Of a DNA stretch of 64,000 nucleotides, positions 1 through 64,000 are shown one piece after another. Source of the stretch: Chondrosia reniformis (taxonomy: Eukaryota; Porifera; Demospongiae; Chondrillida; Chondrillidae); assembly GCA_947172415.1 (NCBI GenBank), contig OX359194.1:1674001-1738000 (forward strand), read 5' to 3'. The notes under the pieces were generated by a model. The model did no database searches. It saw nothing but the letters and a program-made list of their open reading frames with translations, and was not told where the DNA came from. The translations under genes and the position numbers were made by a program. Position 1 is the first letter of the stretch, and each line of letters opens with the position of its first letter.

Positions 1-144
1 AAAGTTACTTTACACTTGTCTGGTAGAAGGTACTGAATACAAACAACTTAGGGCATCAGTGATTTGTAAACAAAGACTTACCTTGAAAGTCTATTTACAG
101 TGATGCTATATCAAACCTATAAAATGGCTAGATTATAGGCATAC

Positions 145-3100
145 CTGATATGTCGCCTAATAGTGAGGTCTCTGGAGATGATAAATAATATGGATGTTCC
201 TTCAATCTCTCCACGCATGCAGACAGTTCCTTAGCAGAAGGCCTCTTAGTTTTCTCTTCCAAGCAGTGAGAAACAATTTTCTCAAAGTTCCCATTCTCCT
301 TAAAGAGATTATATAGGCATTAGTTTGTTTAATATAACCAGAAGCAGAAATAGGTACATACGTACGTACACTGACTGGTGTACATAACAAGAATCTTCAA
401 ATGAGTATATGTACTATATAATCTAACACACCAATTTTCAACATGCTACATCTACCTTAGAGTAAAAGGCCTTTAGGGAACTAAACCTAGTGTTTTGGAT
501 GGGGATACAATCGTTTTCTCCTTCTCCTTCTTCTCCACTAATGTACAATATACGTACAACAGAAGTGGAGTCAACTCAAGATATCAATGACATGTTTTAA
601 TTATACACCTTCATATCATATCAGCAGATAACCTTGTAGTCTTTTAGTTATATAATAAAGCCACTATACAGTCTTCATGTTTACATGATTACATGAGTAT
701 TATGAACATTAAAATTTAATAAACTTAAAATAGTCTAACAATATAGTAAATGTACAGTAAAGTTAAAAGAAATATTGAATGAAAATTTGCAAAGTGTGAT
801 ATACCTTGTGATTCCTCAAGTCAGAAAAGTCTTTCTTTCTCCTTTCTTGTTCTGGAATGATTTTCAGTCCTTCCACAGACATGTAAAATGGCTCTGAAGC
901 ATAGGAATTTCTGCTGATTGCCATTTCAAGGAGAATAACACCTACTGCAAATATGTCTATCTTTTCATTGTACTCTGCATTAGCCAATCGAACCTCTACT
1001 GGCATGTATGAATCTGTACCTGTGTAGCCATGGCAACAACATTTACTATATATAAGTTAAGTACATTACCAATTAGGCTAATAATATTGGGAATCAGTTT
1101 CATCAAACATTGTTTTGCATTTGAATGCTCCAGTGATTTAACAACTGTAAAGTTTGTATACATTATCAAATCATTATTTGTTTGTGATAATTTAAACACA
1201 TCAAATATGCTACTATTAAAACATTTAACAGAACAATTTTCAGAAATTTGGCTCAATATTTTGATACAATATGGAAAATGTAATGTAAACAATGCCCACT
1301 TTGATAGGTAAACCCTCTAAACATTACAGATACACGCCCACTTTGATAGGTAAACCCTCTAAATATTACAGATACATGCCCACTTTGATAGGTAAACCCT
1401 CTAAATACTACAGATACACGCCCACTTTGATAGGTAAACCCTCTAAACATTACAGATACACGCCCACTTTGATAGGTAAACCCTCTAAACATTACAGATA
1501 CACGCCCACTTTGATAGGTAAACCCTCTAAATATTACAGATACACGCCCACTTTGATAGGTAAACCCTCTAAATATTACAGATACGTACATTCAGTCATA
1601 TTTTTCAAACTCTCTTACCCGGATGCCTTGTGTTATTTGACTGTTTAGTTTCCTTTGACATGCCTACAGCTTTTGCCACGCCGAGATCAGCAATCTTTGC
1701 TTCTCCATTCCAGTTTAACAGTACATTCTTAGGAGCTAAATCTCGGTGCATTATTGGACTCTGAAACATGAGAAAATACAACAGTTCACACTAAACTTGC
1801 AGCAAAACTATGCATGAGGTAATTACAGGTACAGTTGTATATAAATATAGGTCTAACTCAAAGACTACTACTTAATTCTGCTAATTGTGTAGAACTGGAT
1901 TGAGGAATGCTGTCCTACTGAACTGTATTATTAGAAGTTGTTCCATAGAGACATGCTCAAAAATAATAAGTGTCTCATTGTCACAGTTGTTTAGCTCTCT
2001 CCAAAGGAACTACTTATAGTTTACATAAAGGGACAGTTGAAAGCCGACTAGTGACTAGTATAAACCTCATATATCAAATTAGAAAGACTATAATATAATC
2101 TAGAACTAGAATAGGGAACACTGTCACAAAACCTCACTCCTGCAGTGCAGCTATGATAAACTAGGTCACCTGGGTGATTGGGCAGGTGCCACTCTAACTG
2201 TGACAGAGTTAAAGTGTACCTTTCAATGCAGTAAAATTAGAAGACTCCCTTTAGAGATTGCCTTGCACAATTTGTACACATTATTACACAATACTTTACT
2301 ATGCTGGGGGATAGGACGTAATTGGAAATATTTATATATCCCGCCAGTGAACAGACTAGGCAGGCCCCTATAGCTGTGATAAAGGTATATTTAGAACTAA
2401 TAGGTTGACAATAGAGCAATCAATTAAAAATACTGATAACCAATCAATAACAATAGTCAGCAAGCGCATATAGGTATACTTAACATTGTAATTTAATCCA
2501 GAGGTATTATTGAGCAACAGCAACATAAATTATTGATAATAGGACGTTTCAACCCGTAGGTCTTCATCAGCAAACATGATAAATGAGGAATGGTTGGGGT
2601 TTATATAGAAGTTGGATGAGAGGTGTGAAAACATTAACATTGTAAGAATATCTTCAAGTTTAATAGATCTAATTATGAGATTCTCCTCAAGTACAGGAAT
2701 GCAGGAATTTCCCTTAAAAAGTCCCTTAGTAATATCCTATAAATAGCTGCCTTCTCTAGTAGACAAGACTATTGCCTATACAACCCATGTAAACCTTAGA
2801 GGTACAAAATTTTATTCTCTAAACAGTCTCTGTATTGTGGACAATGTACTTCTAATCATACGATTGTGATGTAAATGAAAATTCCTCACATAAAAATACA
2901 AACAAATGGGACAGTCCAAAATATTCCCTTCCATTTCTCATACTTCAGAGTTTAAAGTGAAAGGAAATATAGGTATAACATCATAATAAACACATTTGAA
3001 TCATAATTGTTCAAAAAAATCTGAATATATAATCTTTAATACCTCACATAACCTATAGTATTAACTACATGACAAGTCTATAGAGTCTATATATATATAC

Positions 3101-3565
3101 AGAATATTGTATTCATACTTCTCTCTCATGTAGATATCTTAAACCATATGTAATCTGGGCGGATATATCCACGATCTGTCTAAAGCTCAAATGAGGCTGT
3201 TTGACCAATCGATCTTGTAAGCTTGTAACCATAATTTCGCATACAATAAAGCTATTTTCAGTTAAAACGATCGTCTCATTCCTGGCTTCTTTGTTTGGAT
3301 TGAACACCCCCAAAAACTCAACAATGTTCGGATGTTTTAACATTTTAAGTAAAGCAAGCTCTTTGGAAAATCCTTCTAGAATGCCTTTTACTTGATCTTC
3401 GCCGGTACCCGATTCAAAGAATATTGAATGTAGTCTCTTCGCGGCAACAGGAGAACCAAAGTATTTTGCCTTGTACACAACGCCATAACTCCCTTGACCT
3501 AGAATATTGTCTTCGATAACTTCTACACCTTCTATGGCTGTGTCCGCTAAGCTGTAAGTAGCCAT
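145..3565 (-). CDS. TKL-like protein kinase, 3' end beyond the window
   Basis: Exons (minus strand, 5' to 3'): 3119-3565, 1619-1760, 805-1019, 145-298, joined in phase with GT-AG introns; the gene continues past position 1. Residues 1-149 hold the N-lobe: glycine loop GQGSYGVV at about 23-30 and the ATP-anchoring lysine in AAKRL (K43). Exon 2 carries the catalytic loop HRDLAPKN and a DLG in place of the usual DFG. Exon 3 has GTDSYMPVEV, where the expected MPPE/APE is MPVE, followed by the helix F segment KIDIFAVGVILLEM. Exon 4 has the C-lobe arginine motif KRPSAKEL. These features fit a soluble tyrosine-kinase-like (TKL) serine/threonine kinase. No transmembrane segment precedes the domain, which begins almost at the start codon. 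HRD Asp, the DLG Asp and the beta-3 Lys are all present, so it is probably active. Substrate and pathway are unknown. Confidence 0.85.
455..548 (-). repeat. Family A interspersed repeat, fragment
   Basis: Contains the family A signature GGGAACTAAACCTAGT followed by a pyrimidine-rich tract ending CTTCTTCTCCACT. It is the complement of the strand that carries the ribozyme in fuller copies, and it stops before the ribozyme core. It lies in the intron downstream of kinase exon 3. Confidence 0.75.
1293..1588. repeat. 42-bp tandem array, about 7 units
   Basis: Seven near-identical 42-bp units, each starting with CCCACTTTGATAGGTAAACC, lie in intron 2 of the kinase gene about 30 bp inside the exon 2 donor. 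Units differ at one or two sites (AACATT or AATATT). Because 42 is a multiple of three, both strands stay open and give repetitive spurious reading frames of about 112-118 codons. These are not genes. Confidence 0.95.
1821..2126. repeat. Repeat E copy 1 (about 300 bp)
   Basis: Closely similar over about 290 bp to 45833-46113 in the same orientation, from ATTACAGGTACAGTTG through GGGAACACTGTCA, with scattered substitutions and small indels. No reading frame or terminal repeat is evident. Copy 1 is in the kinase intron, copy 2 in the first intron of the phosphatase gene. It is an unclassified interspersed element. Confidence 0.85.
2470..2605 (-). repeat. Repeat B copy 1 with hammerhead-like core
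   Basis: Shares about 110 bp with 23397-23505, including GAGCAACAGCAACATAAATT. On the minus strand it reads GCTGATGAAGACC, a four-base loop, then GGGTTGAAAC. This has the order of a hammerhead core (CUGANGA, helix II, GAAA), but there is an extra A before helix II and I cannot find a convincing helix I. It may be a Penelope-type remnant, where minimal hammerheads are known. Confidence 0.6.
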
Positions 3566-5017
3566 TTCAGGATCTTATAATGTTTATATAATGGCCTTCC
3601 TGGTATTACATCCAACCCACTTAGTTTTTAGGGGAAATTTTCATACACCACTCTGTATAGATTTTCACACGGCCATTTTTAAGTATTATTTGCCATATTA
3701 GTTATATACACCTTTCTCCTTGCATTACTTGATCCCAGGGTACACCACAATATAATACGATCATCTGCTACAATGGAGTCTAGAGCATTAGATAAGAAAA
3801 CCACAGGTGATTCAGTTAACAACATATATATTACATAATCAAATAAGAAAATCTCTCTATCTACACCTTGTGCAGATGTGATTACATATGAGGAGTAACA
3901 AACAAGTGTATTCCCAGTCCCAGGCTTATGTTTGTAAAGTATTGGTTGCACACAAAATGAATTTAAATAGCCAAACTAAGAAAAGTGACTTAAGCTTAAC
4001 ACTAGAAGCAGTTGGAGGGCCAAGTCGTGGAACAGCCTGCCCTGTCGGGACTATATGGCATACATTCAGAGACTAGTTTCTGTTCGTTTAGAAAGGAGCC
4101 AATTAGCTGAAAAATCATAGGATTATCCCCTTAGGACCTCTGGAGTCATGCAATGTGGGGATGCAGAAAAGGAATATAATAAACCTAAAAAGAGAAGATG
4201 AAGGTGACAAAGAAGATGCTGACACCACTCAAAAGTTCTGGTCCTAACACTAGAAGTCCTTATGACTCTGATGAGAGATGGTTTTGGCCTCTTACTGTAG
4301 TTGTTGTCCTGTTTCTTCCCATAATATCTAGTCCCTTTAGACACTAACCTTATCTTGCTCTAGGTATTATACAGCTATGAACTGTCACAGATAGTTCTAT
4401 GAGTAGTTTTTCTGTAGCATGTCTGTTATCATATAATTCAATTACCACTCAAGTGAAACTTGTGTTTGTAAATCTGATTATTAGTGGTATTAATCTGATA
4501 GAGGGGTGGACAGAGTTGGTTTGTGAAATCTCATTGAGATCTTACATAGATATGATTGACGTGAGTGTTAGGAAAAAGAATAGATTGCTTTCCTGGGCTT
4601 TGGGAAACCTATGAGCTTTGTAATGAAGCGGAGGTTGTGAATTGTAAATTTAATTAGAATTAGTTTACTAGAGTAGGTATACAAGTGCTGGGAACCATCG
4701 TTTTATCGTTTTACAGATTTACTAACGTTTAACTGTGATTAGCGTGTAATTAAGAATATTTCGGAGAGATTCAACAGACGACTCCTTAATGTATCATACA
4801 TTTGTACTCTCAAATTCACCAGTTACTGCGATGACGATTGTTCTCGCGCGCGCTTCTCTTCAAAATGACAGTTAGGGCACTTCGACAGCCATTTTAAATC
4901 TATTGCGAAAGTGTGAAAATCCCCTAGCCAAGAAACTATAATTAAAGCTGACGTCATATAAGCACGTGACCGCGACTTCCTAATTTGGCATTTGCGCGGG
5001 AAAAATGGAATGCAGCC
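3566..5017. other. Intergenic stretch upstream of the kinase
   Basis: No conserved coding sequence is visible. It should hold the kinase promoter on the minus strand. Base composition rises in GC and CpG after about 4800, towards the putative RNA locus. Short open frames here have no recognisable similarity or splice structure. Confidence 0.5.
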
Positions 5018-5025
5018 ATATAAAA
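5018..5025 (+). promoter_or_regulatory. Possible TATA box for the GC-rich RNA locus
   Basis: ATATAAAA sits at the start of a CpG-rich stretch and about 360 bp before the conserved RNA-like segment. The position would suit a transcript starting near 5045-5055. It is a motif match only. Confidence 0.3.
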
Positions 5026-5380
5026 GATGGCGAGGTGTGAAAAATTTCAGTTTTTACCCCCAGTGGCTTACTTGACGCGTGAGATTGCTTAAGTTTCTGT
5101 GCCTGACGGTGGTCTTTCCTTATCCCGAGTAGTCCTGTTCGGAGCGCTAGACAAGTAGACCCAGAATTCCCCTCGGCTCCGACAGCGAGCTGAGAATGCG
5201 GCCTGGTGTCACGTTGGATATGCAATCTGATCAGGAACTCAGTGGGAGGGTTGGTGCTTGGGATTGGTCCTCACTAGCTCTGGCTTCGGCTGGGGTCTGA
5301 CGGCACGAAGATTGAGGTAATCACGTAACTATGTAAGTTGAAGTCGGTTGTCGACACCTGATTTGGGCAGTTGTTTCGCC

Positions 5381-5690
5381 AGTCCCCACTTCAAGGACGT
5401 CATCCGATCCTGAGGAGTTAAAGGTGTGGCAACACATTGATTCTCATCGGGGCAGTTTGCGGTTCGGGAGGGTCGGACTTGGCATAGGCTGAAAGTGAGG
5501 CTAACGCTGATCGATTCCTATGTCATGGCTAGTAACTCCATGAGTGCAGATTACTGCGCAGTTACAGCTTCTGTTACACAATAGTTAGTGTCAACGCTGT
5601 GGGGTGGGGCACGATGTACTTTCACCTCCTCGTGGTGTGCCCTGGGGCAACTCTACTTGAGTTGTGCTGAGAGAAGTACATGACCAGTTT
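5381..5690 (+). ncRNA. Putative structured RNA, paralogue 1 (novel family)
   Basis: This segment aligns collinearly with 20164-20525 although most of the surrounding sequence does not. Shared blocks in order are: GTCCCCACTTCAAGG against GTCCCTACTCTAAAG; CCGATCC; TTGATTCTCATCGG against ATGATTCTCATTGG; GAGGGTCGGACTTGG against CAGGGTCGGGCTTG; CTAGTAACT; AGTGTCAA; and a nearly identical 3' block around CACCTCCTCGTGGTGTGCCC. The 3' block can fold as GGGCACGA with TCGTG and TGTGCCC, followed by a hairpin CAACTC/GAGTTG. An outer pairing ATGTACTT/AAGTACAT also forms. In paralogue 2 the same positions pair with different bases. No open frame is conserved between the copies. I do not recognise it as SRP, 7SK, RNase P/MRP, a spliceosomal RNA or a canonical telomerase RNA. 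A SINE-like element remains possible. Confidence 0.55.
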
Positions 5691-6549
5691 CAAGATTTAT
5701 TTTTCTCAAGTTAAGTCACTTTTGAAATGTAAAATTGCATCCTTATATGTATGCATTTTCATTCTGTAGGAGCTGTTGTGTCTCGAGCCATTTTGTGAAA
5801 TGCAGATTGTGTGTATATATGTAGATTGTTTTCATGAAGTTGTTCATTTGACAGAGCTACTTAAGTCACTGTGTAGCATGTTCTTATAATTTAACTTTTG
5901 AGTTGTTTTTATGGTTATATTAAACTTAATTGCAGAAAGAGTATATGAATTGAATGTATTTATAAAAAAGCACATTTTTGTCACTTTACAAAATAAACCT
6001 ATACACCAGCTGTATTGAATAATTGACAGTGCTGGACAGATGTAACTTTCCACTCGGACAGACACATAATAGTTAAGTCTGCCAATAGTAATATATTTAA
6101 ATATGGTGTTTAACTCTGTCAAACGGCAATATGAAGCATGGAACTCGGCATTCAAAGACATCCATAAAGCATGTCCATTGAGTTTGAAAAATTGATTTTG
6201 CATGACTTATATCTGTCACCATATCTTATATTGTACATTTAGTTCTGTAACTTTGTCAAATTGACAGATCATCACACTTCACTATATGAATATAAAGCAA
6301 TTTCTAAAAGTTGTAAACTATAGACCACACATGGCATGCATGATAAATTGATATATATTTTGAGAGGGAGCTACACAAGACTATTAATACTGCATTCACA
6401 CCACTATACCTAGCTTAACGTATACCACATATATATATACATATTCACTATATCTTAAATAAAAATTTGCAAAATACAAACATACCTGATGCACATATTA
6501 TGTAATTAAGGATATTATGTACACAAATAAACAACTCCATATGCAAATG

Positions 6550-9500
6550 TCATGAATTTGCTTGCTTAGCTGTTGCTAAGCGTTGTTTGGTACTCTTCTT
6601 TGCTTCTTTAGTATTTTTACGAGCTGGTGGTATAAATTTGAAATAACTAAAAGTCCAGGGCCGCGTGATGTCCTGTCCAATCTGTAGGCTGGCCAAGTCC
6701 TTTCTCATCTCCTTATTGTGCTCTTTTCTCTGCCTTCTTGCCTCTTCTTGGCTTAAAAGTTTCTGTTTTCTTTCAGCTTCCAGTTTTAGCCTATCATTTT
6801 CAGCATGAATCCTATGGATATAGAAGATTGGTTGTCATGGCAACACAATATGCAGTGGTATTGACTGAATACTAATTACAACTGTAGCTACTAGGATATA
6901 ACAACAGTACTGACATATAAAATAAGAATGTATGTACAATAAGAATGAGATAAAGACTATAACAGGTAAAACAACAGCCTAAACTGGTTATTTAATTGAA
7001 CCACCACATCAACCTACTCAGGACAGTCGGTATATTAGCCACCATCCCACAGCTACAAGATTACATACGTACATAGTCTCCATTCAAACTAATTAACACT
7101 AACTCAATTAAGCAGAACAAGTTGACCATCAAAGATGACCAAGGTCATGTATTGGAGTGGTCAGATTCTAGTGGATTTAACACTAATTAGCAGTCATAAT
7201 TCCCCAAAATATTTTTACAGTCAGATCATATCACAGACCTTCGACATTCTGCATCAGTATAGCTTCTTGTCTTCAGGTCTGCTTGGCCTATTGAGTCACC
7301 ATGACAAGGCTCACTTTCTTCATTGGAAAGAGAATTTTCAACTTCTTTCTTCTTGCTTTTAGATCTCTTTCCTTGTTTCTTTGAAGGACTCTTGGAATTA
7401 GACACATCTTTATTTGACTTCTTTGTACCTACGTACGTATATAATATTATGTACCTATGATACTATAGTATACTTTACATGTATAATTATGTCATTTAAA
7501 CACTGAGACTATGAATATTAACAACAAAAAGAATCAACTTGCAATGTATTATGCATCTGTCAGAGTACACTTTAAAATTACTAAATCATACTACTGATAT
7601 TGGCTTTCTCTTATCAATATTCAAATCAACTAAATATATAATGTACAAATTTAAGGTTTCATACTTTTTGTCTTCTTCTTCCTCTTGGATGCCTCATTTT
7701 CCCCCGAGTCTTTCTTATTGTCTTTATCTCCCACTTTGCCCTTTTTAGATTTTTTACTCTGAAGCAAAGAAATGTCAGTCAAGAGAATTCATGGTAAAGC
7801 ACTTAAAAAGCTAGCCATAGTATGCATATACTGTACATATACTATCTTCTTCAAAATCTCTGCGAGGCTAGGTTCTGGTACGTATGTTAGGTTTATTCTG
7901 TAACTACACTAGCCGGGAATCAAATAGGACCAATAATGTTAAAGGTCAGAATTCAGACGTTTCGGCCCTATCCAGGGCCCTCTTCAGTGAATTAATTAAT
8001 TCCAGGCTAGTGTAGTTACAGAATAAACCTATCCTGCACAATACTATGTTATTATAGTTATGTTTGTCTTCTATGTTACCTTCTTTTTGGCAATGACACT
8101 TTTGACATTATCTTCTCTTGTGGATTCATCTGGTAATTCAGCTATTAATGTATTAAGTAACTCATCTCCTTGTCTCTCTTCTTCAAGAACAACATAGCTA
8201 CTAGCAGCTCCAACGCCCGAGAAAAGAGTTGTATCAGAGAAAGGAGTCAGTCTACGTACGTACATATGAGTAAAGCAGTATTTAATATTTCTGGATGCTT
8301 CTGATGCATACAGATTGCTAAACCTAGGATACAGACACTGGTATTATTCCCAAGTACATGCACGGTGTTTACAAAGAATAAAATGGTTCATAGACTGAAT
8401 TATATTACGTATGTACACATTCACTGTTGTGAGGTGACAAGAGCTAGCTATAATGATGCCCAACCTGTCTGTAGATGTAACTTGGGAGGCAGTGCCAATT
8501 CCAGAGTCGTTGTCCATATTTTTAAAAGTGTCTTTATTTTCTGATTCCCCTTCCAATTTACTATATGGGAATTGATAATTAATATAATTTTTATAGTATA
8601 ATATGTACAATAATGTATAAAATATTTAATGCAATAAATTTAAAATCCATTAGCAGCTTAATTCTAATGGTCTAGCTCTATTCAAAGGATCCATGATCAC
8701 TAGAGCACTGTATACGTAATTAAGTCTTCAGGTTTGAAATTTTAACACAGAATGTGTAAAAGTGAATCACTTGATTACTGTCACTGACCTTCTCTGCAGA
8801 TAATCCAAATAAAACTTATTTGGTTCTCCAGGTGGTAAAGTTTCCTCTCCCTAATATGGAAACAGGGCGGAATGTACGTAAGCACTTGATTAATAGTCAC
8901 ATGTAAAAGTGACTATTGGAAACCTAGGACCTTCAAAATATCTCTAATGTGCCAATTTGATGATGAAAAGGCAGTAAAACAGTATATTTGTTCTGTATGT
9001 ACATAATACATATATACATGATATAGTGCCTATTTACAGCATACATTATATTATTGTATGAAGTGGGAAGTACAAATAGAGTGTCAGGAAATGACTGGAA
9101 CTTACCCTTTCTTTCTTTTCATCATCATAGTTCATGGCTTTGTCATTTAACCTTGTTGTGGTCTTTGTGGTGGTTGCAACATGTCTGCATACTCTTTCCC
9201 TCTCTTCCATTTCTCGCACAATTAAATCACACTTTGTACCAATTACCATATCTTCCGGTGAAGTGAAGTAGACCTTTTTTCCTCTCTTATATACAAATGC
9301 ATCCTCGACTGCAACCTCTCTTGTCTTGTAAGGTAGTGCAGTTGTTCCTGTACCACTTTCAGTTGGTTTAAGGATAGCCTTACCCTAAAGTGACGTAAAT
9401 AAAGTGTATACTATATACGTATGAAAAGGAAGGTATATACGTATTTAAGCATCAGCAACACTTATATTTCAAGAAACAGAGATTTGAACATTTCAATCCA

Positions 9501-10354
9501 TGGGTCTTCTTCAGCAATGAATGAGGTTGGAAAGGTACTTCTATAGTGTGATTTGAAATTAATTTCTTGGCAGAATAAATATTAAACAGTTTTGTAGACA
9601 TCATCAGCCGTAAAAGGCTTTTGTTTTCAAATCCAACCAGGTCGCAGAAAATGTACCATGGGACCAAAATTTTCCCTGAAATTCAATTGTCCCCGATTTG
9701 TCTTCCTAATTTACTTTTTGACCAAAGTAAAGTCTTTTCGAATCCTATCACTCATTTAGCAACATCCAAAAATAATCATTTATTCATTAGTTCATAAGGA
9801 TATACCTCATTACATTAGCTCTGATACAATCAAACAAAACATATTATAAAAGGTAACAGTTGAGATGAGTTCTCCCATCACATTCTAGCAAAGTGTAAGA
9901 AGATTGATCTCTACGTACACGAAATAATAACAATATTGTGTTCCTAGGTTACGTGTATAAAGATGACATAAGCGGTCTCGCAAGTTTGCATAAGAAAGTG
10001 TTGCCATAGATGGTATTGCCAGCTTCATGATCCATATACAATAGGATCAAGTAATTAAGCCTCTTTTACACAGTATATTTGATCAAATACTATGACTGTA
10101 CATCGATAAAAAAACATATTTACTGGAAAACGGACGCGAAACTCGTTGCGCTAACAAAATGATCACAGTCAGTAACGCACATACAGATTCCAGACGTATA
10201 CGCAATCAAATTAACTAAATTAGAAGTGCTAACTCACAGATAAAGTGAACAGTTTGCCCGAGTCCATCCCATCCACTTGCACACCCATCCTGACTCGACC
10301 CCTCCCATTTTTGAAAAGCGAAAGAATACTCGTATCTTCCCGATACACATACAT
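6550..10354 (-). CDS. Uncharacterised lysine-rich protein, 423 aa
   Basis: Exons (5' to 3'): 10238-10354, 9106-9384, 8789-8850, 8465-8560, 8080-8251, 7665-7758, 7239-7428, 6550-6811. All eight join in phase to 424 codons including the stop. The N-terminal ~150 residues look globular (start MYVYREDTSILSLFKNGRGR, then VAVEDAFVYKRGKKVYF). The middle is acidic and serine-rich. Residues around 245-330 form a Lys-rich basic tract (for example SKRKKKTKS) that may be a nuclear localisation or nucleic-acid-binding region. The C-terminal ~85 residues read as a charged helix or coiled coil (ENDRLKLEAERKQKLLSQEE) followed by the conserved-looking ITRPWTFSYFKFIPPARK. I do not recognise the family and infer no function. 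It is divergent from the ARFGAP gene, which suggests broad expression. Confidence 0.75.
9470..9535 (-). repeat. Hammerhead-like repeat fragment
   Basis: On the minus strand this reads TTGCTGAAGAAGACCC, ATGG, then ATTGAAATGTT. This is the same core arrangement as repeat B, with position 7 as A. It is a decayed copy lying in intron 1 of the lysine-rich protein gene. Confidence 0.4.
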
Positions 10355-10536
10355 TTTGTTCCATATAAGATTCCAACCGCAAGAATGGCTAATCTTCGGA
10401 AGGGAACGTGGCGAATGATGTCGTTTTTATCTTCACTGGCCCCTCCCTAACCGGTTCACGGAAGACATTGTTGATAGGTGGGCGGCTTTGGCAACTTAAT
10501 TACTTCCGGTGTAATTATCTCATTAAATTTAAAGAA
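10355..10536. promoter_or_regulatory. Bidirectional promoter, 182 bp between start codons
   Basis: The start codons of the lysine-rich protein gene (10354, minus) and ARFGAP (10537, plus) are only 182 bp apart, so both 5' UTRs and core promoters must fit here. The stretch is richer in CpG than its flanks. No TATA box is positioned convincingly for either gene. Confidence 0.65.
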
Positions 10537-13500
10537 ATGGCCGAACCCACGAAGAAAGAGATTGCCGCTTTGTTCAAGAAACTTCGCAGTCAGGGACCTA
10601 ATAAGGTAGTAGATAGTACTATGGAATGGTCAGTTTGGTGTACCTGTAGACGCCTTGGGTCCTGCGCGACAGACTGACTATTCCAATTGTCTCCCATTGT
10701 CTTTGCTGGGCTTGTTTCCACTGTGTAATGTCGTGTTGGTAAATATCTCGAGTGGTGTGTAGGATACGAATGGGAGGCCATAAGGAATAGTAGATAAATG
10801 TGAAATTGTTGAACTATTCGTGTTTTTAGTGTGTGAATTATACTGGCTTCCTGTAGCCGTTTTAGAATGTAATTCCTATAGATCAATTCCGACATCTTTC
10901 CAATCCAATTATATCATGTATCCTTGTACTTGTATGCGATTCGACCTAAAGTTTGTTGTCCGTGGATATGACCTGTTAAATGTGCATTCAGTGTACCATA
11001 CAATCCACATAATGTCAAGTTACCACTTCAAGCATGGCTTATATTTATTATTTGTAGTATGATTTCTTGGAATTTATTTAGTACACGACTAAGACTAATC
11101 ACTTTATCTTTTATAATTACTTTGTTGCTGTTTCGTATAGTGCTACGTATATACCACATACATACATATGTGCGTACGTATGAAAAATCTAATATACTAA
11201 TCTAATAAAATATGTATAAGAATAAATCACAAGTATAGCCACTAGTTATTAGTAATACAATATAGTATATGTTATATTTACACATGTATGTGCCCGCTCT
11301 GTAGATGTGTTTTGACTGTGGGGCCCTCAACCCGACCTGGTCTTCAGTGACTTACGGTGTCTTCCTGTGCATTGCCTGCTCTGCCACTCATCGCTCATTG
11401 GGAGTGCATCTCTCCTTTGTCAGGTGAGTTCAATTTCTACTGGCGGTAGCTGCATAGTGTATTTGTAATTAGTACATGTGTATATATTTATAGTATGTAT
11501 GTATGTATGAAACACATTTTCCTACATGCTATGCCTATTCTGTAAAAAGCCTATAGGGGAACTAAACCTGAAGAGAGCTCTAACTCTAGTTCTAACCCGT
11601 ATACATATCCAGCATTGAATGCAGTAATAGGGGATACTTGTTGTGTTCATAATGAATTTATTGCTGAAGAAGACCTACCGGTCAAAGCATCCTTATACTG
11701 ATTAATAATAAGTGTTGCTGATGCTCAAATTGTAACCAATTCGTATACATGTCCGTACATGTACCTGGTCTATGTTTATAGGTCAACACAACTGGACACT
11801 TGGTCGTGGGTTCAACTTCGTAACATGCAAGTGGGAGGAAATGCTGCAGCTGTAAGTTAACAAACTCCGTCCCTGTCACATAATTTGTCTATAGGTTCTG
11901 ATTGGCTAAGTGTTTTAATGTATATCGGGAATTGAATGTGAGGTTTATCCAAAAATGGGTATAAGTGATTAAGGAGTCCAAGAGGAAACTGGAGGTGTAT
12001 ACTGTATGCGCTTTAATTTTCGTGGGGTTAATATTTCACAAATTCTCCATTTTCACGAATTTTCGCATTTTTAAATTCAGTTGCTGGACTCAAGGGTGTT
12101 GAAATATTTGTAGATGGCTGGTGATCCGTGAAAACCGTGACCATTAAACCCCGCAATTAAAGCGCAATACAATATATGGAATTACTGAGGTTTCAAATCA
12201 ATATGCTTGAAAAGATTTCTAATGTGGGAAAAATTAGCAATCTCACATTCTTTAGACACATCCTTACAATTCCCAATACTTATGATTACTTATTATATTA
12301 TTATTATATATCTTTTTCTAATGTACGTACATATTGTGATGGACTTACTTATTGGGAATGCTATGTTACATTTTACTGTGTGTAGAATGCCTTTTTCCGG
12401 CAACATGGCTGCACCAGCAATAAGGATGCTGCCTCCAAGTATAACAGTCGAGCAGCCTCTTTGTACAGGGATAAATTGAAGAATCTGGCAGAGCAGACAC
12501 AGAGAAAATATGGTACCCAAGTACGTATGTGTGAGTGTGTGTATGAGTTAGTCAGTGTGTGCATGTGTGTGCATGAAAAATCTAAGATACCATTTTCCTA
12601 CATGCTATATGCCTATTCTGTAAAAGAGCCTATAGGGGAACTAAACCTGAAGAGAGCTTTTGGATGAGGATATAGGAGTCTTTTCTTCCTTCTTTTCCCT
12701 TCTTTCATCTTCTTCTCCACTGGGTCAGACAGCCGTTTCTGGGAATTCCACCCTTCATCAGTGATCCTGGGAGTCTTTGTCTTTACTTTATCTTGATCTT
12801 CTGTGAATCCTTGGCATGCATGGCCTGTAGAATTGAAGATGGCTTTATTGTGTATTTTCCGATAGTTACACCTTGATGCGATGGCCTCATCGCCTTTAGA
12901 TCAAGAAGAAGACTTTTTTCAATCTTTGACAGAGACAAGTATGTTTACATTCTAATTATGGCTTACCTCTGCCTGTTGTACTTATTTAGTACGTACATAC
13001 AGTTGTACACATATTTGCTGTGTGAATGTCTTCTATTTAATGGTCATATACGTTTGTACGTACGAATGTATGTACATTCTTAGCTAAATTATAAGGTTAT
13101 GGAATATTAAATGACTAATATTCACAACAGATCTGTGTATTGGAATACGTAGCTTCAATGACTTCACTAATTACGTATTACTGTAGCCCTACCAAACCCT
13201 GAGGCTTCCTTATCTGATAGGAAACTTGAAGCCAAGGACACTGCATTGGTAAGTGCGTAGGTACAACCTGTGCATACACAGGGCTGCATAGAGGGGGATG
13301 GGTGGCATTTGCCTCCCTTAGGATTGATTCCCCCTGCTAGACTTTTGGTAAGTCTTAATATGTTATATACCATTGCCCCCCACCCCCCCCCCCCCCCCCC
13401 AAAAAATGTTTTTTTGGAAATTTTATGATTTTGCCTTCCTGCCTGTAGTGTACAATGTTTACTTCCTGCCCGTAGTGTACAATGTTTACTTCCTGCCCGT

Positions 13501-16500
13501 AGTGTACAATGTGTACTTCCTGCCCGTAGTGTACAATGTTTACTTCCTGCCCGTAGTGTACAATGTTTACTTCCTGCCCGTAGTGTACAATGTTTACTTC
13601 CTGCCCGTAGTGTACAATGTGTACTTCCTGCCCGTAGTGTACAATGTTTACTTCCTGCCCGTAGTGTACAATGTTTACTTCCTGCCTGTAGTGTACAATG
13701 TTTACTTCCTGCCCGTAGTGTACAATGTGTACTTCCTGCCCGTAGTGTACAATGTTTACTTCCTGCCCGTAGTGTACAATGTGTACTTCCTGCCCGTAGT
13801 GTACAATGTGTACTTCCTGCCCGTAGTGTACATATATACTTCCTGCCCGTAGTGTACAATGTGTACTTCCTGCCCGTAGTGTACAATGTGTACTTCCTGC
13901 CCGTAGTGTACAATGTGTACTTCCTGCCCGTAGTGTACAATGTGTACTTCCTGCCCGTAGTGTACAATGTGTACTTCCTGCCCGTAGTGTACAATGTGTA
14001 CTTCCTGCCCGTAGTGTACAATGTGTACTTCCTGCCTGTAGACCTCTCTGAAGGAGACATCCGTTGATAAGAGTAAGGAGACCGATGGTACCAGACAGCC
14101 CAGTATTGAGGGGTTGCTCTCCCAGCCCATACCCAAGAGTGACAAAGGTGAGAACAGTGTATGCAGCACTCTACTGTGTTGAGCAACACTCAAATGAGGT
14201 TTCAGAGAAGAGTTTTTAAATTGTGACTTCATGATAATTATTGTGAATGTGTGTACGTAGCTTTCAACATAAGATTGCACAATGTACGTATATACGTATG
14301 TATGCAGACGTATTAATGTGATTAGGTGATTTGATCTAATAATCTTTCCGTCTTATCCTCTGTAGAAACTAAATCCTCACTCATAGGAAAGAGAAGGCAA
14401 CCACAGAATAAGCCAGGACTAGGAGGAAGAAAAGGACTCGGTGGCCAGAAGGTCTGTAGCTGTACACCGCATTTACATACCTGCTTAGTTGTGGTGTAAT
14501 TAAAACTACTTATTACAACTACATTTTGTCAGCATGCACATGCATATGCGTATACTCTGTTAAGTACTACGTAGCTTCATATTGTATGTACGTGGTTTTG
14601 TCACAAGATGGGTATAAAAACAGCTGTAAGCTATAATTACGTACCACTATATAATAATTAATTCTGCCATATTCCAATTACCTTGATAATACGTAGGTTA
14701 ATCCGTATCAGTTTGTCAAACGAAATAATGACCATTTATCCATGATTGTAGGTGACGGCAAATTTTGATGAGTTAGAAAAGGAAGCCGTAAAACATGATA
14801 AAGAAAGAGCTAAGTTAGCAGAACAAATGGAAAAGTCAAATCTTCAAGATTCAGAAGGAGTGTTAGTTATTTCTTATTGGAAAATCGAAGAAACACTGTA
14901 TTTGTTAAGATATAATACAAACTTGGGAAGTGTGCTGATAAGTGCAGTGTGTATTTAAGCCAATTACTTGGGAACTCAATAAAGTGCACATTTTACAAAT
15001 TCATAGGTTCAATATGCAATAGCAATAAGTGTTGATAGCAACAATACAATTATTTCCACTTTCATAAGTGCATCGATTAACTGTCAGGTGCTCTGGGTTG
15101 CCACCTCAAACTAAATACATTTGTGCAGACATACATCCATAGTAGAGCAGTGGTATACTATATAGAGTAATAACAATAGTTCAATATTTGTTGGCTATTA
15201 AAATTTGGCAATTTGACCTTCTTCAAAAGTATTGTATGTACATAAGAGAGGGAAATTCCCCCCCTCCTAAAGAAGCCCTGTCACCACTGTTCTATAATGT
15301 CTGTATATACATATATACGTAGATCTACTCTGGGATATGGAGATTTGAGTATTTCACAGCAGAAGGCAGCGAAAGAGCTGAAGAACATGGACTCCCATAA
15401 GCAGAAACAGGCAGAGAGACTGGGAATGGGATTTGGAAGAGCATCGTGAGCTACAATCACATTTAAATTGTTTTGCTTACCTTTCCTCTAAGTTCAGTAA
15501 CTACACACAGAATTATGTTTATATATGTACATTAACATTGACCAGGATGGCCACCTCTGACTTGTTACATTGAGGGTATGTTTACTGGAACCTAATTATT
15601 CCTCTGAATTGTAATATTTACACCTTTTCTCTTTATGGTTATCTAATAATCATAGAAGTGTGTAAGACGTGGCCCTCCCACAGATTAGCGTATGTACAAG
15701 GTACTCCACCTTTGTACATGTACACTGGTTTGTACGTATGTATGGCCCAGTGGAGAAGAAGAGAAGTAGAAGGAGAAAACTCTTGTATCCTCATCCAAAG
15801 CTCTCACTAGGTTTAGTTCTATGGACGATGTAGCATGTATGAAGAGTGGCGTGTCAGATTATTAATGCATTGTAGTGGGGTCACGTGTGTTCTCTTCATT
15901 GCAGTGCCACCAAGAGTCACTCAGCCTCAGCCAGTATGAATGTGATTGACCAGGAGGGACCCATTACCAAACAGAAGCCATCTCTCTCTGCTTACTCTAA
16001 TGATAATAGCTTTTTTGACAAGTATGATGTTAAGCTTTTAGTAACTATTAGAAAACATTCCTTGTCATTATTTAAGTTGTTAGAGTTAGCTTCATATTGA
16101 GTTGTCATGGGGAAAGGGCTACATTTAATTGCACTCATGGTTTTGGTGATAATTAGGCCATATTGTTGTCTGCTTGAGCTAATTTTGAGCTAATTCTGGT
16201 TGTACCATTTTTGGCAACTGAAAATTAACTTCAAAACCATCTGTGCACTCTGTACTGTAGCTGAATGGTTGTGTGTTACAATTGGATGTGCCATTGGAAT
16301 GTTACCTACAGAGCCTTTTGTATATAAACTTATGTATGCTATATTGCTATATTGCTATATTGTACTGTACAGTTTTAGTGGCTCAAGTGGAAGAAGTTAT
16401 TACAAGAGTGACAGAAGTACTGTTGATCCCCCAGCCTACATGGATGACTCCTTTGGGTCCTTCCAATCTGGTAAGGACTACTCTATAGCTTTGAGCAAAC

Positions 16501-17510
16501 AGCTACAGTTCATACATTTAACTTATTTGTCCAAATAGAGGCCCGGGCCTCTATTTTGCTCCAGTCATTTTTGACCCAGCTTCAACTTGAGCCTGGCCTC
16601 TAGGTCCCATAGGTGACTGGATTAGGACGGTTCCACCATATGTCCATCTGTTCAGTTGCCTTGGTTACGTAGCTGCCTTTTGTCCGCAGGTTCCAGTCAC
16701 AGTAAGCACAGTGCTTTTGTAGAAGAGCCAGGAAGAGAGAGTAAGAGCAAATCAAGTGCTTATGGAAATAACTCCTCCTCCTCCACTTCAGGAGCAGGAG
16801 GTGTGTCTCTACCTAAAGAAGGTAAATACATACGTACGTAGGTGTGGCACTTTGTATGATATTCATAGTTGTGGAAGTACGTATCTGACTACATACTTAC
16901 ATACGTACGTATACATGTCATCTATTATCTATATTTGTATCCACCCCACTCCCTTTATTGCAGTGGAGGATCAGCTGAAGAAGAACAAATACAAAGGATT
17001 CGGGTCAGAGCAACTCTTTGGTAGTAACACTACAGGAAATGAAGATTTCTCAGCAGGTCGCAGATTCAACTCTACCACAGGTGGCCTTTCAAGTGATGAA
17101 TATTTTGGGAGAGGTAAGCATTGCAAGATGCATTAGACTATTGTATGTGGCATATTTATATGAGTTTCATGTATAATGCCAGATTATTCAGTGTATACAT
17201 ACGTACGTACATGTAATCATTACTGTATGTAAATTAATGACATTGTACTTGTATAGACACTGGAAATACCAGCGAGGGAGGATATTCAAACTTCAAAGAT
17301 GGAGTCTCCAACTGGACCAATAGGGTCAGTTTCTTTTTACTTCATTTTCATAGACTCACATTAGGATATAAATATGTCTTTGTCAAATGGGAGTTTCTTA
17401 ATTGGTTTCTTCTTTATAGTTCTTAATTGGTTTCTTCTTTATAGTTCTCAGAGATGGCAGGTGATATGATTAGCACAATTCAAGATCGTTACCATGGACA
17501 CAAGTCCTAA
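10537..17510 (+). CDS. ARFGAP2/3: ADP-ribosylation factor GTPase-activating protein 2/3, 525 aa
   Basis: Sixteen exons: 10537-10605, 11305-11423, 11782-11851, 12386-12520, 12866-12938, 13187-13248, 14042-14147, 14366-14451, 14752-14861, 15323-15445, 15905-16021, 16379-16470, 16690-16821, 16964-17113, 17257-17324, 17445-17510; 526 codons including the stop. The N-terminus [20 protein letters not shown] leads into a C4 zinc finger (C25, C28, C45, C48) and the arginine finger R53 in [14 protein letters not shown]. Downstream are the family motifs [13 protein letters not shown], a coiled segment, RLGMGFGR and the C-terminal LSSDEYFGR (ISSDxxF type). Length matches animal ARFGAP2/3 (about 516-521 aa). 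Known role of the family: it promotes GTP hydrolysis on Arf1 at the Golgi and acts with COPI coatomer. Introns 6 and 15 carry tandem repeats that include the splice acceptor. Confidence 0.97.
11508..11590 (-). repeat. Family A repeat, truncated
   Basis: Contains CCTACATGCTATGCC and GGGGAACTAAACCTGAAGAG of family A, in the complement orientation, and then diverges before the ribozyme. A degenerate hammerhead-like core (GCTGAAGAAGACC ... GGTCAAAGC) follows at about 11664-11693. It is in ARFGAP intron 2. Confidence 0.7.
12575..12810 (-). mobile_element. Family A short interspersed element, near full length
   Basis: About 236 bp, nearly identical to 59670-59900. Running along the plus strand it goes from GAAAAATCTAAGATACC, through TAGGGGAACTAAACCTGAAG and a T/C-rich tract, to GATCTTCTGTGAATCC. 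It has no open frame and no obvious terminal inverted repeats. Sense orientation is taken as the minus strand because that strand carries the hammerhead motif. It is in ARFGAP intron 4. I infer a non-autonomous retroelement, possibly retrozyme-like. Confidence 0.75.
12714..12774 (-). ncRNA. Candidate type I hammerhead ribozyme (family A)
   Basis: Minus strand, in order: helix I 5' strand CAGGATCA; core CTGATGA; helix II GGG/CCC enclosing TGGAATT; core GAAA; a two-pair helix III (AC/GT) closed by a four-base GGCT loop; cleavage triplet GTC; helix I 3' strand TGACCCAGTGGAG. GGATCA pairs with TGACCC with one mismatch, and an outer CTCC/GGAG pairing extends the helix. Predicted cleavage lies between 12728 and 12727. 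Unusual points are the A.A apposition at the base of helix II and the very short helix III. Confidence 0.6.
13436..14041 (+). repeat. 27-bp array of acceptor-like units, about 22 copies
   Basis: Each unit reads TGTACTTCCTGCCCGTAG followed by TGTACAATG, with a few G/T and C/T variants. Each carries a pyrimidine tract ending in TAG, which resembles a 3' splice site. The final unit ends CTTCCTGCCTGTAG at 14041 and is itself the acceptor used for ARFGAP exon 7 (14042). The array fills most of intron 6. Since 27 is divisible by three, long repetitive frames appear on both strands (including about 340 codons on the minus strand); these are artefacts. Confidence 0.95.
15741..15860 (+). repeat. Family A copy starting at the ribozyme cleavage point
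   Basis: Family A sequence begins abruptly with TGGCCCAGTGGAGAAG, which is the helix I 3' strand expected immediately after the hammerhead cleavage triplet, and runs through CTCACTAGGTTTAGTT. Nothing upstream of the cleavage point is present. It is in ARFGAP intron 10. Confidence 0.7.
16528..16615. repeat. Repeat C copy 1 with perfect 24-bp palindrome
   Basis: Begins TTTGTCCAAATAGAGGCCC; the perfect palindrome has arms AAATAGAGGCCC and GGGCCTCTATTT. It continues CCAGTCATTTTTGACCCAGC. A second copy is at 21950-22080 with one palindrome mismatch. It is unclassified and may be the end of a fold-back or MITE element. It lies in ARFGAP intron 12. Confidence 0.8.
17395..17444 (+). repeat. 25-bp duplication of a 3' splice site
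   Basis: Two perfect 25-bp units (TTCTTAATTGG, then TTTCTTCTTTATAG) lie end to end directly before ARFGAP exon 16. Either AG (17419 or 17444) could serve as acceptor. Only the second keeps the reading frame to the family-like C-terminus. Confidence 0.95.
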
Positions 17511-19019
17511 ATGTGCTATGTATTGCTATTTACATGAACAAGCCTTAACTGCCATCTACGTAATTATTATTTTCATATAGACATAAAATTTCAATGTTAA
17601 AGACTTCAATCATTTTCACATTTGAATTATAAGAATATACATTGAATGAATCAAATAATTAAATGAATGTACATTTTTAGTACACAGTTATGTAATATTA
17701 ATTTGTTATATCAAGCGTACGTAGCTTCAAAATTATGTAATGTATATATGATGAGATCTATTTATATTAATTTTCATCAAGAAATTAATATATATTCATT
17801 GGGTAACTGTATACGTATACTTTATTCATATGGATGTCTGTGATTGCATGCTGATAGAGTGTCATCACTATACTATGGTGAAAGGTTATAGGCCAAATAT
17901 AGGTCAACATCAAACATATTGGACATGCTTCTTGGGGTGCCCCTATATTGTTTTCAGCTAAATATTAAATATTGCAAATTATAGAAATGGGAATGCATTG
18001 AGGGGTAACTTAAAATGCACTCGATTTACCAGCAAACCCAATATTGGGTCATTGAGAATATATAAAAGGTCTGATGGCCAATTGGACAATAATTGGTTTG
18101 GTTCAGTGGCAATTACTTTACATCTATTCTGAAAAATATCATTCCCTGTCATAGAACAGTTACTGAGTTGCTTTGTACTAGACCTGTAATTGTTCTTTGT
18201 TATTCCCCATAAATGTTCATAACAATAACCTGGACTAGAACATTCTAATAAAGTTCTCTAAGTAATAGTCAATCACCAATAATCTGAAATGATTATCACA
18301 CAAAGAATACAAACTGACATGCCTTACTTTAGGCTAAAAGGTACCAGGCCCCAGGGCTTTACTTTAAACTAAAATTGGAACAAGGATCACTATGAAACCC
18401 AAGCAGCTAGCTACACTTCAACAGCAACAGCCAGATACCTGGCTCCAGGGTGTAGAGACACTTTAAACTAATTGCTGACAGATTAAATGGCTTGCTTGGT
18501 CAAGGAGCTCATTTCTGGTTTGACTGGAGAACATTAGCTGAGAGCTATGGACAAAAGCCAAACTGTATGAAAAACAAGTTAGGGATTCCTTTGGTTAACC
18601 TAACATTACCTTCCTTCATCACTTTAAGACACAAAAATTTAAAAACTATAGCTAGACAAAAAATGAAACTCACAGTAGTATGAACCTGGGAATAAACATG
18701 TTGAAAATGTACTATTATTATTGGCCTGGACTGATATAGACAACTATAAAAAAACTATTCTTATCATTCTAGTCAGACTTGAGGAAAACATGTCTGACAT
18801 TTAAGAACCAAAAGTTCATACAACCAAGTACACATTACCATGGTTACATCTAAATAACAAGATTACCATAGCAACAACTGCAAATCCATGCAATCAATTC
18901 AGGCTGTAACTGAACAATTAGAACATTAAAGCTGGTAGTACAATGCTTAATTTAAAGTATAAAAACATGCATGATTCCTAAGTACCAAAACTTCACTTGT
19001 CTAATCAAAAGTTAATGTA
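17511..19019. other. Intergenic region after ARFGAP
   Basis: AT-rich 3' flank. No conserved coding sequence or repeat family is recognised. A TATATAAAAGG-like motif occurs near 18058 with no evident gene after it. Confidence 0.4.
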
Positions 19020-19094
19020 ATGTAAATACTTTTTACTTGTGAGACTGTACAAATTGCATTTTGAACAGTCTCACAGGTAAAAAGTATTTTACAT
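19020..19094. ncRNA. Long near-perfect hairpin (pre-miRNA-like or fold-back)
   Basis: Arms of about 27 bp at 19022-19048 and 19065-19092 enclose a 16-nt loop. The 5' arm contains TACTTTTTACTTGTGAGACT and the 3' arm contains AGTCTCACAGGTAAAAAGTA. Only one bulged base and one G-U pair break the stem. Size and loop suit a microRNA precursor, but a small palindromic element is equally possible. It is isolated between genes. Confidence 0.4.
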
Positions 19095-20163
19095 GAACTA
19101 AAGACGTATGCTAATCATAACATTATAACTTGAAACATTATAGATTTCATTTAAAGAAGCTATATAGTTTGTATGATTCTCTAAACAAGATGACCTACCA
19201 ATGAGTGTAGTTAAGGCATGGACAACACCAAAGTTCCTCAAACTAGGCAATTGCAATTTGAGCAACGGCCATTTTAGATTCACAAATTGATTGAGCAATA
19301 GCACACGTATGCTAAACAGCGCAAAATAGCAGATTCTTGTTAATATATATCATTGTGACATTGTCCTGTGTTTTGCAGAAAACATGCCGATTGACATCTC
19401 GATTCATGCGCTTGCAAGAGTTTGTGAAATAAAAGATCACTGCTAAAATAATCAGAGGTTCATTAAGATAGCTACTGCTTGTTTATTAATTAAGCATTTC
19501 TTTTCATGGGGTCACTGTACATTTTATGATTTGCTTCGCTGGATAGCCATGAATGATTTCTAATCGAAATTCAATAACACAATAACAACTTGCTGAATAG
19601 GCCGGGTTATGTACTACATGCACTCTATTGTTCTCGAACACGACATCGAAAACAATAAACAAAATTTTGCTTCCACGATTTTCCGCCAAGTTCACGATGT
19701 TTCCCGCCGACAATTTCTAATAAATAGGCAAGGAAATTTTCAATCTCCGGCCTCCGGGCTATCAACTCTGGAGGTCTACTTTGGTGTGGATCGATGCGAA
19801 AACCATTCTTGGAGTACGAGCAATGGTACATGCCTTTCCGAAGGGTCATCGGTGTTCGTATAGTGGGGTGGTCTCTCTACCAATGGGTTAGTGCCTGGAG
19901 ATGTATCTCACTATTAATCTTGCTTGTGTGTTAAATTGGCACTTGCGGATTCTTGCTATACGACCCGTACCTGGAGGTTGGTGTGGTCCAGTGCCACTAC
20001 GTAGTCGGTCAGGAAGCTATTGTAGGCTGCCACATCAGGTTGGTTTGGAAGCATTTGCATTTGCATTTGGAATTTTACATGCGAATGTGTTCATGCAATG
20101 TTTATGAACGTGTATACGCTGGTAATTATGTATTATCTAATTCTTTTCTTGTAGTTCATCGAT

Positions 20164-20525
20164 GGGTCCCTACTCTAAAGCAACCTGGCCGATCCCAATG
20201 AGCTAAAGTCTGTGTACAGTGCTCTCAAGCTGCGTTGTGTGCACATGATGATTCTCATTGGTGGGAGTTTGTGGTCCGCCAGGGTCGGGCTTGTTCTGTC
20301 CGTAGCGTGAGGCAGGGCAAGACTAGTAACTGGTCACAGGTCGGTCAGGTACGCCGGACCGTTCCCGAGCAACTTCTCTTACGACGCAAGTAGTGGAAGT
20401 GTCAAACAGAGTTGAGAAACCGGAGGCCTTTTGGGGCACGAAGTACTTCTACCTCCTCGTGGTGTGCCCTGGGGTCACTTTTACACTCAGTAAAGTGATG
20501 CAAAAAGAAGTACTGCAGCACCTTT
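20164..20525 (+). ncRNA. Putative structured RNA, paralogue 2 (novel family)
   Basis: Diverged, collinear copy of 5381-5690. It keeps CACGAAGTACTTCTACC and CTCCTCGTGGTGTGCCCTGG. The hairpin after this block is TCACTTT/AAAGTGA, where copy 1 has CAACTC/GAGTTG. The outer pair is AAGTACTT with AAGTACTG. At the second position of this helix T-A in copy 1 is A-T here, a compensatory change. An acceptor-like TTCTTTTCTTGTAG lies just upstream at about 20141-20154, so the segment may be the last exon of a spliced non-coding transcript. The sequence upstream to 19860 is GC-rich without an open frame. Confidence 0.55.
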
Positions 20526-21320
20526 CCAGTAACACTCAAAAGGAGAAGAAACAGCAACCATAAAGAACTTGTTTAATAACTACATTGTTTGAAAAAAAAT
20601 TTAATTTTAATACCATGTACATGTATATTTCAGAATTGTTAAACGAAAATGTTCATTGTGCAGTAGTTATATACAATATACAATCTCAATTGTCGATAAT
20701 GACGAACTCATAATGAGAGATTAGTATAATAGGATATACAATATAATCTAGCTCATCGTAAATGCACACATCTATATATTATATGTAAGCATTCAGTATA
20801 CTCTTGTAAATTATTGCATAACAAGTACGTAATTATAAAAATCCAAGGCCGGCCCATGTCCAGTAGATTGCGGCATCGTTGTAGGACACAGACATGTATC
20901 ATAAATGTCATTCGTATTGTAAGCAAAGAGGAATAAGAAAAAACGATAAAGAAAAAAAGGAAAAACGAGGAAAGTGAAACGAAAAAGGAAAAAAAGGAAA
21001 AAAGTAATAATCATGGCCAAAAAGAAAAAAGAAAAAAAGAAAAGAGAAAGATGTATTCTGCAGAGAAGACATATAAGAACCAGCAAGTATTTCGAGTTTG
21101 GGGGCACCAGGAGGCCCACGAGTTTTTTAAACTTGAAAAAAACTTGTTTATGGATATCTGTGAATGCTGACACCAAGTTTCAACTTCGTATCTTTCCATT
21201 TGATAGAGTTGCAGGACTAATTTTTTTACACTTTATATAAATAAATGAAAATAATATATACAAAGGATATTTTTTAGTTACTTCTGCCTATTATATATAT
21301 ATATAAATGTAAAGAAAATA
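20526..21320. other. Intergenic, AT-rich with a purine-rich tract
   Basis: 3' flank of the SLC37 gene. Around 20925-21050 the plus strand is an A/G-rich tract of low complexity (runs of GAAAAA), which opens a spurious Lys-rich frame. No gene is seen. Confidence 0.45.
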
Positions 21321-24300
21321 TTACATTGAGGTTTCAACTTGGTCTTGCAGTTCATTTCGATTTGAAGCTTTTCCAGTGAGAAGGCTTCCATTCATATTCT
21401 CCTCTGAGTGGAAACTGTCACTATGTGACACCAATTCCACGTTCTCTTCAAATGACTGATTGTCTTCCTGACTTAGAGCTTGCCTTCCATTACTACAGAG
21501 TCAAAAGAACAATAGACCTTGAATAGCTCTTAGAAGGAAGTAATCAATTTTCATAAAAACACTGGCATACTGAGACATGTTAGTTAGGTACGTAGGTATT
21601 ACACTATGAGCATATAATATATGTGATATACACTCGATATAGTCTACATTATTTACTTCTTGCACTTTTGACTGAAGTACTTGTATCCTTTGACTGAATC
21701 CTTAACAACAAGTCTTATAATCATCTAATGTAGTAAAAGTGTAAACTGAAATGATAATTAACTCTTTGTCGATTGTGTCAATAATATATCCATACCACTT
21801 ACAGCAGCTGCTACAATGCAACTTGAAGTTAGGAAGTAGAACACTGCTGCCCAGTCCTGCAAGAATACCTTGGTTACTTACAAGATATATGTACATCATC
21901 TTAAACAAATCCTAAGAGCCCATTTCCACAATTAGGGTAAAAACGAGTACCATATTTGTCCAAATAGAGGCCTGGGCCTCTATTTTGTTCCAGTCATATT
22001 TGACCCAGCCCTCAATTTGAGCCCGACGTCTATTTACAAATAGCACAGGTGACCCGGGCATTTAAACAAGACCTGACTTCTATACAAACACATACCATAC
22101 AGATCATTCAGATGGGTATAAAAATTCAAATGATTAATGTTTTATATTGAAAAGTAGGAGGATTTAAGTGCATCATTATAGTACATACAACACTAACAAG
22201 CCGTACACACTTACAGAATGATCATAAATGACACCCGTTAGTAATGGCCCAAGAGCAGCACCTGCAGCATGAAATAGATAAGCTATACAGTCCCATACAG
22301 ATTGTGGGTACACCTGTCCACATTCAAAATCCTATATGAACAGTAATATTAATATATTGTCTCTCTTGCATAGTTACAAACGCCCAAACAGTCATTTCAA
22401 CACAGCTTATATATAGGACCTGTATTTAGCTTCCACTTACAAACTATGTATTATTTTGGGGCAAAATATAAGATCGTTGCCTAAAGAACCTAATGTATGT
22501 GTATATGGTTGTATCACAGGAAATAGAAGGCGGCTCAGCTGAATAACTGGCTTAAACACGCTATTTCTCACCAAATGAACCAGCACCGTCAATAATAGAG
22601 CCAACTGTTGCCTTTGCTTTCTGATTCCTTTTGAGTTTCTTGTGAGTTCCCTGAAATGAGGAGGAAGTAAAGCTAGAGTGATAAACACATGCATAGTATG
22701 GTCTGATGGCTGTGCAAGGATAATTAGTAACCTACCAGATCAGCTGCAACAGCTGTGGTGATGCACGAGTACGGACCGCTAACTGTTACTCCGGTGAGTG
22801 TTACAAGAACTGTAGGAAGGAAGCACATGGTATAAGGTGCTGAACAACCGCTAACCTAGGTAGTGATGTTATTGTTCTACATAGACTCTGAACCGTTAGG
22901 TATACCCCTTATTAAACAGCTGATTTACAAGGTTTCTTTTAGACATATCACAAGAGGAGAAACACAATGTAGGTTTGAGTGGGCAATTGCCACCTAGTTC
23001 AATATGTTTTTGGTTGTCAAAATTTGGCAATATGACTTATGATTTTCTTTCCCTGACTGTACATTACGTAGAGCAATAATTGACGGAATGCAACTAGTGA
23101 TTGGAATGAAATCAAATGTAACTAGATAGTAGCTATCTTGTCAACTGGATGGCAGCCATTTTGTCACATACACCTATACCTGCTGTGGTGGCAAGACTGA
23201 AACTCCCCAAGAATATGTACATCACAAGCTGTATTGGAACAAAGCAAGCAAAAGGTATAAAAGTGGACTGTATGTAATAATGTAATAACAGAGGAACACT
23301 AAACATTAACTAAAACAGTATATAAACAGATCTTTTGATTGTCACATAGTACGATTGTATTTACTGGGAATGGGAGTTAATCGCACTAAGGCTAAGATTT
23401 AATCCAGAGGTATTATTGAGCAACAGCAACATAAATTATTGATAATAGATGTTTCAACCCGTAGGTCTTCATCAGCAAACATGATAAACGAGGAATGGTT
23501 GGGAAGGCTAAGATGTAATTGAATTAATCAGTGGGAGATACAGTATTATACGTACATGTATATACATACCATATAATGTACACTTACTGTTGGTACTGCC
23601 AGTATAAACAACACAAAACAGGCTATTGCCCTGCTATGAATAATGTCAGAAAGACCTCCAGATATAATACCACCTGAATATAAAAATTAGATATACGTGC
23701 AAGATCCACGGAGAACCTTAAAGACTAAATTTATAAAAAATGCATACATGTTATCGGAAAATCATTTTGCAAATTTACTGAGTAAGTAGTGTTTAGATAA
23801 CTGATCCACAGCACATAAACATACTACTAATGGACACGTACAGTTCATACATACCTACTACAGAACCGACGTCAAAGAGACTGGCTATGAGAGCTGATTG
23901 AAAGGTTGTAAAACACTGACCTCCAACAGCTAAATAATCATACAAATAGTTGTTTATTGACTAATATACAGTAAAAACATGATTAATGCTGTTCATACAT
24001 ATTGTATAGGATTATATATGTATATATAGTATAATATAATATATTAGAGGTAAAGGCATAAATCTACTTATACAACTACCATATTTTAATATATTCCTTT
24101 ATTACGTATAAAGTGTTTGAGTTAAAAATATAGACATTTTACATAGCTAACTCACGATTGTTGTTAACATAAAATGGAAGCCAATAAAGAAGTGTATATA
24201 CGACAAGCTTTGTAAAGAAGAAGCAAAGTGAATACTCCAACAAACTCTAAGAGGAATGAATTACACAACACTTACTGGTCTTGGAAATGCAGAACAGACA

Positions 24301-27300
24301 TTTTGTACACATAATTGAATGAATTAATTGCTTAGTTATATGTACATACGTATATCCTATACGTATCACAATCTAAGAACATTCAGTCATGTATACTTAA
24401 TAGTCGTTGTTAGGGTTACAAACATACTGGTATGAAAATAGCCTGCCATATCTTTATAGCCTCTTCTTTCTCTTCCTTCACTTCAGGACTATCCTAGGAT
24501 TTAAAAACACAATCCTTTGAAAGTGTTATATTACTCCACGAGGTTAACAGTATACATAAAGGACTTAGAGAAGAAGAGAAGACAAAGACTCCCAGGATCA
24601 CTGATGAAGGATGGAATTCCCAGAGAAATAGCTGTCTGGCCCAGTGAAAAGGAAGAAATACAAAACTGTAGGTATATTTGCCCAAAGCTCTATATAAGTT
24701 TTCCCTCCATAACAGATTTGGGAAACAGTTCTCTACAGTCTCATATTGATGTAAACCATGTCTTTAGGATATTCATGATAGTGTGTAACTGTGAATAAGC
24801 TACGTATAGCTAACTGTTGTGATTATCGGCTCTTCATCTGGAGTGGCAGGTTGATCCTCAAACAGAGTCATCTCGGCTTCGTCAGATTGGCCGTCCTCTT
24901 CTGTCAAAATGTTCTCTTTAGAGTTTGAACTAACATGAGGTGCACTAGTTGCAGTATTATCTTGTACAGTCCGCGAGAGAGACACATCTTCGGGTCCTAC
25001 AGAACGTAATAACAAAGAAAAAACTAAAGCATTATATTAAAGGTATAACCCTTTCACGTATCTCTACAGATATACGTATATAACACTTTCTCAACAATCT
25101 CAACAATTGTATTATACAGTTTACTCGTATAGCATTCACAACACATCACACGGAGGAGAAAGGAATCTGCAACTTGACCTATACATATGAACGTATATTG
25201 CAGTAGACTGATAACAACAACTCACGTTCCACTAGTAGCAGAAATGTGGCAAACATTATAGTAATCATTATAAAGGCACTTGAAAGGAAAGACCATCCCC
25301 TGGAGCAACAGAATGGAAAACACCATTTACTAGGCACACCATAATCGCCTATGATATATTGAGCCTACATTAGGAAGGGTTCATCTTTCAATCTCTTTTG
25401 GACATTTAAAGACACAGTTTCCTGATTGAATCTTCATTTGACCCTGGGGGACTTCTTCAGTGACAAAAGTTGAAACATTTGACAAAAAGTTTCAACACCA
25501 TAAACTCTGTCTATAGTTGCTCAAAAGAGGTCATAAGATGAACCCTTTCAAAGATAACGGAAGTCTAGTCTTACCACAAGGTAGGTGTGGCCCAAATAGC
25601 TGGAATGAGGTAGCCGAGAAGATTGCCCACTGCAGTGTTGCTGTTCCAGATACCCATTATGGTCCCTCGGCTGAAGAGAGGAGTAGGAAGGGGCATGGTT
25701 GACACAGGGAGGCACTTCCTTTACATCATCATGGACTAGGTTTCATCCAGACATTTTTGTAAGGGGGGGGGATTTGACTTTTAAATTTTTGCAGGAGTGA
25801 TATCATACCTTGATAAAATAGTTAAGTGGCAACCTAAATCAAGGGGGGGCAACTCTTCAGCAGGGGGGAATGCCCTACCTTGCCCCCCCCCCTCCCCGAA
25901 TGAAACCCTGATCCAACATAACAGATTTAGGATATCAAAGCTAGTGAAAGATTACATATCATTACATCAGATTACATCAGATTACATCAGAGAAACAGCT
26001 AAGCTTGACTAAAATATAAAACAGCAGAAAAGGGCTACAACAATATTGCGTGCATAGAAGTATACATTTCAATTGTAATTTGATCATGCAGAAAGTACAA
26101 AATGCTCAGAACTTAACCTTGTCTTTCCAAACCAATTCACCAAAAATATAATCAAAGCCGGCCAACCAGTTGACTGAAACAATCCACCAATGATCTAAGA
26201 TATAGTAGGCATGCAATAACACAGTCACCAAGGTAACAACGTGATCCCTCAATATTATGAGATGGTATATTAGCAAAGATTTTCAGTTGAAAGAACTATT
26301 ATAGAGTTGAAAAGAGGGAGTAAACTATACACAAAGCCTTTGCAAGGCTATGCTGAAATGTGAAGAATCACTTGAAATTATTGGAAATATAAATGTATGT
26401 ACGTAGGTTGGGAGACCACAGCCCCATTAAATGGCGACCAGCGATCACCTCCTCGTGGTCAAAGATGGTAAAAAGTGTTATCACTGCTAGCACATTCACA
26501 AAGCTCACCTGTACAATGATGAAATAGGCAAAACTGTGGATATTGAAGAAGAACCCAAAACCAAGCATCAAGGAGGACACAACTGAACCTACATACGTAC
26601 AGAGACATAAACAAATGGTCCTCATAAGCTGAATATAACACATGGTCCCATCAAATATAACACATGGTCTCATCAAGCATTAACAAATACGTAGCAATAT
26701 ACAAAGACTATAGATCTATTATATCTTCCAACATTTTGAGTATTAGAACTAGATTCACCAAACTCATGTACTCAGTGAAGACTTTAATGTTAAAGTCAAT
26801 TATAATTAAACATTGCTACCTTACCTGTCATTCCAGCTAGCAAGAAGTATCTGGGAGGAGTTCTCTCAGCAATTTGTCCACTATAAACATGTAAACATGA
26901 AGTGCAGAGGAGGGTAAACAGAAAAGATTATGTAAATATCTTGTTATATTACATATACTGTACATACACAATATTATAAGATGAAAAATAGGAAATCTTT
27001 GAGATGGCTATCTTTAGTCTTTTGAGTGTCTAAAGTTGCAGTATGGTTTTTGCAAAGTCAGACAGTTCAACCCTGAGGTATTCTTCATCTAGCAGGACCA
27101 AAACATCCAACTTCTCAAATATTTTCATCTTCAGATGTTCAAAGACTACAGAAGGACCATCTCAAAGATCCTCCTAAGTCCTACATACGTACATACAAAT
27201 ATTCCCAGTTCTCGAAACCAAATTAAAAAGTGGTACCTTACCATTCAAGAAATGAGGTACTACGTACTATCAAGTACCAACATGTGTATTTACCTGATAA

Positions 27301-29826
27301 ATAAGCCGATTGCATAGGAAAACAGGAAGGCACTGTCAGTTCCCCCAAGTCTAGTAGCACCATCCGCCTCATCTAGCAGAGCACATATCAGATGAGGAAT
27401 AATATGCTACATACGTATATTGTACATGTCTTTGGAAAGGGTCGTCTTTCGACTTTTGGAGCGTCTAGAGACACAGTTTTTTTAGATTCTTCTTTCTGCC
27501 AGACGTTTTGACCCTGAGGGTCTTCTTCAAAGTCAAAAGATGACCCTTTCCAAAGATAAGTTCGACGCAGTTAGAAGAAATCCTTACTCCACTATTGTAC
27601 ATGTATTACCCACCATTGTGATAAGCTGTTTCACTAGGATTAGTTCCCTATAGGCCTTTACTCTAAAGTAGACGTAGCATGTAAGTAAAATGGTGTGTTA
27701 GACTATTCATAGATATATATGGACTGAAGTGATAGGGAGTACTTTTAGTTGCGTTCATGATGATGCTTATTGCTGATAAAGACCTACGGGTCGAAATGGT
27801 CAATCTAGCTCGATTTTCGTTGCAGATAGCTCCAATAAACTTATCTATCATATATGGACGGATATGGAGGGAACATAGCCCGAATAAAAGAATTGAATAA
27901 ATGTAAAGATTAAACAATACACTTAGCATATAATTAAAAACACAGCCCATTCAAGCACCACACACACACACCAGCTGGCCATGGAATGATATCATTGGAA
28001 CAGCAAAGATATCAGGTATCTAGCACACTATGGCTACCATTCAGTGTTAAATGACAATTAAGAATTCATAAAATGGCCTCTTTTCCACTAAATATATGCC
28101 TAAATATGGTTGTGGTGGAGAACACTACATGATAAGCTATAGAATTCATAAAATGGCCTCTCTATTAAATGTCCACTACATATATATGACTAAATATGGT
28201 TGCGGTGGGGAACACTACATGATAAGCTATAGAATTCATAAAATGGCCTCTCTATTAAATGTCCACTACATATATATGACTAAATATGGTTGCGGTGGAG
28301 AACACTGATAAGCTATAACACATACCAAACGGCTTCCATCCAGCTGGACAACTGTCATTATGCTGTCTACATACGTTCTCAAAAGTACTATTTCCTCCCA
28401 CTGTGCAATCAGGTCTTAAGACAGGCTACAGTGGAAAATAGAAATTACACTGCTAGCAAACCATCCTGCTCCACTAAAACAGAAAGTTTCTTTAGATGAG
28501 ACTCTTCCCTCAAACTGCTCAGTGGAGAAAAGGACAGATATTAGGTATTCCCTAAGTTCTGATTATGGGAGAGTAAGTGGTTCTCATTAGCTTAATATTG
28601 ATGTCAACCAGGTCCTTAGGAATGGTGATGTAGATTTGCACTCACTTTAACCACGCCCAAAGCAACCCTTGACAACCCTTGACATTTGCACTCACCTTAA
28701 CCACGCCCAAAGCAACCCTTGACACTTGCACTCACCTTAACCATGCCCAGAGCAACCCTTCACACTTGCACTCACCTTAACCACGCCCAAAGCAACCCTT
28801 CACACTTGCACTCACCTTAACCACGCCCAAAGCAACCCTTGACACTTGCACTCACCTTAACCACGCCCAAAGCAACCCTTGAAATTTGCACTCACCTTAA
28901 CCACGCCCAAAGCAACCCTTGACATTTGCACTCACTTTAACCACGCCCAAAGCAACCCTTCACACTTGCACTCACCTTAACCACGCCCAAAGCAACCCTT
29001 GACACTTGCACTCACCTTAACCACGCCCAAAGCAACCCTTGACAAGTGGTAGCTGGTGTATACCATGTATGTCACAGCAAACACAGCCATCTGATATCTG
29101 TACATACATAAAGGTGAAAGGGCAGAGGTTAGAGGGTGATTAGCTAGGAGACTAGTTGAGTCCAAGGGACACATATAAAGGTGAAAGGGCAGAGGTTAGA
29201 GGGTGATTAGCTAGGAGACTAGTTGAGTCCAAGGGACACAGATAAAGCAGGAAATTGCCCAGAGAAGCCATCTAGGTGCAATGGAAAGACTTATTTGTGC
29301 CTATGTACAGTGTAGTAGTTGCAAAGCTTACAATCACTTCTATAGTGAATATAATAAATAAATCTTTCTGATTATTAACTACTTCAAACAATATAATAAT
29401 TTCAAGACATATGTTAATAATGGCAATGAATGATATTTCACAAGATATGCAAGGAATATGACATGCCATAAATCTTATATATGTCTACGTATGTCTATTC
29501 CATGTACTAGTTATAACATGTATCATGTACGTATACTGTACATTATAGTGTTCCTATAAAATTATTATAATATGCTGTCTTTGTGATCTTTAATGCAACA
29601 AAACCAGGACTTAATTACAAGGAGTTAAGGGAATGAAGGATACGTACGAATATTTTACTTTTAAAAGAAGTGTCGTTACTTGGAACTGCAACACTTACAA
29701 TCGTCTCTTCCATTTACTGCCCACTAGGCACACCCGTGTTGATTCCAAGCAGACGGGGATTAATGGTTTGGAGTAGACCTGCTTCCATCTTCCTTTGGAA
29801 GGTTGTCCAACATGGGATATGGACAT
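21321..29826 (-). CDS. SLC37: SLC37-family sugar-phosphate exchanger, about 596 aa
   Basis: Twenty-one exons: 29699-29826, 29016-29097, 28326-28425, 27294-27372, 26825-26880, 26509-26588, 26118-26194, 25575-25670, 25226-25299, 24815-24996, 24428-24493, 24156-24246, 23855-23929, 23588-23673, 23180-23228, 22736-22809, 22572-22650, 22215-22261, 21803-21856, 21657-21700, 21321-21492; 597 codons with stop. It is a 12-TM MFS protein. TM1 is YQMAVFAVTYMVYTSYHLSR. After a Cys-containing lumenal loop come FLFSYAIGLFISGQIAERTP, QSTGWPALIIFLVNWFGKTR, GTIMGIWNSNTAVGNLLGYL, a long acidic cytosolic loop (exons 10-11), EYSLCFFFTKLVVYTLLYWL, SLFDVGSVVGGIISGGLSDI and GTHKKLKRNQKAKATVGSII. Members exchange glucose-6-phosphate or glycerol-3-phosphate for phosphate at the ER. 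An in-frame ATG at 29922 would add 32 residues. Exon 20 is the least certain. The exon 2 donor is tandemly amplified. Confidence 0.94.
21950..22080. repeat. Repeat C copy 2
   Basis: Same start as copy 1 (TTTGTCCAAATAGAGGCC), with one mismatch in the palindrome, then CCAGTCATATTTGACCCAGC. It lies in an SLC37 intron. Confidence 0.8.
23397..23505 (-). repeat. Repeat B copy 2 with hammerhead-like core
   Basis: Matches 2470-2605 almost base for base over about 105 bp, including the GCTGATGAAGACC ... GGGTTGAAAC arrangement on the minus strand. It lies in an SLC37 intron. Confidence 0.7.
24560..24680 (+). repeat. Family A copy with degenerate hammerhead
   Basis: Contains CCCAGGATCACTGATGAAGG and, 11 bases on, CAGAGAAATAGCTGTCTGGC. 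The helix I strands are GGATCA and TGGCCC. A two-base insertion in the GAAA core should inactivate it. It lies in the SLC37 intron just upstream of exon 11. Confidence 0.65.
25738..25915. repeat. Repeat F copy 1 (G-rich/C-rich element)
   Basis: Shares ACCTTGATAAAATAGTTA, TGGCAACCTAAATC and GGGGCAACTCTTCAGCA with 54066-54232. Both have G runs and end in a C run followed by GAAACC. It is an interspersed element of unknown class in an SLC37 intron. Looser G/C-run relatives may lie at 13265-13400, 15185-15300 and 51840-51910. Confidence 0.7.
26995..27165. repeat. Fold-back family H, degenerate copy
   Basis: Decayed relative of 27430-27595 with TTTTGAGTGTCTAAAGTTGC and CAACCCTGAGGTATTCTTCA. Inverted ends are no longer clear. 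It is in an SLC37 intron. Confidence 0.45.
27430..27595. repeat. Fold-back family H
   Basis: Inverted arms GGAAAGGGTCGTCTTTCGAC (27434) and GTCAAAAGATGACCCTTTCC flank a core with GACCCTGAGGGTCTTCTTCA, and a conserved tail AAGTTCGACGCAGTTAGAAG follows. Further copies or fragments are at 25370-25560, 38645-38750, 43010-43070, 52250-52450, 54485-54640 and 60380-60530. On the complement, GAAGAAGACCC ... GGGTC(G/A)AAACG resembles a hammerhead core with a bulged A. Confidence 0.7.
27628..27805 (+). repeat. Family A fragment joined to a hammerhead-like core
   Basis: Family A signature GTTCCCTATAGGCCTTTACT runs on to GTGTTAGACTATTCATAG. About 80 bp later comes TTGCTGATAAAGACC, TACG, then GGTCGAAATGGTC. 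The core differs from hammerhead consensus at two positions. It is in the SLC37 intron between exons 3 and 4. Confidence 0.5.
28063..28310. repeat. 90-bp tandem repeat, about 2.5 units
   Basis: Units carry TAAATATGGTTGCGGTGG and GAATTCATAAAATGGCCTC. Because 90 is a multiple of three, a short repetitive plus-strand frame appears; it has no support as a gene. The array ends about 20 bp from the SLC37 exon 3 donor. Confidence 0.9.
28637..29045 (-). repeat. 40-bp array of exon-end plus 5' splice donor, ten donors
   Basis: On the coding (minus) strand every unit contains GGGTTGCTTTGGGCGTGG then TTAAGGTGAGTGC, that is, the last ~24 bases of SLC37 exon 2 followed by its donor GTGAGTGC. Ten copies occur at 40-bp spacing (one interval is longer through a short extra duplication). 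The copy joined to the intact exon has its donor at 29015. Two copies read AAAGTGAGTGC. Read-through from the first donor meets an in-frame stop within the second unit. Confidence 0.95.
29108..29238. repeat. 64-bp tandem duplication
   Basis: Two nearly perfect copies of a unit beginning ATAAAGGTGAAAGGGCAGAG and ending GTCCAAGGGACA lie in SLC37 intron 1. They start about 10 bp beyond the exon 2 acceptor. On the coding strand they include its pyrimidine-rich tract. Confidence 0.95.
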
Positions 29827-29922
29827 AAGGCAGCCGGTCGACAATATGGATAGAGTATAATACAATTTTAAAGTTACCGTAATCGCCCTCAGTTTAACGG
29901 AAACGAAGATGACTAAGCGCAT

Positions 29923-31772
29923 GTGCGAGGCTGCACTACATTAGATGGATTAGCCATATAGTTCGAACTACCCCCTCCTTTTGCAAATTATACATCTACT
30001 CTTACATGAGGCCTTCTGTATTTTTGAACAAAAGGGGTTTATGGATTACAAGGAGATAAAGTGAGAAGAGGTTGGATTTTGCTCCTATACCGATGTATGG
30101 GGAAAACGAAAAAAAAACGCGTCATCCCTACATAGGGAGTACTACCGTACTCCCTGATATATTTCCTGTTCATCCTATTTGCTATATATTATGCACTACT
30201 GCTATAGAACCATCTATATAGTGGGTGTTATACAATGTACTTGTAGGACTTGTGGAACGTGACCAGCAATAATTTGCAGCCATTAAAATATTATATTTGT
30301 ATTTTCCTAAAAAGGTATTACAAACCTCAACAGTGCAGGTCCATGGTGTTATAGATACACAACATGATGTATATATATAATTTAATATTATCTATTTATA
30401 CTTATTACATCACCACATGGTACCCGGTACACATGGTATAAACAAGGGCACTTTATATATTTAGTATAGGGGAATAATTAGTATAGTTAAGTGTATACAT
30501 ACTTCATATGAGTTCTACGTGAGCAGGTTATCAGCACATTACAAGTTATATATATATATATATATATACCTTCTGTGAATCCATACTTGTTTATTTGTGA
30601 TTTTATAATCTTATTATTGAAACCCATCCATGCTTAGGCATATTAACTACCATATAAATGCCACAACATGAGATTGTTTACCAGTGGTCATGTTCCAAAA
30701 CTAATAGATTATTAAGAGCTGTGTCTTTAAAACAAGCCAATTAAATTATAAGCTTCAACTAGTCTTGTTCCACCAGACCCTATACATAGGTGATGCTGGT
30801 ATATAACTATACAGTATTAGGAATCGATATTAAACTGTATATATGTAATTATAATACATGTATATACATGTGTACATTTTTGTTTCCGCATTTAGAAGTA
30901 TATATAATGTATCTATAGGACCCCTACTATAGTTATGTGCTTTCAATACATACATGTAATAACTATATGTTTACAGCTAGCATTAAACATTAAAAGGAAA
31001 AATATATGTACGTATATATATATATATATAATATAGCATAACTTTTCCTGGACGTACATATATGTATATATGTATGTATATATATAATAAGCATTCATGT
31101 GAAACTATATAAGAGTCAATAAATGAATAATTATATGCAGAATGGATTAAAATACATTCAAAGACTCGTAGAGTATTCAATGAAGGTATACACATGTTGA
31201 TTATTAAAGTTTATTTCTCAGCTTGGCCAGACAGATGTTTTGAAGACCTAATGCCATTCTCCAGTAACTCTGGGAGATATATCCTGATATATTGGATATA
31301 TCGCAATTTAGTGTAACATTTTTACCCAAATGGCACCCCATACTGATTGCCATGGAGGGAAGTGGAATCTTTGTCTTCTAAGATGCACATTTCATGCCTA
31401 CACCTACTATTAATTATATAATTAGTACTTGTATATAGTATAGAAAATGATAGAAATTATATATATTAGCCAAGCCAAGCTGTGTATGTCTAAATTATTC
31501 ATACAGTTAAAATGTGTTCTTGCCAAATGCTAGATTAACATACCATTTTAATCATGAAATTCACTCTGGCACATGTGACTAGAAACCAGAAACCATTAAC
31601 ATTCATACTTGCATGGGGGTGGAGTTGTCAGGGTAAACAGTTTGTCCATATTTGTAACATGGTAGGACTTATCTGACTTCATAACTATTGATATATAAGA
31701 AAACACCAAACAGGTTCCAGCAGTAAATAGTGGAAGATAGAGAAAGAAGAGAGAGACGGAGAATATAGCACC
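29923..31772. other. Intergenic, very AT-rich
   Basis: Holds the SLC37 promoter side (minus) and that of the secreted protein at 31773 (plus). Simple TA runs occur at 30548-30568 and 31012-31090. A small perfect hairpin AGGGAGTACTACCGTACTCC lies near 30136. A TATATAAGAAAA motif near 31690 may be the TATA element of the downstream gene. No other gene is seen. Confidence 0.5.
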
Positions 31773-32283
31773 ATGCTTGGAAAACTAATAGTCTTGCTAC
31801 TATTGCTGGCAGCCATAACTACTGCTATAGATGGAAGAAGGCAAGGAAGGCCTGGCAGACCAGGAAGGCCTGGTAGTACAATAAGGCCAAAACCTACAGA
31901 AAAGCCAACAGAGAGACCGAGACCAGGTGATGAAAAAATGAAGATGAATTGCACAGACCCAAAAGCCACCTGTCCTAAATGTACTATTCCTGTATCCTGT
32001 CCCTCGGCCAGTGATGCTTGTAATAATATGACTTGTCCAGCCTTTCCAGATGCTACTTGTGAAGCAGACAGTTGTGGAAATTGCAGTGCTAAATTTATTC
32101 AGATATTCAAAAACAAAACAATTGATGTGACTGATAATTGTTACTCTCCCTCTTACTGCAAATCTGAAAAGAACAGGAACAGTGATGGCATATGTGTAGA
32201 TCCACTATGTCAAGATGACTCATTTGATGACAACGATGATGAAGATGGTCATGGAAGTGGTCGTGGTCGTGGTCGTGGTCATG

Positions 32284-32318
<35 letters not shown>

Positions 32319-32855
32319 GATGACGATGATGATGATGATGATGATGACGATTACGATGATGATGATGATGATGATGACGACAACGAAGGTGATGGTTGTG
32401 GGCATGGGAGTAGATGTGGACGTAAGCATGGTCATGGGCTAGGTAGTGGTAGTGGTACCGGTAGTGGTAATGGTAGTTGTAGTGGCAGTGGTAGTGGTAG
32501 TGGTACCGGTAGTGGTAATGGTAGTGGTAATGGTAGTTGTAGTGGCAGTGGTAGTGGTAGTGGTACCGGTAGTGGTAATGGTAGTGGTAATGGTAGTTGT
32601 AGTGGCAGTGGCAGTGCACGTGGCAGTGGCAGCGGCAGTGGCAGCGGCAGCGGCAGTGGCAGCGGCAGCGGCAGTGGCAGCGGCAGCGGTAGCGGTAGTG
32701 GGCGTGGGCGTGGTCGTGGGCGTGGTCGTGGGCGGGGTCGTGGGCGTGGTCGTGGGCGTGGTCATGATGATGATGACTGTTCTCCAAAGAGAAGCTGTGA
32801 GGACTTGAAAAAGACCTGTAAACAAATTACAGAAGACTGGATTGCCTGTGTCTGA
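31773..32855 (+). CDS. Secreted Cys-rich protein with Asp, Ser-Gly and Arg-Gly blocks, 360 aa
   Basis: Single-exon frame with a good start context (CACCATGC) and a signal peptide (LIVLLLLLAAITTA). In order: a Gly-Arg-Pro segment GRPGRPGRPG; a cysteine domain (about residues 60-150) with TCPAFPDATCEADSCGNCSA, GICVDPLCQDD and several NxT/NxS sites; an almost pure Asp block; Ser-Gly dipeptides interrupted by regular Cys and Asn; an Arg-Gly run; and a terminal cysteine module CEDLKKTCKQITEDWIACV. The cysteine parts recur in the 34455-35039 protein, which supports this frame. Long open frames on other frames and strands come from the GAT and GGTAGT microsatellites. An acidic/repetitive secreted protein suggests an extracellular matrix, mineral-binding or adhesive role; that is inference. 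Confidence 0.85.
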
Positions 32856-33009
32856 ATGGGAATCTAACATCAGATATATGCAGAACTATATAGGAAATAT
32901 AAACAGAAATACCCATATATAGAACAAAACTTCATTATATTATATCATCATAATCTGAATGTAACACATTACAAGATATGGAAAAAGAATTTTCAATTTC
33001 ATACGCTCA

Positions 33010-33452
33010 TAACGAATTTTGGGTTATAACGAACGATTGTCAAAAAACAATTTCCTGTCCATTCAATTCCTTCTGTTTATAACAAGCAACCCTAAACAAA
33101 CGTCTATTATAACGAACGTGTTAACTTATGATTATGTATGTGTGAAGCCAAAAACGGCTGTATTTATCATTCTTAAACCGAAGTTACTGGACGAAGTGGA
33201 TAAAGGAAGGAAGGAAAAGGGTATTTGTGACAAATTTTCAGTTAAAAAGTCCACCCTGAGTACCATTAATATACTATTTTACGTAATTTTAATTTTGTAA
33301 GCATTCTACTGTATTCATACTGCACTGATGAGTAGTTTATTTGTATAGTTATATACAAATGAAGTACATTTGGTTATAAAGAACTTCTTTTATAAAGAAC
33401 AATTATGCTGGGATTTTTGGTGTTCGTTATATCAGGAGTCGACTGTATAATA
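33010..33452 (+). mobile_element. pogo/Tigger-type DNA transposon remnant
   Basis: One frame encodes KLLDEVDKGRKEKGICDKFS followed by VKKSTLSTI, typical of the CENP-B/pogo N-terminal helix-turn-helix (about 33180-33276); the rest of the transposase is missing. The right end TATCAGGAGTCGACTGTA (to 33450) fits a Tigger inverted terminus followed by TA. GTTATAACGAACG near 33024 and GTTCGTTATATC near 33420 look like parts of opposing termini. It is internally deleted and inactive. Confidence 0.7.
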
Positions 33453-34454
33453 ATAGATTCTCTGTTCACTGACCAAACCAAGTATATTATATATAAATAA
33501 ACATGTGCACTATGGGGCTATGATAGCCAACTACTGGCTATATATATGGACATTCTTTATGACTGATAAAAATAATTCGCTTTGAGAACCGAGATGAAGA
33601 CATCCATAAATATACATACATATGACCAGTGAGAATTACAATACAATAAAAATAGCTGATTTAGGTTATACATGCAGCTATAGGGTTTCATTTTGAGTGA
33701 TTTGGGCACAGCTGGTCTGGTGGCTATATACGACTTGGTTACAGCATTCACAGATAACTATCAATAAGTTTGTAAAATTTGTTATCACTAATATAGAATT
33801 AAATGCACATTTAGAGTTGAAACTTATTTAAAAAATGCATTACTTTGTTTTCCCCGTACAGAATTATCTAACACATATATACCACTGATACTATATAAAT
33901 ACAAACAGAATTGAGTAAATATGCTATAAACTCCCTTTGCATTTGTATCCTATATACTACATGCTAAGAGCTAAGATTATCTTAAAAGTGGGTGTTTGGT
34001 GTATGTGCCTCCATACATTCACATATATGAGGCCTGCATGAGCTCCTTCTATAGATGAGATCTAGCTATATATAGATGATTTGTTAATAACAAGATGCAT
34101 GACATAAAAAGTACATTTCTAAGGAAACAGAATCATCTCTTAACTTTGCCTTCCGACTGTTTTGCTTAATATAAAAATAGCAACCTACGTATATCATGTG
34201 TATATTAAGGAAATTTCTGGTGTTTCAATTGATATAATTATATGAATTGAATCAAGCAATCAGAGATAATACTGTATCTTGGTTGAGGCTATATACGTAG
34301 GAGACAGAGCATTTATAACTGCATGGTGCTGTGAATACTTACAATATCATATAGTGCAAGTTACAATATATCATTAATTGTATAGCAGCCTGTAAATTCC
34401 AAGTATAAAATACTCAAAATTGTTCTGGAAATTGTCAATCAGTTAAGCCTATAG
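33453..34454. other. Intergenic, no features
   Basis: AT-rich sequence between the transposon remnant and the 3' end of the minus-strand secreted protein gene. I see no gene or repeat family here. Confidence 0.45.
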
Positions 34455-35039
34455 CTAAACACAGGCTTCCCAATTGTCTGTCACCTTGATGCATGTTTTA
34501 CCAAGATCATCACACTTGTCATTTGGATTGCCACCCTGATGCTGGCATCCACGACTTCTGTAACCATAGTATCCTGATCGTTTGCCCCTTCTTCCATAAT
34601 AGTATCTCCTTATATACTCCCAATAGTTACGTACACCTGTGCTCATCATGCTCACAAAGTCATCTCCCTGACAGAGGGGATCCACACAAACGTTGTTCGT
34701 ATCGATATTGCTGATGTTCCTGCAGTACCTAGGTCTGGTCATGCACCATCTAGTGACATTCATTTTCCAACTTTCTGAATAATGCATGCCAATAGTTAGA
34801 GTGTAGTTGAATACAAAGTTAGCGCTGCAATTCCCACAGGGATCAGATTGACAGACAGCATAGGGATAAGCTGGGCAGGAGGCCGATTCACAGCCATCCT
34901 TGGGGCAGGTAGCTTCAGTATTGTTACACGGTGCTCTAGTACCATGTCCATAGTAGCTTCCACCACGACAAGATGCCAGAGTGATAAATAGGAATAGAAA
35001 AGCCACTTGTTTTAACATACTTAATCTCTCCCTTTTCAC
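34455..35039 (-). CDS. Secreted Cys-rich protein, paralogue of 31773-32855, up to 194 aa
   Basis: Single-exon frame. Translation may start at the first Met or at MLKQVAF seven residues in; either gives a signal peptide (VAFLFLFITLASC). It shares the cysteine scaffold of the upstream gene: ATCPKDGC, SCPAYPYAVCQSDPCGNCSA, VCVDPLCQGDD and the terminal CDDLGKTCIKVTDNWEACV. The low-complexity centre is replaced by a short Tyr/Arg/Gly-rich segment (RRYYYGRRGKRSGYYGYRSR). The two genes face each other 1.6 kb apart, consistent with an inverted duplication. The basic, tyrosine-rich core contrasts with the acidic core of its partner. Confidence 0.85.
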   Translation of the reverse strand: MKRERLSMLKQVAFLFLFITLASCRGGSYYGHGTRAPCNNTEATCPKDGCESASCPAYPYAVCQSDPCGNCSANFVFNYTLTIGMHYSESWKMNVTRWCMTRPRYCRNISNIDTNNVCVDPLCQGDDFVSMMSTGVRNYWEYIRRYYYGRRGKRSGYYGYRSRGCQHQGGNPNDKCDDLGKTCIKVTDNWEACV

Positions 35040-35632
35040 AATACTTTAGTAACCATAGCAGAATTTAACCAGTAATGCTGACATCAAGACCAAGCTATAT
35101 TGTATTTATACCCAACTGCAGTGGCCAGGTGGTATTCAATTTGTGTCCACTTACTATCAGACCACTTCTGAAGCCACTTTCATTTGTCATTTTAAGACTT
35201 CAACAATTAACTGTGACATTATCTCAATATATAGAAGCTAGGAGTGGTATTAACACTATGCAGCTGAAGCTATATAAATTATATGTATATTCATGTATAT
35301 AGGCATGCATTAGGAGAGCTATATATACGTATATATACGTAGCCAAACATCACTACAACCAACAATTGGTTCTATATTCTTAATTCAGGTTGTTAATTAA
35401 GCTCTCTGATGGAAGATGCAAACCTGATGCAGACCTGCATGGTAGATGTGGTGCTGGTATATAGTAGGTGCAGACCCAATGGCAGATGCATACTTTACTA
35501 TAACATGCAGACAAGTTGGTAGAAGATGTGGTGATGCATGGCCGCAATAAAAGATGTGGACCCAATGATGTACATATGTATGCTTGTTAGGGACATATGA
35601 TATTGAAAACAGACGTACTTAGCCTAGTCAAA

Positions 35633-35753
35633 TGCACAGACCCAAAAGCCACCTGTCCTAAATGTACTATTCCTGTATCCTGTCCATCGGCCAGTGATGT
35701 TTGTAATAATATGACTTGTACAGCCTTTCCAGATGCTACTTGTGAAGCAGACA
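35633..35753 (+). pseudogene. Duplicated fragment of the 31773 secreted-protein gene
   Basis: About 120 bp matches the first cysteine segment of the 31773 gene (near 31950-32070) with only about three substitutions, from TGCACAGACCCAAAAGCC to TACTTGTGAAGCAGACA. It then breaks into unrelated AT-rich sequence. There is no signal peptide or downstream domain, so it is a recent gene fragment rather than a functional gene. Confidence 0.85.
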
Positions 35754-36511
35754 CTATATATAGTTTGCTAGCTTTTACTATATGCAATATGTTATACACA
35801 CATGCATCATGTTTCATTCAACAGATTTGGTATATAGTATATCCACACCTTGTATAGTTTTTCTGTACATGTATATACATGTTGAAACATACAGTTTGCT
35901 ACATAGCTTTTACTATATAAGTACACATTTACAGACTTCTAAGGTGAAGCCTCACCTATATATATTGTCTGTGAAAATGTCGTAGAAATGCCAAACACTG
36001 CAGCAGTAGGTATTCTAAAGTAGTTGGTCATGTTCCTTCTCCTGGGAAAAGCGTATGCCACAAGATATAATAGTTGATGATGAAAGTATTATAAACACAA
36101 TCCTACATAAAAGCTATTCAGAATTTGTGTCATATAATTATATATAATACAAAGTGTACAAATTTGTACCCTTCCAATATAAACTATTTACACTTGTACA
36201 AGAAACAGCTGTAAATTCTGAATAGCTGCTATTTATTTTAAGGAATTATACCAGATTGTGTAATTATTATTTTGTAGTATTTCTAACTCATGTCATACCA
36301 ATCAGTAATTACTCCCTCAAAGTTAAAATGATGTGGAAACATCTTTGCCTCCAGGCCCACAATTCCATGGGAAATTGCACTGGTGCAATATATAATTTTG
36401 ATCATTCCTTCAGTGAATTGGGATGAATAATTAAAGTATTAAAGTACAAAAGTGGTAAGATTTCTGTCTGTACAATTTTCAATAATCAATGTATTTAATT
36501 AAGTTTCAAAT
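35754..36511. other. Intergenic, no features
   Basis: 3' flank of the phosphatase gene. Imperfect inverted pieces around AAAGCTATTCAGAATT (36110) and TTCTGAATAGCTGC (36216) could form a hairpin. No coding potential is recognised. Confidence 0.4.
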
Positions 36512-39500
36512 TCATTTCATCCTTTTCCAATAGTCCAACAGAAGTGTGTGAATGGAAATGTACTGCTCCTAAACAGAATGTAACAAAGCCAATAAAATAC
36601 CAGTCAGTCATACTAACATCAAAAACTCACTCTAAGATTAAAATATAGATGCAATTAGTTATTATAGGAATATAATATAGTTGCGTAATATACAGCTAAA
36701 TGGGCAGTGTAGTACCTGCGCAACTTACCAGTGTAGAAACCATGTAGGGTCTCTGGTTTCGCAACTCTTTAACACTCTGATAAATATTCACATAGTCGTA
36801 CTGGCTCATACGAAGTACCTCCTTGAAGAGACATATGAAAGTACCAGTTCTTCCTGTTCCATCACTGCATGTTAGATTGATGGAAAGTCATGCTGAAACA
36901 GAGCTTGGATATACTCAATATATTGTGAAACCTTTTTAGTTATAAAATTGAGTGACCATTATATAAGTGAACAAATGTACATACTTGCACATTACAAGCA
37001 TAGGTGCATCTCCTTCACACTGTACACTCTCACACTCATTCAGAAGAGAGAGAAGTGCCGAGGGACTTGTGTCCGATGTTTCAGACCAGCAGGAGCATAT
37101 CAACAAAGTGAACTCATGATCACAGACCTAAAATATATAAACATAACAATTAAAATTACATGGTGTTTACTGCCATTTAACTGCATATCTAAAGCTTACA
37201 TCTACATCAGATGAAATCCGAAGTTTCAGCATCTTGTATTCCGTTTTTTCCTGGGAGGCAGAAAGGCTTACAGTGAAAACTCCAAATCTTACTTCTTTTT
37301 CATCCCCCTGAGGCCAAAATTTACCAAAGGTCACCTGAAATGAGACAATAGAAATGTTGATTTCTTAATCACACAACTGCTTACCATAATAAAATCAGAG
37401 CTCACATCACTCAATTCTTCATGAGTTGCAAAGAGTACCACTACAGTGCACCTGTGAATACTTATAATTTGCAGCACACTGTCTATGGAATCCTGCAGGG
37501 GAGCCTCACCAGCAATGAAGCTCCTTCCAGAAGCAATTCCCTTTTGTTGAAGGAAATATAAATTAGAAATATTATTGGTAATAGAATGAATACGGTTAAT
37601 ATATTTAACAAGTTGGTGATCATGATTCACTGTATAATACAACATTGATTAAAATCAAGTATATATTGTCTATAGCTAGTAACCAATATTAAATGTTTAA
37701 CTTTATTTTTTGTGTCAATTGTATCTTTAAGGTAAGCTAAGTGGAGTTCCAGTATAACAAGGGTTCTGATAATCATTATTAATACCAGTATGCTTACGTT
37801 AATACATGATGCATTGAAATACTTCATCTCAGCGTCTCCAGTGACAGATATGCAGTTAGATTTATCTTTAAGGAAGAGAATACAAGATATATAGTTAATA
37901 ACTTGTGTGAAGGGATGCATAAAGTTAATCTAAAGAGATACAATTGACTCCTATATAGGTGAATATATGTATATACGTATATGAAGGAGAATTGGAGAAC
38001 AAGAAAACAGTCGGTATATAAAATCCTAACCAAAAGTTCTATATATATGTATGTTAATTAAATTGGTCATGTTACATGTATTTTATGACTTACAGGGATA
38101 TCTTTTACTGTAACGTCTTGAAAGGACCTTGCCTTCTGCAAAGGTCTCATCATCTTTGGTTGGAGCTGTTGCAATGTTCGCTAATTGCTGGTACATGAGA
38201 TTATAAATATACGTATTAGATGTATTGTAAGAAACACAGAATATATTATATATCTAGGTAACTTAAAACTGAATCTTCCACTCAAATCAACACCTTAGTT
38301 TAAGTATTTAAAGTATATTGAAAATGTACCTCAAATTCTTTCTCATAAAGTGTACTATTTTCATTGTTCCCTGCCAGTTTTACAACAGCCTCTTTCAGTT
38401 CAGATGCCCGGATAACCTTACCCAGTGATTCTATATAATCTTGTATAGCCTCATGAATAAAAAGGTACTGATCCTATACAGAGAAGAACTGCAATGTCAT
38501 CATATACTACTGTACACATGTACACATGTACGTATGTTTAAGTAATATAGGGATACTGTATGTACGTACGTATGTACGTATATATAAGCATCAGTAACTT
38601 TACAGTATTGTACAACATTAATATTTTCAAAACACCAATAAAAGCTATCTATCTTTGGGATGGTACATCCTTTGACTTTTAAGCGTTTGAAAAACGCAGT
38701 TTTTTTGATAAGTTCGACGCAGTTAGAAGGAATCCTTATTATATTAAAAGCTATCTACTATACATGTTTTTACATAGATATTGTTTCCCTTAAACTTAAC
38801 TTATTAGGAATATGCTGAAGAGAATCACCACATACCACATTCAAAGAAGATTTCATGTATGTAATCAAATTATAGGATGCCTTAAAGTTTACATTGTAGT
38901 CAGTTTAACTATATTTAGCACTTACTGCATTGTTAACCATTCCAGTTCGGCTACACCTCATCTCATAGACATATTTATATATGTTGATGTCTTTTCGGTC
39001 TTTGATTCTTTGTATCATGGTGTCAATGGTCAGGAAGGTGCCTGTTCTACCAACTCCAGCACTATAACAAACAAACAAAGTAAACTGTAAACATTCTCTC
39101 CGATAGATTTTTGGCAACTTTGAAACACAAGTTAGGCATATATATGTACATGTATATACTCTTGGTTTGACATAAATTAAGTGTCCTGATTTTACGAGAT
39201 CTGCATGATTTCTGGAGTAACACTGTACTTGTTCATTTTCAGGAAGGCAGATTCTTTAGGCATTGAAAGGTGGTGTATTCAAATAAGCTATGCATATTTT
39301 AGGAGTGCCGTAAATTCATGCATCTATAGCTACATACTTGCAGTTGAAATTGTATGTTTGATATTAGAGTAAAAACAGGAACTGAAGCAGCCACACAATG
39401 TGCATGTTTACTGATCGTATCAACCTCAAAATACCATATGATATACCGTTTGATTGTCAGTTTATTCTGATAAGAGAATCCACCACCAATTAAAAAATGG

Positions 39501-42500
39501 AAACTAATTATTTATCTGGTAGTTAGTTTAAGAGGGAGAACATGGAGAAGGCATTGCTGTAGCAGTTGTAGCTCAGTGGCAGAGCAACTGGTGGTCATAA
39601 CCAGCTGACCTGGGTTCAATTCCCAGCAATTGCTTCTTTCAGGTTTTTCCCTCTTTATGATGTTTGACTGATTATACTTGTGGTTTGATTATCACTTTGA
39701 TTATTCATATGCATCCTTACCTACAATGTACTAAGAGAGGATGGGATAAGTCCCGATAAAGGTGTCTCACAACCTCAACAAAATGGATGAGCCATTCAGG
39801 GTACTTTGGTACACCGTGATCTGGCCAAGCAGTATACTGGAGCTGGTGTACTCGGAGACACTCACTGTTATCAGTCTAAAGGAAAATAGAATTTAGGAAT
39901 CTGTTTCAGATTCAGACAAATACAATGATCACTTTCAAATCTCACCTTTGTAACTACAAAGGTTCTTGACACATAATTAGAATAAATCTTGTTTTCCTGC
40001 AGTTCAACTGTTATCCCATTTGTAAAACTGATTGGTTTATCACTCCAGTATATTTCACACTTTTTCTGCAAAAAAACAAGTTTGCAATAAAATGATGGAA
40101 AAAATGAAAAAGTTATAGGTTGTTATTGTATGATAAGTACGTAAATATATACATACATACGTATATATTATACATAGGATCATGCAGCTTTCAATAAACT
40201 ATATTTACTGTAGTGGTATTAGATACCTCACATACCTTCCCCATTTCTACCAGTTTTGTCAACATTACAATGACTGAAACCCTGTTTTCCCATACCATCA
40301 ACCAAAAATCCTGAACTGTCTCCTCTAAAGGACCTACACAAGACAAAATGCTTTAAATTTTCCAGTCACTAAGGTTGATATATCGTTAGTTACCTTGGGT
40401 AGCTATGTACTTGTGACTTCCTTTATAACCCTGTAAAATATACCGTATATACATAAGTACATTTATAATCATATGAAGAGAATGTTTAAAAGTAGGGTAA
40501 GCAACCTCGAGCTCTATAATCAGGACATTTATATAATCAGGTCACAAGGGTGTTCTGATTATTGTGGTTCCACTGTATTAACAAGCACAGTACGTACATG
40601 TATATTAAATTGCTATGTGACTACATAACGTGAGGTGAGATGACCACTGTATGTACGTATATGTATAGACTGGTTGTCAAGTAGAAAACATAAGTGTACA
40701 TTTTGATTTGTAAATAAACATGGTATCTCATGAATGTGATATAAATGCTCACATCTAAAAATGCTGCATTTATGTAGTCACTCTCAGGCAGTTTCACCCT
40801 TGCTTTATCAACTACGTATATGATATAATAAATATTGCAGGATGTACATGTAGATACATATCTGCTGTAACTATGTATACGTGTGCGTTGTATAAACTAT
40901 AAACTTATCATAGAAAAAACAACATGACAAAAATCTCCAAAAAAAACACATGCAGATAGTCGTTTGCACTTCTTAGGGCTCATCAGTGTGGTATACATAC
41001 TTCCAATGATGACTTTGGATGACTGTTTTAAACTTTTTAATCCATTGATATCACAAGTGAAACACTTGTGGTTTAATAATAAGTGAAGGGGTGGAGGTTA
41101 CAGTCTAAGCAAGACTGGACACTCACAGTGAAAAGGGGAGCAAAGACTATGATATGTGATGGAGATACACAGACTCAACCATTTATACAGTACATATACG
41201 TATGTACATAATATGTTCTGTGTATGCATGATCAAATAGGCATTATAAGTTTGTTCTTACGTGGAAGAATTCCTTTATATCTATTTTTCTTCATATTTGA
41301 AGGAGACTCTCCAACTCTGACCTCAGCAGTTGGGTCAAAATACGGCAGTGACTGGTCAATTGAAAATATATTATGTATATACATATATCAATGAATAATC
41401 CCAATTATATATATAGATTTCAGACAAAGCACTCACATTAAATTCCACACGGTAACTCTTATCCTGTTTCATACGATTTACATACTTTGGAAAATCAGAT
41501 AAAGACAACGGCGGCCTTGTGTTTTCATATGATCCTGAAAGGTAGGTAGAATAGACTTTGCTAAACATTGCATCTTAATCATGAGTTAAGAGTATCTTAG
41601 TTGAGGGTGAACTGGCCGGTATGATAAATATTGTCTGGCCAAACATAAAGATCATTGAAATGCCTAAAGTCTAATCACATATGTATAATATATATGGTAT
41701 TTAGTCTACTAGATTGGATTAAATTTGTATAATAGATTCAATGGGGTACACTATTGAATTAAACTCACTACTTGTATTTGCAGGTGCATTTAATTCCATC
41801 ACTAGAATTTCACTCAATTTCACGGAATCGGTATCAGATTCTGTATACATACACACATACAAAAGAGAATGGAAACTTCAAACAAAAACTAAATAGGTTA
41901 CCTGATAATGACTTGATGGGTAATTATAATAATACTTGCATACCTATGCTCAAATGTGCATATGTTGATTCCATTTCCAACTCTGAAGATTTAATACTTT
42001 CATAAGCTACATGTGTTCCATTTTTTACATTTCCAGAGTTGGACTGTACAATCAAAACAGAATTCAAAAAAGGGAAAAGAAGAATACATAAATGTAATAC
42101 ATATATAAAACAAGTTCATAGCATAAATAGAACTTCAGCTACGTACCTTTGAGTTGATGTGTCTTTTATTTTTAAATCTGTTGAACCTACGTACGAATTA
42201 GAAAAGATGAAAAGATAAAATTAAATATTTCTACATAACTGCAGAAAAGTAATTTAAAAAGAAATCAAGCAAATTGCAATCATTGAAACATTTTCCAGAT
42301 ATGCAGCACTTGGAATTATAGTTATGATAAATGATCAATGAACCATTACATTATTCAGGACTTACAGTATTATGATCAGCACTACCAGGACACAAACAGT
42401 AACTATAACAGCCAGCAAAACAGAACCACCCACTCCTGCTCCGACTGCGACTCCCTCCACCACATTTTCTGATTTAGGTTTATCAGAAGCACCTCCAAAA

Positions 42501-45500
42501 GGAGGAATTGTAACTAGAACAAATAATAAAACTGTCACTCTAGATCTCTGAAACACTGCTATATGAATGAATAATCAAAATTTAGTTAGCTAATCACCTA
42601 TATCACTGGCCAAACCCGTGGAATCAGAAGCTGCAGTAGTTACCCTGACTTGTACCTCGTACTCTATACCTTCCTCGAGAACACCAACAATGATGAATGT
42701 GGAGCTTGCTGGTTCCGTCTTTAGCTCTCTCTCCCATCCTGTTTGCTCTGAAGCTCTTACAAACACTGTGTAGATTGGAAATCCCCTAGCCTCATACAAA
42801 GACAATGCTGTCCAACTGAGTTCAACATGGCTTTTGTTCAATCTGGTGAATGTAAGTCCAGTGGGGGCTATTTTGGGTTCTACATATACGTATATACACA
42901 TACGTATATATGTACATACATGCATATGAGAAAGATTACTAATTTATACGTATATACGTAGATACTGCAGCTACATAAAGATGAATTTCTGTTTGTATAC
43001 TACGATCCTGGCTTAGCATGAGGCTTGTCTTTTGACTTTGATTGCTTTTAAAAAAGCAGTTTTTGAAATTGGACCAATTGCTACCATTGCTGCATGCAAG
43101 TAATTCAATTGTCTATACCAGTATGGCCCTAGCTAAACAAACCTTGTTCTTTGGAAAATATAACTTTGTCAAGACTCGTAGTTCTTACCAGACCCAGAGA
43201 GATCTCAATTCTGACACTATAAGGTTTTCCAATGTCTAACAACAGACCAAAGATAAGGCTAGCATTATATTATAAAGAAGTTATGAGGTTAAGAGAGGCT
43301 TACCCAAATTGTCAATAGTCGAACTTAGTGTTTTTGTGTGGAGTTGTATTTGCTTATTGGAATCCTCAAACAGACCGTAAAATAATGAAACTTTAGTTAC
43401 ATTGGCAAGTGGTAGAACAGTAGTAGGAATTGTCCAAGTTACTAATACTGAAGTATCAGTTTGATGCGAAACAGAAATAGAAACGAATTCAACAGTGAAG
43501 TTGAGCATGGCAGAATAAGGTCCAGGCCCTCTGCTAGTCCCAGCAGCCATTTGTATACCCAACATTGAACCTTAAACGAGAAGATGAGAGAGAGAGCATA
43601 CTCAATATATTACATACGTATATCTTACATGCTACACCCACTTTTAGAATAAAGGCCAATAGGGAACTAAACCTAGTGAGAGCTTTGAATGTGGAGACAA
43701 GAGTTTTCTCTTTCTTCTCCTCTTTTTGCACATGCACATGTCCTTATACATGTGTATGTCATTGTCATTAAACATTAATTAAAACCTTTATAATATGGAC
43801 AACTGGTAACCAAAGTCTATCTCCTTATAATGGTGGCCTCATTTGAGATGTATGATAGCAAGTGACACCATTCTAGGCAGTTTCAATATAACAATGGACT
43901 GCAATGGGCTAAAGCAGCATACGTATGTACATAATAAAATATTAATAATTACACACTCCCTGTCAGCTTTGAAGTGCGTACCTTCTTCCACATTGGCAAA
44001 GGTTCTAGAAAGTTTGTTTGGCTCTGAAAATGTTGCTGTGTCGGCTATGCTATGATTATACAGTGTGGTAGTTCCACTGGCCATCAAATACCGAATTAAA
44101 TAATAAACAATGATGCCATTTCTCTCTGACGCTTGGGGGATTTCCCACTCAAAAGTTATTCCATTCTGCCTTATTTGTACAGTCACAGCTTGTGGGAAAC
44201 CGGAAGGGGCTACAAGAGATGCCAGAATATCTAACACTAGACAAACACACTTTTAAGGTCAGGCAGTAATATTACAAAAGTATTACATTAAATGCCACCA
44301 TTAAAACAGAGAAACAACAGAGACAAATTGCTTAATGTTTAATTACAAGCAAGCATGTGCAATCTGAAAGTTGCCATAGAAGTCTCAAAATGGTTGACTT
44401 ACAGTCCTCCAATGTTTTCACAGTAATCCCCTTGGAGAAGTCTTCTATTAAAATATGGTAGGTAGTGAACTTCTGAAGTTCCACAATCTCATGTTTTCTG
44501 TAAGCAGTGTTGGCTGTTATTGTCTGGCACTGAGACGAGGAATTTATACAGTATTTTATATTTAAAGACGTTGTCACAACATTAGGGTCTTCCCATGCCA
44601 CTTCAACACTTTCAGATGATAGCACTGTAACTCTTTGTAAGATATCTAACCGAACAGAAGAGAGAAAACAACAGTCAGAAGCCATACCATACAAAATAAA
44701 AACCTTTAACAACAGGAATGGCTGATTATGAGGTAGCATCACTTTATCAAGAACAAGGCCTAGATGAAGACCCTGAAAGTGTTGGAAAGTTAATCTAATT
44801 AACTTAAATAGGTATATGCGCATAACTATACAAAAATAATGTTATTAAATTTTATTACTTTAAAAGGGCTACACCAAGACCATTGGGATGATCCCAATGG
44901 AGAATTACATTCATTTATTCATCCACCTCAAGCAAGGAGTCTGGATTAATACTCTATCTGTGATTGGTAGCTAAATTGGTATACTAAATATTGTTCTCAT
45001 TGTGTGATATATTGAGCCAGTCATAGCACAACACATAGAGTACAGCCCCAGGGTAGAGCACGTACCATTGGTAATTCAATAAGTACGTACACACATACCC
45101 TTTCGTAGCTGGACAAATGATGTCAAATTGGCAAAACTTTCTCTGCAATGAAACTTGATTGCCAAGGTTTGTATAAAATTAGCAATCACTAAAATTTGAT
45201 AATTCCCTTCAGTTCTCTGCTGTAGGTGTGATGTAGCGGGAATATCTATATATCCAGCTATTGTAGATTGCATCCAAATATAAGAGATATTAGGAGAGCC
45301 ACCACAACTGAATGAAACATCTTCTCCTACTTCTAGTATGTAGAGAGCATTAGTATAGTCCATTCCAGCAGAGGAGATGACTGGATTGGCAAATGTTTTG
45401 CAGCCAAACAATTCTACAAATAGTCAATAGTTAGTAAAAATATTGTTTACACACAAGACATTATCTTAAGTATATTCATAAATTTGTGTCCTAATTTAAT

Positions 45501-46449
45501 TCAGCCAATGTGTCAACATTAGTCGAATAATATTTACAGTCACACATGTACATGTAGAGGTATGTTTGCATAAATATTATTCTTGAGTGTACGTTTTTGC
45601 ACAATATCGAAAATGAAAAGTGCGCAGAGTCTCATATATTAGTGTAATTCACTAGGAACGCAAGGGGTTACAATAGTGAATGTGTTTATGGTCACATTGT
45701 GGTGTTTACATCCTGGAGTTCTTTCTAAGCCTGGATCGAGACTATCGTTTATTTACTACCCTCTAGGGGGTCTAAGGGCATCAGTTGCTATTACAGTAGC
45801 AGCAACTCTCCAAAGGGGCTACTTAATTCTGCTAATTACAGGTACAGTTGTATATAAATATAGGTCTAACTCAAAGACTACTACTTAATTCTGCTAATTG
45901 TGGTTATAAAGTGTAGAACTGGTTTGAGGAATGCTGTCCTACTGAACTGTATTATTAGAAGTTGTTCCATAGAAACACGCTCAAAAATAATAAGTGTCTC
46001 GTTGTCACAGTTGTTCAGAGCTCTCTACTCTTAGTTTACATACAGGGACAGTTGAAGGCTGACTAGTGACTAGTCTAAACCTCACATATCAACTAGAATA
46101 GGGAACACTGTCATATATTGGAAAAGTTTTGTGACTTTATAATTTAGAAATAGAAGTAAGTTAACGACTCCGGCTAATGCAATATACATATATAGCAACA
46201 GGGACATACACTTACTAGCCCAAAGGTTATAGCTTAATGCGAGGCGTAGTTCATCGTCATATGTAATAGAGATGCACGACTTTCTTCCTATCTATGGTTT
46301 AAAGGTCGGTCCCATAGCAAGCGTTAAAGACAGACAGCGAGTAAACAAGCTAAGGCAGTTAAACCTACACACCTGTAAACGTGAAAACTTATTTATTATG
46401 ACTTACCTATAATCGTCGGTAGAATCAATAGAGCAGCGACTGAAATCAT
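36512..46449 (-). CDS. Receptor-type tyrosine phosphatase, two PTP domains, about 1161 aa
   Basis: Exons: 46407-46449, 45099-45413, 44403-44645, 43982-44230, 43304-43570, 42598-42879, 42366-42513, 42147-42186, 41944-42043, 41769-41840, 41437-41534, 41261-41351, 40753-40811, 40394-40430, 40236-40333, 39946-40065, 39721-39875, 38926-39061, 38330-38473, 38094-38187, 37798-37865, 37385-37540, 37200-37334, 36985-37127, 36729-36864, 36512-36568 (1162 codons). Signal peptide [11 protein letters not shown]; one Ig-like domain (about 20-118); about four fibronectin-III-like domains, one exon each, all joined in phase 1; TM around 490-514 ([19 protein letters not shown]). D1 has [23 protein letters not shown] and the split signature [11 protein letters not shown] (Cys about 805). 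D2 has [11 protein letters not shown] (Cys about 1097) but no WPD loop. Such receptors dephosphorylate tyrosines at the plasma membrane; D2 is usually regulatory. Confidence 0.93.
39558..39715 (+). mobile_element. tRNA-derived SINE, copy 1
   Basis: tRNA-like head with A box TAGCTCAGTGGCAGAGC, arm CTGGTGGTCATAACCAG, T arm CTGGGTTCAATTCCCAG and closing CAATTGC that pairs with GCAGTTG. It is followed by a tail shared with copy 2 (TTTTTCCCTCTTTATGATG, TTGTGGTTTGATTATCAC). The anticodon loop is ambiguous (CAT in an enlarged loop, or TCA in a seven-base loop lacking U33), so it is not a functional tRNA gene. It is in the phosphatase gene intron between D1 exons. Confidence 0.8.
40506..40577. repeat. 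Small Tc1/mariner-like MITE fragment
   Basis: The right end reads TGATTATTGTGGTTCCACTG then TA, typical of mariner/Tigger-type ends. CTATAATCAGG, TATAATCAGG and the complementary CTGATTATTG occur inside. There is no coding sequence. Confidence 0.45.
40955..41000 (-). repeat. Decayed hammerhead-like motif
   Basis: On the minus strand: CACACTGATGAGCCC, then AAGAAGTGC, then AAACGACTATC. The CTGATGA core and AAACGA remain, but the second side of helix II has decayed. Probably a retroelement remnant in a phosphatase-gene intron. Confidence 0.35.
43608..43735 (-). repeat. Family A copy, truncated
   Basis: Contains TACATGCTACACCCAC, TAGGGAACTAAACCTAGTGA and a CTTTCTTCTCCTC tract. It stops before the ribozyme. 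It lies in the intron upstream of the third fibronectin exon (43304-43570). Confidence 0.7.
45833..46113. repeat. Repeat E copy 2
   Basis: Same-orientation copy of 1821-2126, differing by small indels. It lies in intron 1 of the receptor phosphatase gene. Confidence 0.85.
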
Positions 46450-46919
46450 TTTACACTTGGTACGTATACACTTTCAGATCTAGAGATTGTGGCTTGGCTT
46501 CTGAAAGAAAGGTCTATTATAGAGCCAATGAATGTATTTAATATTACACTACAATGAATGTCATTATATATGTCATCGTTAATAGTGTGTACATACATAA
46601 TATGTACGTATGAAGCATATGCATGGTATACTATAATTAACTTTAAAACAAAGCTAAAGTTGTGTTTTCTCATTTGGCATCTTCACTGAATTACGTAGCT
46701 TCATTGAAGATTAATATTTACACCATAATCTTTCCCTAGATTTATGACTAGCATGACACAGTGTATCAGACGAGGCTAAGAAAACGCATGCATGAACTAC
46801 ATAGGATTGTACATACTATATACACAATACAAAGGGTAACATAAAACTAAAGGGATTTCATGCCAAAAATTGGGGGGAAGCTGCATTCAAATTCATAATA
46901 TATTTTTGTGTTTCATTGC

Positions 46920-49900
46920 TCAATAAAGAAAATCAATATGTTCTGCATACTTCTTCATTATGGCCTCTCTCTTAAGCTTTAACGTGGGAGCTATACGTAG
47001 ATGGATAAGAAATATGATTTTAAAAGATTTTCTTAAGTGTATCTCAATGAACATGGGGCCTGTCTGAACAGAATATTTTACAAAACAATCAATGTAGTGT
47101 ATGTTTATACAGTATTAACCACAAGGGACCAAAAATAACTCATAAACATCACCACATACACATGTAATAGGCAGGCGGCTCCACCAGGTGACATTTGTAA
47201 CTATTTTTGGCATACACATTCTTATATCATCCAGAAACATGTCTAGGAGAGTGGGATCTTATCTAATAAACCCCTGTTACAAAGTGTGTTCTATTAAGCA
47301 TTGCTCAGCATTTTGACTAAATACAAAGCTAGCCTCCCAATTATAATAGTAGTACAAACTGCAAAAGTGGAGACAGAGCGGTGCCTTCAGGTGATAATAC
47401 AATCAAAAACTAACTTATCTCTCCTCCTGCCACTGTAAAATCACTCTCAAGAATGGTCCATCTTAAGATCTATGTATTAGGAAAAGTATCCATATCTTGA
47501 AACGTACCTCAGTATATTATACGTATCACCTAATTTTATCACTTGTAAGGAAGTGAATGCATAAAAGGGTCTTTAAACAGTCAAACAGATTAACTAAAAG
47601 GTGCACACACAACAATAGCATTTTATATTTTCAATATGATACATGCATGGCCTAATGGAGCAGAATAATAAAGAGAAGACTCTCATCCAAAACTCTCACT
47701 AGGTTTAGTTCCCTACAGGTCTTTTATCGTAGAATCGATGTATGTACTCATGTGATGAGTAGACTTATATAGAAATGAAAGCAGCTAATCGGTTATATCA
47801 ACACTAACACTGATAATTAGGAAACACCCAGAAATATTAATTTGTTTTTCTAGTAGCAAAGATTAATGTATATTGAACCTTCGTACTTTGTGAGATTTTA
47901 TTGATGCTTTTGAATTCACATGATCTACTCCTTTTTTGATCATCTTTAGGACATTTGTGTCACCACTCTCATCAATAACATCATCAATTGTAGTGGCTGA
48001 ACTTCCAACTTTACGACAAGCCATTATTGCTTCAAATGTTAACTGATTACTCGACCGTCCACTGTCTTCATCAGCCTCCAACTAAATCAAGAACAAATTC
48101 ATGTTTACACAAGTTCTGTGATATCACATTAATGTTCAGTATTTAATTAATTAATTTTCATATAGTCAAGAAGAAGGAATAGTGTAACAGTTCCTTGGCA
48201 TTGAATAATAGGTCCCATTGCATCTCTACCAGTGAGCCATGTGTTACAGTGCTATTACAGTACCTCTCCTCTCTTAATACATCCAATCATCCAATTAAAT
48301 AATCGATTATATCATTGAGGCCATTACTAGCTAGGTAGCAGTAATAAACTTAACCCATTTCCTGTGGGAGGAGCCAAGTGAAACTATGGGTACTTAGCTG
48401 TGTTAAACCTGTGCTTGTCAAAAATAATTTTTGATACAAGGTATACATATACACAACTGATTAACATAGATGTCAGTACTTTCAGTTGTATATATTTCAT
48501 ATCAGATAAACTGTTGGATGGTAGCAGAAATATTACAAATATTCCCACGAGTTAGCCATTACACTTGTCTCAAAAATCCAAAAACATATTTGCATATGTA
48601 CCTTTAGAGTTAGAAGACAAACTAGGTAAGGTCTTTGATCTCCAATGACAACTGCATTGCTAATAACAGGTAGTTCAGCCTTGATCATTTGTTCAATTGG
48701 AACTGGAGCTACCTTAGTACCATCTGACAATACTATTAGCTCTACAAGAAAGAAATTGTTACAGCTGTTGAGGTCTACTTCAGGATACAGTGTATGTTCA
48801 CAATGTTCTTTCTCATATGGCAGATTTTGCATCAGTTGCAGGAAAAGAATTTTATACCATTAGATCAAAAGTAATATTTAAGTAAGTAAAGGAGAGAATT
48901 CAGATATATATATTGTATACAATATACTGCCTTCTAATTCGAATTGGGTAAAGTGGTTTTGAAACTGGCATTGGGAAGTCTGAGAAATATCACTATTAAT
49001 GTACTAGTGGTACACTTACCTTTAATTCTACCAGTGATAAATAGGTGCCCATCTTTGTCAAGGCGACCAAAGTCACCTGACCTAAGGTATCCATCTGGTG
49101 TGAACACCTGACTGGTTTTGTCTGGTTTATGTAGATATCCCATAAATATGTTCCTCCCAGATATAACTACCTGCAGACACAGCAAAATGGAAACATTCAT
49201 AAGTCACGCCCGTTGACACAGACACCCACACAAATATACTCCCCATACACTTACACAGATACACACCACTCATGCATACATTTAAGATTCTATACTACAT
49301 GTAAGAATGTACATGGTGATTCTATGAATATCATTACACAGTTAATGTGGGAAGTCCTATGCATAAATATCTTGTTACTGCTGTCACAGGCAATTTACAG
49401 TCTGCTATTATACAAACTGTGAATGTTAAGTTGAGTGGCACTGTACGGCATCCATTCAAAGCTGACACAAATACAGTAGTATATCAGTAGTATATGTATA
49501 TATTTACAAGTACTCTATAGGTATTTTATTACATTAGAGTGCTTTCTAAGGGATGTCTGTGGTATATAGATATGTACACAGGCACCTCCAGCTGTACACA
49601 GACACCTCCAGCTGTACACAGGCACCTCCAGCTGTACACAGACACCTCCAGCTGTACACAGGCACCTCCAGCTGTACACAGGCACCTCCAGCTGTACAGA
49701 GGCACATCCAGCTGTACACAGGCACATCCAGCTGTACAGAGGCACCTCCAGCTGTACAGAGGCACCTCCAGCTGTACACAACCATAAACATTAAAATTTG
49801 TTCCTTATGTAAACTCATTAGACAAGCTTGTGACAGTAGGCAGCCATAGTACTGCCTGCAAGGCTGGTGGGAGGCTATTCATACACATAGCTTCTGATTA

Positions 49901-52900
49901 GCACTTTTATAAACAAGGCTATGGGTAGATAGCCATATAAAGATCACTTTATGATGCCAGCTCAGATGTATACTAATACCTTCCAGAAACCATTAGCTAC
50001 AACATAGCTGATTCAGCAAAGCCTATCAAAGGTGTTATAATGCCAGTGGATCATAATAGAATCCATATGAACTGAAACTGAGGAATTTAATAGGTAGAGT
50101 ATAAGGGAAGGGTTTAACTTAAGCTAGGGGGTTATTATAAGTTTTTGAAAACTTGAACAATACCTTTCCTACTGGTAATAAATATAGTATCAAAACGATT
50201 GATTTGTCTGATAGACAAATTAAATAATTTAATTAAAACTGTACCCAGATAATAATTATTAAACAAAGGATGAGATGGAAAACAGAGCCATATCCTTTTA
50301 TAGTAATCTGATCATGAACATACTGGCTAAATCTGATATGATTTGATGTCAAATTGACACAGACCACACATCATATATCATACAATGTCAAACAAACATG
50401 GATTCACGGAAGATCAATGATAGAGAAAAAGACAAAGACTCCCAGAATCACTGATGAAGGGTGGAATTCCCAGAAACAACTGTCTGACCCAGTGGAGAAG
50501 AAGATGAAAAGAAAAACTCCAGGACCTGTACCTTCATCCAAAGCTCCCTCCAGGTTTAGTTCCCCTATAGGCTTTTTACAGAATAGGCACAGCATGTAGG
50601 AAAATGTTGTATTAAATATTTCATGGCTTAAGGAAAAAAAAGAAAAACAATAGTATGAATCTGTTCCTGATCCAAAGCTCTAGATAGGTTTTCCTTTAGT
50701 AATAGGTCTAGGAACACGGTCTGTTCTATGTATGTATTTTAGTTTCATAATAAGATAAACCACACATTTAGGAAAATTGTGTTTTAGACTATTTTTTGAG
50801 GTGTTAACACATATAATATATTCAAAGGGCGGCCATGTTATATAGTGCCATTCCTACTAAAGTATACAAAGCATTTTCAGACAAGGTGTGTACAACTATA
50901 CTACCAGAGTGTACTGTACCTCTCCAATTCCGTCATTATCAGGATTCAAGATCTTTATATCTGTCCCTTCCATAGCAAACCCATTTGACCCAAATCGCAG
51001 TGTTCGTTCAGTTGTGACAGTAGTTGGTCCAGTTGATTCACTCATACCGTACAGCTTGTGTAGGCAGATGTTGAGACTCAGAAAGTAGCTCATCGTTTCA
51101 TCTGCCATTGGTGCAGCACCAGTGAAGTGATGGTGACATCGATCTAACCCCAAGTGTTTGGAAATCTAAATACATTAAAATGACCATTGAGAAACTGCAT
51201 TGCATGGCATACATGATCAGGTATTGTGAATATTACACAAAAACTAAATTGCAAAGCAAGCATTTGAACTGTAGAGTCATTGTCTAAATGCTTTAATGGT
51301 GTGCTCATAGAGATAATACGTATGTACAGGGCAGAGTTTGTTTTAAAAGGTATAATGAGCTAAGTTCTTAGAGCCAAGGTCTTACAAGATCACAGGACAT
51401 TTTAGTGGATGGAACAAGTAAATAGCGTGAACGGTGACAATTACGTAAAGGGAGTGCATACATTAGATTATAGGGGGTCTGGCAAGAGATATTAAACCCT
51501 GATACAATCTGTGATAATTTCAATCAAATCAAATACTTGGAATATAATTGGAATATATAACCCTAAAATCAATCACATTACTTGCTACTGGGACCTTTAT
51601 TGCATAACTTTCTCACACACAAAACCCTATTTATAAGATTTTTAAATGTAATAATGGAATCAATAGAAATCTTTATGGAGTATCTCTTCTGCTTTGAAGA
51701 AGGTCCTATCAAATTACAGAAGACTCAAAAAAACATTTAAACTATTGCTGCTACTGGTAGAGAAAGCCTAAAATGTTACTGTATGGTACTGATGTAGTTT
51801 CAAATGTATTAATGATAATTGAATTGGTAGATATGATGATTGCACTTCTTAGGGAGGAAGGCTCAGAATTCAAAGTCGGGATGCCTCCCCCCCTAAAAGA
51901 AGCCTTACTGGTGCATGTTCAGCTACAGACATGGCAATCAGACCATATTACTGTATGGTTAATATGATTAAATGAGAAAATGATGAAAAAATCAGCACAT
52001 ATGCATAGAATAGATTTCTACCACTGAAGTATAGTTGGCACATGGTCAAACTCAGGGGCAGATCTAGAAATTTGTAAGGAGGGTACTAAGTTATATAGAA
52101 GTGTGACAGAGAAAGGGTATGAGATGGTTTGGCTAGTATTATACCAACAAAATAGAATAAGGAACTGCATTGAACTTGTCTTTTAGTTGGAGCTTCAGTT
52201 TGCTGAAGAGGTAGAGGAGGTCAAAGTGCCCACAGAAGAAGATCAAACAAAGAACTGCATCCTTAGACGCTCTATAAGTCAAAAGATGCTCCAACTAAAA
52301 TATATCTTTAGGATTGTACATCTTTTGACTTTTTGAGTGTCTAAAAATGCAGTTGGTAAATCTTCTGGTCAGACGTGTTTTTAGACACTCAAAGAGTTGA
52401 AAGATGTACCATCTTAAAGATAAGTTCGATGCAGTTAGAAATAATCCTTATTCTATTAACTAAAAGACAGTTTGATGTAGGGCTAATACAAAGTCAACAT
52501 ACGTACTCAGAAGGTACGTGTTATTCAGCACCCAAAGGAACCCTTAAATCTGCCACTGACACTTCTATCAGTGTTCCAGTACAGTACAACGGTGCAGTTG
52601 TTCTGTTTGGTAGAGCAAACCAACTATCAACAGGCAGCGTGTATGGAGTGGATATATGTATCAAATAAGTAGCAATCTCATTGGTCTGTCTAAGAGGTCA
52701 CCACTTGCAATAGGCTCCTATAGGACTAATGGTATTTAAAAACTGAATCTGTAGACACTGACCTTTTTGAACACCAGCAGTCTAGCAAGGGACCAACCAA
52801 CTGGGGTACTTCCCCTGGAGTAAATAAATAATATTCAATTATAGTGTACGTACTCCTTCCCTGGATAATCTATATACCACACACAGACATACATATGAAT

Positions 52901-55900
52901 AATCTAATACACAATTTTCTTACATGCTACATCTTTAGATTAACGACCTATAGGGAACTAAACCTAGTCAGAGTTTTGGATGAGGATACAAGAGGTTTCT
53001 CCTTCTCCTTGTCTTCTTCTTCACTGGGCCAGACAGCTGTTTCCGAGTACTGTACTAGTTAAAGTTAATGTCTACTTCAAGATTGAAATTTAGAGATTAA
53101 ATAGTATTCACAAACACAATTCCTCAAGTATTTTGAACTTACAAAAAATACATTCAGTACATGAATAATTGAAGTGATAATCAAACCACAAGTAATAATC
53201 AATGAAACATCATAAAGAGGGAAAAACACGAAAGAAGCAATTGCTGGGAATCGAACCCAGGACAGCTGGTTATGACCACCAGTTGCTCTGCCACTGAGCT
53301 ACAGCAATGCCTCTCCCATGCACATATATGTGTACGTACGTATGTACATATTGGCCACACATAAGAATATACCCATTCTGTTTGCTAAGGTTTCCTCTAA
53401 GTCCAATGTCTTTGGCCCATTTTGAGATCTTCTTCTTAAATCCACTTAGGGAACTACCGTAGTTTTGAATACCAATTGCTAACTTTTCCCATACCCGTGG
53501 AACACCGAGGAAGATGGTAGGTCTTACCTCCCTGACAGTTTGGATTAATGATCCTATGAATAAAGATGTATTTATGGAACAGATGATTGTATTATACCAA
53601 AGATAATAATTTATTTTGAATTTAAATAGGAAAATCACCTTAAATATGTACATTTGTTGTGAATATAAATATGACATATAAAAGGTGATTTTCCAGGACA
53701 TTTGAAGTTGAAAGATGGCTATATCTCCATGTTTTTACAGAATATTACCAACTACCTGTTTGCAGACTATACTTTCAGACAGCTGAAAAGATTGTTGAAT
53801 AACCAACAGAAAACAATTCTGTTTCCATTAGGAACACAAAAGGGCCGGGTGTAACTTTCTTTTATTTAGTTATATACAGTGGTTCAATGGTCACCTTCAA
53901 GCTCTTTTAACTGAGTACCTGGTATACATACGTACGTAGAAGTGACCTTCTTATTAATGGGCTCTATGGGTATTAGTAGACTATAATCATCGGTAATTAA
54001 AATGGCTGACGGCTAGCAGCATAAATACAAGTTCCATTGACAACCAGTTTAATTGACAACCATTGCCAGGGTTTCATCCATTCATCCAGAAATTTTTGTA
54101 TGGGGGGAGAGGCAAATTTCAACAATACCTTGATAAAATAGTTATATGGCAACCTAAATCCAAGGGGGGCAACTCTTCAGCAAGGGGGGAACACCCCACC
54201 TTGCCCCCCCCCCCCTAAATGAAACCTGATTGTATCATAATAAATAGTACTGCAAATAATGTGAAACATTTAATGGCTGTAACTAAAAATAAATCACACA
54301 CTTCACTTGATGTTTGACACATGAGATACTATATCAGCGATCTGTCTCTTTACATGTATGCAAGTACACACACTGACAGATGAACCATTAAAAAAAGACT
54401 CCCCAGGAACAAAATGTGCAATTCCCAAGCTAGAAACAAACTGCATCTCTAGTCTCTCAAAAGGCTAAATATGACCTATCTCAAGATAATTGGAAAGGGT
54501 CATCTTTTGACTTTGGGAACGTCTAGAGACGCAGTTTTGTTTTGATTCTTATTTCTGCCAAACGTTTCGACCCTGGGGGTCTTCTTCAGTGACTGATGTT
54601 GGTCTTAGAGGTGTCTCCATTTATATCAAGATAAGTTAGAAGAAATACCTATCATTTATTCATCCAAAATATGTAAGTCTTTTATTACTGTTTAAAACAG
54701 AATGCCTAGTCGATAGACATGAGTATTTACCTTTCAGAGCATCAGGCTGGGCAAACCAGATAGTTCCTCCACAGATCATACTACCATAAATGTCCAGTAC
54801 TTGAGCTGCTATGTGAGCCAAAGGTAGGTAACTGACGACCTCTTCTTGTGGAGCACGATTGTCCAAAGAGCGCACGATCTGCTGTGCTTCCCAAGTAATC
54901 TACGTACAGTACGTAAGGACACCACAAACATACCTTTTTAGGTGTGCATGTCAAGGATTTACAAAAAATTATGACAAAGAAAAAGATTTCCAGGGTCACT
55001 GATGAAGGGTGGAATTCCCAGAAACAGCTGCCTGGTCCAGTGGAGCAGAAGAAGAAAGAGAAGACTCCTGTATCTACAACCAAAACTCTCTCCAGGTCTA
55101 GTTCCCTATAGTCTTTTTAATTTATTACAGAGTAGGCAAAGCATGTAGGAAAATGGTGTTTTAGAATATTCACGTCCACTAAGATCAGAATGCAACATTA
55201 TTGAGGCCAGTTCTACAAATTCACTGCTATATAGGCTACAACATGTCTTAATTGCTATATAGGCTACTACATGTCTCCACTGCTATATAGGCTACTACGT
55301 ACATGTCTCCACTGCTATATAGGCTACTACATGTCTTCACTGCTATATAGGCTACAACATGTCTTCACTGCTATATAGGCTACAACATGTCTTCACTGCT
55401 ATATAGGCTACAACATGTCTTCACTGCTATATAGGCTACTACATGTCTTCACTGCTATATAGGCTACAACATGTCTTCACTGCTATATAGGCTACAACAT
55501 GACTTCACTGCTAAGGTACTACATTTAAGGGCAAGTGAAAGATTCTTACGTACATTGTCATGACTCAGCATCACTCCCTTTGGGGATCCAGTTGTGCCAG
55601 ACTACATGAATGAAGGATGAGAGGCTAAGTATGGACACCTATGTACATGTATAAATATAAATGTATGTACGGTGCTCACAGTATATATCAAGGAAGAACA
55701 GCACTCTGGCCTTATTGCTCTCAGCCGCTGCTCCAATTCACGTCCATCTTCCTCATATCCGAGGGCTAAGGCATGCGACCACTAAGTTTATGAGTTAATT
55801 TAAAAGATATTGAGAATATATATATAATAATATTGAATGTACATAAGTCTGCTAACTATACAGATAAACAGATGAGGGATTCAAATTTAATATTTATACA

Positions 55901-58900
55901 GATAAACAGATGAGATACGTATTTGATTGCACATCTAATCTATAGTGAGGAGGAGGATTACAACTAGATATTATAAGTAGCATGTATAAGGTAAGTATAT
56001 ATACGTAGGTGTACTGTATGTATGTCCTTCAACAACCAAACTATATATAAGTACTGTATAAGTAGTATACCTCATAAACCTCCTTTTCTATTGGAGGACT
56101 CCCTAAGTATTGAATTATTGCTTTCAGATGAGGTAATTCCGCCCTCACCTACGTACGTACAAAATTAATAATGTATCAGTTACTTCTATCTACGTAGGCA
56201 GTTATGTGCATGCAAATAGTTATATGTACAGTAGTAATAGAATAAGGATTTCTTCTATATTTATTTTATATAGTAATGGAATGATTTAGGACAGTTTTAA
56301 AGTAAATGTATTAGCAAATCATATCAACCATTTCCACAAAACTCTGGGCATATTGTAAAAAGTTATATTTTGACTATTTCTCAATGTCTAGCTCTAGTAC
56401 TGTATCATCACAACTTGAAGATTTTAATAACTTTGAATATACACTCACTGACAAAATCTTCAACATTTGCTGTTCGTTGTCAACAACAATAATATTAGCT
56501 TTGCAGTCATCGGCTATGTATTTACAGGCTTCCGCTGTACTCTGTGTATATAATCCTACCGGTATACCCCTGTTAGAAAGTGAAAGAGGCAATAGGTTTA
56601 TAATATAGCACATAACAGCCATCCTAGCATGTACTCCAGCAGTTGTTTACCTAACTAAGGTTCAGAGTTTATCAAAATCAAAATCACAGCACTACGTACG
56701 TATGTACATATCTCATGATCCTCCAATATTAATTGGAAATTTAACAAATAGAAATGTGAACGTATGAGATGAAAAATTGATTAGCTGCTAATTTTCAAGT
56801 CACAGGATTGCTTCTAATGAACAATGCCATGCTCTTTGAAATGAATTTTCAGAAGTACAATTTACAGTTTAGGGATGTATTGAGGTACAGTAACTGCAAC
56901 ATTTATGCATTAAATAAACTATCTTTAGAGGAATTACTTCAATCCAGAGTATATTTCAGAAAACAATTAACCCTCATTTTGTGAAATAAAATGTGATGCT
57001 GAAAAATGCAAAGTGTCATTTAATGAAAATGATTTCCTTGAAGCATAAAAATCAGGTTTCATAATTAGTGCAAATGGAAACAGTATCATGTGAATAGGTA
57101 AAATGAATTGCTTAAAAGTGAGCTTGTGTATCATGTTCTAATGACCTGATGCTGTACAAATCTCAAATTAGGAAAAGGGGAGATGGTTAAGTATCTTATT
57201 AAACATTTTTACTATCAAAGACATGCACTTGAAGTGTTTTGACAGGTTCTTCAGGAATATAAAGTTACTTAGGATATTCTATATAAACTTTCAAGTAAAA
57301 TTTAAATTATTCCTATGGCTTTATAAAGTAGAGGAAATTAGTTTAGAAACTCATCTTAAATTTACATTCAGGAGAAAGATAGCATAAACAGTGAAAATAA
57401 TGGATAAAACTAGTATATTTTTCATACAGGTCCAATGGAAACTAAAAATATTGTGTGTACACAGGTTACTTAGTAAGCACAGGTTAGAAATGGTTTGGTA
57501 AAAGAAATTAAAAACTATGGAGACGAAATTTATAGAGGAATTGTAAGAGTTGCAAAGCCTCTCCTATTATGTTATATGTGTAGTTCAAATTTGCTATTTA
57601 GTCTAATACATAAGCATTGTTGATATGGAGAAACCATAGATCTTATATACTTATGTAAGTGTATAAGATCTATGGAGAAACCCTTTATTGCATTACACAT
57701 ACTGATAGTACCCTTGCCTTACCCTGCCATCATTGCTGCTATATTGCTAATGAACCATTCGGGTGAGTTAAACCCTAGGATACACACTCCATGATGACGT
57801 TCAAGACCCATCTAACGTGAGAGACAATAAACAAGATTTGGGAAAAATTTAGGAATTGAAAGTGTTTAATCAGCCAGGCCTATAAGGGCTTAAGTGTTAA
57901 ACAAAACTAGGAAAGGCAATCATGATTTAGATTCAAATGTTTCGTTGGATGTAAATTTGCTTCATTTGGCTAGTGATAGTTTGAATCTAAAACATGATTG
58001 ATGATGAAGACAGACAGTTTAAGACACAGGCTTATTAAAGACAATGTTTATATTCAAGGTGGCATCTATTCGAGCAAATACGGTATTTTATCTGAAAATT
58101 CATAGAAAGAACATAATCAAAAAGTGTCAAACAGAAAATAAAAGCATAAGGAGATCGATGCCACTTAAGAACATGACCAAACAGTTTAAGACATCTAATG
58201 AAATTAACATATCAAGTTGCAGACAGTACTATATATAGGCAGACCAACCTTGATGAATGTCTGGGCCAGTGCTCTACTTTCATTGTAGTACTTTTGGTAC
58301 GTCCATGTCTTCCAAATACCCACTCTTTTAACACAGAGGGCCTTCTTAGTTGCATGTCCATGTAGAGTCCTCTCAAGCATTTCAATGACTGTAAAGGGAG
58401 GGTCCAGCCCCGCCCCCTTGGTTTGCTTCAACCTCAGTTTCACTGGACTGTGAAGATCACTGGTCCAGTAACCTTCGTTGTTGTCAGGAAAAAATGATGG
58501 CAGTTTTTCAAGACCTGAATTTTCACCTCTGTTTAGCAAATCATCCATGCTTCCTGAAATAGCATGCATGGATTATACAATGGATTACACTAGGAATCAG
58601 ACATTTTTGAAGGTGAATAAAAAGCTGAATAGGGGTTCTAAATTTCTGAAAAAATTTGAAAGGGTTTGTTACACTTTGTATTGTACTATGAAAGGAATAT
58701 TTCATGGTAAAACATAAGTTCAGTATTGCTCATGAATACTTGTTCTTCAAAGGACAGTTACAATGTACACAGCAACATTACAATGAGGATTCATGTACAT
58801 AACAAGACAATCCACATTTGATTCACATCTGAAAATACAGTAGAAACCACTTACTGTAATTTGAAGTTTATATATAGGCTTCATGTACCAGAAATAAGAT

Positions 58901-61179
58901 TTTTTGCTTCTTTATATAATATAATATATTATATAAAGAAAAACAAAGAATATAATAGACAACTGGAACAACCAATCAATTTACACCTAGGTATTCAGTC
59001 CATTGGGGAATACCTACAGTTACAAATTGTAAATTCATAGAATTAGCACCTCATCCAGCTGGAATCAGGTCAATAATGAGACATTATCCTCCCACAAACT
59101 GTTAAATGGACATTAGCAGAAGGAACATGCTACCTACTTTACTGAGATAAGGGTAACCCAGCTGCTAATAACTGTATATAACAAAAACATGATTCTACAA
59201 CAATAACTTTATTGAAACAATTAATATTTTCATAAATGTACACGTCACATTAAAAAGATGCGATCAATGCACATGCCAAAACTGAGAGATACGTATCCCA
59301 ATAGTGCAATCATTTTTCATAAATGTACACGTCACATTAAAAAGATGCGATCAACGCACATGCCAAAACTGAGAGATACGTATCCCAAAAGTGCAATCAT
59401 TTTAGTAAGACAAGAAAAGTCCATCTTAATACTAAAGGTACGTATGAAGCAAAAATGAATTATAACAATATGTGTACAGCTTCAAAAGGTATATAAAATA
59501 AAAAACAACATTCTTTATTATAGCTTCAAATGCTAACTTTTAAATTAAACACTTCAAGAAACTTTCACCAGGACACTTTCTTCTGATTAGTAGTTTACAC
59601 AATAACAAAATTCTTAAGACTAAGCGGAAAGCTATATTCTTCTATTAATAGTGTACCAATCCTGAACATGAAAAATCTAAGGTACCATTTTCCTACAATG
59701 CCTATTCTGTAAAAAGAGCCTATAGGGGAACTAAACCTGAAGAGAGCTTTAGATGAAGATACAGGAGTCTTTTCTTCCTTCTTTTCCCTTCTTTCATCTT
59801 CTTCTCCACTGGGTCAGACAGCCGTTTCTGGGAATTCCACCCTTCATCAGTGATCCTGGGAGTCTTTGTCTTTTTCTTTATCTTGATCTTCTGTGAATCC
59901 AAACATGCATTTTATATGCCTGTCATGTACATGGGTAAAGTTCATCAATTATCCGAACATTTGCTAAAACAGCATGGCCAGGTATGAGGCTATGGGCAAA
60001 CAATTATAGTACAATCTGTTTAGCAAACTGTCAAAACCAACACTGGCACCCAGTAAGTAGAACAAGGCACATTTTATCAATTAAGCAAGCAGATTACAGT
60101 AATGGTAGTATATATTGTGAAAATCTTTGATTGATACGAAGCATTATACAAAAAACATTGTCTGTTATGAGTAAAATGGTGAAAATGTACTCTGAGTCTC
60201 AATCTCTTTCGATACCTAAGAAAGTTCACATGATCTATATATGATTACAAGTAGACAACACATTCAATTTACTCAAAATGCTAAATGTGTGTAGAATATT
60301 TCCTTCAACTTAAGAGCTTAACTAGAACACTAATACACACATAATAGATAGCATATTTCTTGGTTGAATGTTTCAAAACATAGGGGTCTTTACCATTGTC
60401 CCTCAGGGTCAAAACACTTGACTAAAAGAATATACCAAAACTGCGTCTTTAGATGCTCAAAAAGTCGAAAGATGTTCCATCTAAAAGATATGTTTGACAG
60501 TTAGAAGGAATCCTTATTTTATTAAAGGACTATGTTCTAGATACCAAAATGGGTTTCAACCATCAAGCTACAGCTAAAAATATAATGGCAAAACTATAAA
60601 ACTAGCTACTACAGTAGCTGAATTAGATAATATGTCATTGGAATGACCATTGTGCAGCAGTTAAAACTGAAACTAGGTACATGCATATGTACATTATGGA
60701 ATGATATTGTTTGCATAATGAATAATATTGAAAGAACCACATTCAATATTTTAAATGATCCGCCAAGCCTATTTAGTCTAATCACACATTATAACCTACT
60801 AATACAAAAGTTTATATAAACTATGGTTAAACAAAATTGAATGAAAATACAGAAATGAAACACACGATGCAAATATGTTGTATATGACTATAGGATTATA
60901 CACGTACCTTCCTAAATGACCTCAAAATCTGAAGTCCCGGAATTTAACATAATTGATAATTTTAAAATCTAATTCTCAATGATAAAATACGTAATTAATC
61001 ACTTAGACAGGCATCTAAGTTGGGAAATGGGAAATACTTATACAACTGAAGTATATTTAGACCACATATACAAATTATACAGCCAACATCTAACCTAAAG
61101 CGTCTTCAAAACAGTCACTGACTCCGGCAATACTCCCATCATTGCTATCATCTAAAATGCTATCTTCGTCTTCTGCCAT
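46920..61179 (-). CDS. ACSBG: Bubblegum-type long-chain acyl-CoA synthetase, about 695 aa
   Basis: Sixteen exons: 61095-61179, 58249-58553, 57723-57811, 56449-56569, 56071-56148, 55680-55781, 55554-55601, 54731-54899, 53373-53553, 52763-52814, 50920-51165, 49020-49170, 48602-48741, 47879-48081, 47415-47461, 46920-46990; 696 codons with stop. An acidic N-terminus (MAEDEDSILDDSNDGS) is followed by GVCILGFNSPEWFISNIAAM, the AMP-binding loop SGTTGSPKGVMLSHDN (about 261-276), YLPLAHIAAQVLDIYGSMIC, FLGVPRVWEKLA, FTGAAP, LYGMSESTGP, YLRSGDFGRLDKDGHLFITG, VPIEQMIKAELPVISNAVVI and the typical end TPTLKLKREAIMKKYAEHID. Length fits ACSBG1/2. The family activates long and very long fatty acids with ATP and CoA. 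Introns hold most of the interspersed and tandem repeats in this half of the window. Confidence 0.96.
47655..47760 (+). repeat. Family A copy starting at the cleavage point
   Basis: Starts TGGCCTAATGGAGCAG directly after non-homologous sequence, at the same position as the 15741 copy. It then runs through CTCTCACTAGGTTTAGTTCC and ends near the TAGACTTA-like segment. Confidence 0.65.
49575..49782. repeat. 20-bp tandem array, about 10-11 units
   Basis: Unit GGCACCTCCAGCTGTACACA with A/G variants (GACACC, CAGAGG) and two CACATCC units. Several overlapping frames stay open on both strands and encode Cys/Trp- or Ser/Thr-rich repeats; none has independent support. It is in the ACSBG intron between exons 11 and 12. 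Confidence 0.95.
50400..50625 (+). mobile_element. Family A element, near full length
   Basis: Runs from GGATTCACGGAAGATCAATG to TAGGCACAGCATGTAGGAAA. It carries an intact hammerhead-like core (50439-50498), then a purine-rich tract and TTTAGTTCCCCTATAGGC. It is in the ACSBG intron between exons 11 and 12. Confidence 0.75.
50439..50498 (+). ncRNA. Candidate type I hammerhead ribozyme (family A)
   Basis: CCCAGAATCA, CTGATGA, GGG/CCC helix II, GAAAC, AACT loop, cleavage triplet GTC (50482-50484), TGACCCAGTGGAG. Helix III (AC/GT) is conserved although the loop differs from other copies (AACT against GGCT). The GAATCA/TGACCC helix I is weaker than in other copies. Confidence 0.5.
52900..53055 (-). 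repeat. Family A copy, truncated in the ribozyme
   Basis: Complement-orientation copy with TACATGCTACATC, AACTAAACCTAGTCAGAG, CTTCACTGGGCCAGACAGC and TGTTTCCGAG. The CTGATGA half of the ribozyme is missing. It is in the ACSBG intron between exons 9 and 10. Confidence 0.65.
53155..53315 (-). mobile_element. tRNA-derived SINE, copy 2
   Basis: Complement of copy 1: A box TAGCTCAGTGGCAGAGC, T arm CTGGGTTCGATTCCCAG with a consensus B box, and the same tail through GTTTGATTATCAC. Compared with copy 1 it lacks the short GCAGTTGTA stretch in the acceptor region. It is in the ACSBG gene, directly downstream of exon 9. Confidence 0.85.
54066..54232. repeat. Repeat F copy 2
   Basis: Matches 25738-25915: CATCCAGAAATTTTTGTA, ACCTTGATAAAATAGTTA, GGGGCAACTCTTCAGCA, a C run, then GAAACCTGAT. 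It is in an ACSBG intron. Confidence 0.7.
54485..54640. repeat. Fold-back family H
   Basis: GGAAAGGGTCATCTTTTGAC at the left end, then ACGTCTAGAGACGCAGTTTT and AACGTTTCGACCCTGGGGGT followed by CTTCTTCAGTGA. The complement reads CTGAAGAAGACC ... GGGTCGAAACG, a hammerhead-like core. The closing arm is degraded. Confidence 0.6.
54965..55180 (+). repeat. Family A copy with mutated ribozyme
   Basis: The ribozyme region at about 54988-55048 keeps GGGTCA, CTGATGA, helix II, GAAAC and TGGTCC. The cleavage triplet is GCC instead of GTC. Helix I GGGTCA/TGGTCC pairs fully using G-U pairs and so differs in a compensating way from the GGATCA/TGACCC copies. It is in an ACSBG intron. Confidence 0.7.
55205..55512. 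repeat. 28-bp tandem array, about 11 units
   Basis: Unit GCTATATAGGCTACAACATG then TCTTCACT, with TACTAC/TACAAC and CTCC/CTTC variants. It lies in an ACSBG intron about 40 bp inside the exon 7 donor and does not include the donor. Confidence 0.95.
57624..57682. repeat. 42-bp near-perfect palindrome between direct repeats
   Basis: Arms CCATAGATCTTATATACTTA (57634-57653) and TAAGTGTATAAGATCTATGG (57656-57675) are separated by two bases, with one non-Watson-Crick position. The 12-mer TATGGAGAAACC occurs on both sides (57624-57635 and 57671-57682). It is in ACSBG intron 2. Confidence 0.85.
58908..58940. repeat. AT-rich palindrome
   Basis: TTCTTTATATAATAT followed by its near-complement ATATTATATAAAGAA around a short centre. 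It is in ACSBG intron 1. Confidence 0.7.
59233..59405. repeat. About 85-bp tandem duplication
   Basis: Two copies beginning CATAAATGTACACGTCACAT and ending GTGCAATCATTTT, differing at about two positions. They lie in ACSBG intron 1. Confidence 0.95.
59670..59900 (-). mobile_element. Family A element, near full length
   Basis: Almost identical to 12575-12810 from GAAAAATCTAAGG to TCTTGATCTTCTGTGAATCC, which suggests recent copying. It carries a complete candidate ribozyme on the minus strand. It is in ACSBG intron 1. Confidence 0.75.
59804..59862 (-). ncRNA. Candidate type I hammerhead ribozyme (family A)
   Basis: Same minus-strand series as at 12714-12774: CAGGATCA, CTGATGA, GGG/CCC, GAAAC, GGCT loop, GTC, TGACCCAGTGGAG. 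The sequences are identical through the core, so it is a second intact copy rather than independent evidence of folding. Confidence 0.6.
60380..60530. repeat. Fold-back family H, degenerate
   Basis: TTGTCCCTCAGGGTCAAAAC, then CTGCGTCTTTAGATGCTC and the tail GACAGTTAGAAGGAATCCTT. It is in ACSBG intron 1. Confidence 0.5.
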
Positions 61180-61736
61180 GACTACTAATCCTAGCTCCAA
61201 CCTACATTACATGTAACCGATCCGTTAGCATATATGTAACATACGAATCGAGCTAGAATCATTTCTGTAACATACTCCCTTTAAGGTCTGCTAAAATTGG
61301 GACATTTCGCACTGAAAACAGTTACTAATCGCTTTTCGAGCAGACTAAAAGTATAACCGTTCGTAGGAAGCATGGAATCTTTCTTTCATTTCATCATTAT
61401 CATTTCGATAAAGGGAAAACGAATAAGCGCATTGTAGACGTGCCCAGGCTCACTAGTCTAGATACCGGAGCGGTAATCGTAGAGGTACATCTCAACACGA
61501 ACAGTGAGCAACTATTAAGACAAGAGGCTTCAAGGAAGCAGGGATACAGTTACTTACTTCAACTCGTACGGATCGAGCTTTCTCTGATATCAAATTGGAA
61601 ACTCCTCACGAAATCCGATTGCTCGATTATCGATATAGTAGATACCTGAAATTTCTTGGCAAAATGGCGGCCGTGGTCTAGGATCTGCGATTAAAGATTT
61701 AAAATAACTTTTTAAATAATCAGGTTGACATTCACC
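61180..61736. promoter_or_regulatory. Divergent promoter region of ACSBG and CLASRP
   Basis: 557 bp separate the two start codons. The stretch has more CpG than the surroundings. No TATA box is obvious. A 69-codon plus-strand frame at 61440-61649 has no recognisable similarity. Confidence 0.55.
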
Positions 61737-63888
61737 ATGTGGCTGGAGGCTAGAAAGCAGGAGAAGAAGATTAGAGGGATGATGGTGAATTTTCAAAGAA
61801 GGGCAGAGAGAAGGCGGGATTTTTATGAGAAGACGGTACGTAAGCGTTTACGTGGCGCATCCACTTTGTGTCATTAATCAGTGCAACATTAATGGTGCGG
61901 TTGTTTTAAGGTATATAATCTTTATTCTGTTAAACACTCGAATATTTACACTACGCACGAAAGAGCTAATCACCAGGTGACGGATGGGCGGTCGCCTTGA
62001 ATATACGTAGTGTCTAATTGTAAGCAAAGTATTAGATGGACGCACTCGTAAATACGTGTATGGGTGACCGCATTGGTTATTCAAATATACATGGACTGTA
62101 GAAACTGATCTGTAAAATGAATGGATTGCATAAAAGTACATGGAGTTCCTAGAAACGGTTGTCTGACCCAGTGGAGAGGAAGATGAAAGAAGGGAAAAGA
62201 AGGAAGAAAAGACTCCTGTATCTTCATCCAAAGCTCTCTTCAGGTTTAGTTCTCCTATAGGCTCTTTTACAGAATAGGCATATAGCATGTAGGAAAATGG
62301 TATCTTAGATTTTTCATGGTACCAGCTACAACAGTGTGACTAGAATGGTCTGATGTACGTAGCTAGCCCAGACCCCTATGGCCATTTTACATAATAGGCA
62401 GGGAGGGGGGTCTGGCTGCACTAATTGTAAGTAATGTACCCTCCCTTACATACGTACGTATGCTCAACAAGAAGGCATAATTCACACCTACACAATCAAC
62501 ATTTGTGAGCATGGGCAGAATAATGCATTTCCCATCCCATGACTGTGTGTTACAAGCTTATTTATCACATTTCCTTTGTTATCCTCACTGCTTCCTCTTT
62601 CAAATTGTTCTAAAGTGTTTGAAGTAGATATATTGTTTGACTGAGATTTTGCAATATCACATATACCACATTGTTGATTTGTTCCTTATTGTGGTAAAGT
62701 CTCATCACTACGTATCTATCCCTTCTTAGAGAGGAGACCCTATTAAACTGTTGAGAGTGTATGGCAATTCCATGAAGATTCACACTGATTCTGCTGTCAG
62801 TGTTGCTGGAGATTCACCCTCTACGATGTCAGTGAGTGTGTGTTACTATGGCGATGTCAGTGAGTGTGTTACTATGGCGATGTCAGTGTGTGTGTTACTA
62901 TGGTGATGGCCTCAAGCGAGTAGCACTTACTACTTTAGAAAACACATGTCGCAATTGAATATATCTTAGAACTGACTTAGTTAAGCAATCATTAGTACGT
63001 ATGTATGTTCATGAGTATATGCCAAGGGCGCACAAGAGATCAAGAAGAAGACAAGATTAAGAAAAAGACAAAAATTCCCAGGGTCACTGATGAAGAGTGA
63101 AATTCAGGCCCAGTGGAGAAGAAGAGTGGGGGAAATTCTTGTATCCTCTCCCCAAACTCTCACTAGGTTTAGTTCCCTAAACTTCACTCTAAAGTTGACG
63201 TAATGTGCAAGGAAATAGTGTACGTATTAGTTGTACTGTAGTCAGCAGTTACAGTTTTCTCCATGACATTCAGAGGAGCCTGACAAATGGTCTAGTATGA
63301 CACACTAGGAAGTGGTGAACATATTAGATATTAGATTATTCTTGCTGATTTGTTTACCAGTTTGAACGTGACATGCTCCTCTATGTTATAATTGCTCATC
63401 AGTGACTATCAGTGACTATCGCTTGTATGAACTTCTCCATTCCTGTGTGTAAGCGTGTGTATGAGACAATCTAAATACATGTGTAGAAGGCAACTCCTTG
63501 TCTAGGTCAGCTGTGAAAACGACGTTGTTTAAGCTGATGAATCCCTTAATTTTTAGTGGGATTTCCTTGTATAGATTGCTCTATTTGTAGATTAGATTCA
63601 GCTTAATTTTATCTCCAGTCAATTCACAGATAACATCTTTCCTATTTCTAAGGTTATGTGTGTATGTATACTTTATATCACTTCAGGTTAGTTGTATGTT
63701 CATGTTAGGTTTGCTGCTGATTATATATGCAAATTGAGGCCAATGGGTTGGCCAGCTATGAATGTCATTATGAGTGATCTCCCCCACAGGATGCCCTGGT
63801 CAGGTGATCCGGATGTTATGATATCAAGATTTGATGTTAGAGCTCATCTTGACACCTTGCCTTCAGTCAGAAAGGAGGATGTTTCAGA
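61737..63888 (+). CDS. CLASRP: CLK4-associating SR-related protein, N-terminal part
   Basis: Three exons before the window ends: 61737-61835, 62730-62827, 63790-63888, all in phase. The translated start MWLEARKQEKKIRGMMVNFQ then RRAERRRDFYEK matches the SWAP-type N-terminus of CLASRP/SFRS16. Exon 2 gives GDPIKLLRVYGNSMKIH. Exon 3 gives MMPWSGDPDVMISRFDVRAH. Vertebrate CLASRP binds CLK4 and takes part in splice-site selection; the C-terminal SR-rich part would lie beyond the right edge. The start has a good context (CACCATGT). Both internal donors are followed by tandem repeats. Confidence 0.93.
62130..62330 (+). repeat. Family A copy, 5'-truncated in the ribozyme
   Basis: Begins at TGGAGTTCCTAGAAACGG, so CTGATGA is missing while GAAAC, GTC and TGACCCAGTGGAG remain. 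It then continues to the family end AAAATGGTATCTTAGATTTT. It is in CLASRP intron 1. Confidence 0.75.
62825..62904 (+). repeat. 26-28 bp triplication of a 5' splice site
   Basis: Three units at 62825-62852, 62853-62878 and 62879-62904, each starting GATGTCAGTGTG or GATGTCAGTGAGTGTG and ending TTACTATGG. The first contains the CLASRP exon 2 donor (AT|GTCAGTG at 62827/62828). The other two repeat it 28 and 54 bp downstream. Confidence 0.95.
63045..63235 (+). repeat. Family A copy with deleted ribozyme core
   Basis: CCCAGGGTCACTGATGAAGA is followed by GAAATTCAGGCCCAGTGGAG. The segment carrying GAAAC and GTC is deleted. It then continues CTCTCACTAGGTTTAGTTCC. It is in CLASRP intron 2. Confidence 0.7.
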
Positions 63889-64000
63889 GTGAGTGTAAAG
63901 CTTTGTGATAGAGTGATTAGCTGTGATTGAGTGTAGAGCTTTGTAATCGAATAAAGAGCTTTGTAATCGAATAAAGAGCTTTGTAAGTGAGTGAAGAGCT
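63889..64000 (+). repeat. Degenerate tandem repeat at the CLASRP exon 3 donor
   Basis: Units around GAGTGTAGAGCTTTGTAATC and GAATAAAGAGCTTTGTAA start at the donor itself (GA|GTGAGTGTAAAGCTTTGT) and run off the window end. About five units with variable spacing are visible. Confidence 0.75.

What the first reader, a model, noticed from the sequence alone, without database searches (positions are those of the whole stretch)
12714..12774. Abundant short repeat carries a candidate hammerhead ribozyme
Family A copies at 12575, 24560, 50400, 54965 and 59670 all have CTGATGA, a GGG/CCC helix II, GAAA(C), and a GTC-type triplet in hammerhead order. The flanks pair as helix I, and they covary: GGATCA/TGACCC, GGGTCA/TGGTCC and GGATCA/TGGCCC. 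Short non-autonomous retroelements with type I hammerheads (retrozymes) and hammerhead-bearing Penelope elements are known in animals, but I do not recognise this family. Weak points are the A.A apposition at the base of helix II and the two-pair helix III.
Basis: partly seen in the sequence, partly recalled or inferred. Interest (0 to 1): 0.85.

Follow-up and report, generated by a model that had tools for sequence, protein, structure and literature searches.

The report
Self-cutting RNA in a retrotransposon
An abundant short repeat in this animal genome is the end piece of a Penelope-type jumping gene; it carries a small self-cutting RNA, and many genomic copies begin exactly where that RNA is predicted to cut itself, which suggests that the cut happens in living cells and feeds new insertions.

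Summary
The motif is real. Better evidence: (1) in 80 copies chosen by their 3' part (71 flank groups), 27 groups start at a TATA-positioned cluster and 7 at exactly the first nucleotide after the predicted cut; no other position within 70 nt has more than 2; (2) genome-wide junction patterns give 33 hits there against 2-4 at four control positions; 13 of 20 inspected lack the upstream part, 7 are rearrangements; (3) in nine old copies 5.8% of core cells differ, against 26.6% outside; (4) canonical hammerheads with compensatory helices exist elsewhere in the genome. Most likely the ribozyme cuts in vivo and the 3' product is reverse-transcribed. No biochemistry was possible.

The parts
12572..12817 (-). 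Family A copy (pLTR 3' end of the Penelope-like element), 5' end at the transcription-start cluster
   Evidence: nhmmer match 4-250 of the family profile, E 4e-85
12722..12767 (-). Hammerhead ribozyme: helix I arms 12762-12767 and 12722-12727, CTGATGA 12755-12761, helix II GGG/CCC, GAAAC, GTC 12728-12730; predicted cleavage between 12728 and 12727
   Evidence: sequence; core conservation; insertion 5' ends
59667..59901 (-). Family A copy; ribozyme 59811-59850 (core to 3' helix I arm), 3' product would start at 59816
50397..50625 (+). Family A copy; ribozyme 50451-50490, 3' product would start at 50485
54949..55173 (+). Older family A copy; ribozyme 54999-55038 with GCC in place of GTC
24563..24705 (+). 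Older family A copy with a decayed ribozyme at 24601-24629
62141..62318 (+). Family A copy whose 5' end lies inside the ribozyme (loop II)
15743..15866 (+). Older family A copy that by eye begins at the first nucleotide after the predicted cleavage site (TGGCCCAGTGGAG); nhmmer and BLAST carry the match 9 nt further through weak similarity
47648..47737 (+). Older family A copy that by eye begins at the same site (TGGCCTAATGGAG); nhmmer carries the match 4 nt further
63020..63178 (+). Older family A copy with a deletion through the 3' half of the ribozyme
52895..53051 (-). Family A copy, 5'-truncated near GAAAC

Best explanation
Family A is the 3' end of the pLTR of a Penelope-like retroelement with a GIY-YIG endonuclease domain ahead of its reverse transcriptase. 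A TATA box in the pLTR drives transcripts that start about 27-36 nt downstream (inferred from insertion 5' ends). The first ~90 nt of this RNA and the arm that follows fold into a minimal type I hammerhead that cuts between GUC and UGACCC. The element's reverse transcriptase starts at the fixed 3' end (...TTTTTCATG) and copies to whatever 5' end the RNA has: the start site if uncut (insertions of about 240 bp) or the cleavage site if cut (about 155 bp). Shown by computation: membership of the element, position of the motif, fixed 3' end, 5' ends at the start cluster and at the cleavage nucleotide, conservation of the core. Inferred: that the cut is made by the RNA itself, that it happens before reverse transcription, and that the PLE enzyme mobilises the short copies.
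For: Element: (973-aa ORF; GIY-YIG at aa 102-135, E 2.1e-4, 22.0 bits against a cut-off of 22.6; 655-bp and 1380-bp identical direct repeats around the ORF of L071 and L072; family A at the end of each repeat). 5' ends: (80 loci, 71 flank groups: 27 at the start cluster, 7 or 8 by gap setting at the cleavage nucleotide, 28-30 spread over the other 140 positions within 70 nt, at most 2 on one position; nominal Poisson p 3e-9 or less). Genome-wide junction patterns: 33 at the cleavage nucleotide, 4 one nt later, 2 one nt earlier, 2 and 2 at two other TG positions; 13 of 20 fetched lack the start-to-cut part upstream. Core conservation: 13/224 mismatches in the 27-nt core, 325/1221 outside, in 9 old copies not chosen by the core; of 183 windows of 27 nt the core ranks second and the window one base before it first. 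Canonical type I hammerheads with the same ACAGCTGTC stem III region in the same genome (RF00163 up to 41.6 bits), with both-sided changes against family A in 5 of 6 helix I pairs and 3 of 4 helix II pairs (9 sequences, gap placed by hand).
Against: Rfam finds no hammerhead in family A. The commonest copy has an A.C mismatch in helix I, an A.A at the base of helix II and only two helix III pairs, and its minimum-energy fold is not the hammerhead (z +1.07); the older version forms helices I and II, but with CUG of the core paired to stem III bases, and folds no better than shuffles (z 0.25). Seven of 20 inspected junction hits are internal rearrangements, and one of the 7 cleavage-site groups (L100) also has element start sequence upstream. 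11 of the 33 junction hits follow ACA, and in L171, an insertion into an older family A copy, the TG at the junction seems shared with the target, so target homology may help place some ends. More insertions start at the start cluster than at the cut (27 against 7 groups). Families A and B share the motif but not their flanks, so the cross-family pair changes may not be descent with compensation.
Confidence: 0.8

Rival explanations
1. The 5' ends at TGACCC come from where reverse transcription stops or where the cDNA joins the target by short homology (TG of CATG-like targets), not from RNA cleavage; the motif is inert.
For: 11 of the 33 junction hits follow ACA, so a TG overlap with a CATG-like target is possible there, and L171 shows such an overlap; scattered ends exist elsewhere; one PLE hammerhead was dispensable for insertion in vitro and no reads end at its site (PMC11167929, passages).
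Against: Two other TG positions at cs-4 and cs+8 give 2 hits each against 33 (the control hits were not inspected). By inference, a stop at the ribozyme fold should lie at the outer end of helix I, about 6 nt 3' of the observed position. The other 22 upstream trinucleotides vary. Older copies with TGGCCC instead of TGACCC seem to begin at the same place (window 15743 and 47648 by eye; 43 pattern hits, no matched control, including one 7-hit array and probable duplicates).
Confidence: 0.13
2. A second transcription start site happens to lie at TGACCC.
For: Insertion 5' ends at the upstream cluster do look like a TATA-directed start.
Against: No TATA-like sequence lies 25-35 nt upstream of the site (sequence printed), and the peak is one nucleotide wide whereas the start cluster spans about 10 nt (nhmmer, which extends by a chance base, splits the peak over two positions).
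Confidence: 0.04
3. The block is conserved because it encodes protein (an open frame ...[23 protein letters not shown]... crosses it).
For: A 57-codon open frame can be read in a window copy (translated by hand).
Against: No Pfam match up to E 10; conservation drops at the edges of CTGATGA...GAAAC.
Confidence: 0.03
4. It is a retrozyme: a tandem-repeat element that spreads as a ribozyme-made circular RNA.
For: Size near 240 bp and a type I hammerhead, as in coral retrozymes of 220-240 bp (PMC7229834, results section part 1).
Against: The copies seen are mostly single with defined ends, not tandem dimers; their defined 5' ends are the start cluster or the cleavage site and their 3' end is fixed, which a circular template would not give; the same sequence is the end of a coding PLE.
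Confidence: 0.06

Closest known systems
Hammerheads in pLTRs of Penelope-like elements (Cervera and de la Pena 2014; Lunse et al. 2017; neither held, known here through passages of reviews PMC7761336 and PMC6155905)
   Same: Minimal type I hammerhead with a rudimentary helix III in the pLTR of a PLE, repeated at both ends of the element; PMC6155905 says all PLE sequences available in 2017 have such motifs
   Different: PMC7761336 calls in vivo activity and role 'still a mystery'; here genomic insertions start at the predicted cut. The helix II base is A.A, and the GIY-YIG domain is N-terminal
Poseidon element of Anolis carolinensis (PAc; PMC11167929, passages)
   Same: PLE with pLTR hammerhead; internal start of reverse transcription that matches the genomic tail
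   Different: PAc has a C-terminal endonuclease; its ORF begins at stem II of its ribozyme, which needs the protein to cut, is not needed for insertion in vitro, and no reads begin or end at its site
N-terminal-endonuclease PLEs, Chlamys/Naiad group (Craig et al. 2021; title seen in a reference list; content recalled)
   Same: GIY-YIG before RT, pLTRs, insertion in microsatellite-like DNA; the RT sequence resembles recalled Naiad proteins
   Different: The abstract, as I recall it, says this clade lacks canonical hammerhead motifs; this element has a hammerhead, though a non-canonical one
Metazoan retrozymes (PMC7229834, results part 1 and passages)
   Same: Short non-autonomous repeat with a type I hammerhead; the paper names PLEs as likely mobilisers
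   Different: Copies here are mostly single, with ends that fit a linear template, and are continuous with a PLE
HDV-like and other ribozymes at 5' ends of R2/RTE-type elements (recalled; named in a passage of PMC7761336)
   Same: Self-cleavage sets the 5' end of the element's RNA
   Different: Different ribozyme; here the cut removes a leader that begins at a pLTR promoter and is not obligatory

Membership tests
Type I hammerhead ribozyme | CUGAUGA ... GAAA core with cleavage triplet, in order, open at helix I | tested here: met
   80 of 103 held copies that span the region have CTGATGA..GAAA..GTC; many of the 103 had been fetched by the core pattern, so the share is biased upwards
Type I hammerhead ribozyme | Helices I and II paired, with G10.1-C11.1 at the base of helix II (recalled) | tested here: inconclusive
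   GGATCA/TGACCC with 5 of 6 pairs in 64 of the 81 copies (of 103) that fit the pattern (the printed 65 of 82 include the consensus row); 6 of 6 pairs in 6 copies; helix II has 3 pairs above an A.A
Type I hammerhead ribozyme | Match to Rfam RF00163 or relatives | tested here: not met
   No match up to E 10 for the window copy, none for L010 and L011 up to E 1
Type I hammerhead ribozyme | Compensatory changes | tested here: inconclusive
   None convincing inside family A; clear between family A and families B in the same genome, common descent not shown
Type I hammerhead ribozyme | Self-cleavage at the predicted site | not testable with these tools
   Indirect: 5'-end peak at the site
Penelope-like element | PLE-type RT | tested here: inconclusive
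   Motifs FDFSTLYTAIPH, GIPMGTDCAP, YRYIDDLL (recalled as PLE-like); no Pfam RT match up to E 10; 3 weak PDB matches, none an RT
Penelope-like element | GIY-YIG endonuclease | tested here: met
   PF01541, E 2.1e-4, 22.0 bits, just under the 22.6 cut-off
Penelope-like element | pLTR or partial tandem organisation, 5' truncation | tested here: met
   Direct repeats in L071 and L072, none in L073; truncation
N-terminal EN PLE (Chlamys/Naiad) | GIY-YIG N-terminal to RT in one ORF | tested here: met
   aa 102-135 of 973, RT motifs in the C-terminal half, stop soon after them
N-terminal EN PLE (Chlamys/Naiad) | Place in the RT tree | not tested
   No reference PLE sequences at hand
Retrozyme | Tandem repeats | tested here: not met
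   Young copies are mostly single with fixed ends
Retrozyme | Circular RNA intermediate | not testable with these tools
   No RNA data

The most novel reading that the evidence does not exclude
In an N-terminal-endonuclease Penelope-like element, a hammerhead that Rfam cannot see cuts the transcript in vivo, and the cut 3' product is a normal template for insertion, so that the ribozyme spawns a second, shorter class of non-autonomous copies whose 5' ends are a genomic record of ribozyme activity.
Probability: 0.7. Interest if true: 0.75.

Novelty: new variant of a known kind. Interest (0 to 1): 0.63.

Why it matters
Hammerheads have been reported in Penelope-like elements since 2014, but a review calls their in vivo activity and role 'still a mystery' (PMC7761336, passage), and the biochemical study that I saw found the cut unnecessary for insertion and no reads at the site (PMC11167929, passages). 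Genomic 5' ends give a cheap assay: any genome with enough copies can be asked whether insertions start at the cut. If the result holds, these ribozymes act in cells and shape what is inserted, and N-terminal-endonuclease PLEs are not free of hammerheads.

Tried and rejected
Rfam at gathering and at E 10 for the motif: no hammerhead. DNA search of 61 bp in the whole genome: no candidates (the tool skips very common words); replaced by patterns. Protein reading of the conserved block: no Pfam match. PLE coding sequence in the window: no tblastn match at E 1e-3. Within-family covariation: not found. A local alignment with cheap gaps over-extended into flanks and was set aside (it gave 3 groups at the site, nominal p 2e-4); stricter settings were used. 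A first conservation count included copies fetched by the core pattern (13/359 in the core); it was redone without five of them (27/251 core, 336/1387 outside) and without one misaligned row, L099 (13/224 and 325/1221). PDB comparison of the ORF: no useful match. Papers not held: Craig 2021, Cervera 2014, Lunse 2017. In the listings of my paper searches (one search returned none) I saw no title or abstract start that reports insertion 5' ends at a PLE hammerhead site; only the passages and sections named here were read.

Full report
What was claimed. The motif is present on the minus strand at 12722-12767 and in the other copies, with departures in several of the five. The covariation is not there: the commonest helix I (GGATCA/TGACCC) has an A.C mismatch and helix II hardly varies. 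Rfam does not see a hammerhead, and CTGATGA alone is not clearly above chance.

What the repeat is. The window is part of a 117-Mb genome of 15 contigs: 14 large ones and one of 17.5 kb whose first 2.5 kb carry a cox1 readable with code 4. It looks to me like a demosponge, which is recall and comes from no call. The 27-nt core has 3317 hits with up to 3 mismatches, 0 for the reversed pattern. The copies shown (47 rows, some of them the same copy) nearly all end in TTTTTCATG or TTTTTCATA without poly(A); 14 rows carry ATAAGGCCCC, the end of a TATA-like box, upstream. In some of these a reverse transcriptase frame with Penelope-like motifs lies further upstream (motif naming recalled). A search with this RT scored 107 candidates and lists 109 matches, 9 of them in an open frame of 997 codons (one with a stop counted inside). 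L071 and L072 hold a 973-aa ORF between identical direct repeats of 655 and 1380 bp, each ending in family A; L073 has the ORF and one copy of the end. Pfam finds GIY-YIG at aa 102-135 (E 2.1e-4; 22.0 bits, cut-off 22.6) and no RT family. GIY-YIG is thus ahead of the RT motifs, the order of the Chlamys/Naiad PLEs (Craig et al. 2021; title seen, content recalled, paper not held). The window itself has no coding part of the element.

Where insertions begin. From 100 listed exact matches of a 25-nt pattern in the 3' part (2202 hits with up to 2 mismatches) I fetched 80; 7 were left out because already held through other searches, and 13 were not obtained. All lie on two contigs. BLAST against the L071 pLTR puts 30 of 80 ends in a cluster 83-92 nt before the predicted cut, 27-36 nt after the first base of TATATAAGG, and 10 exactly at the first nucleotide after the cut; four of these ten are one duplicated region. 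With duplicates merged by flank, 71 groups remain: 27 at the start cluster, 7 at the cut nucleotide (8 with another gap setting), 30 (28) spread over the other 140 positions within 70 nt, never more than 2 on one; nominal Poisson p 3.4e-9 (5e-11). One of the 7, L100, has element start sequence upstream and is a chimera. A version with cheap gaps over-extended and gave 3 groups. nhmmer over all held loci, with the targeted ones included, puts 9 flank groups each at the cut nucleotide and one base before it, the latter through chance extension. In the window, 2 of 14 matched copies (15743, 47648) begin at the cut by eye, although nhmmer carries them 9 and 4 nt further.

Genome-wide control. Patterns that demand an exact 24-mer after a position and a mismatch at each of the three bases before it give 33 hits at the cut, 4 one nt later, 2 one nt earlier, and 2 and 2 at the TG positions cs-4 and cs+8, chosen because targets are often CATG-like. 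Of the 33, 20 were fetched: 13 lack the start-to-cut part upstream, 7 are internal rearrangements or tandems. One of the 13, L171, sits in an older family A copy, where the TG of the junction seems shared with the target; 11 of the 33 follow ACA. So target homology may help, but it does not explain the difference between TG positions. The control hits were not inspected. The older TGGCCC version gives 43 hits, without a matched control, including one array with seven hits and probable duplicates on one contig.

Conservation and relatives. In 9 old copies that were not chosen by the core, 13 of 224 core cells differ from the young sequence, against 325 of 1221 outside (stem III loop and triplet not counted); of 183 windows of 27 nt the core ranks second and the window one base before it first (five core-selected copies and one misaligned row were dropped, and with the misaligned row the figures are 27/251 and 336/1387). 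Cells are not independent, so p values are nominal. A pattern for other hammerheads finds 735 hits against 25 for the control; the 100 listed include diverged family A copies, a third family, and canonical ones with GTCC/GGAC or GCCC/GGGC helix II and the same ACAGCTGTC. Of seven such canonical loci scanned with Rfam (L174-L177, L179-L181), five score above the RF00163 gathering score and two below. Placed beside family A by hand, 5 of 6 helix I and 3 of 4 helix II pairs change on both sides (9 sequences). Their flanks are unlike family A, so this supports the fold, not common descent.

Mechanism. Transcription from the pLTR, partial self-cleavage, and copying from a fixed 3' start account for the two 5'-end classes. 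A stop of the enzyme would be expected at the outer end of helix I (inference), and no TATA-like sequence precedes the cut. Roughly one in four or five insertions with a defined 5' end comes from cut RNA (7 or 8 groups against 27). What the element gains is open: a cut in the right-hand pLTR would separate the coding part from its 3' start, so the ribozyme may limit the element or feed the short copies.

Against the reading. The young fold is poor and the older one no better than shuffles, helix III has two pairs, the base of helix II is A.A. Such weak forms fit ribozymes that act as dimers or with protein help, as reported for other PLE hammerheads (review passages; PAc passages). Nothing here is biochemical.

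Noticed in passing
window 20431-20514 (+) and 5606-5681 (+): Two HDV-like ribozyme candidates: shared CCTCCTCGTGG core and P1; by eye P4 differs but stays paired (GTCACTTT/AAAGTGAT and CAACTC/GAGTTG) and P2 pairs. Below Rfam gathering: 29 of 50 bits for the first (E 0.0099 in a 181-nt scan), 26.6 of 44 for the second.
   Followed up: partly
L174 85-129, L175 85-129, L177 195-239, L180 285-329, L181 85-129: Canonical type I hammerheads of other repeat families in the same genome, some in inverted pairs a few hundred bases apart (e.g. L178); RF00163 34.6-41.6 bits.
   Followed up: partly
window 2546-2570 (-) and 23451-23475 (-): A third hammerhead-like family, CTGATGAAGACCTACGGGTTGAAAC, with similar copies, some inverted, elsewhere in the genome.
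   Followed up: no
window 40953-41136 (-): Decayed relative of the GCCC/GGGC hammerhead family.
   Followed up: no
L156, L157, L158, L162, L164, L169, L170, L100: Internal duplications or deletions of family A whose junction falls at the cleavage nucleotide, as if the enzyme had reached the end of a cut RNA and jumped to another template.
   Followed up: no
G000:C2:756960-757401: A short array in which seven hits show the TGGCCC cleavage-site junction.
   Followed up: no
window 39562-39634 (+) and 53236-53305 (-): Two near-identical tRNA matches (56.5 and 38.1 bits), the second partly decayed; possibly a tRNA-derived repeat.
   Followed up: no
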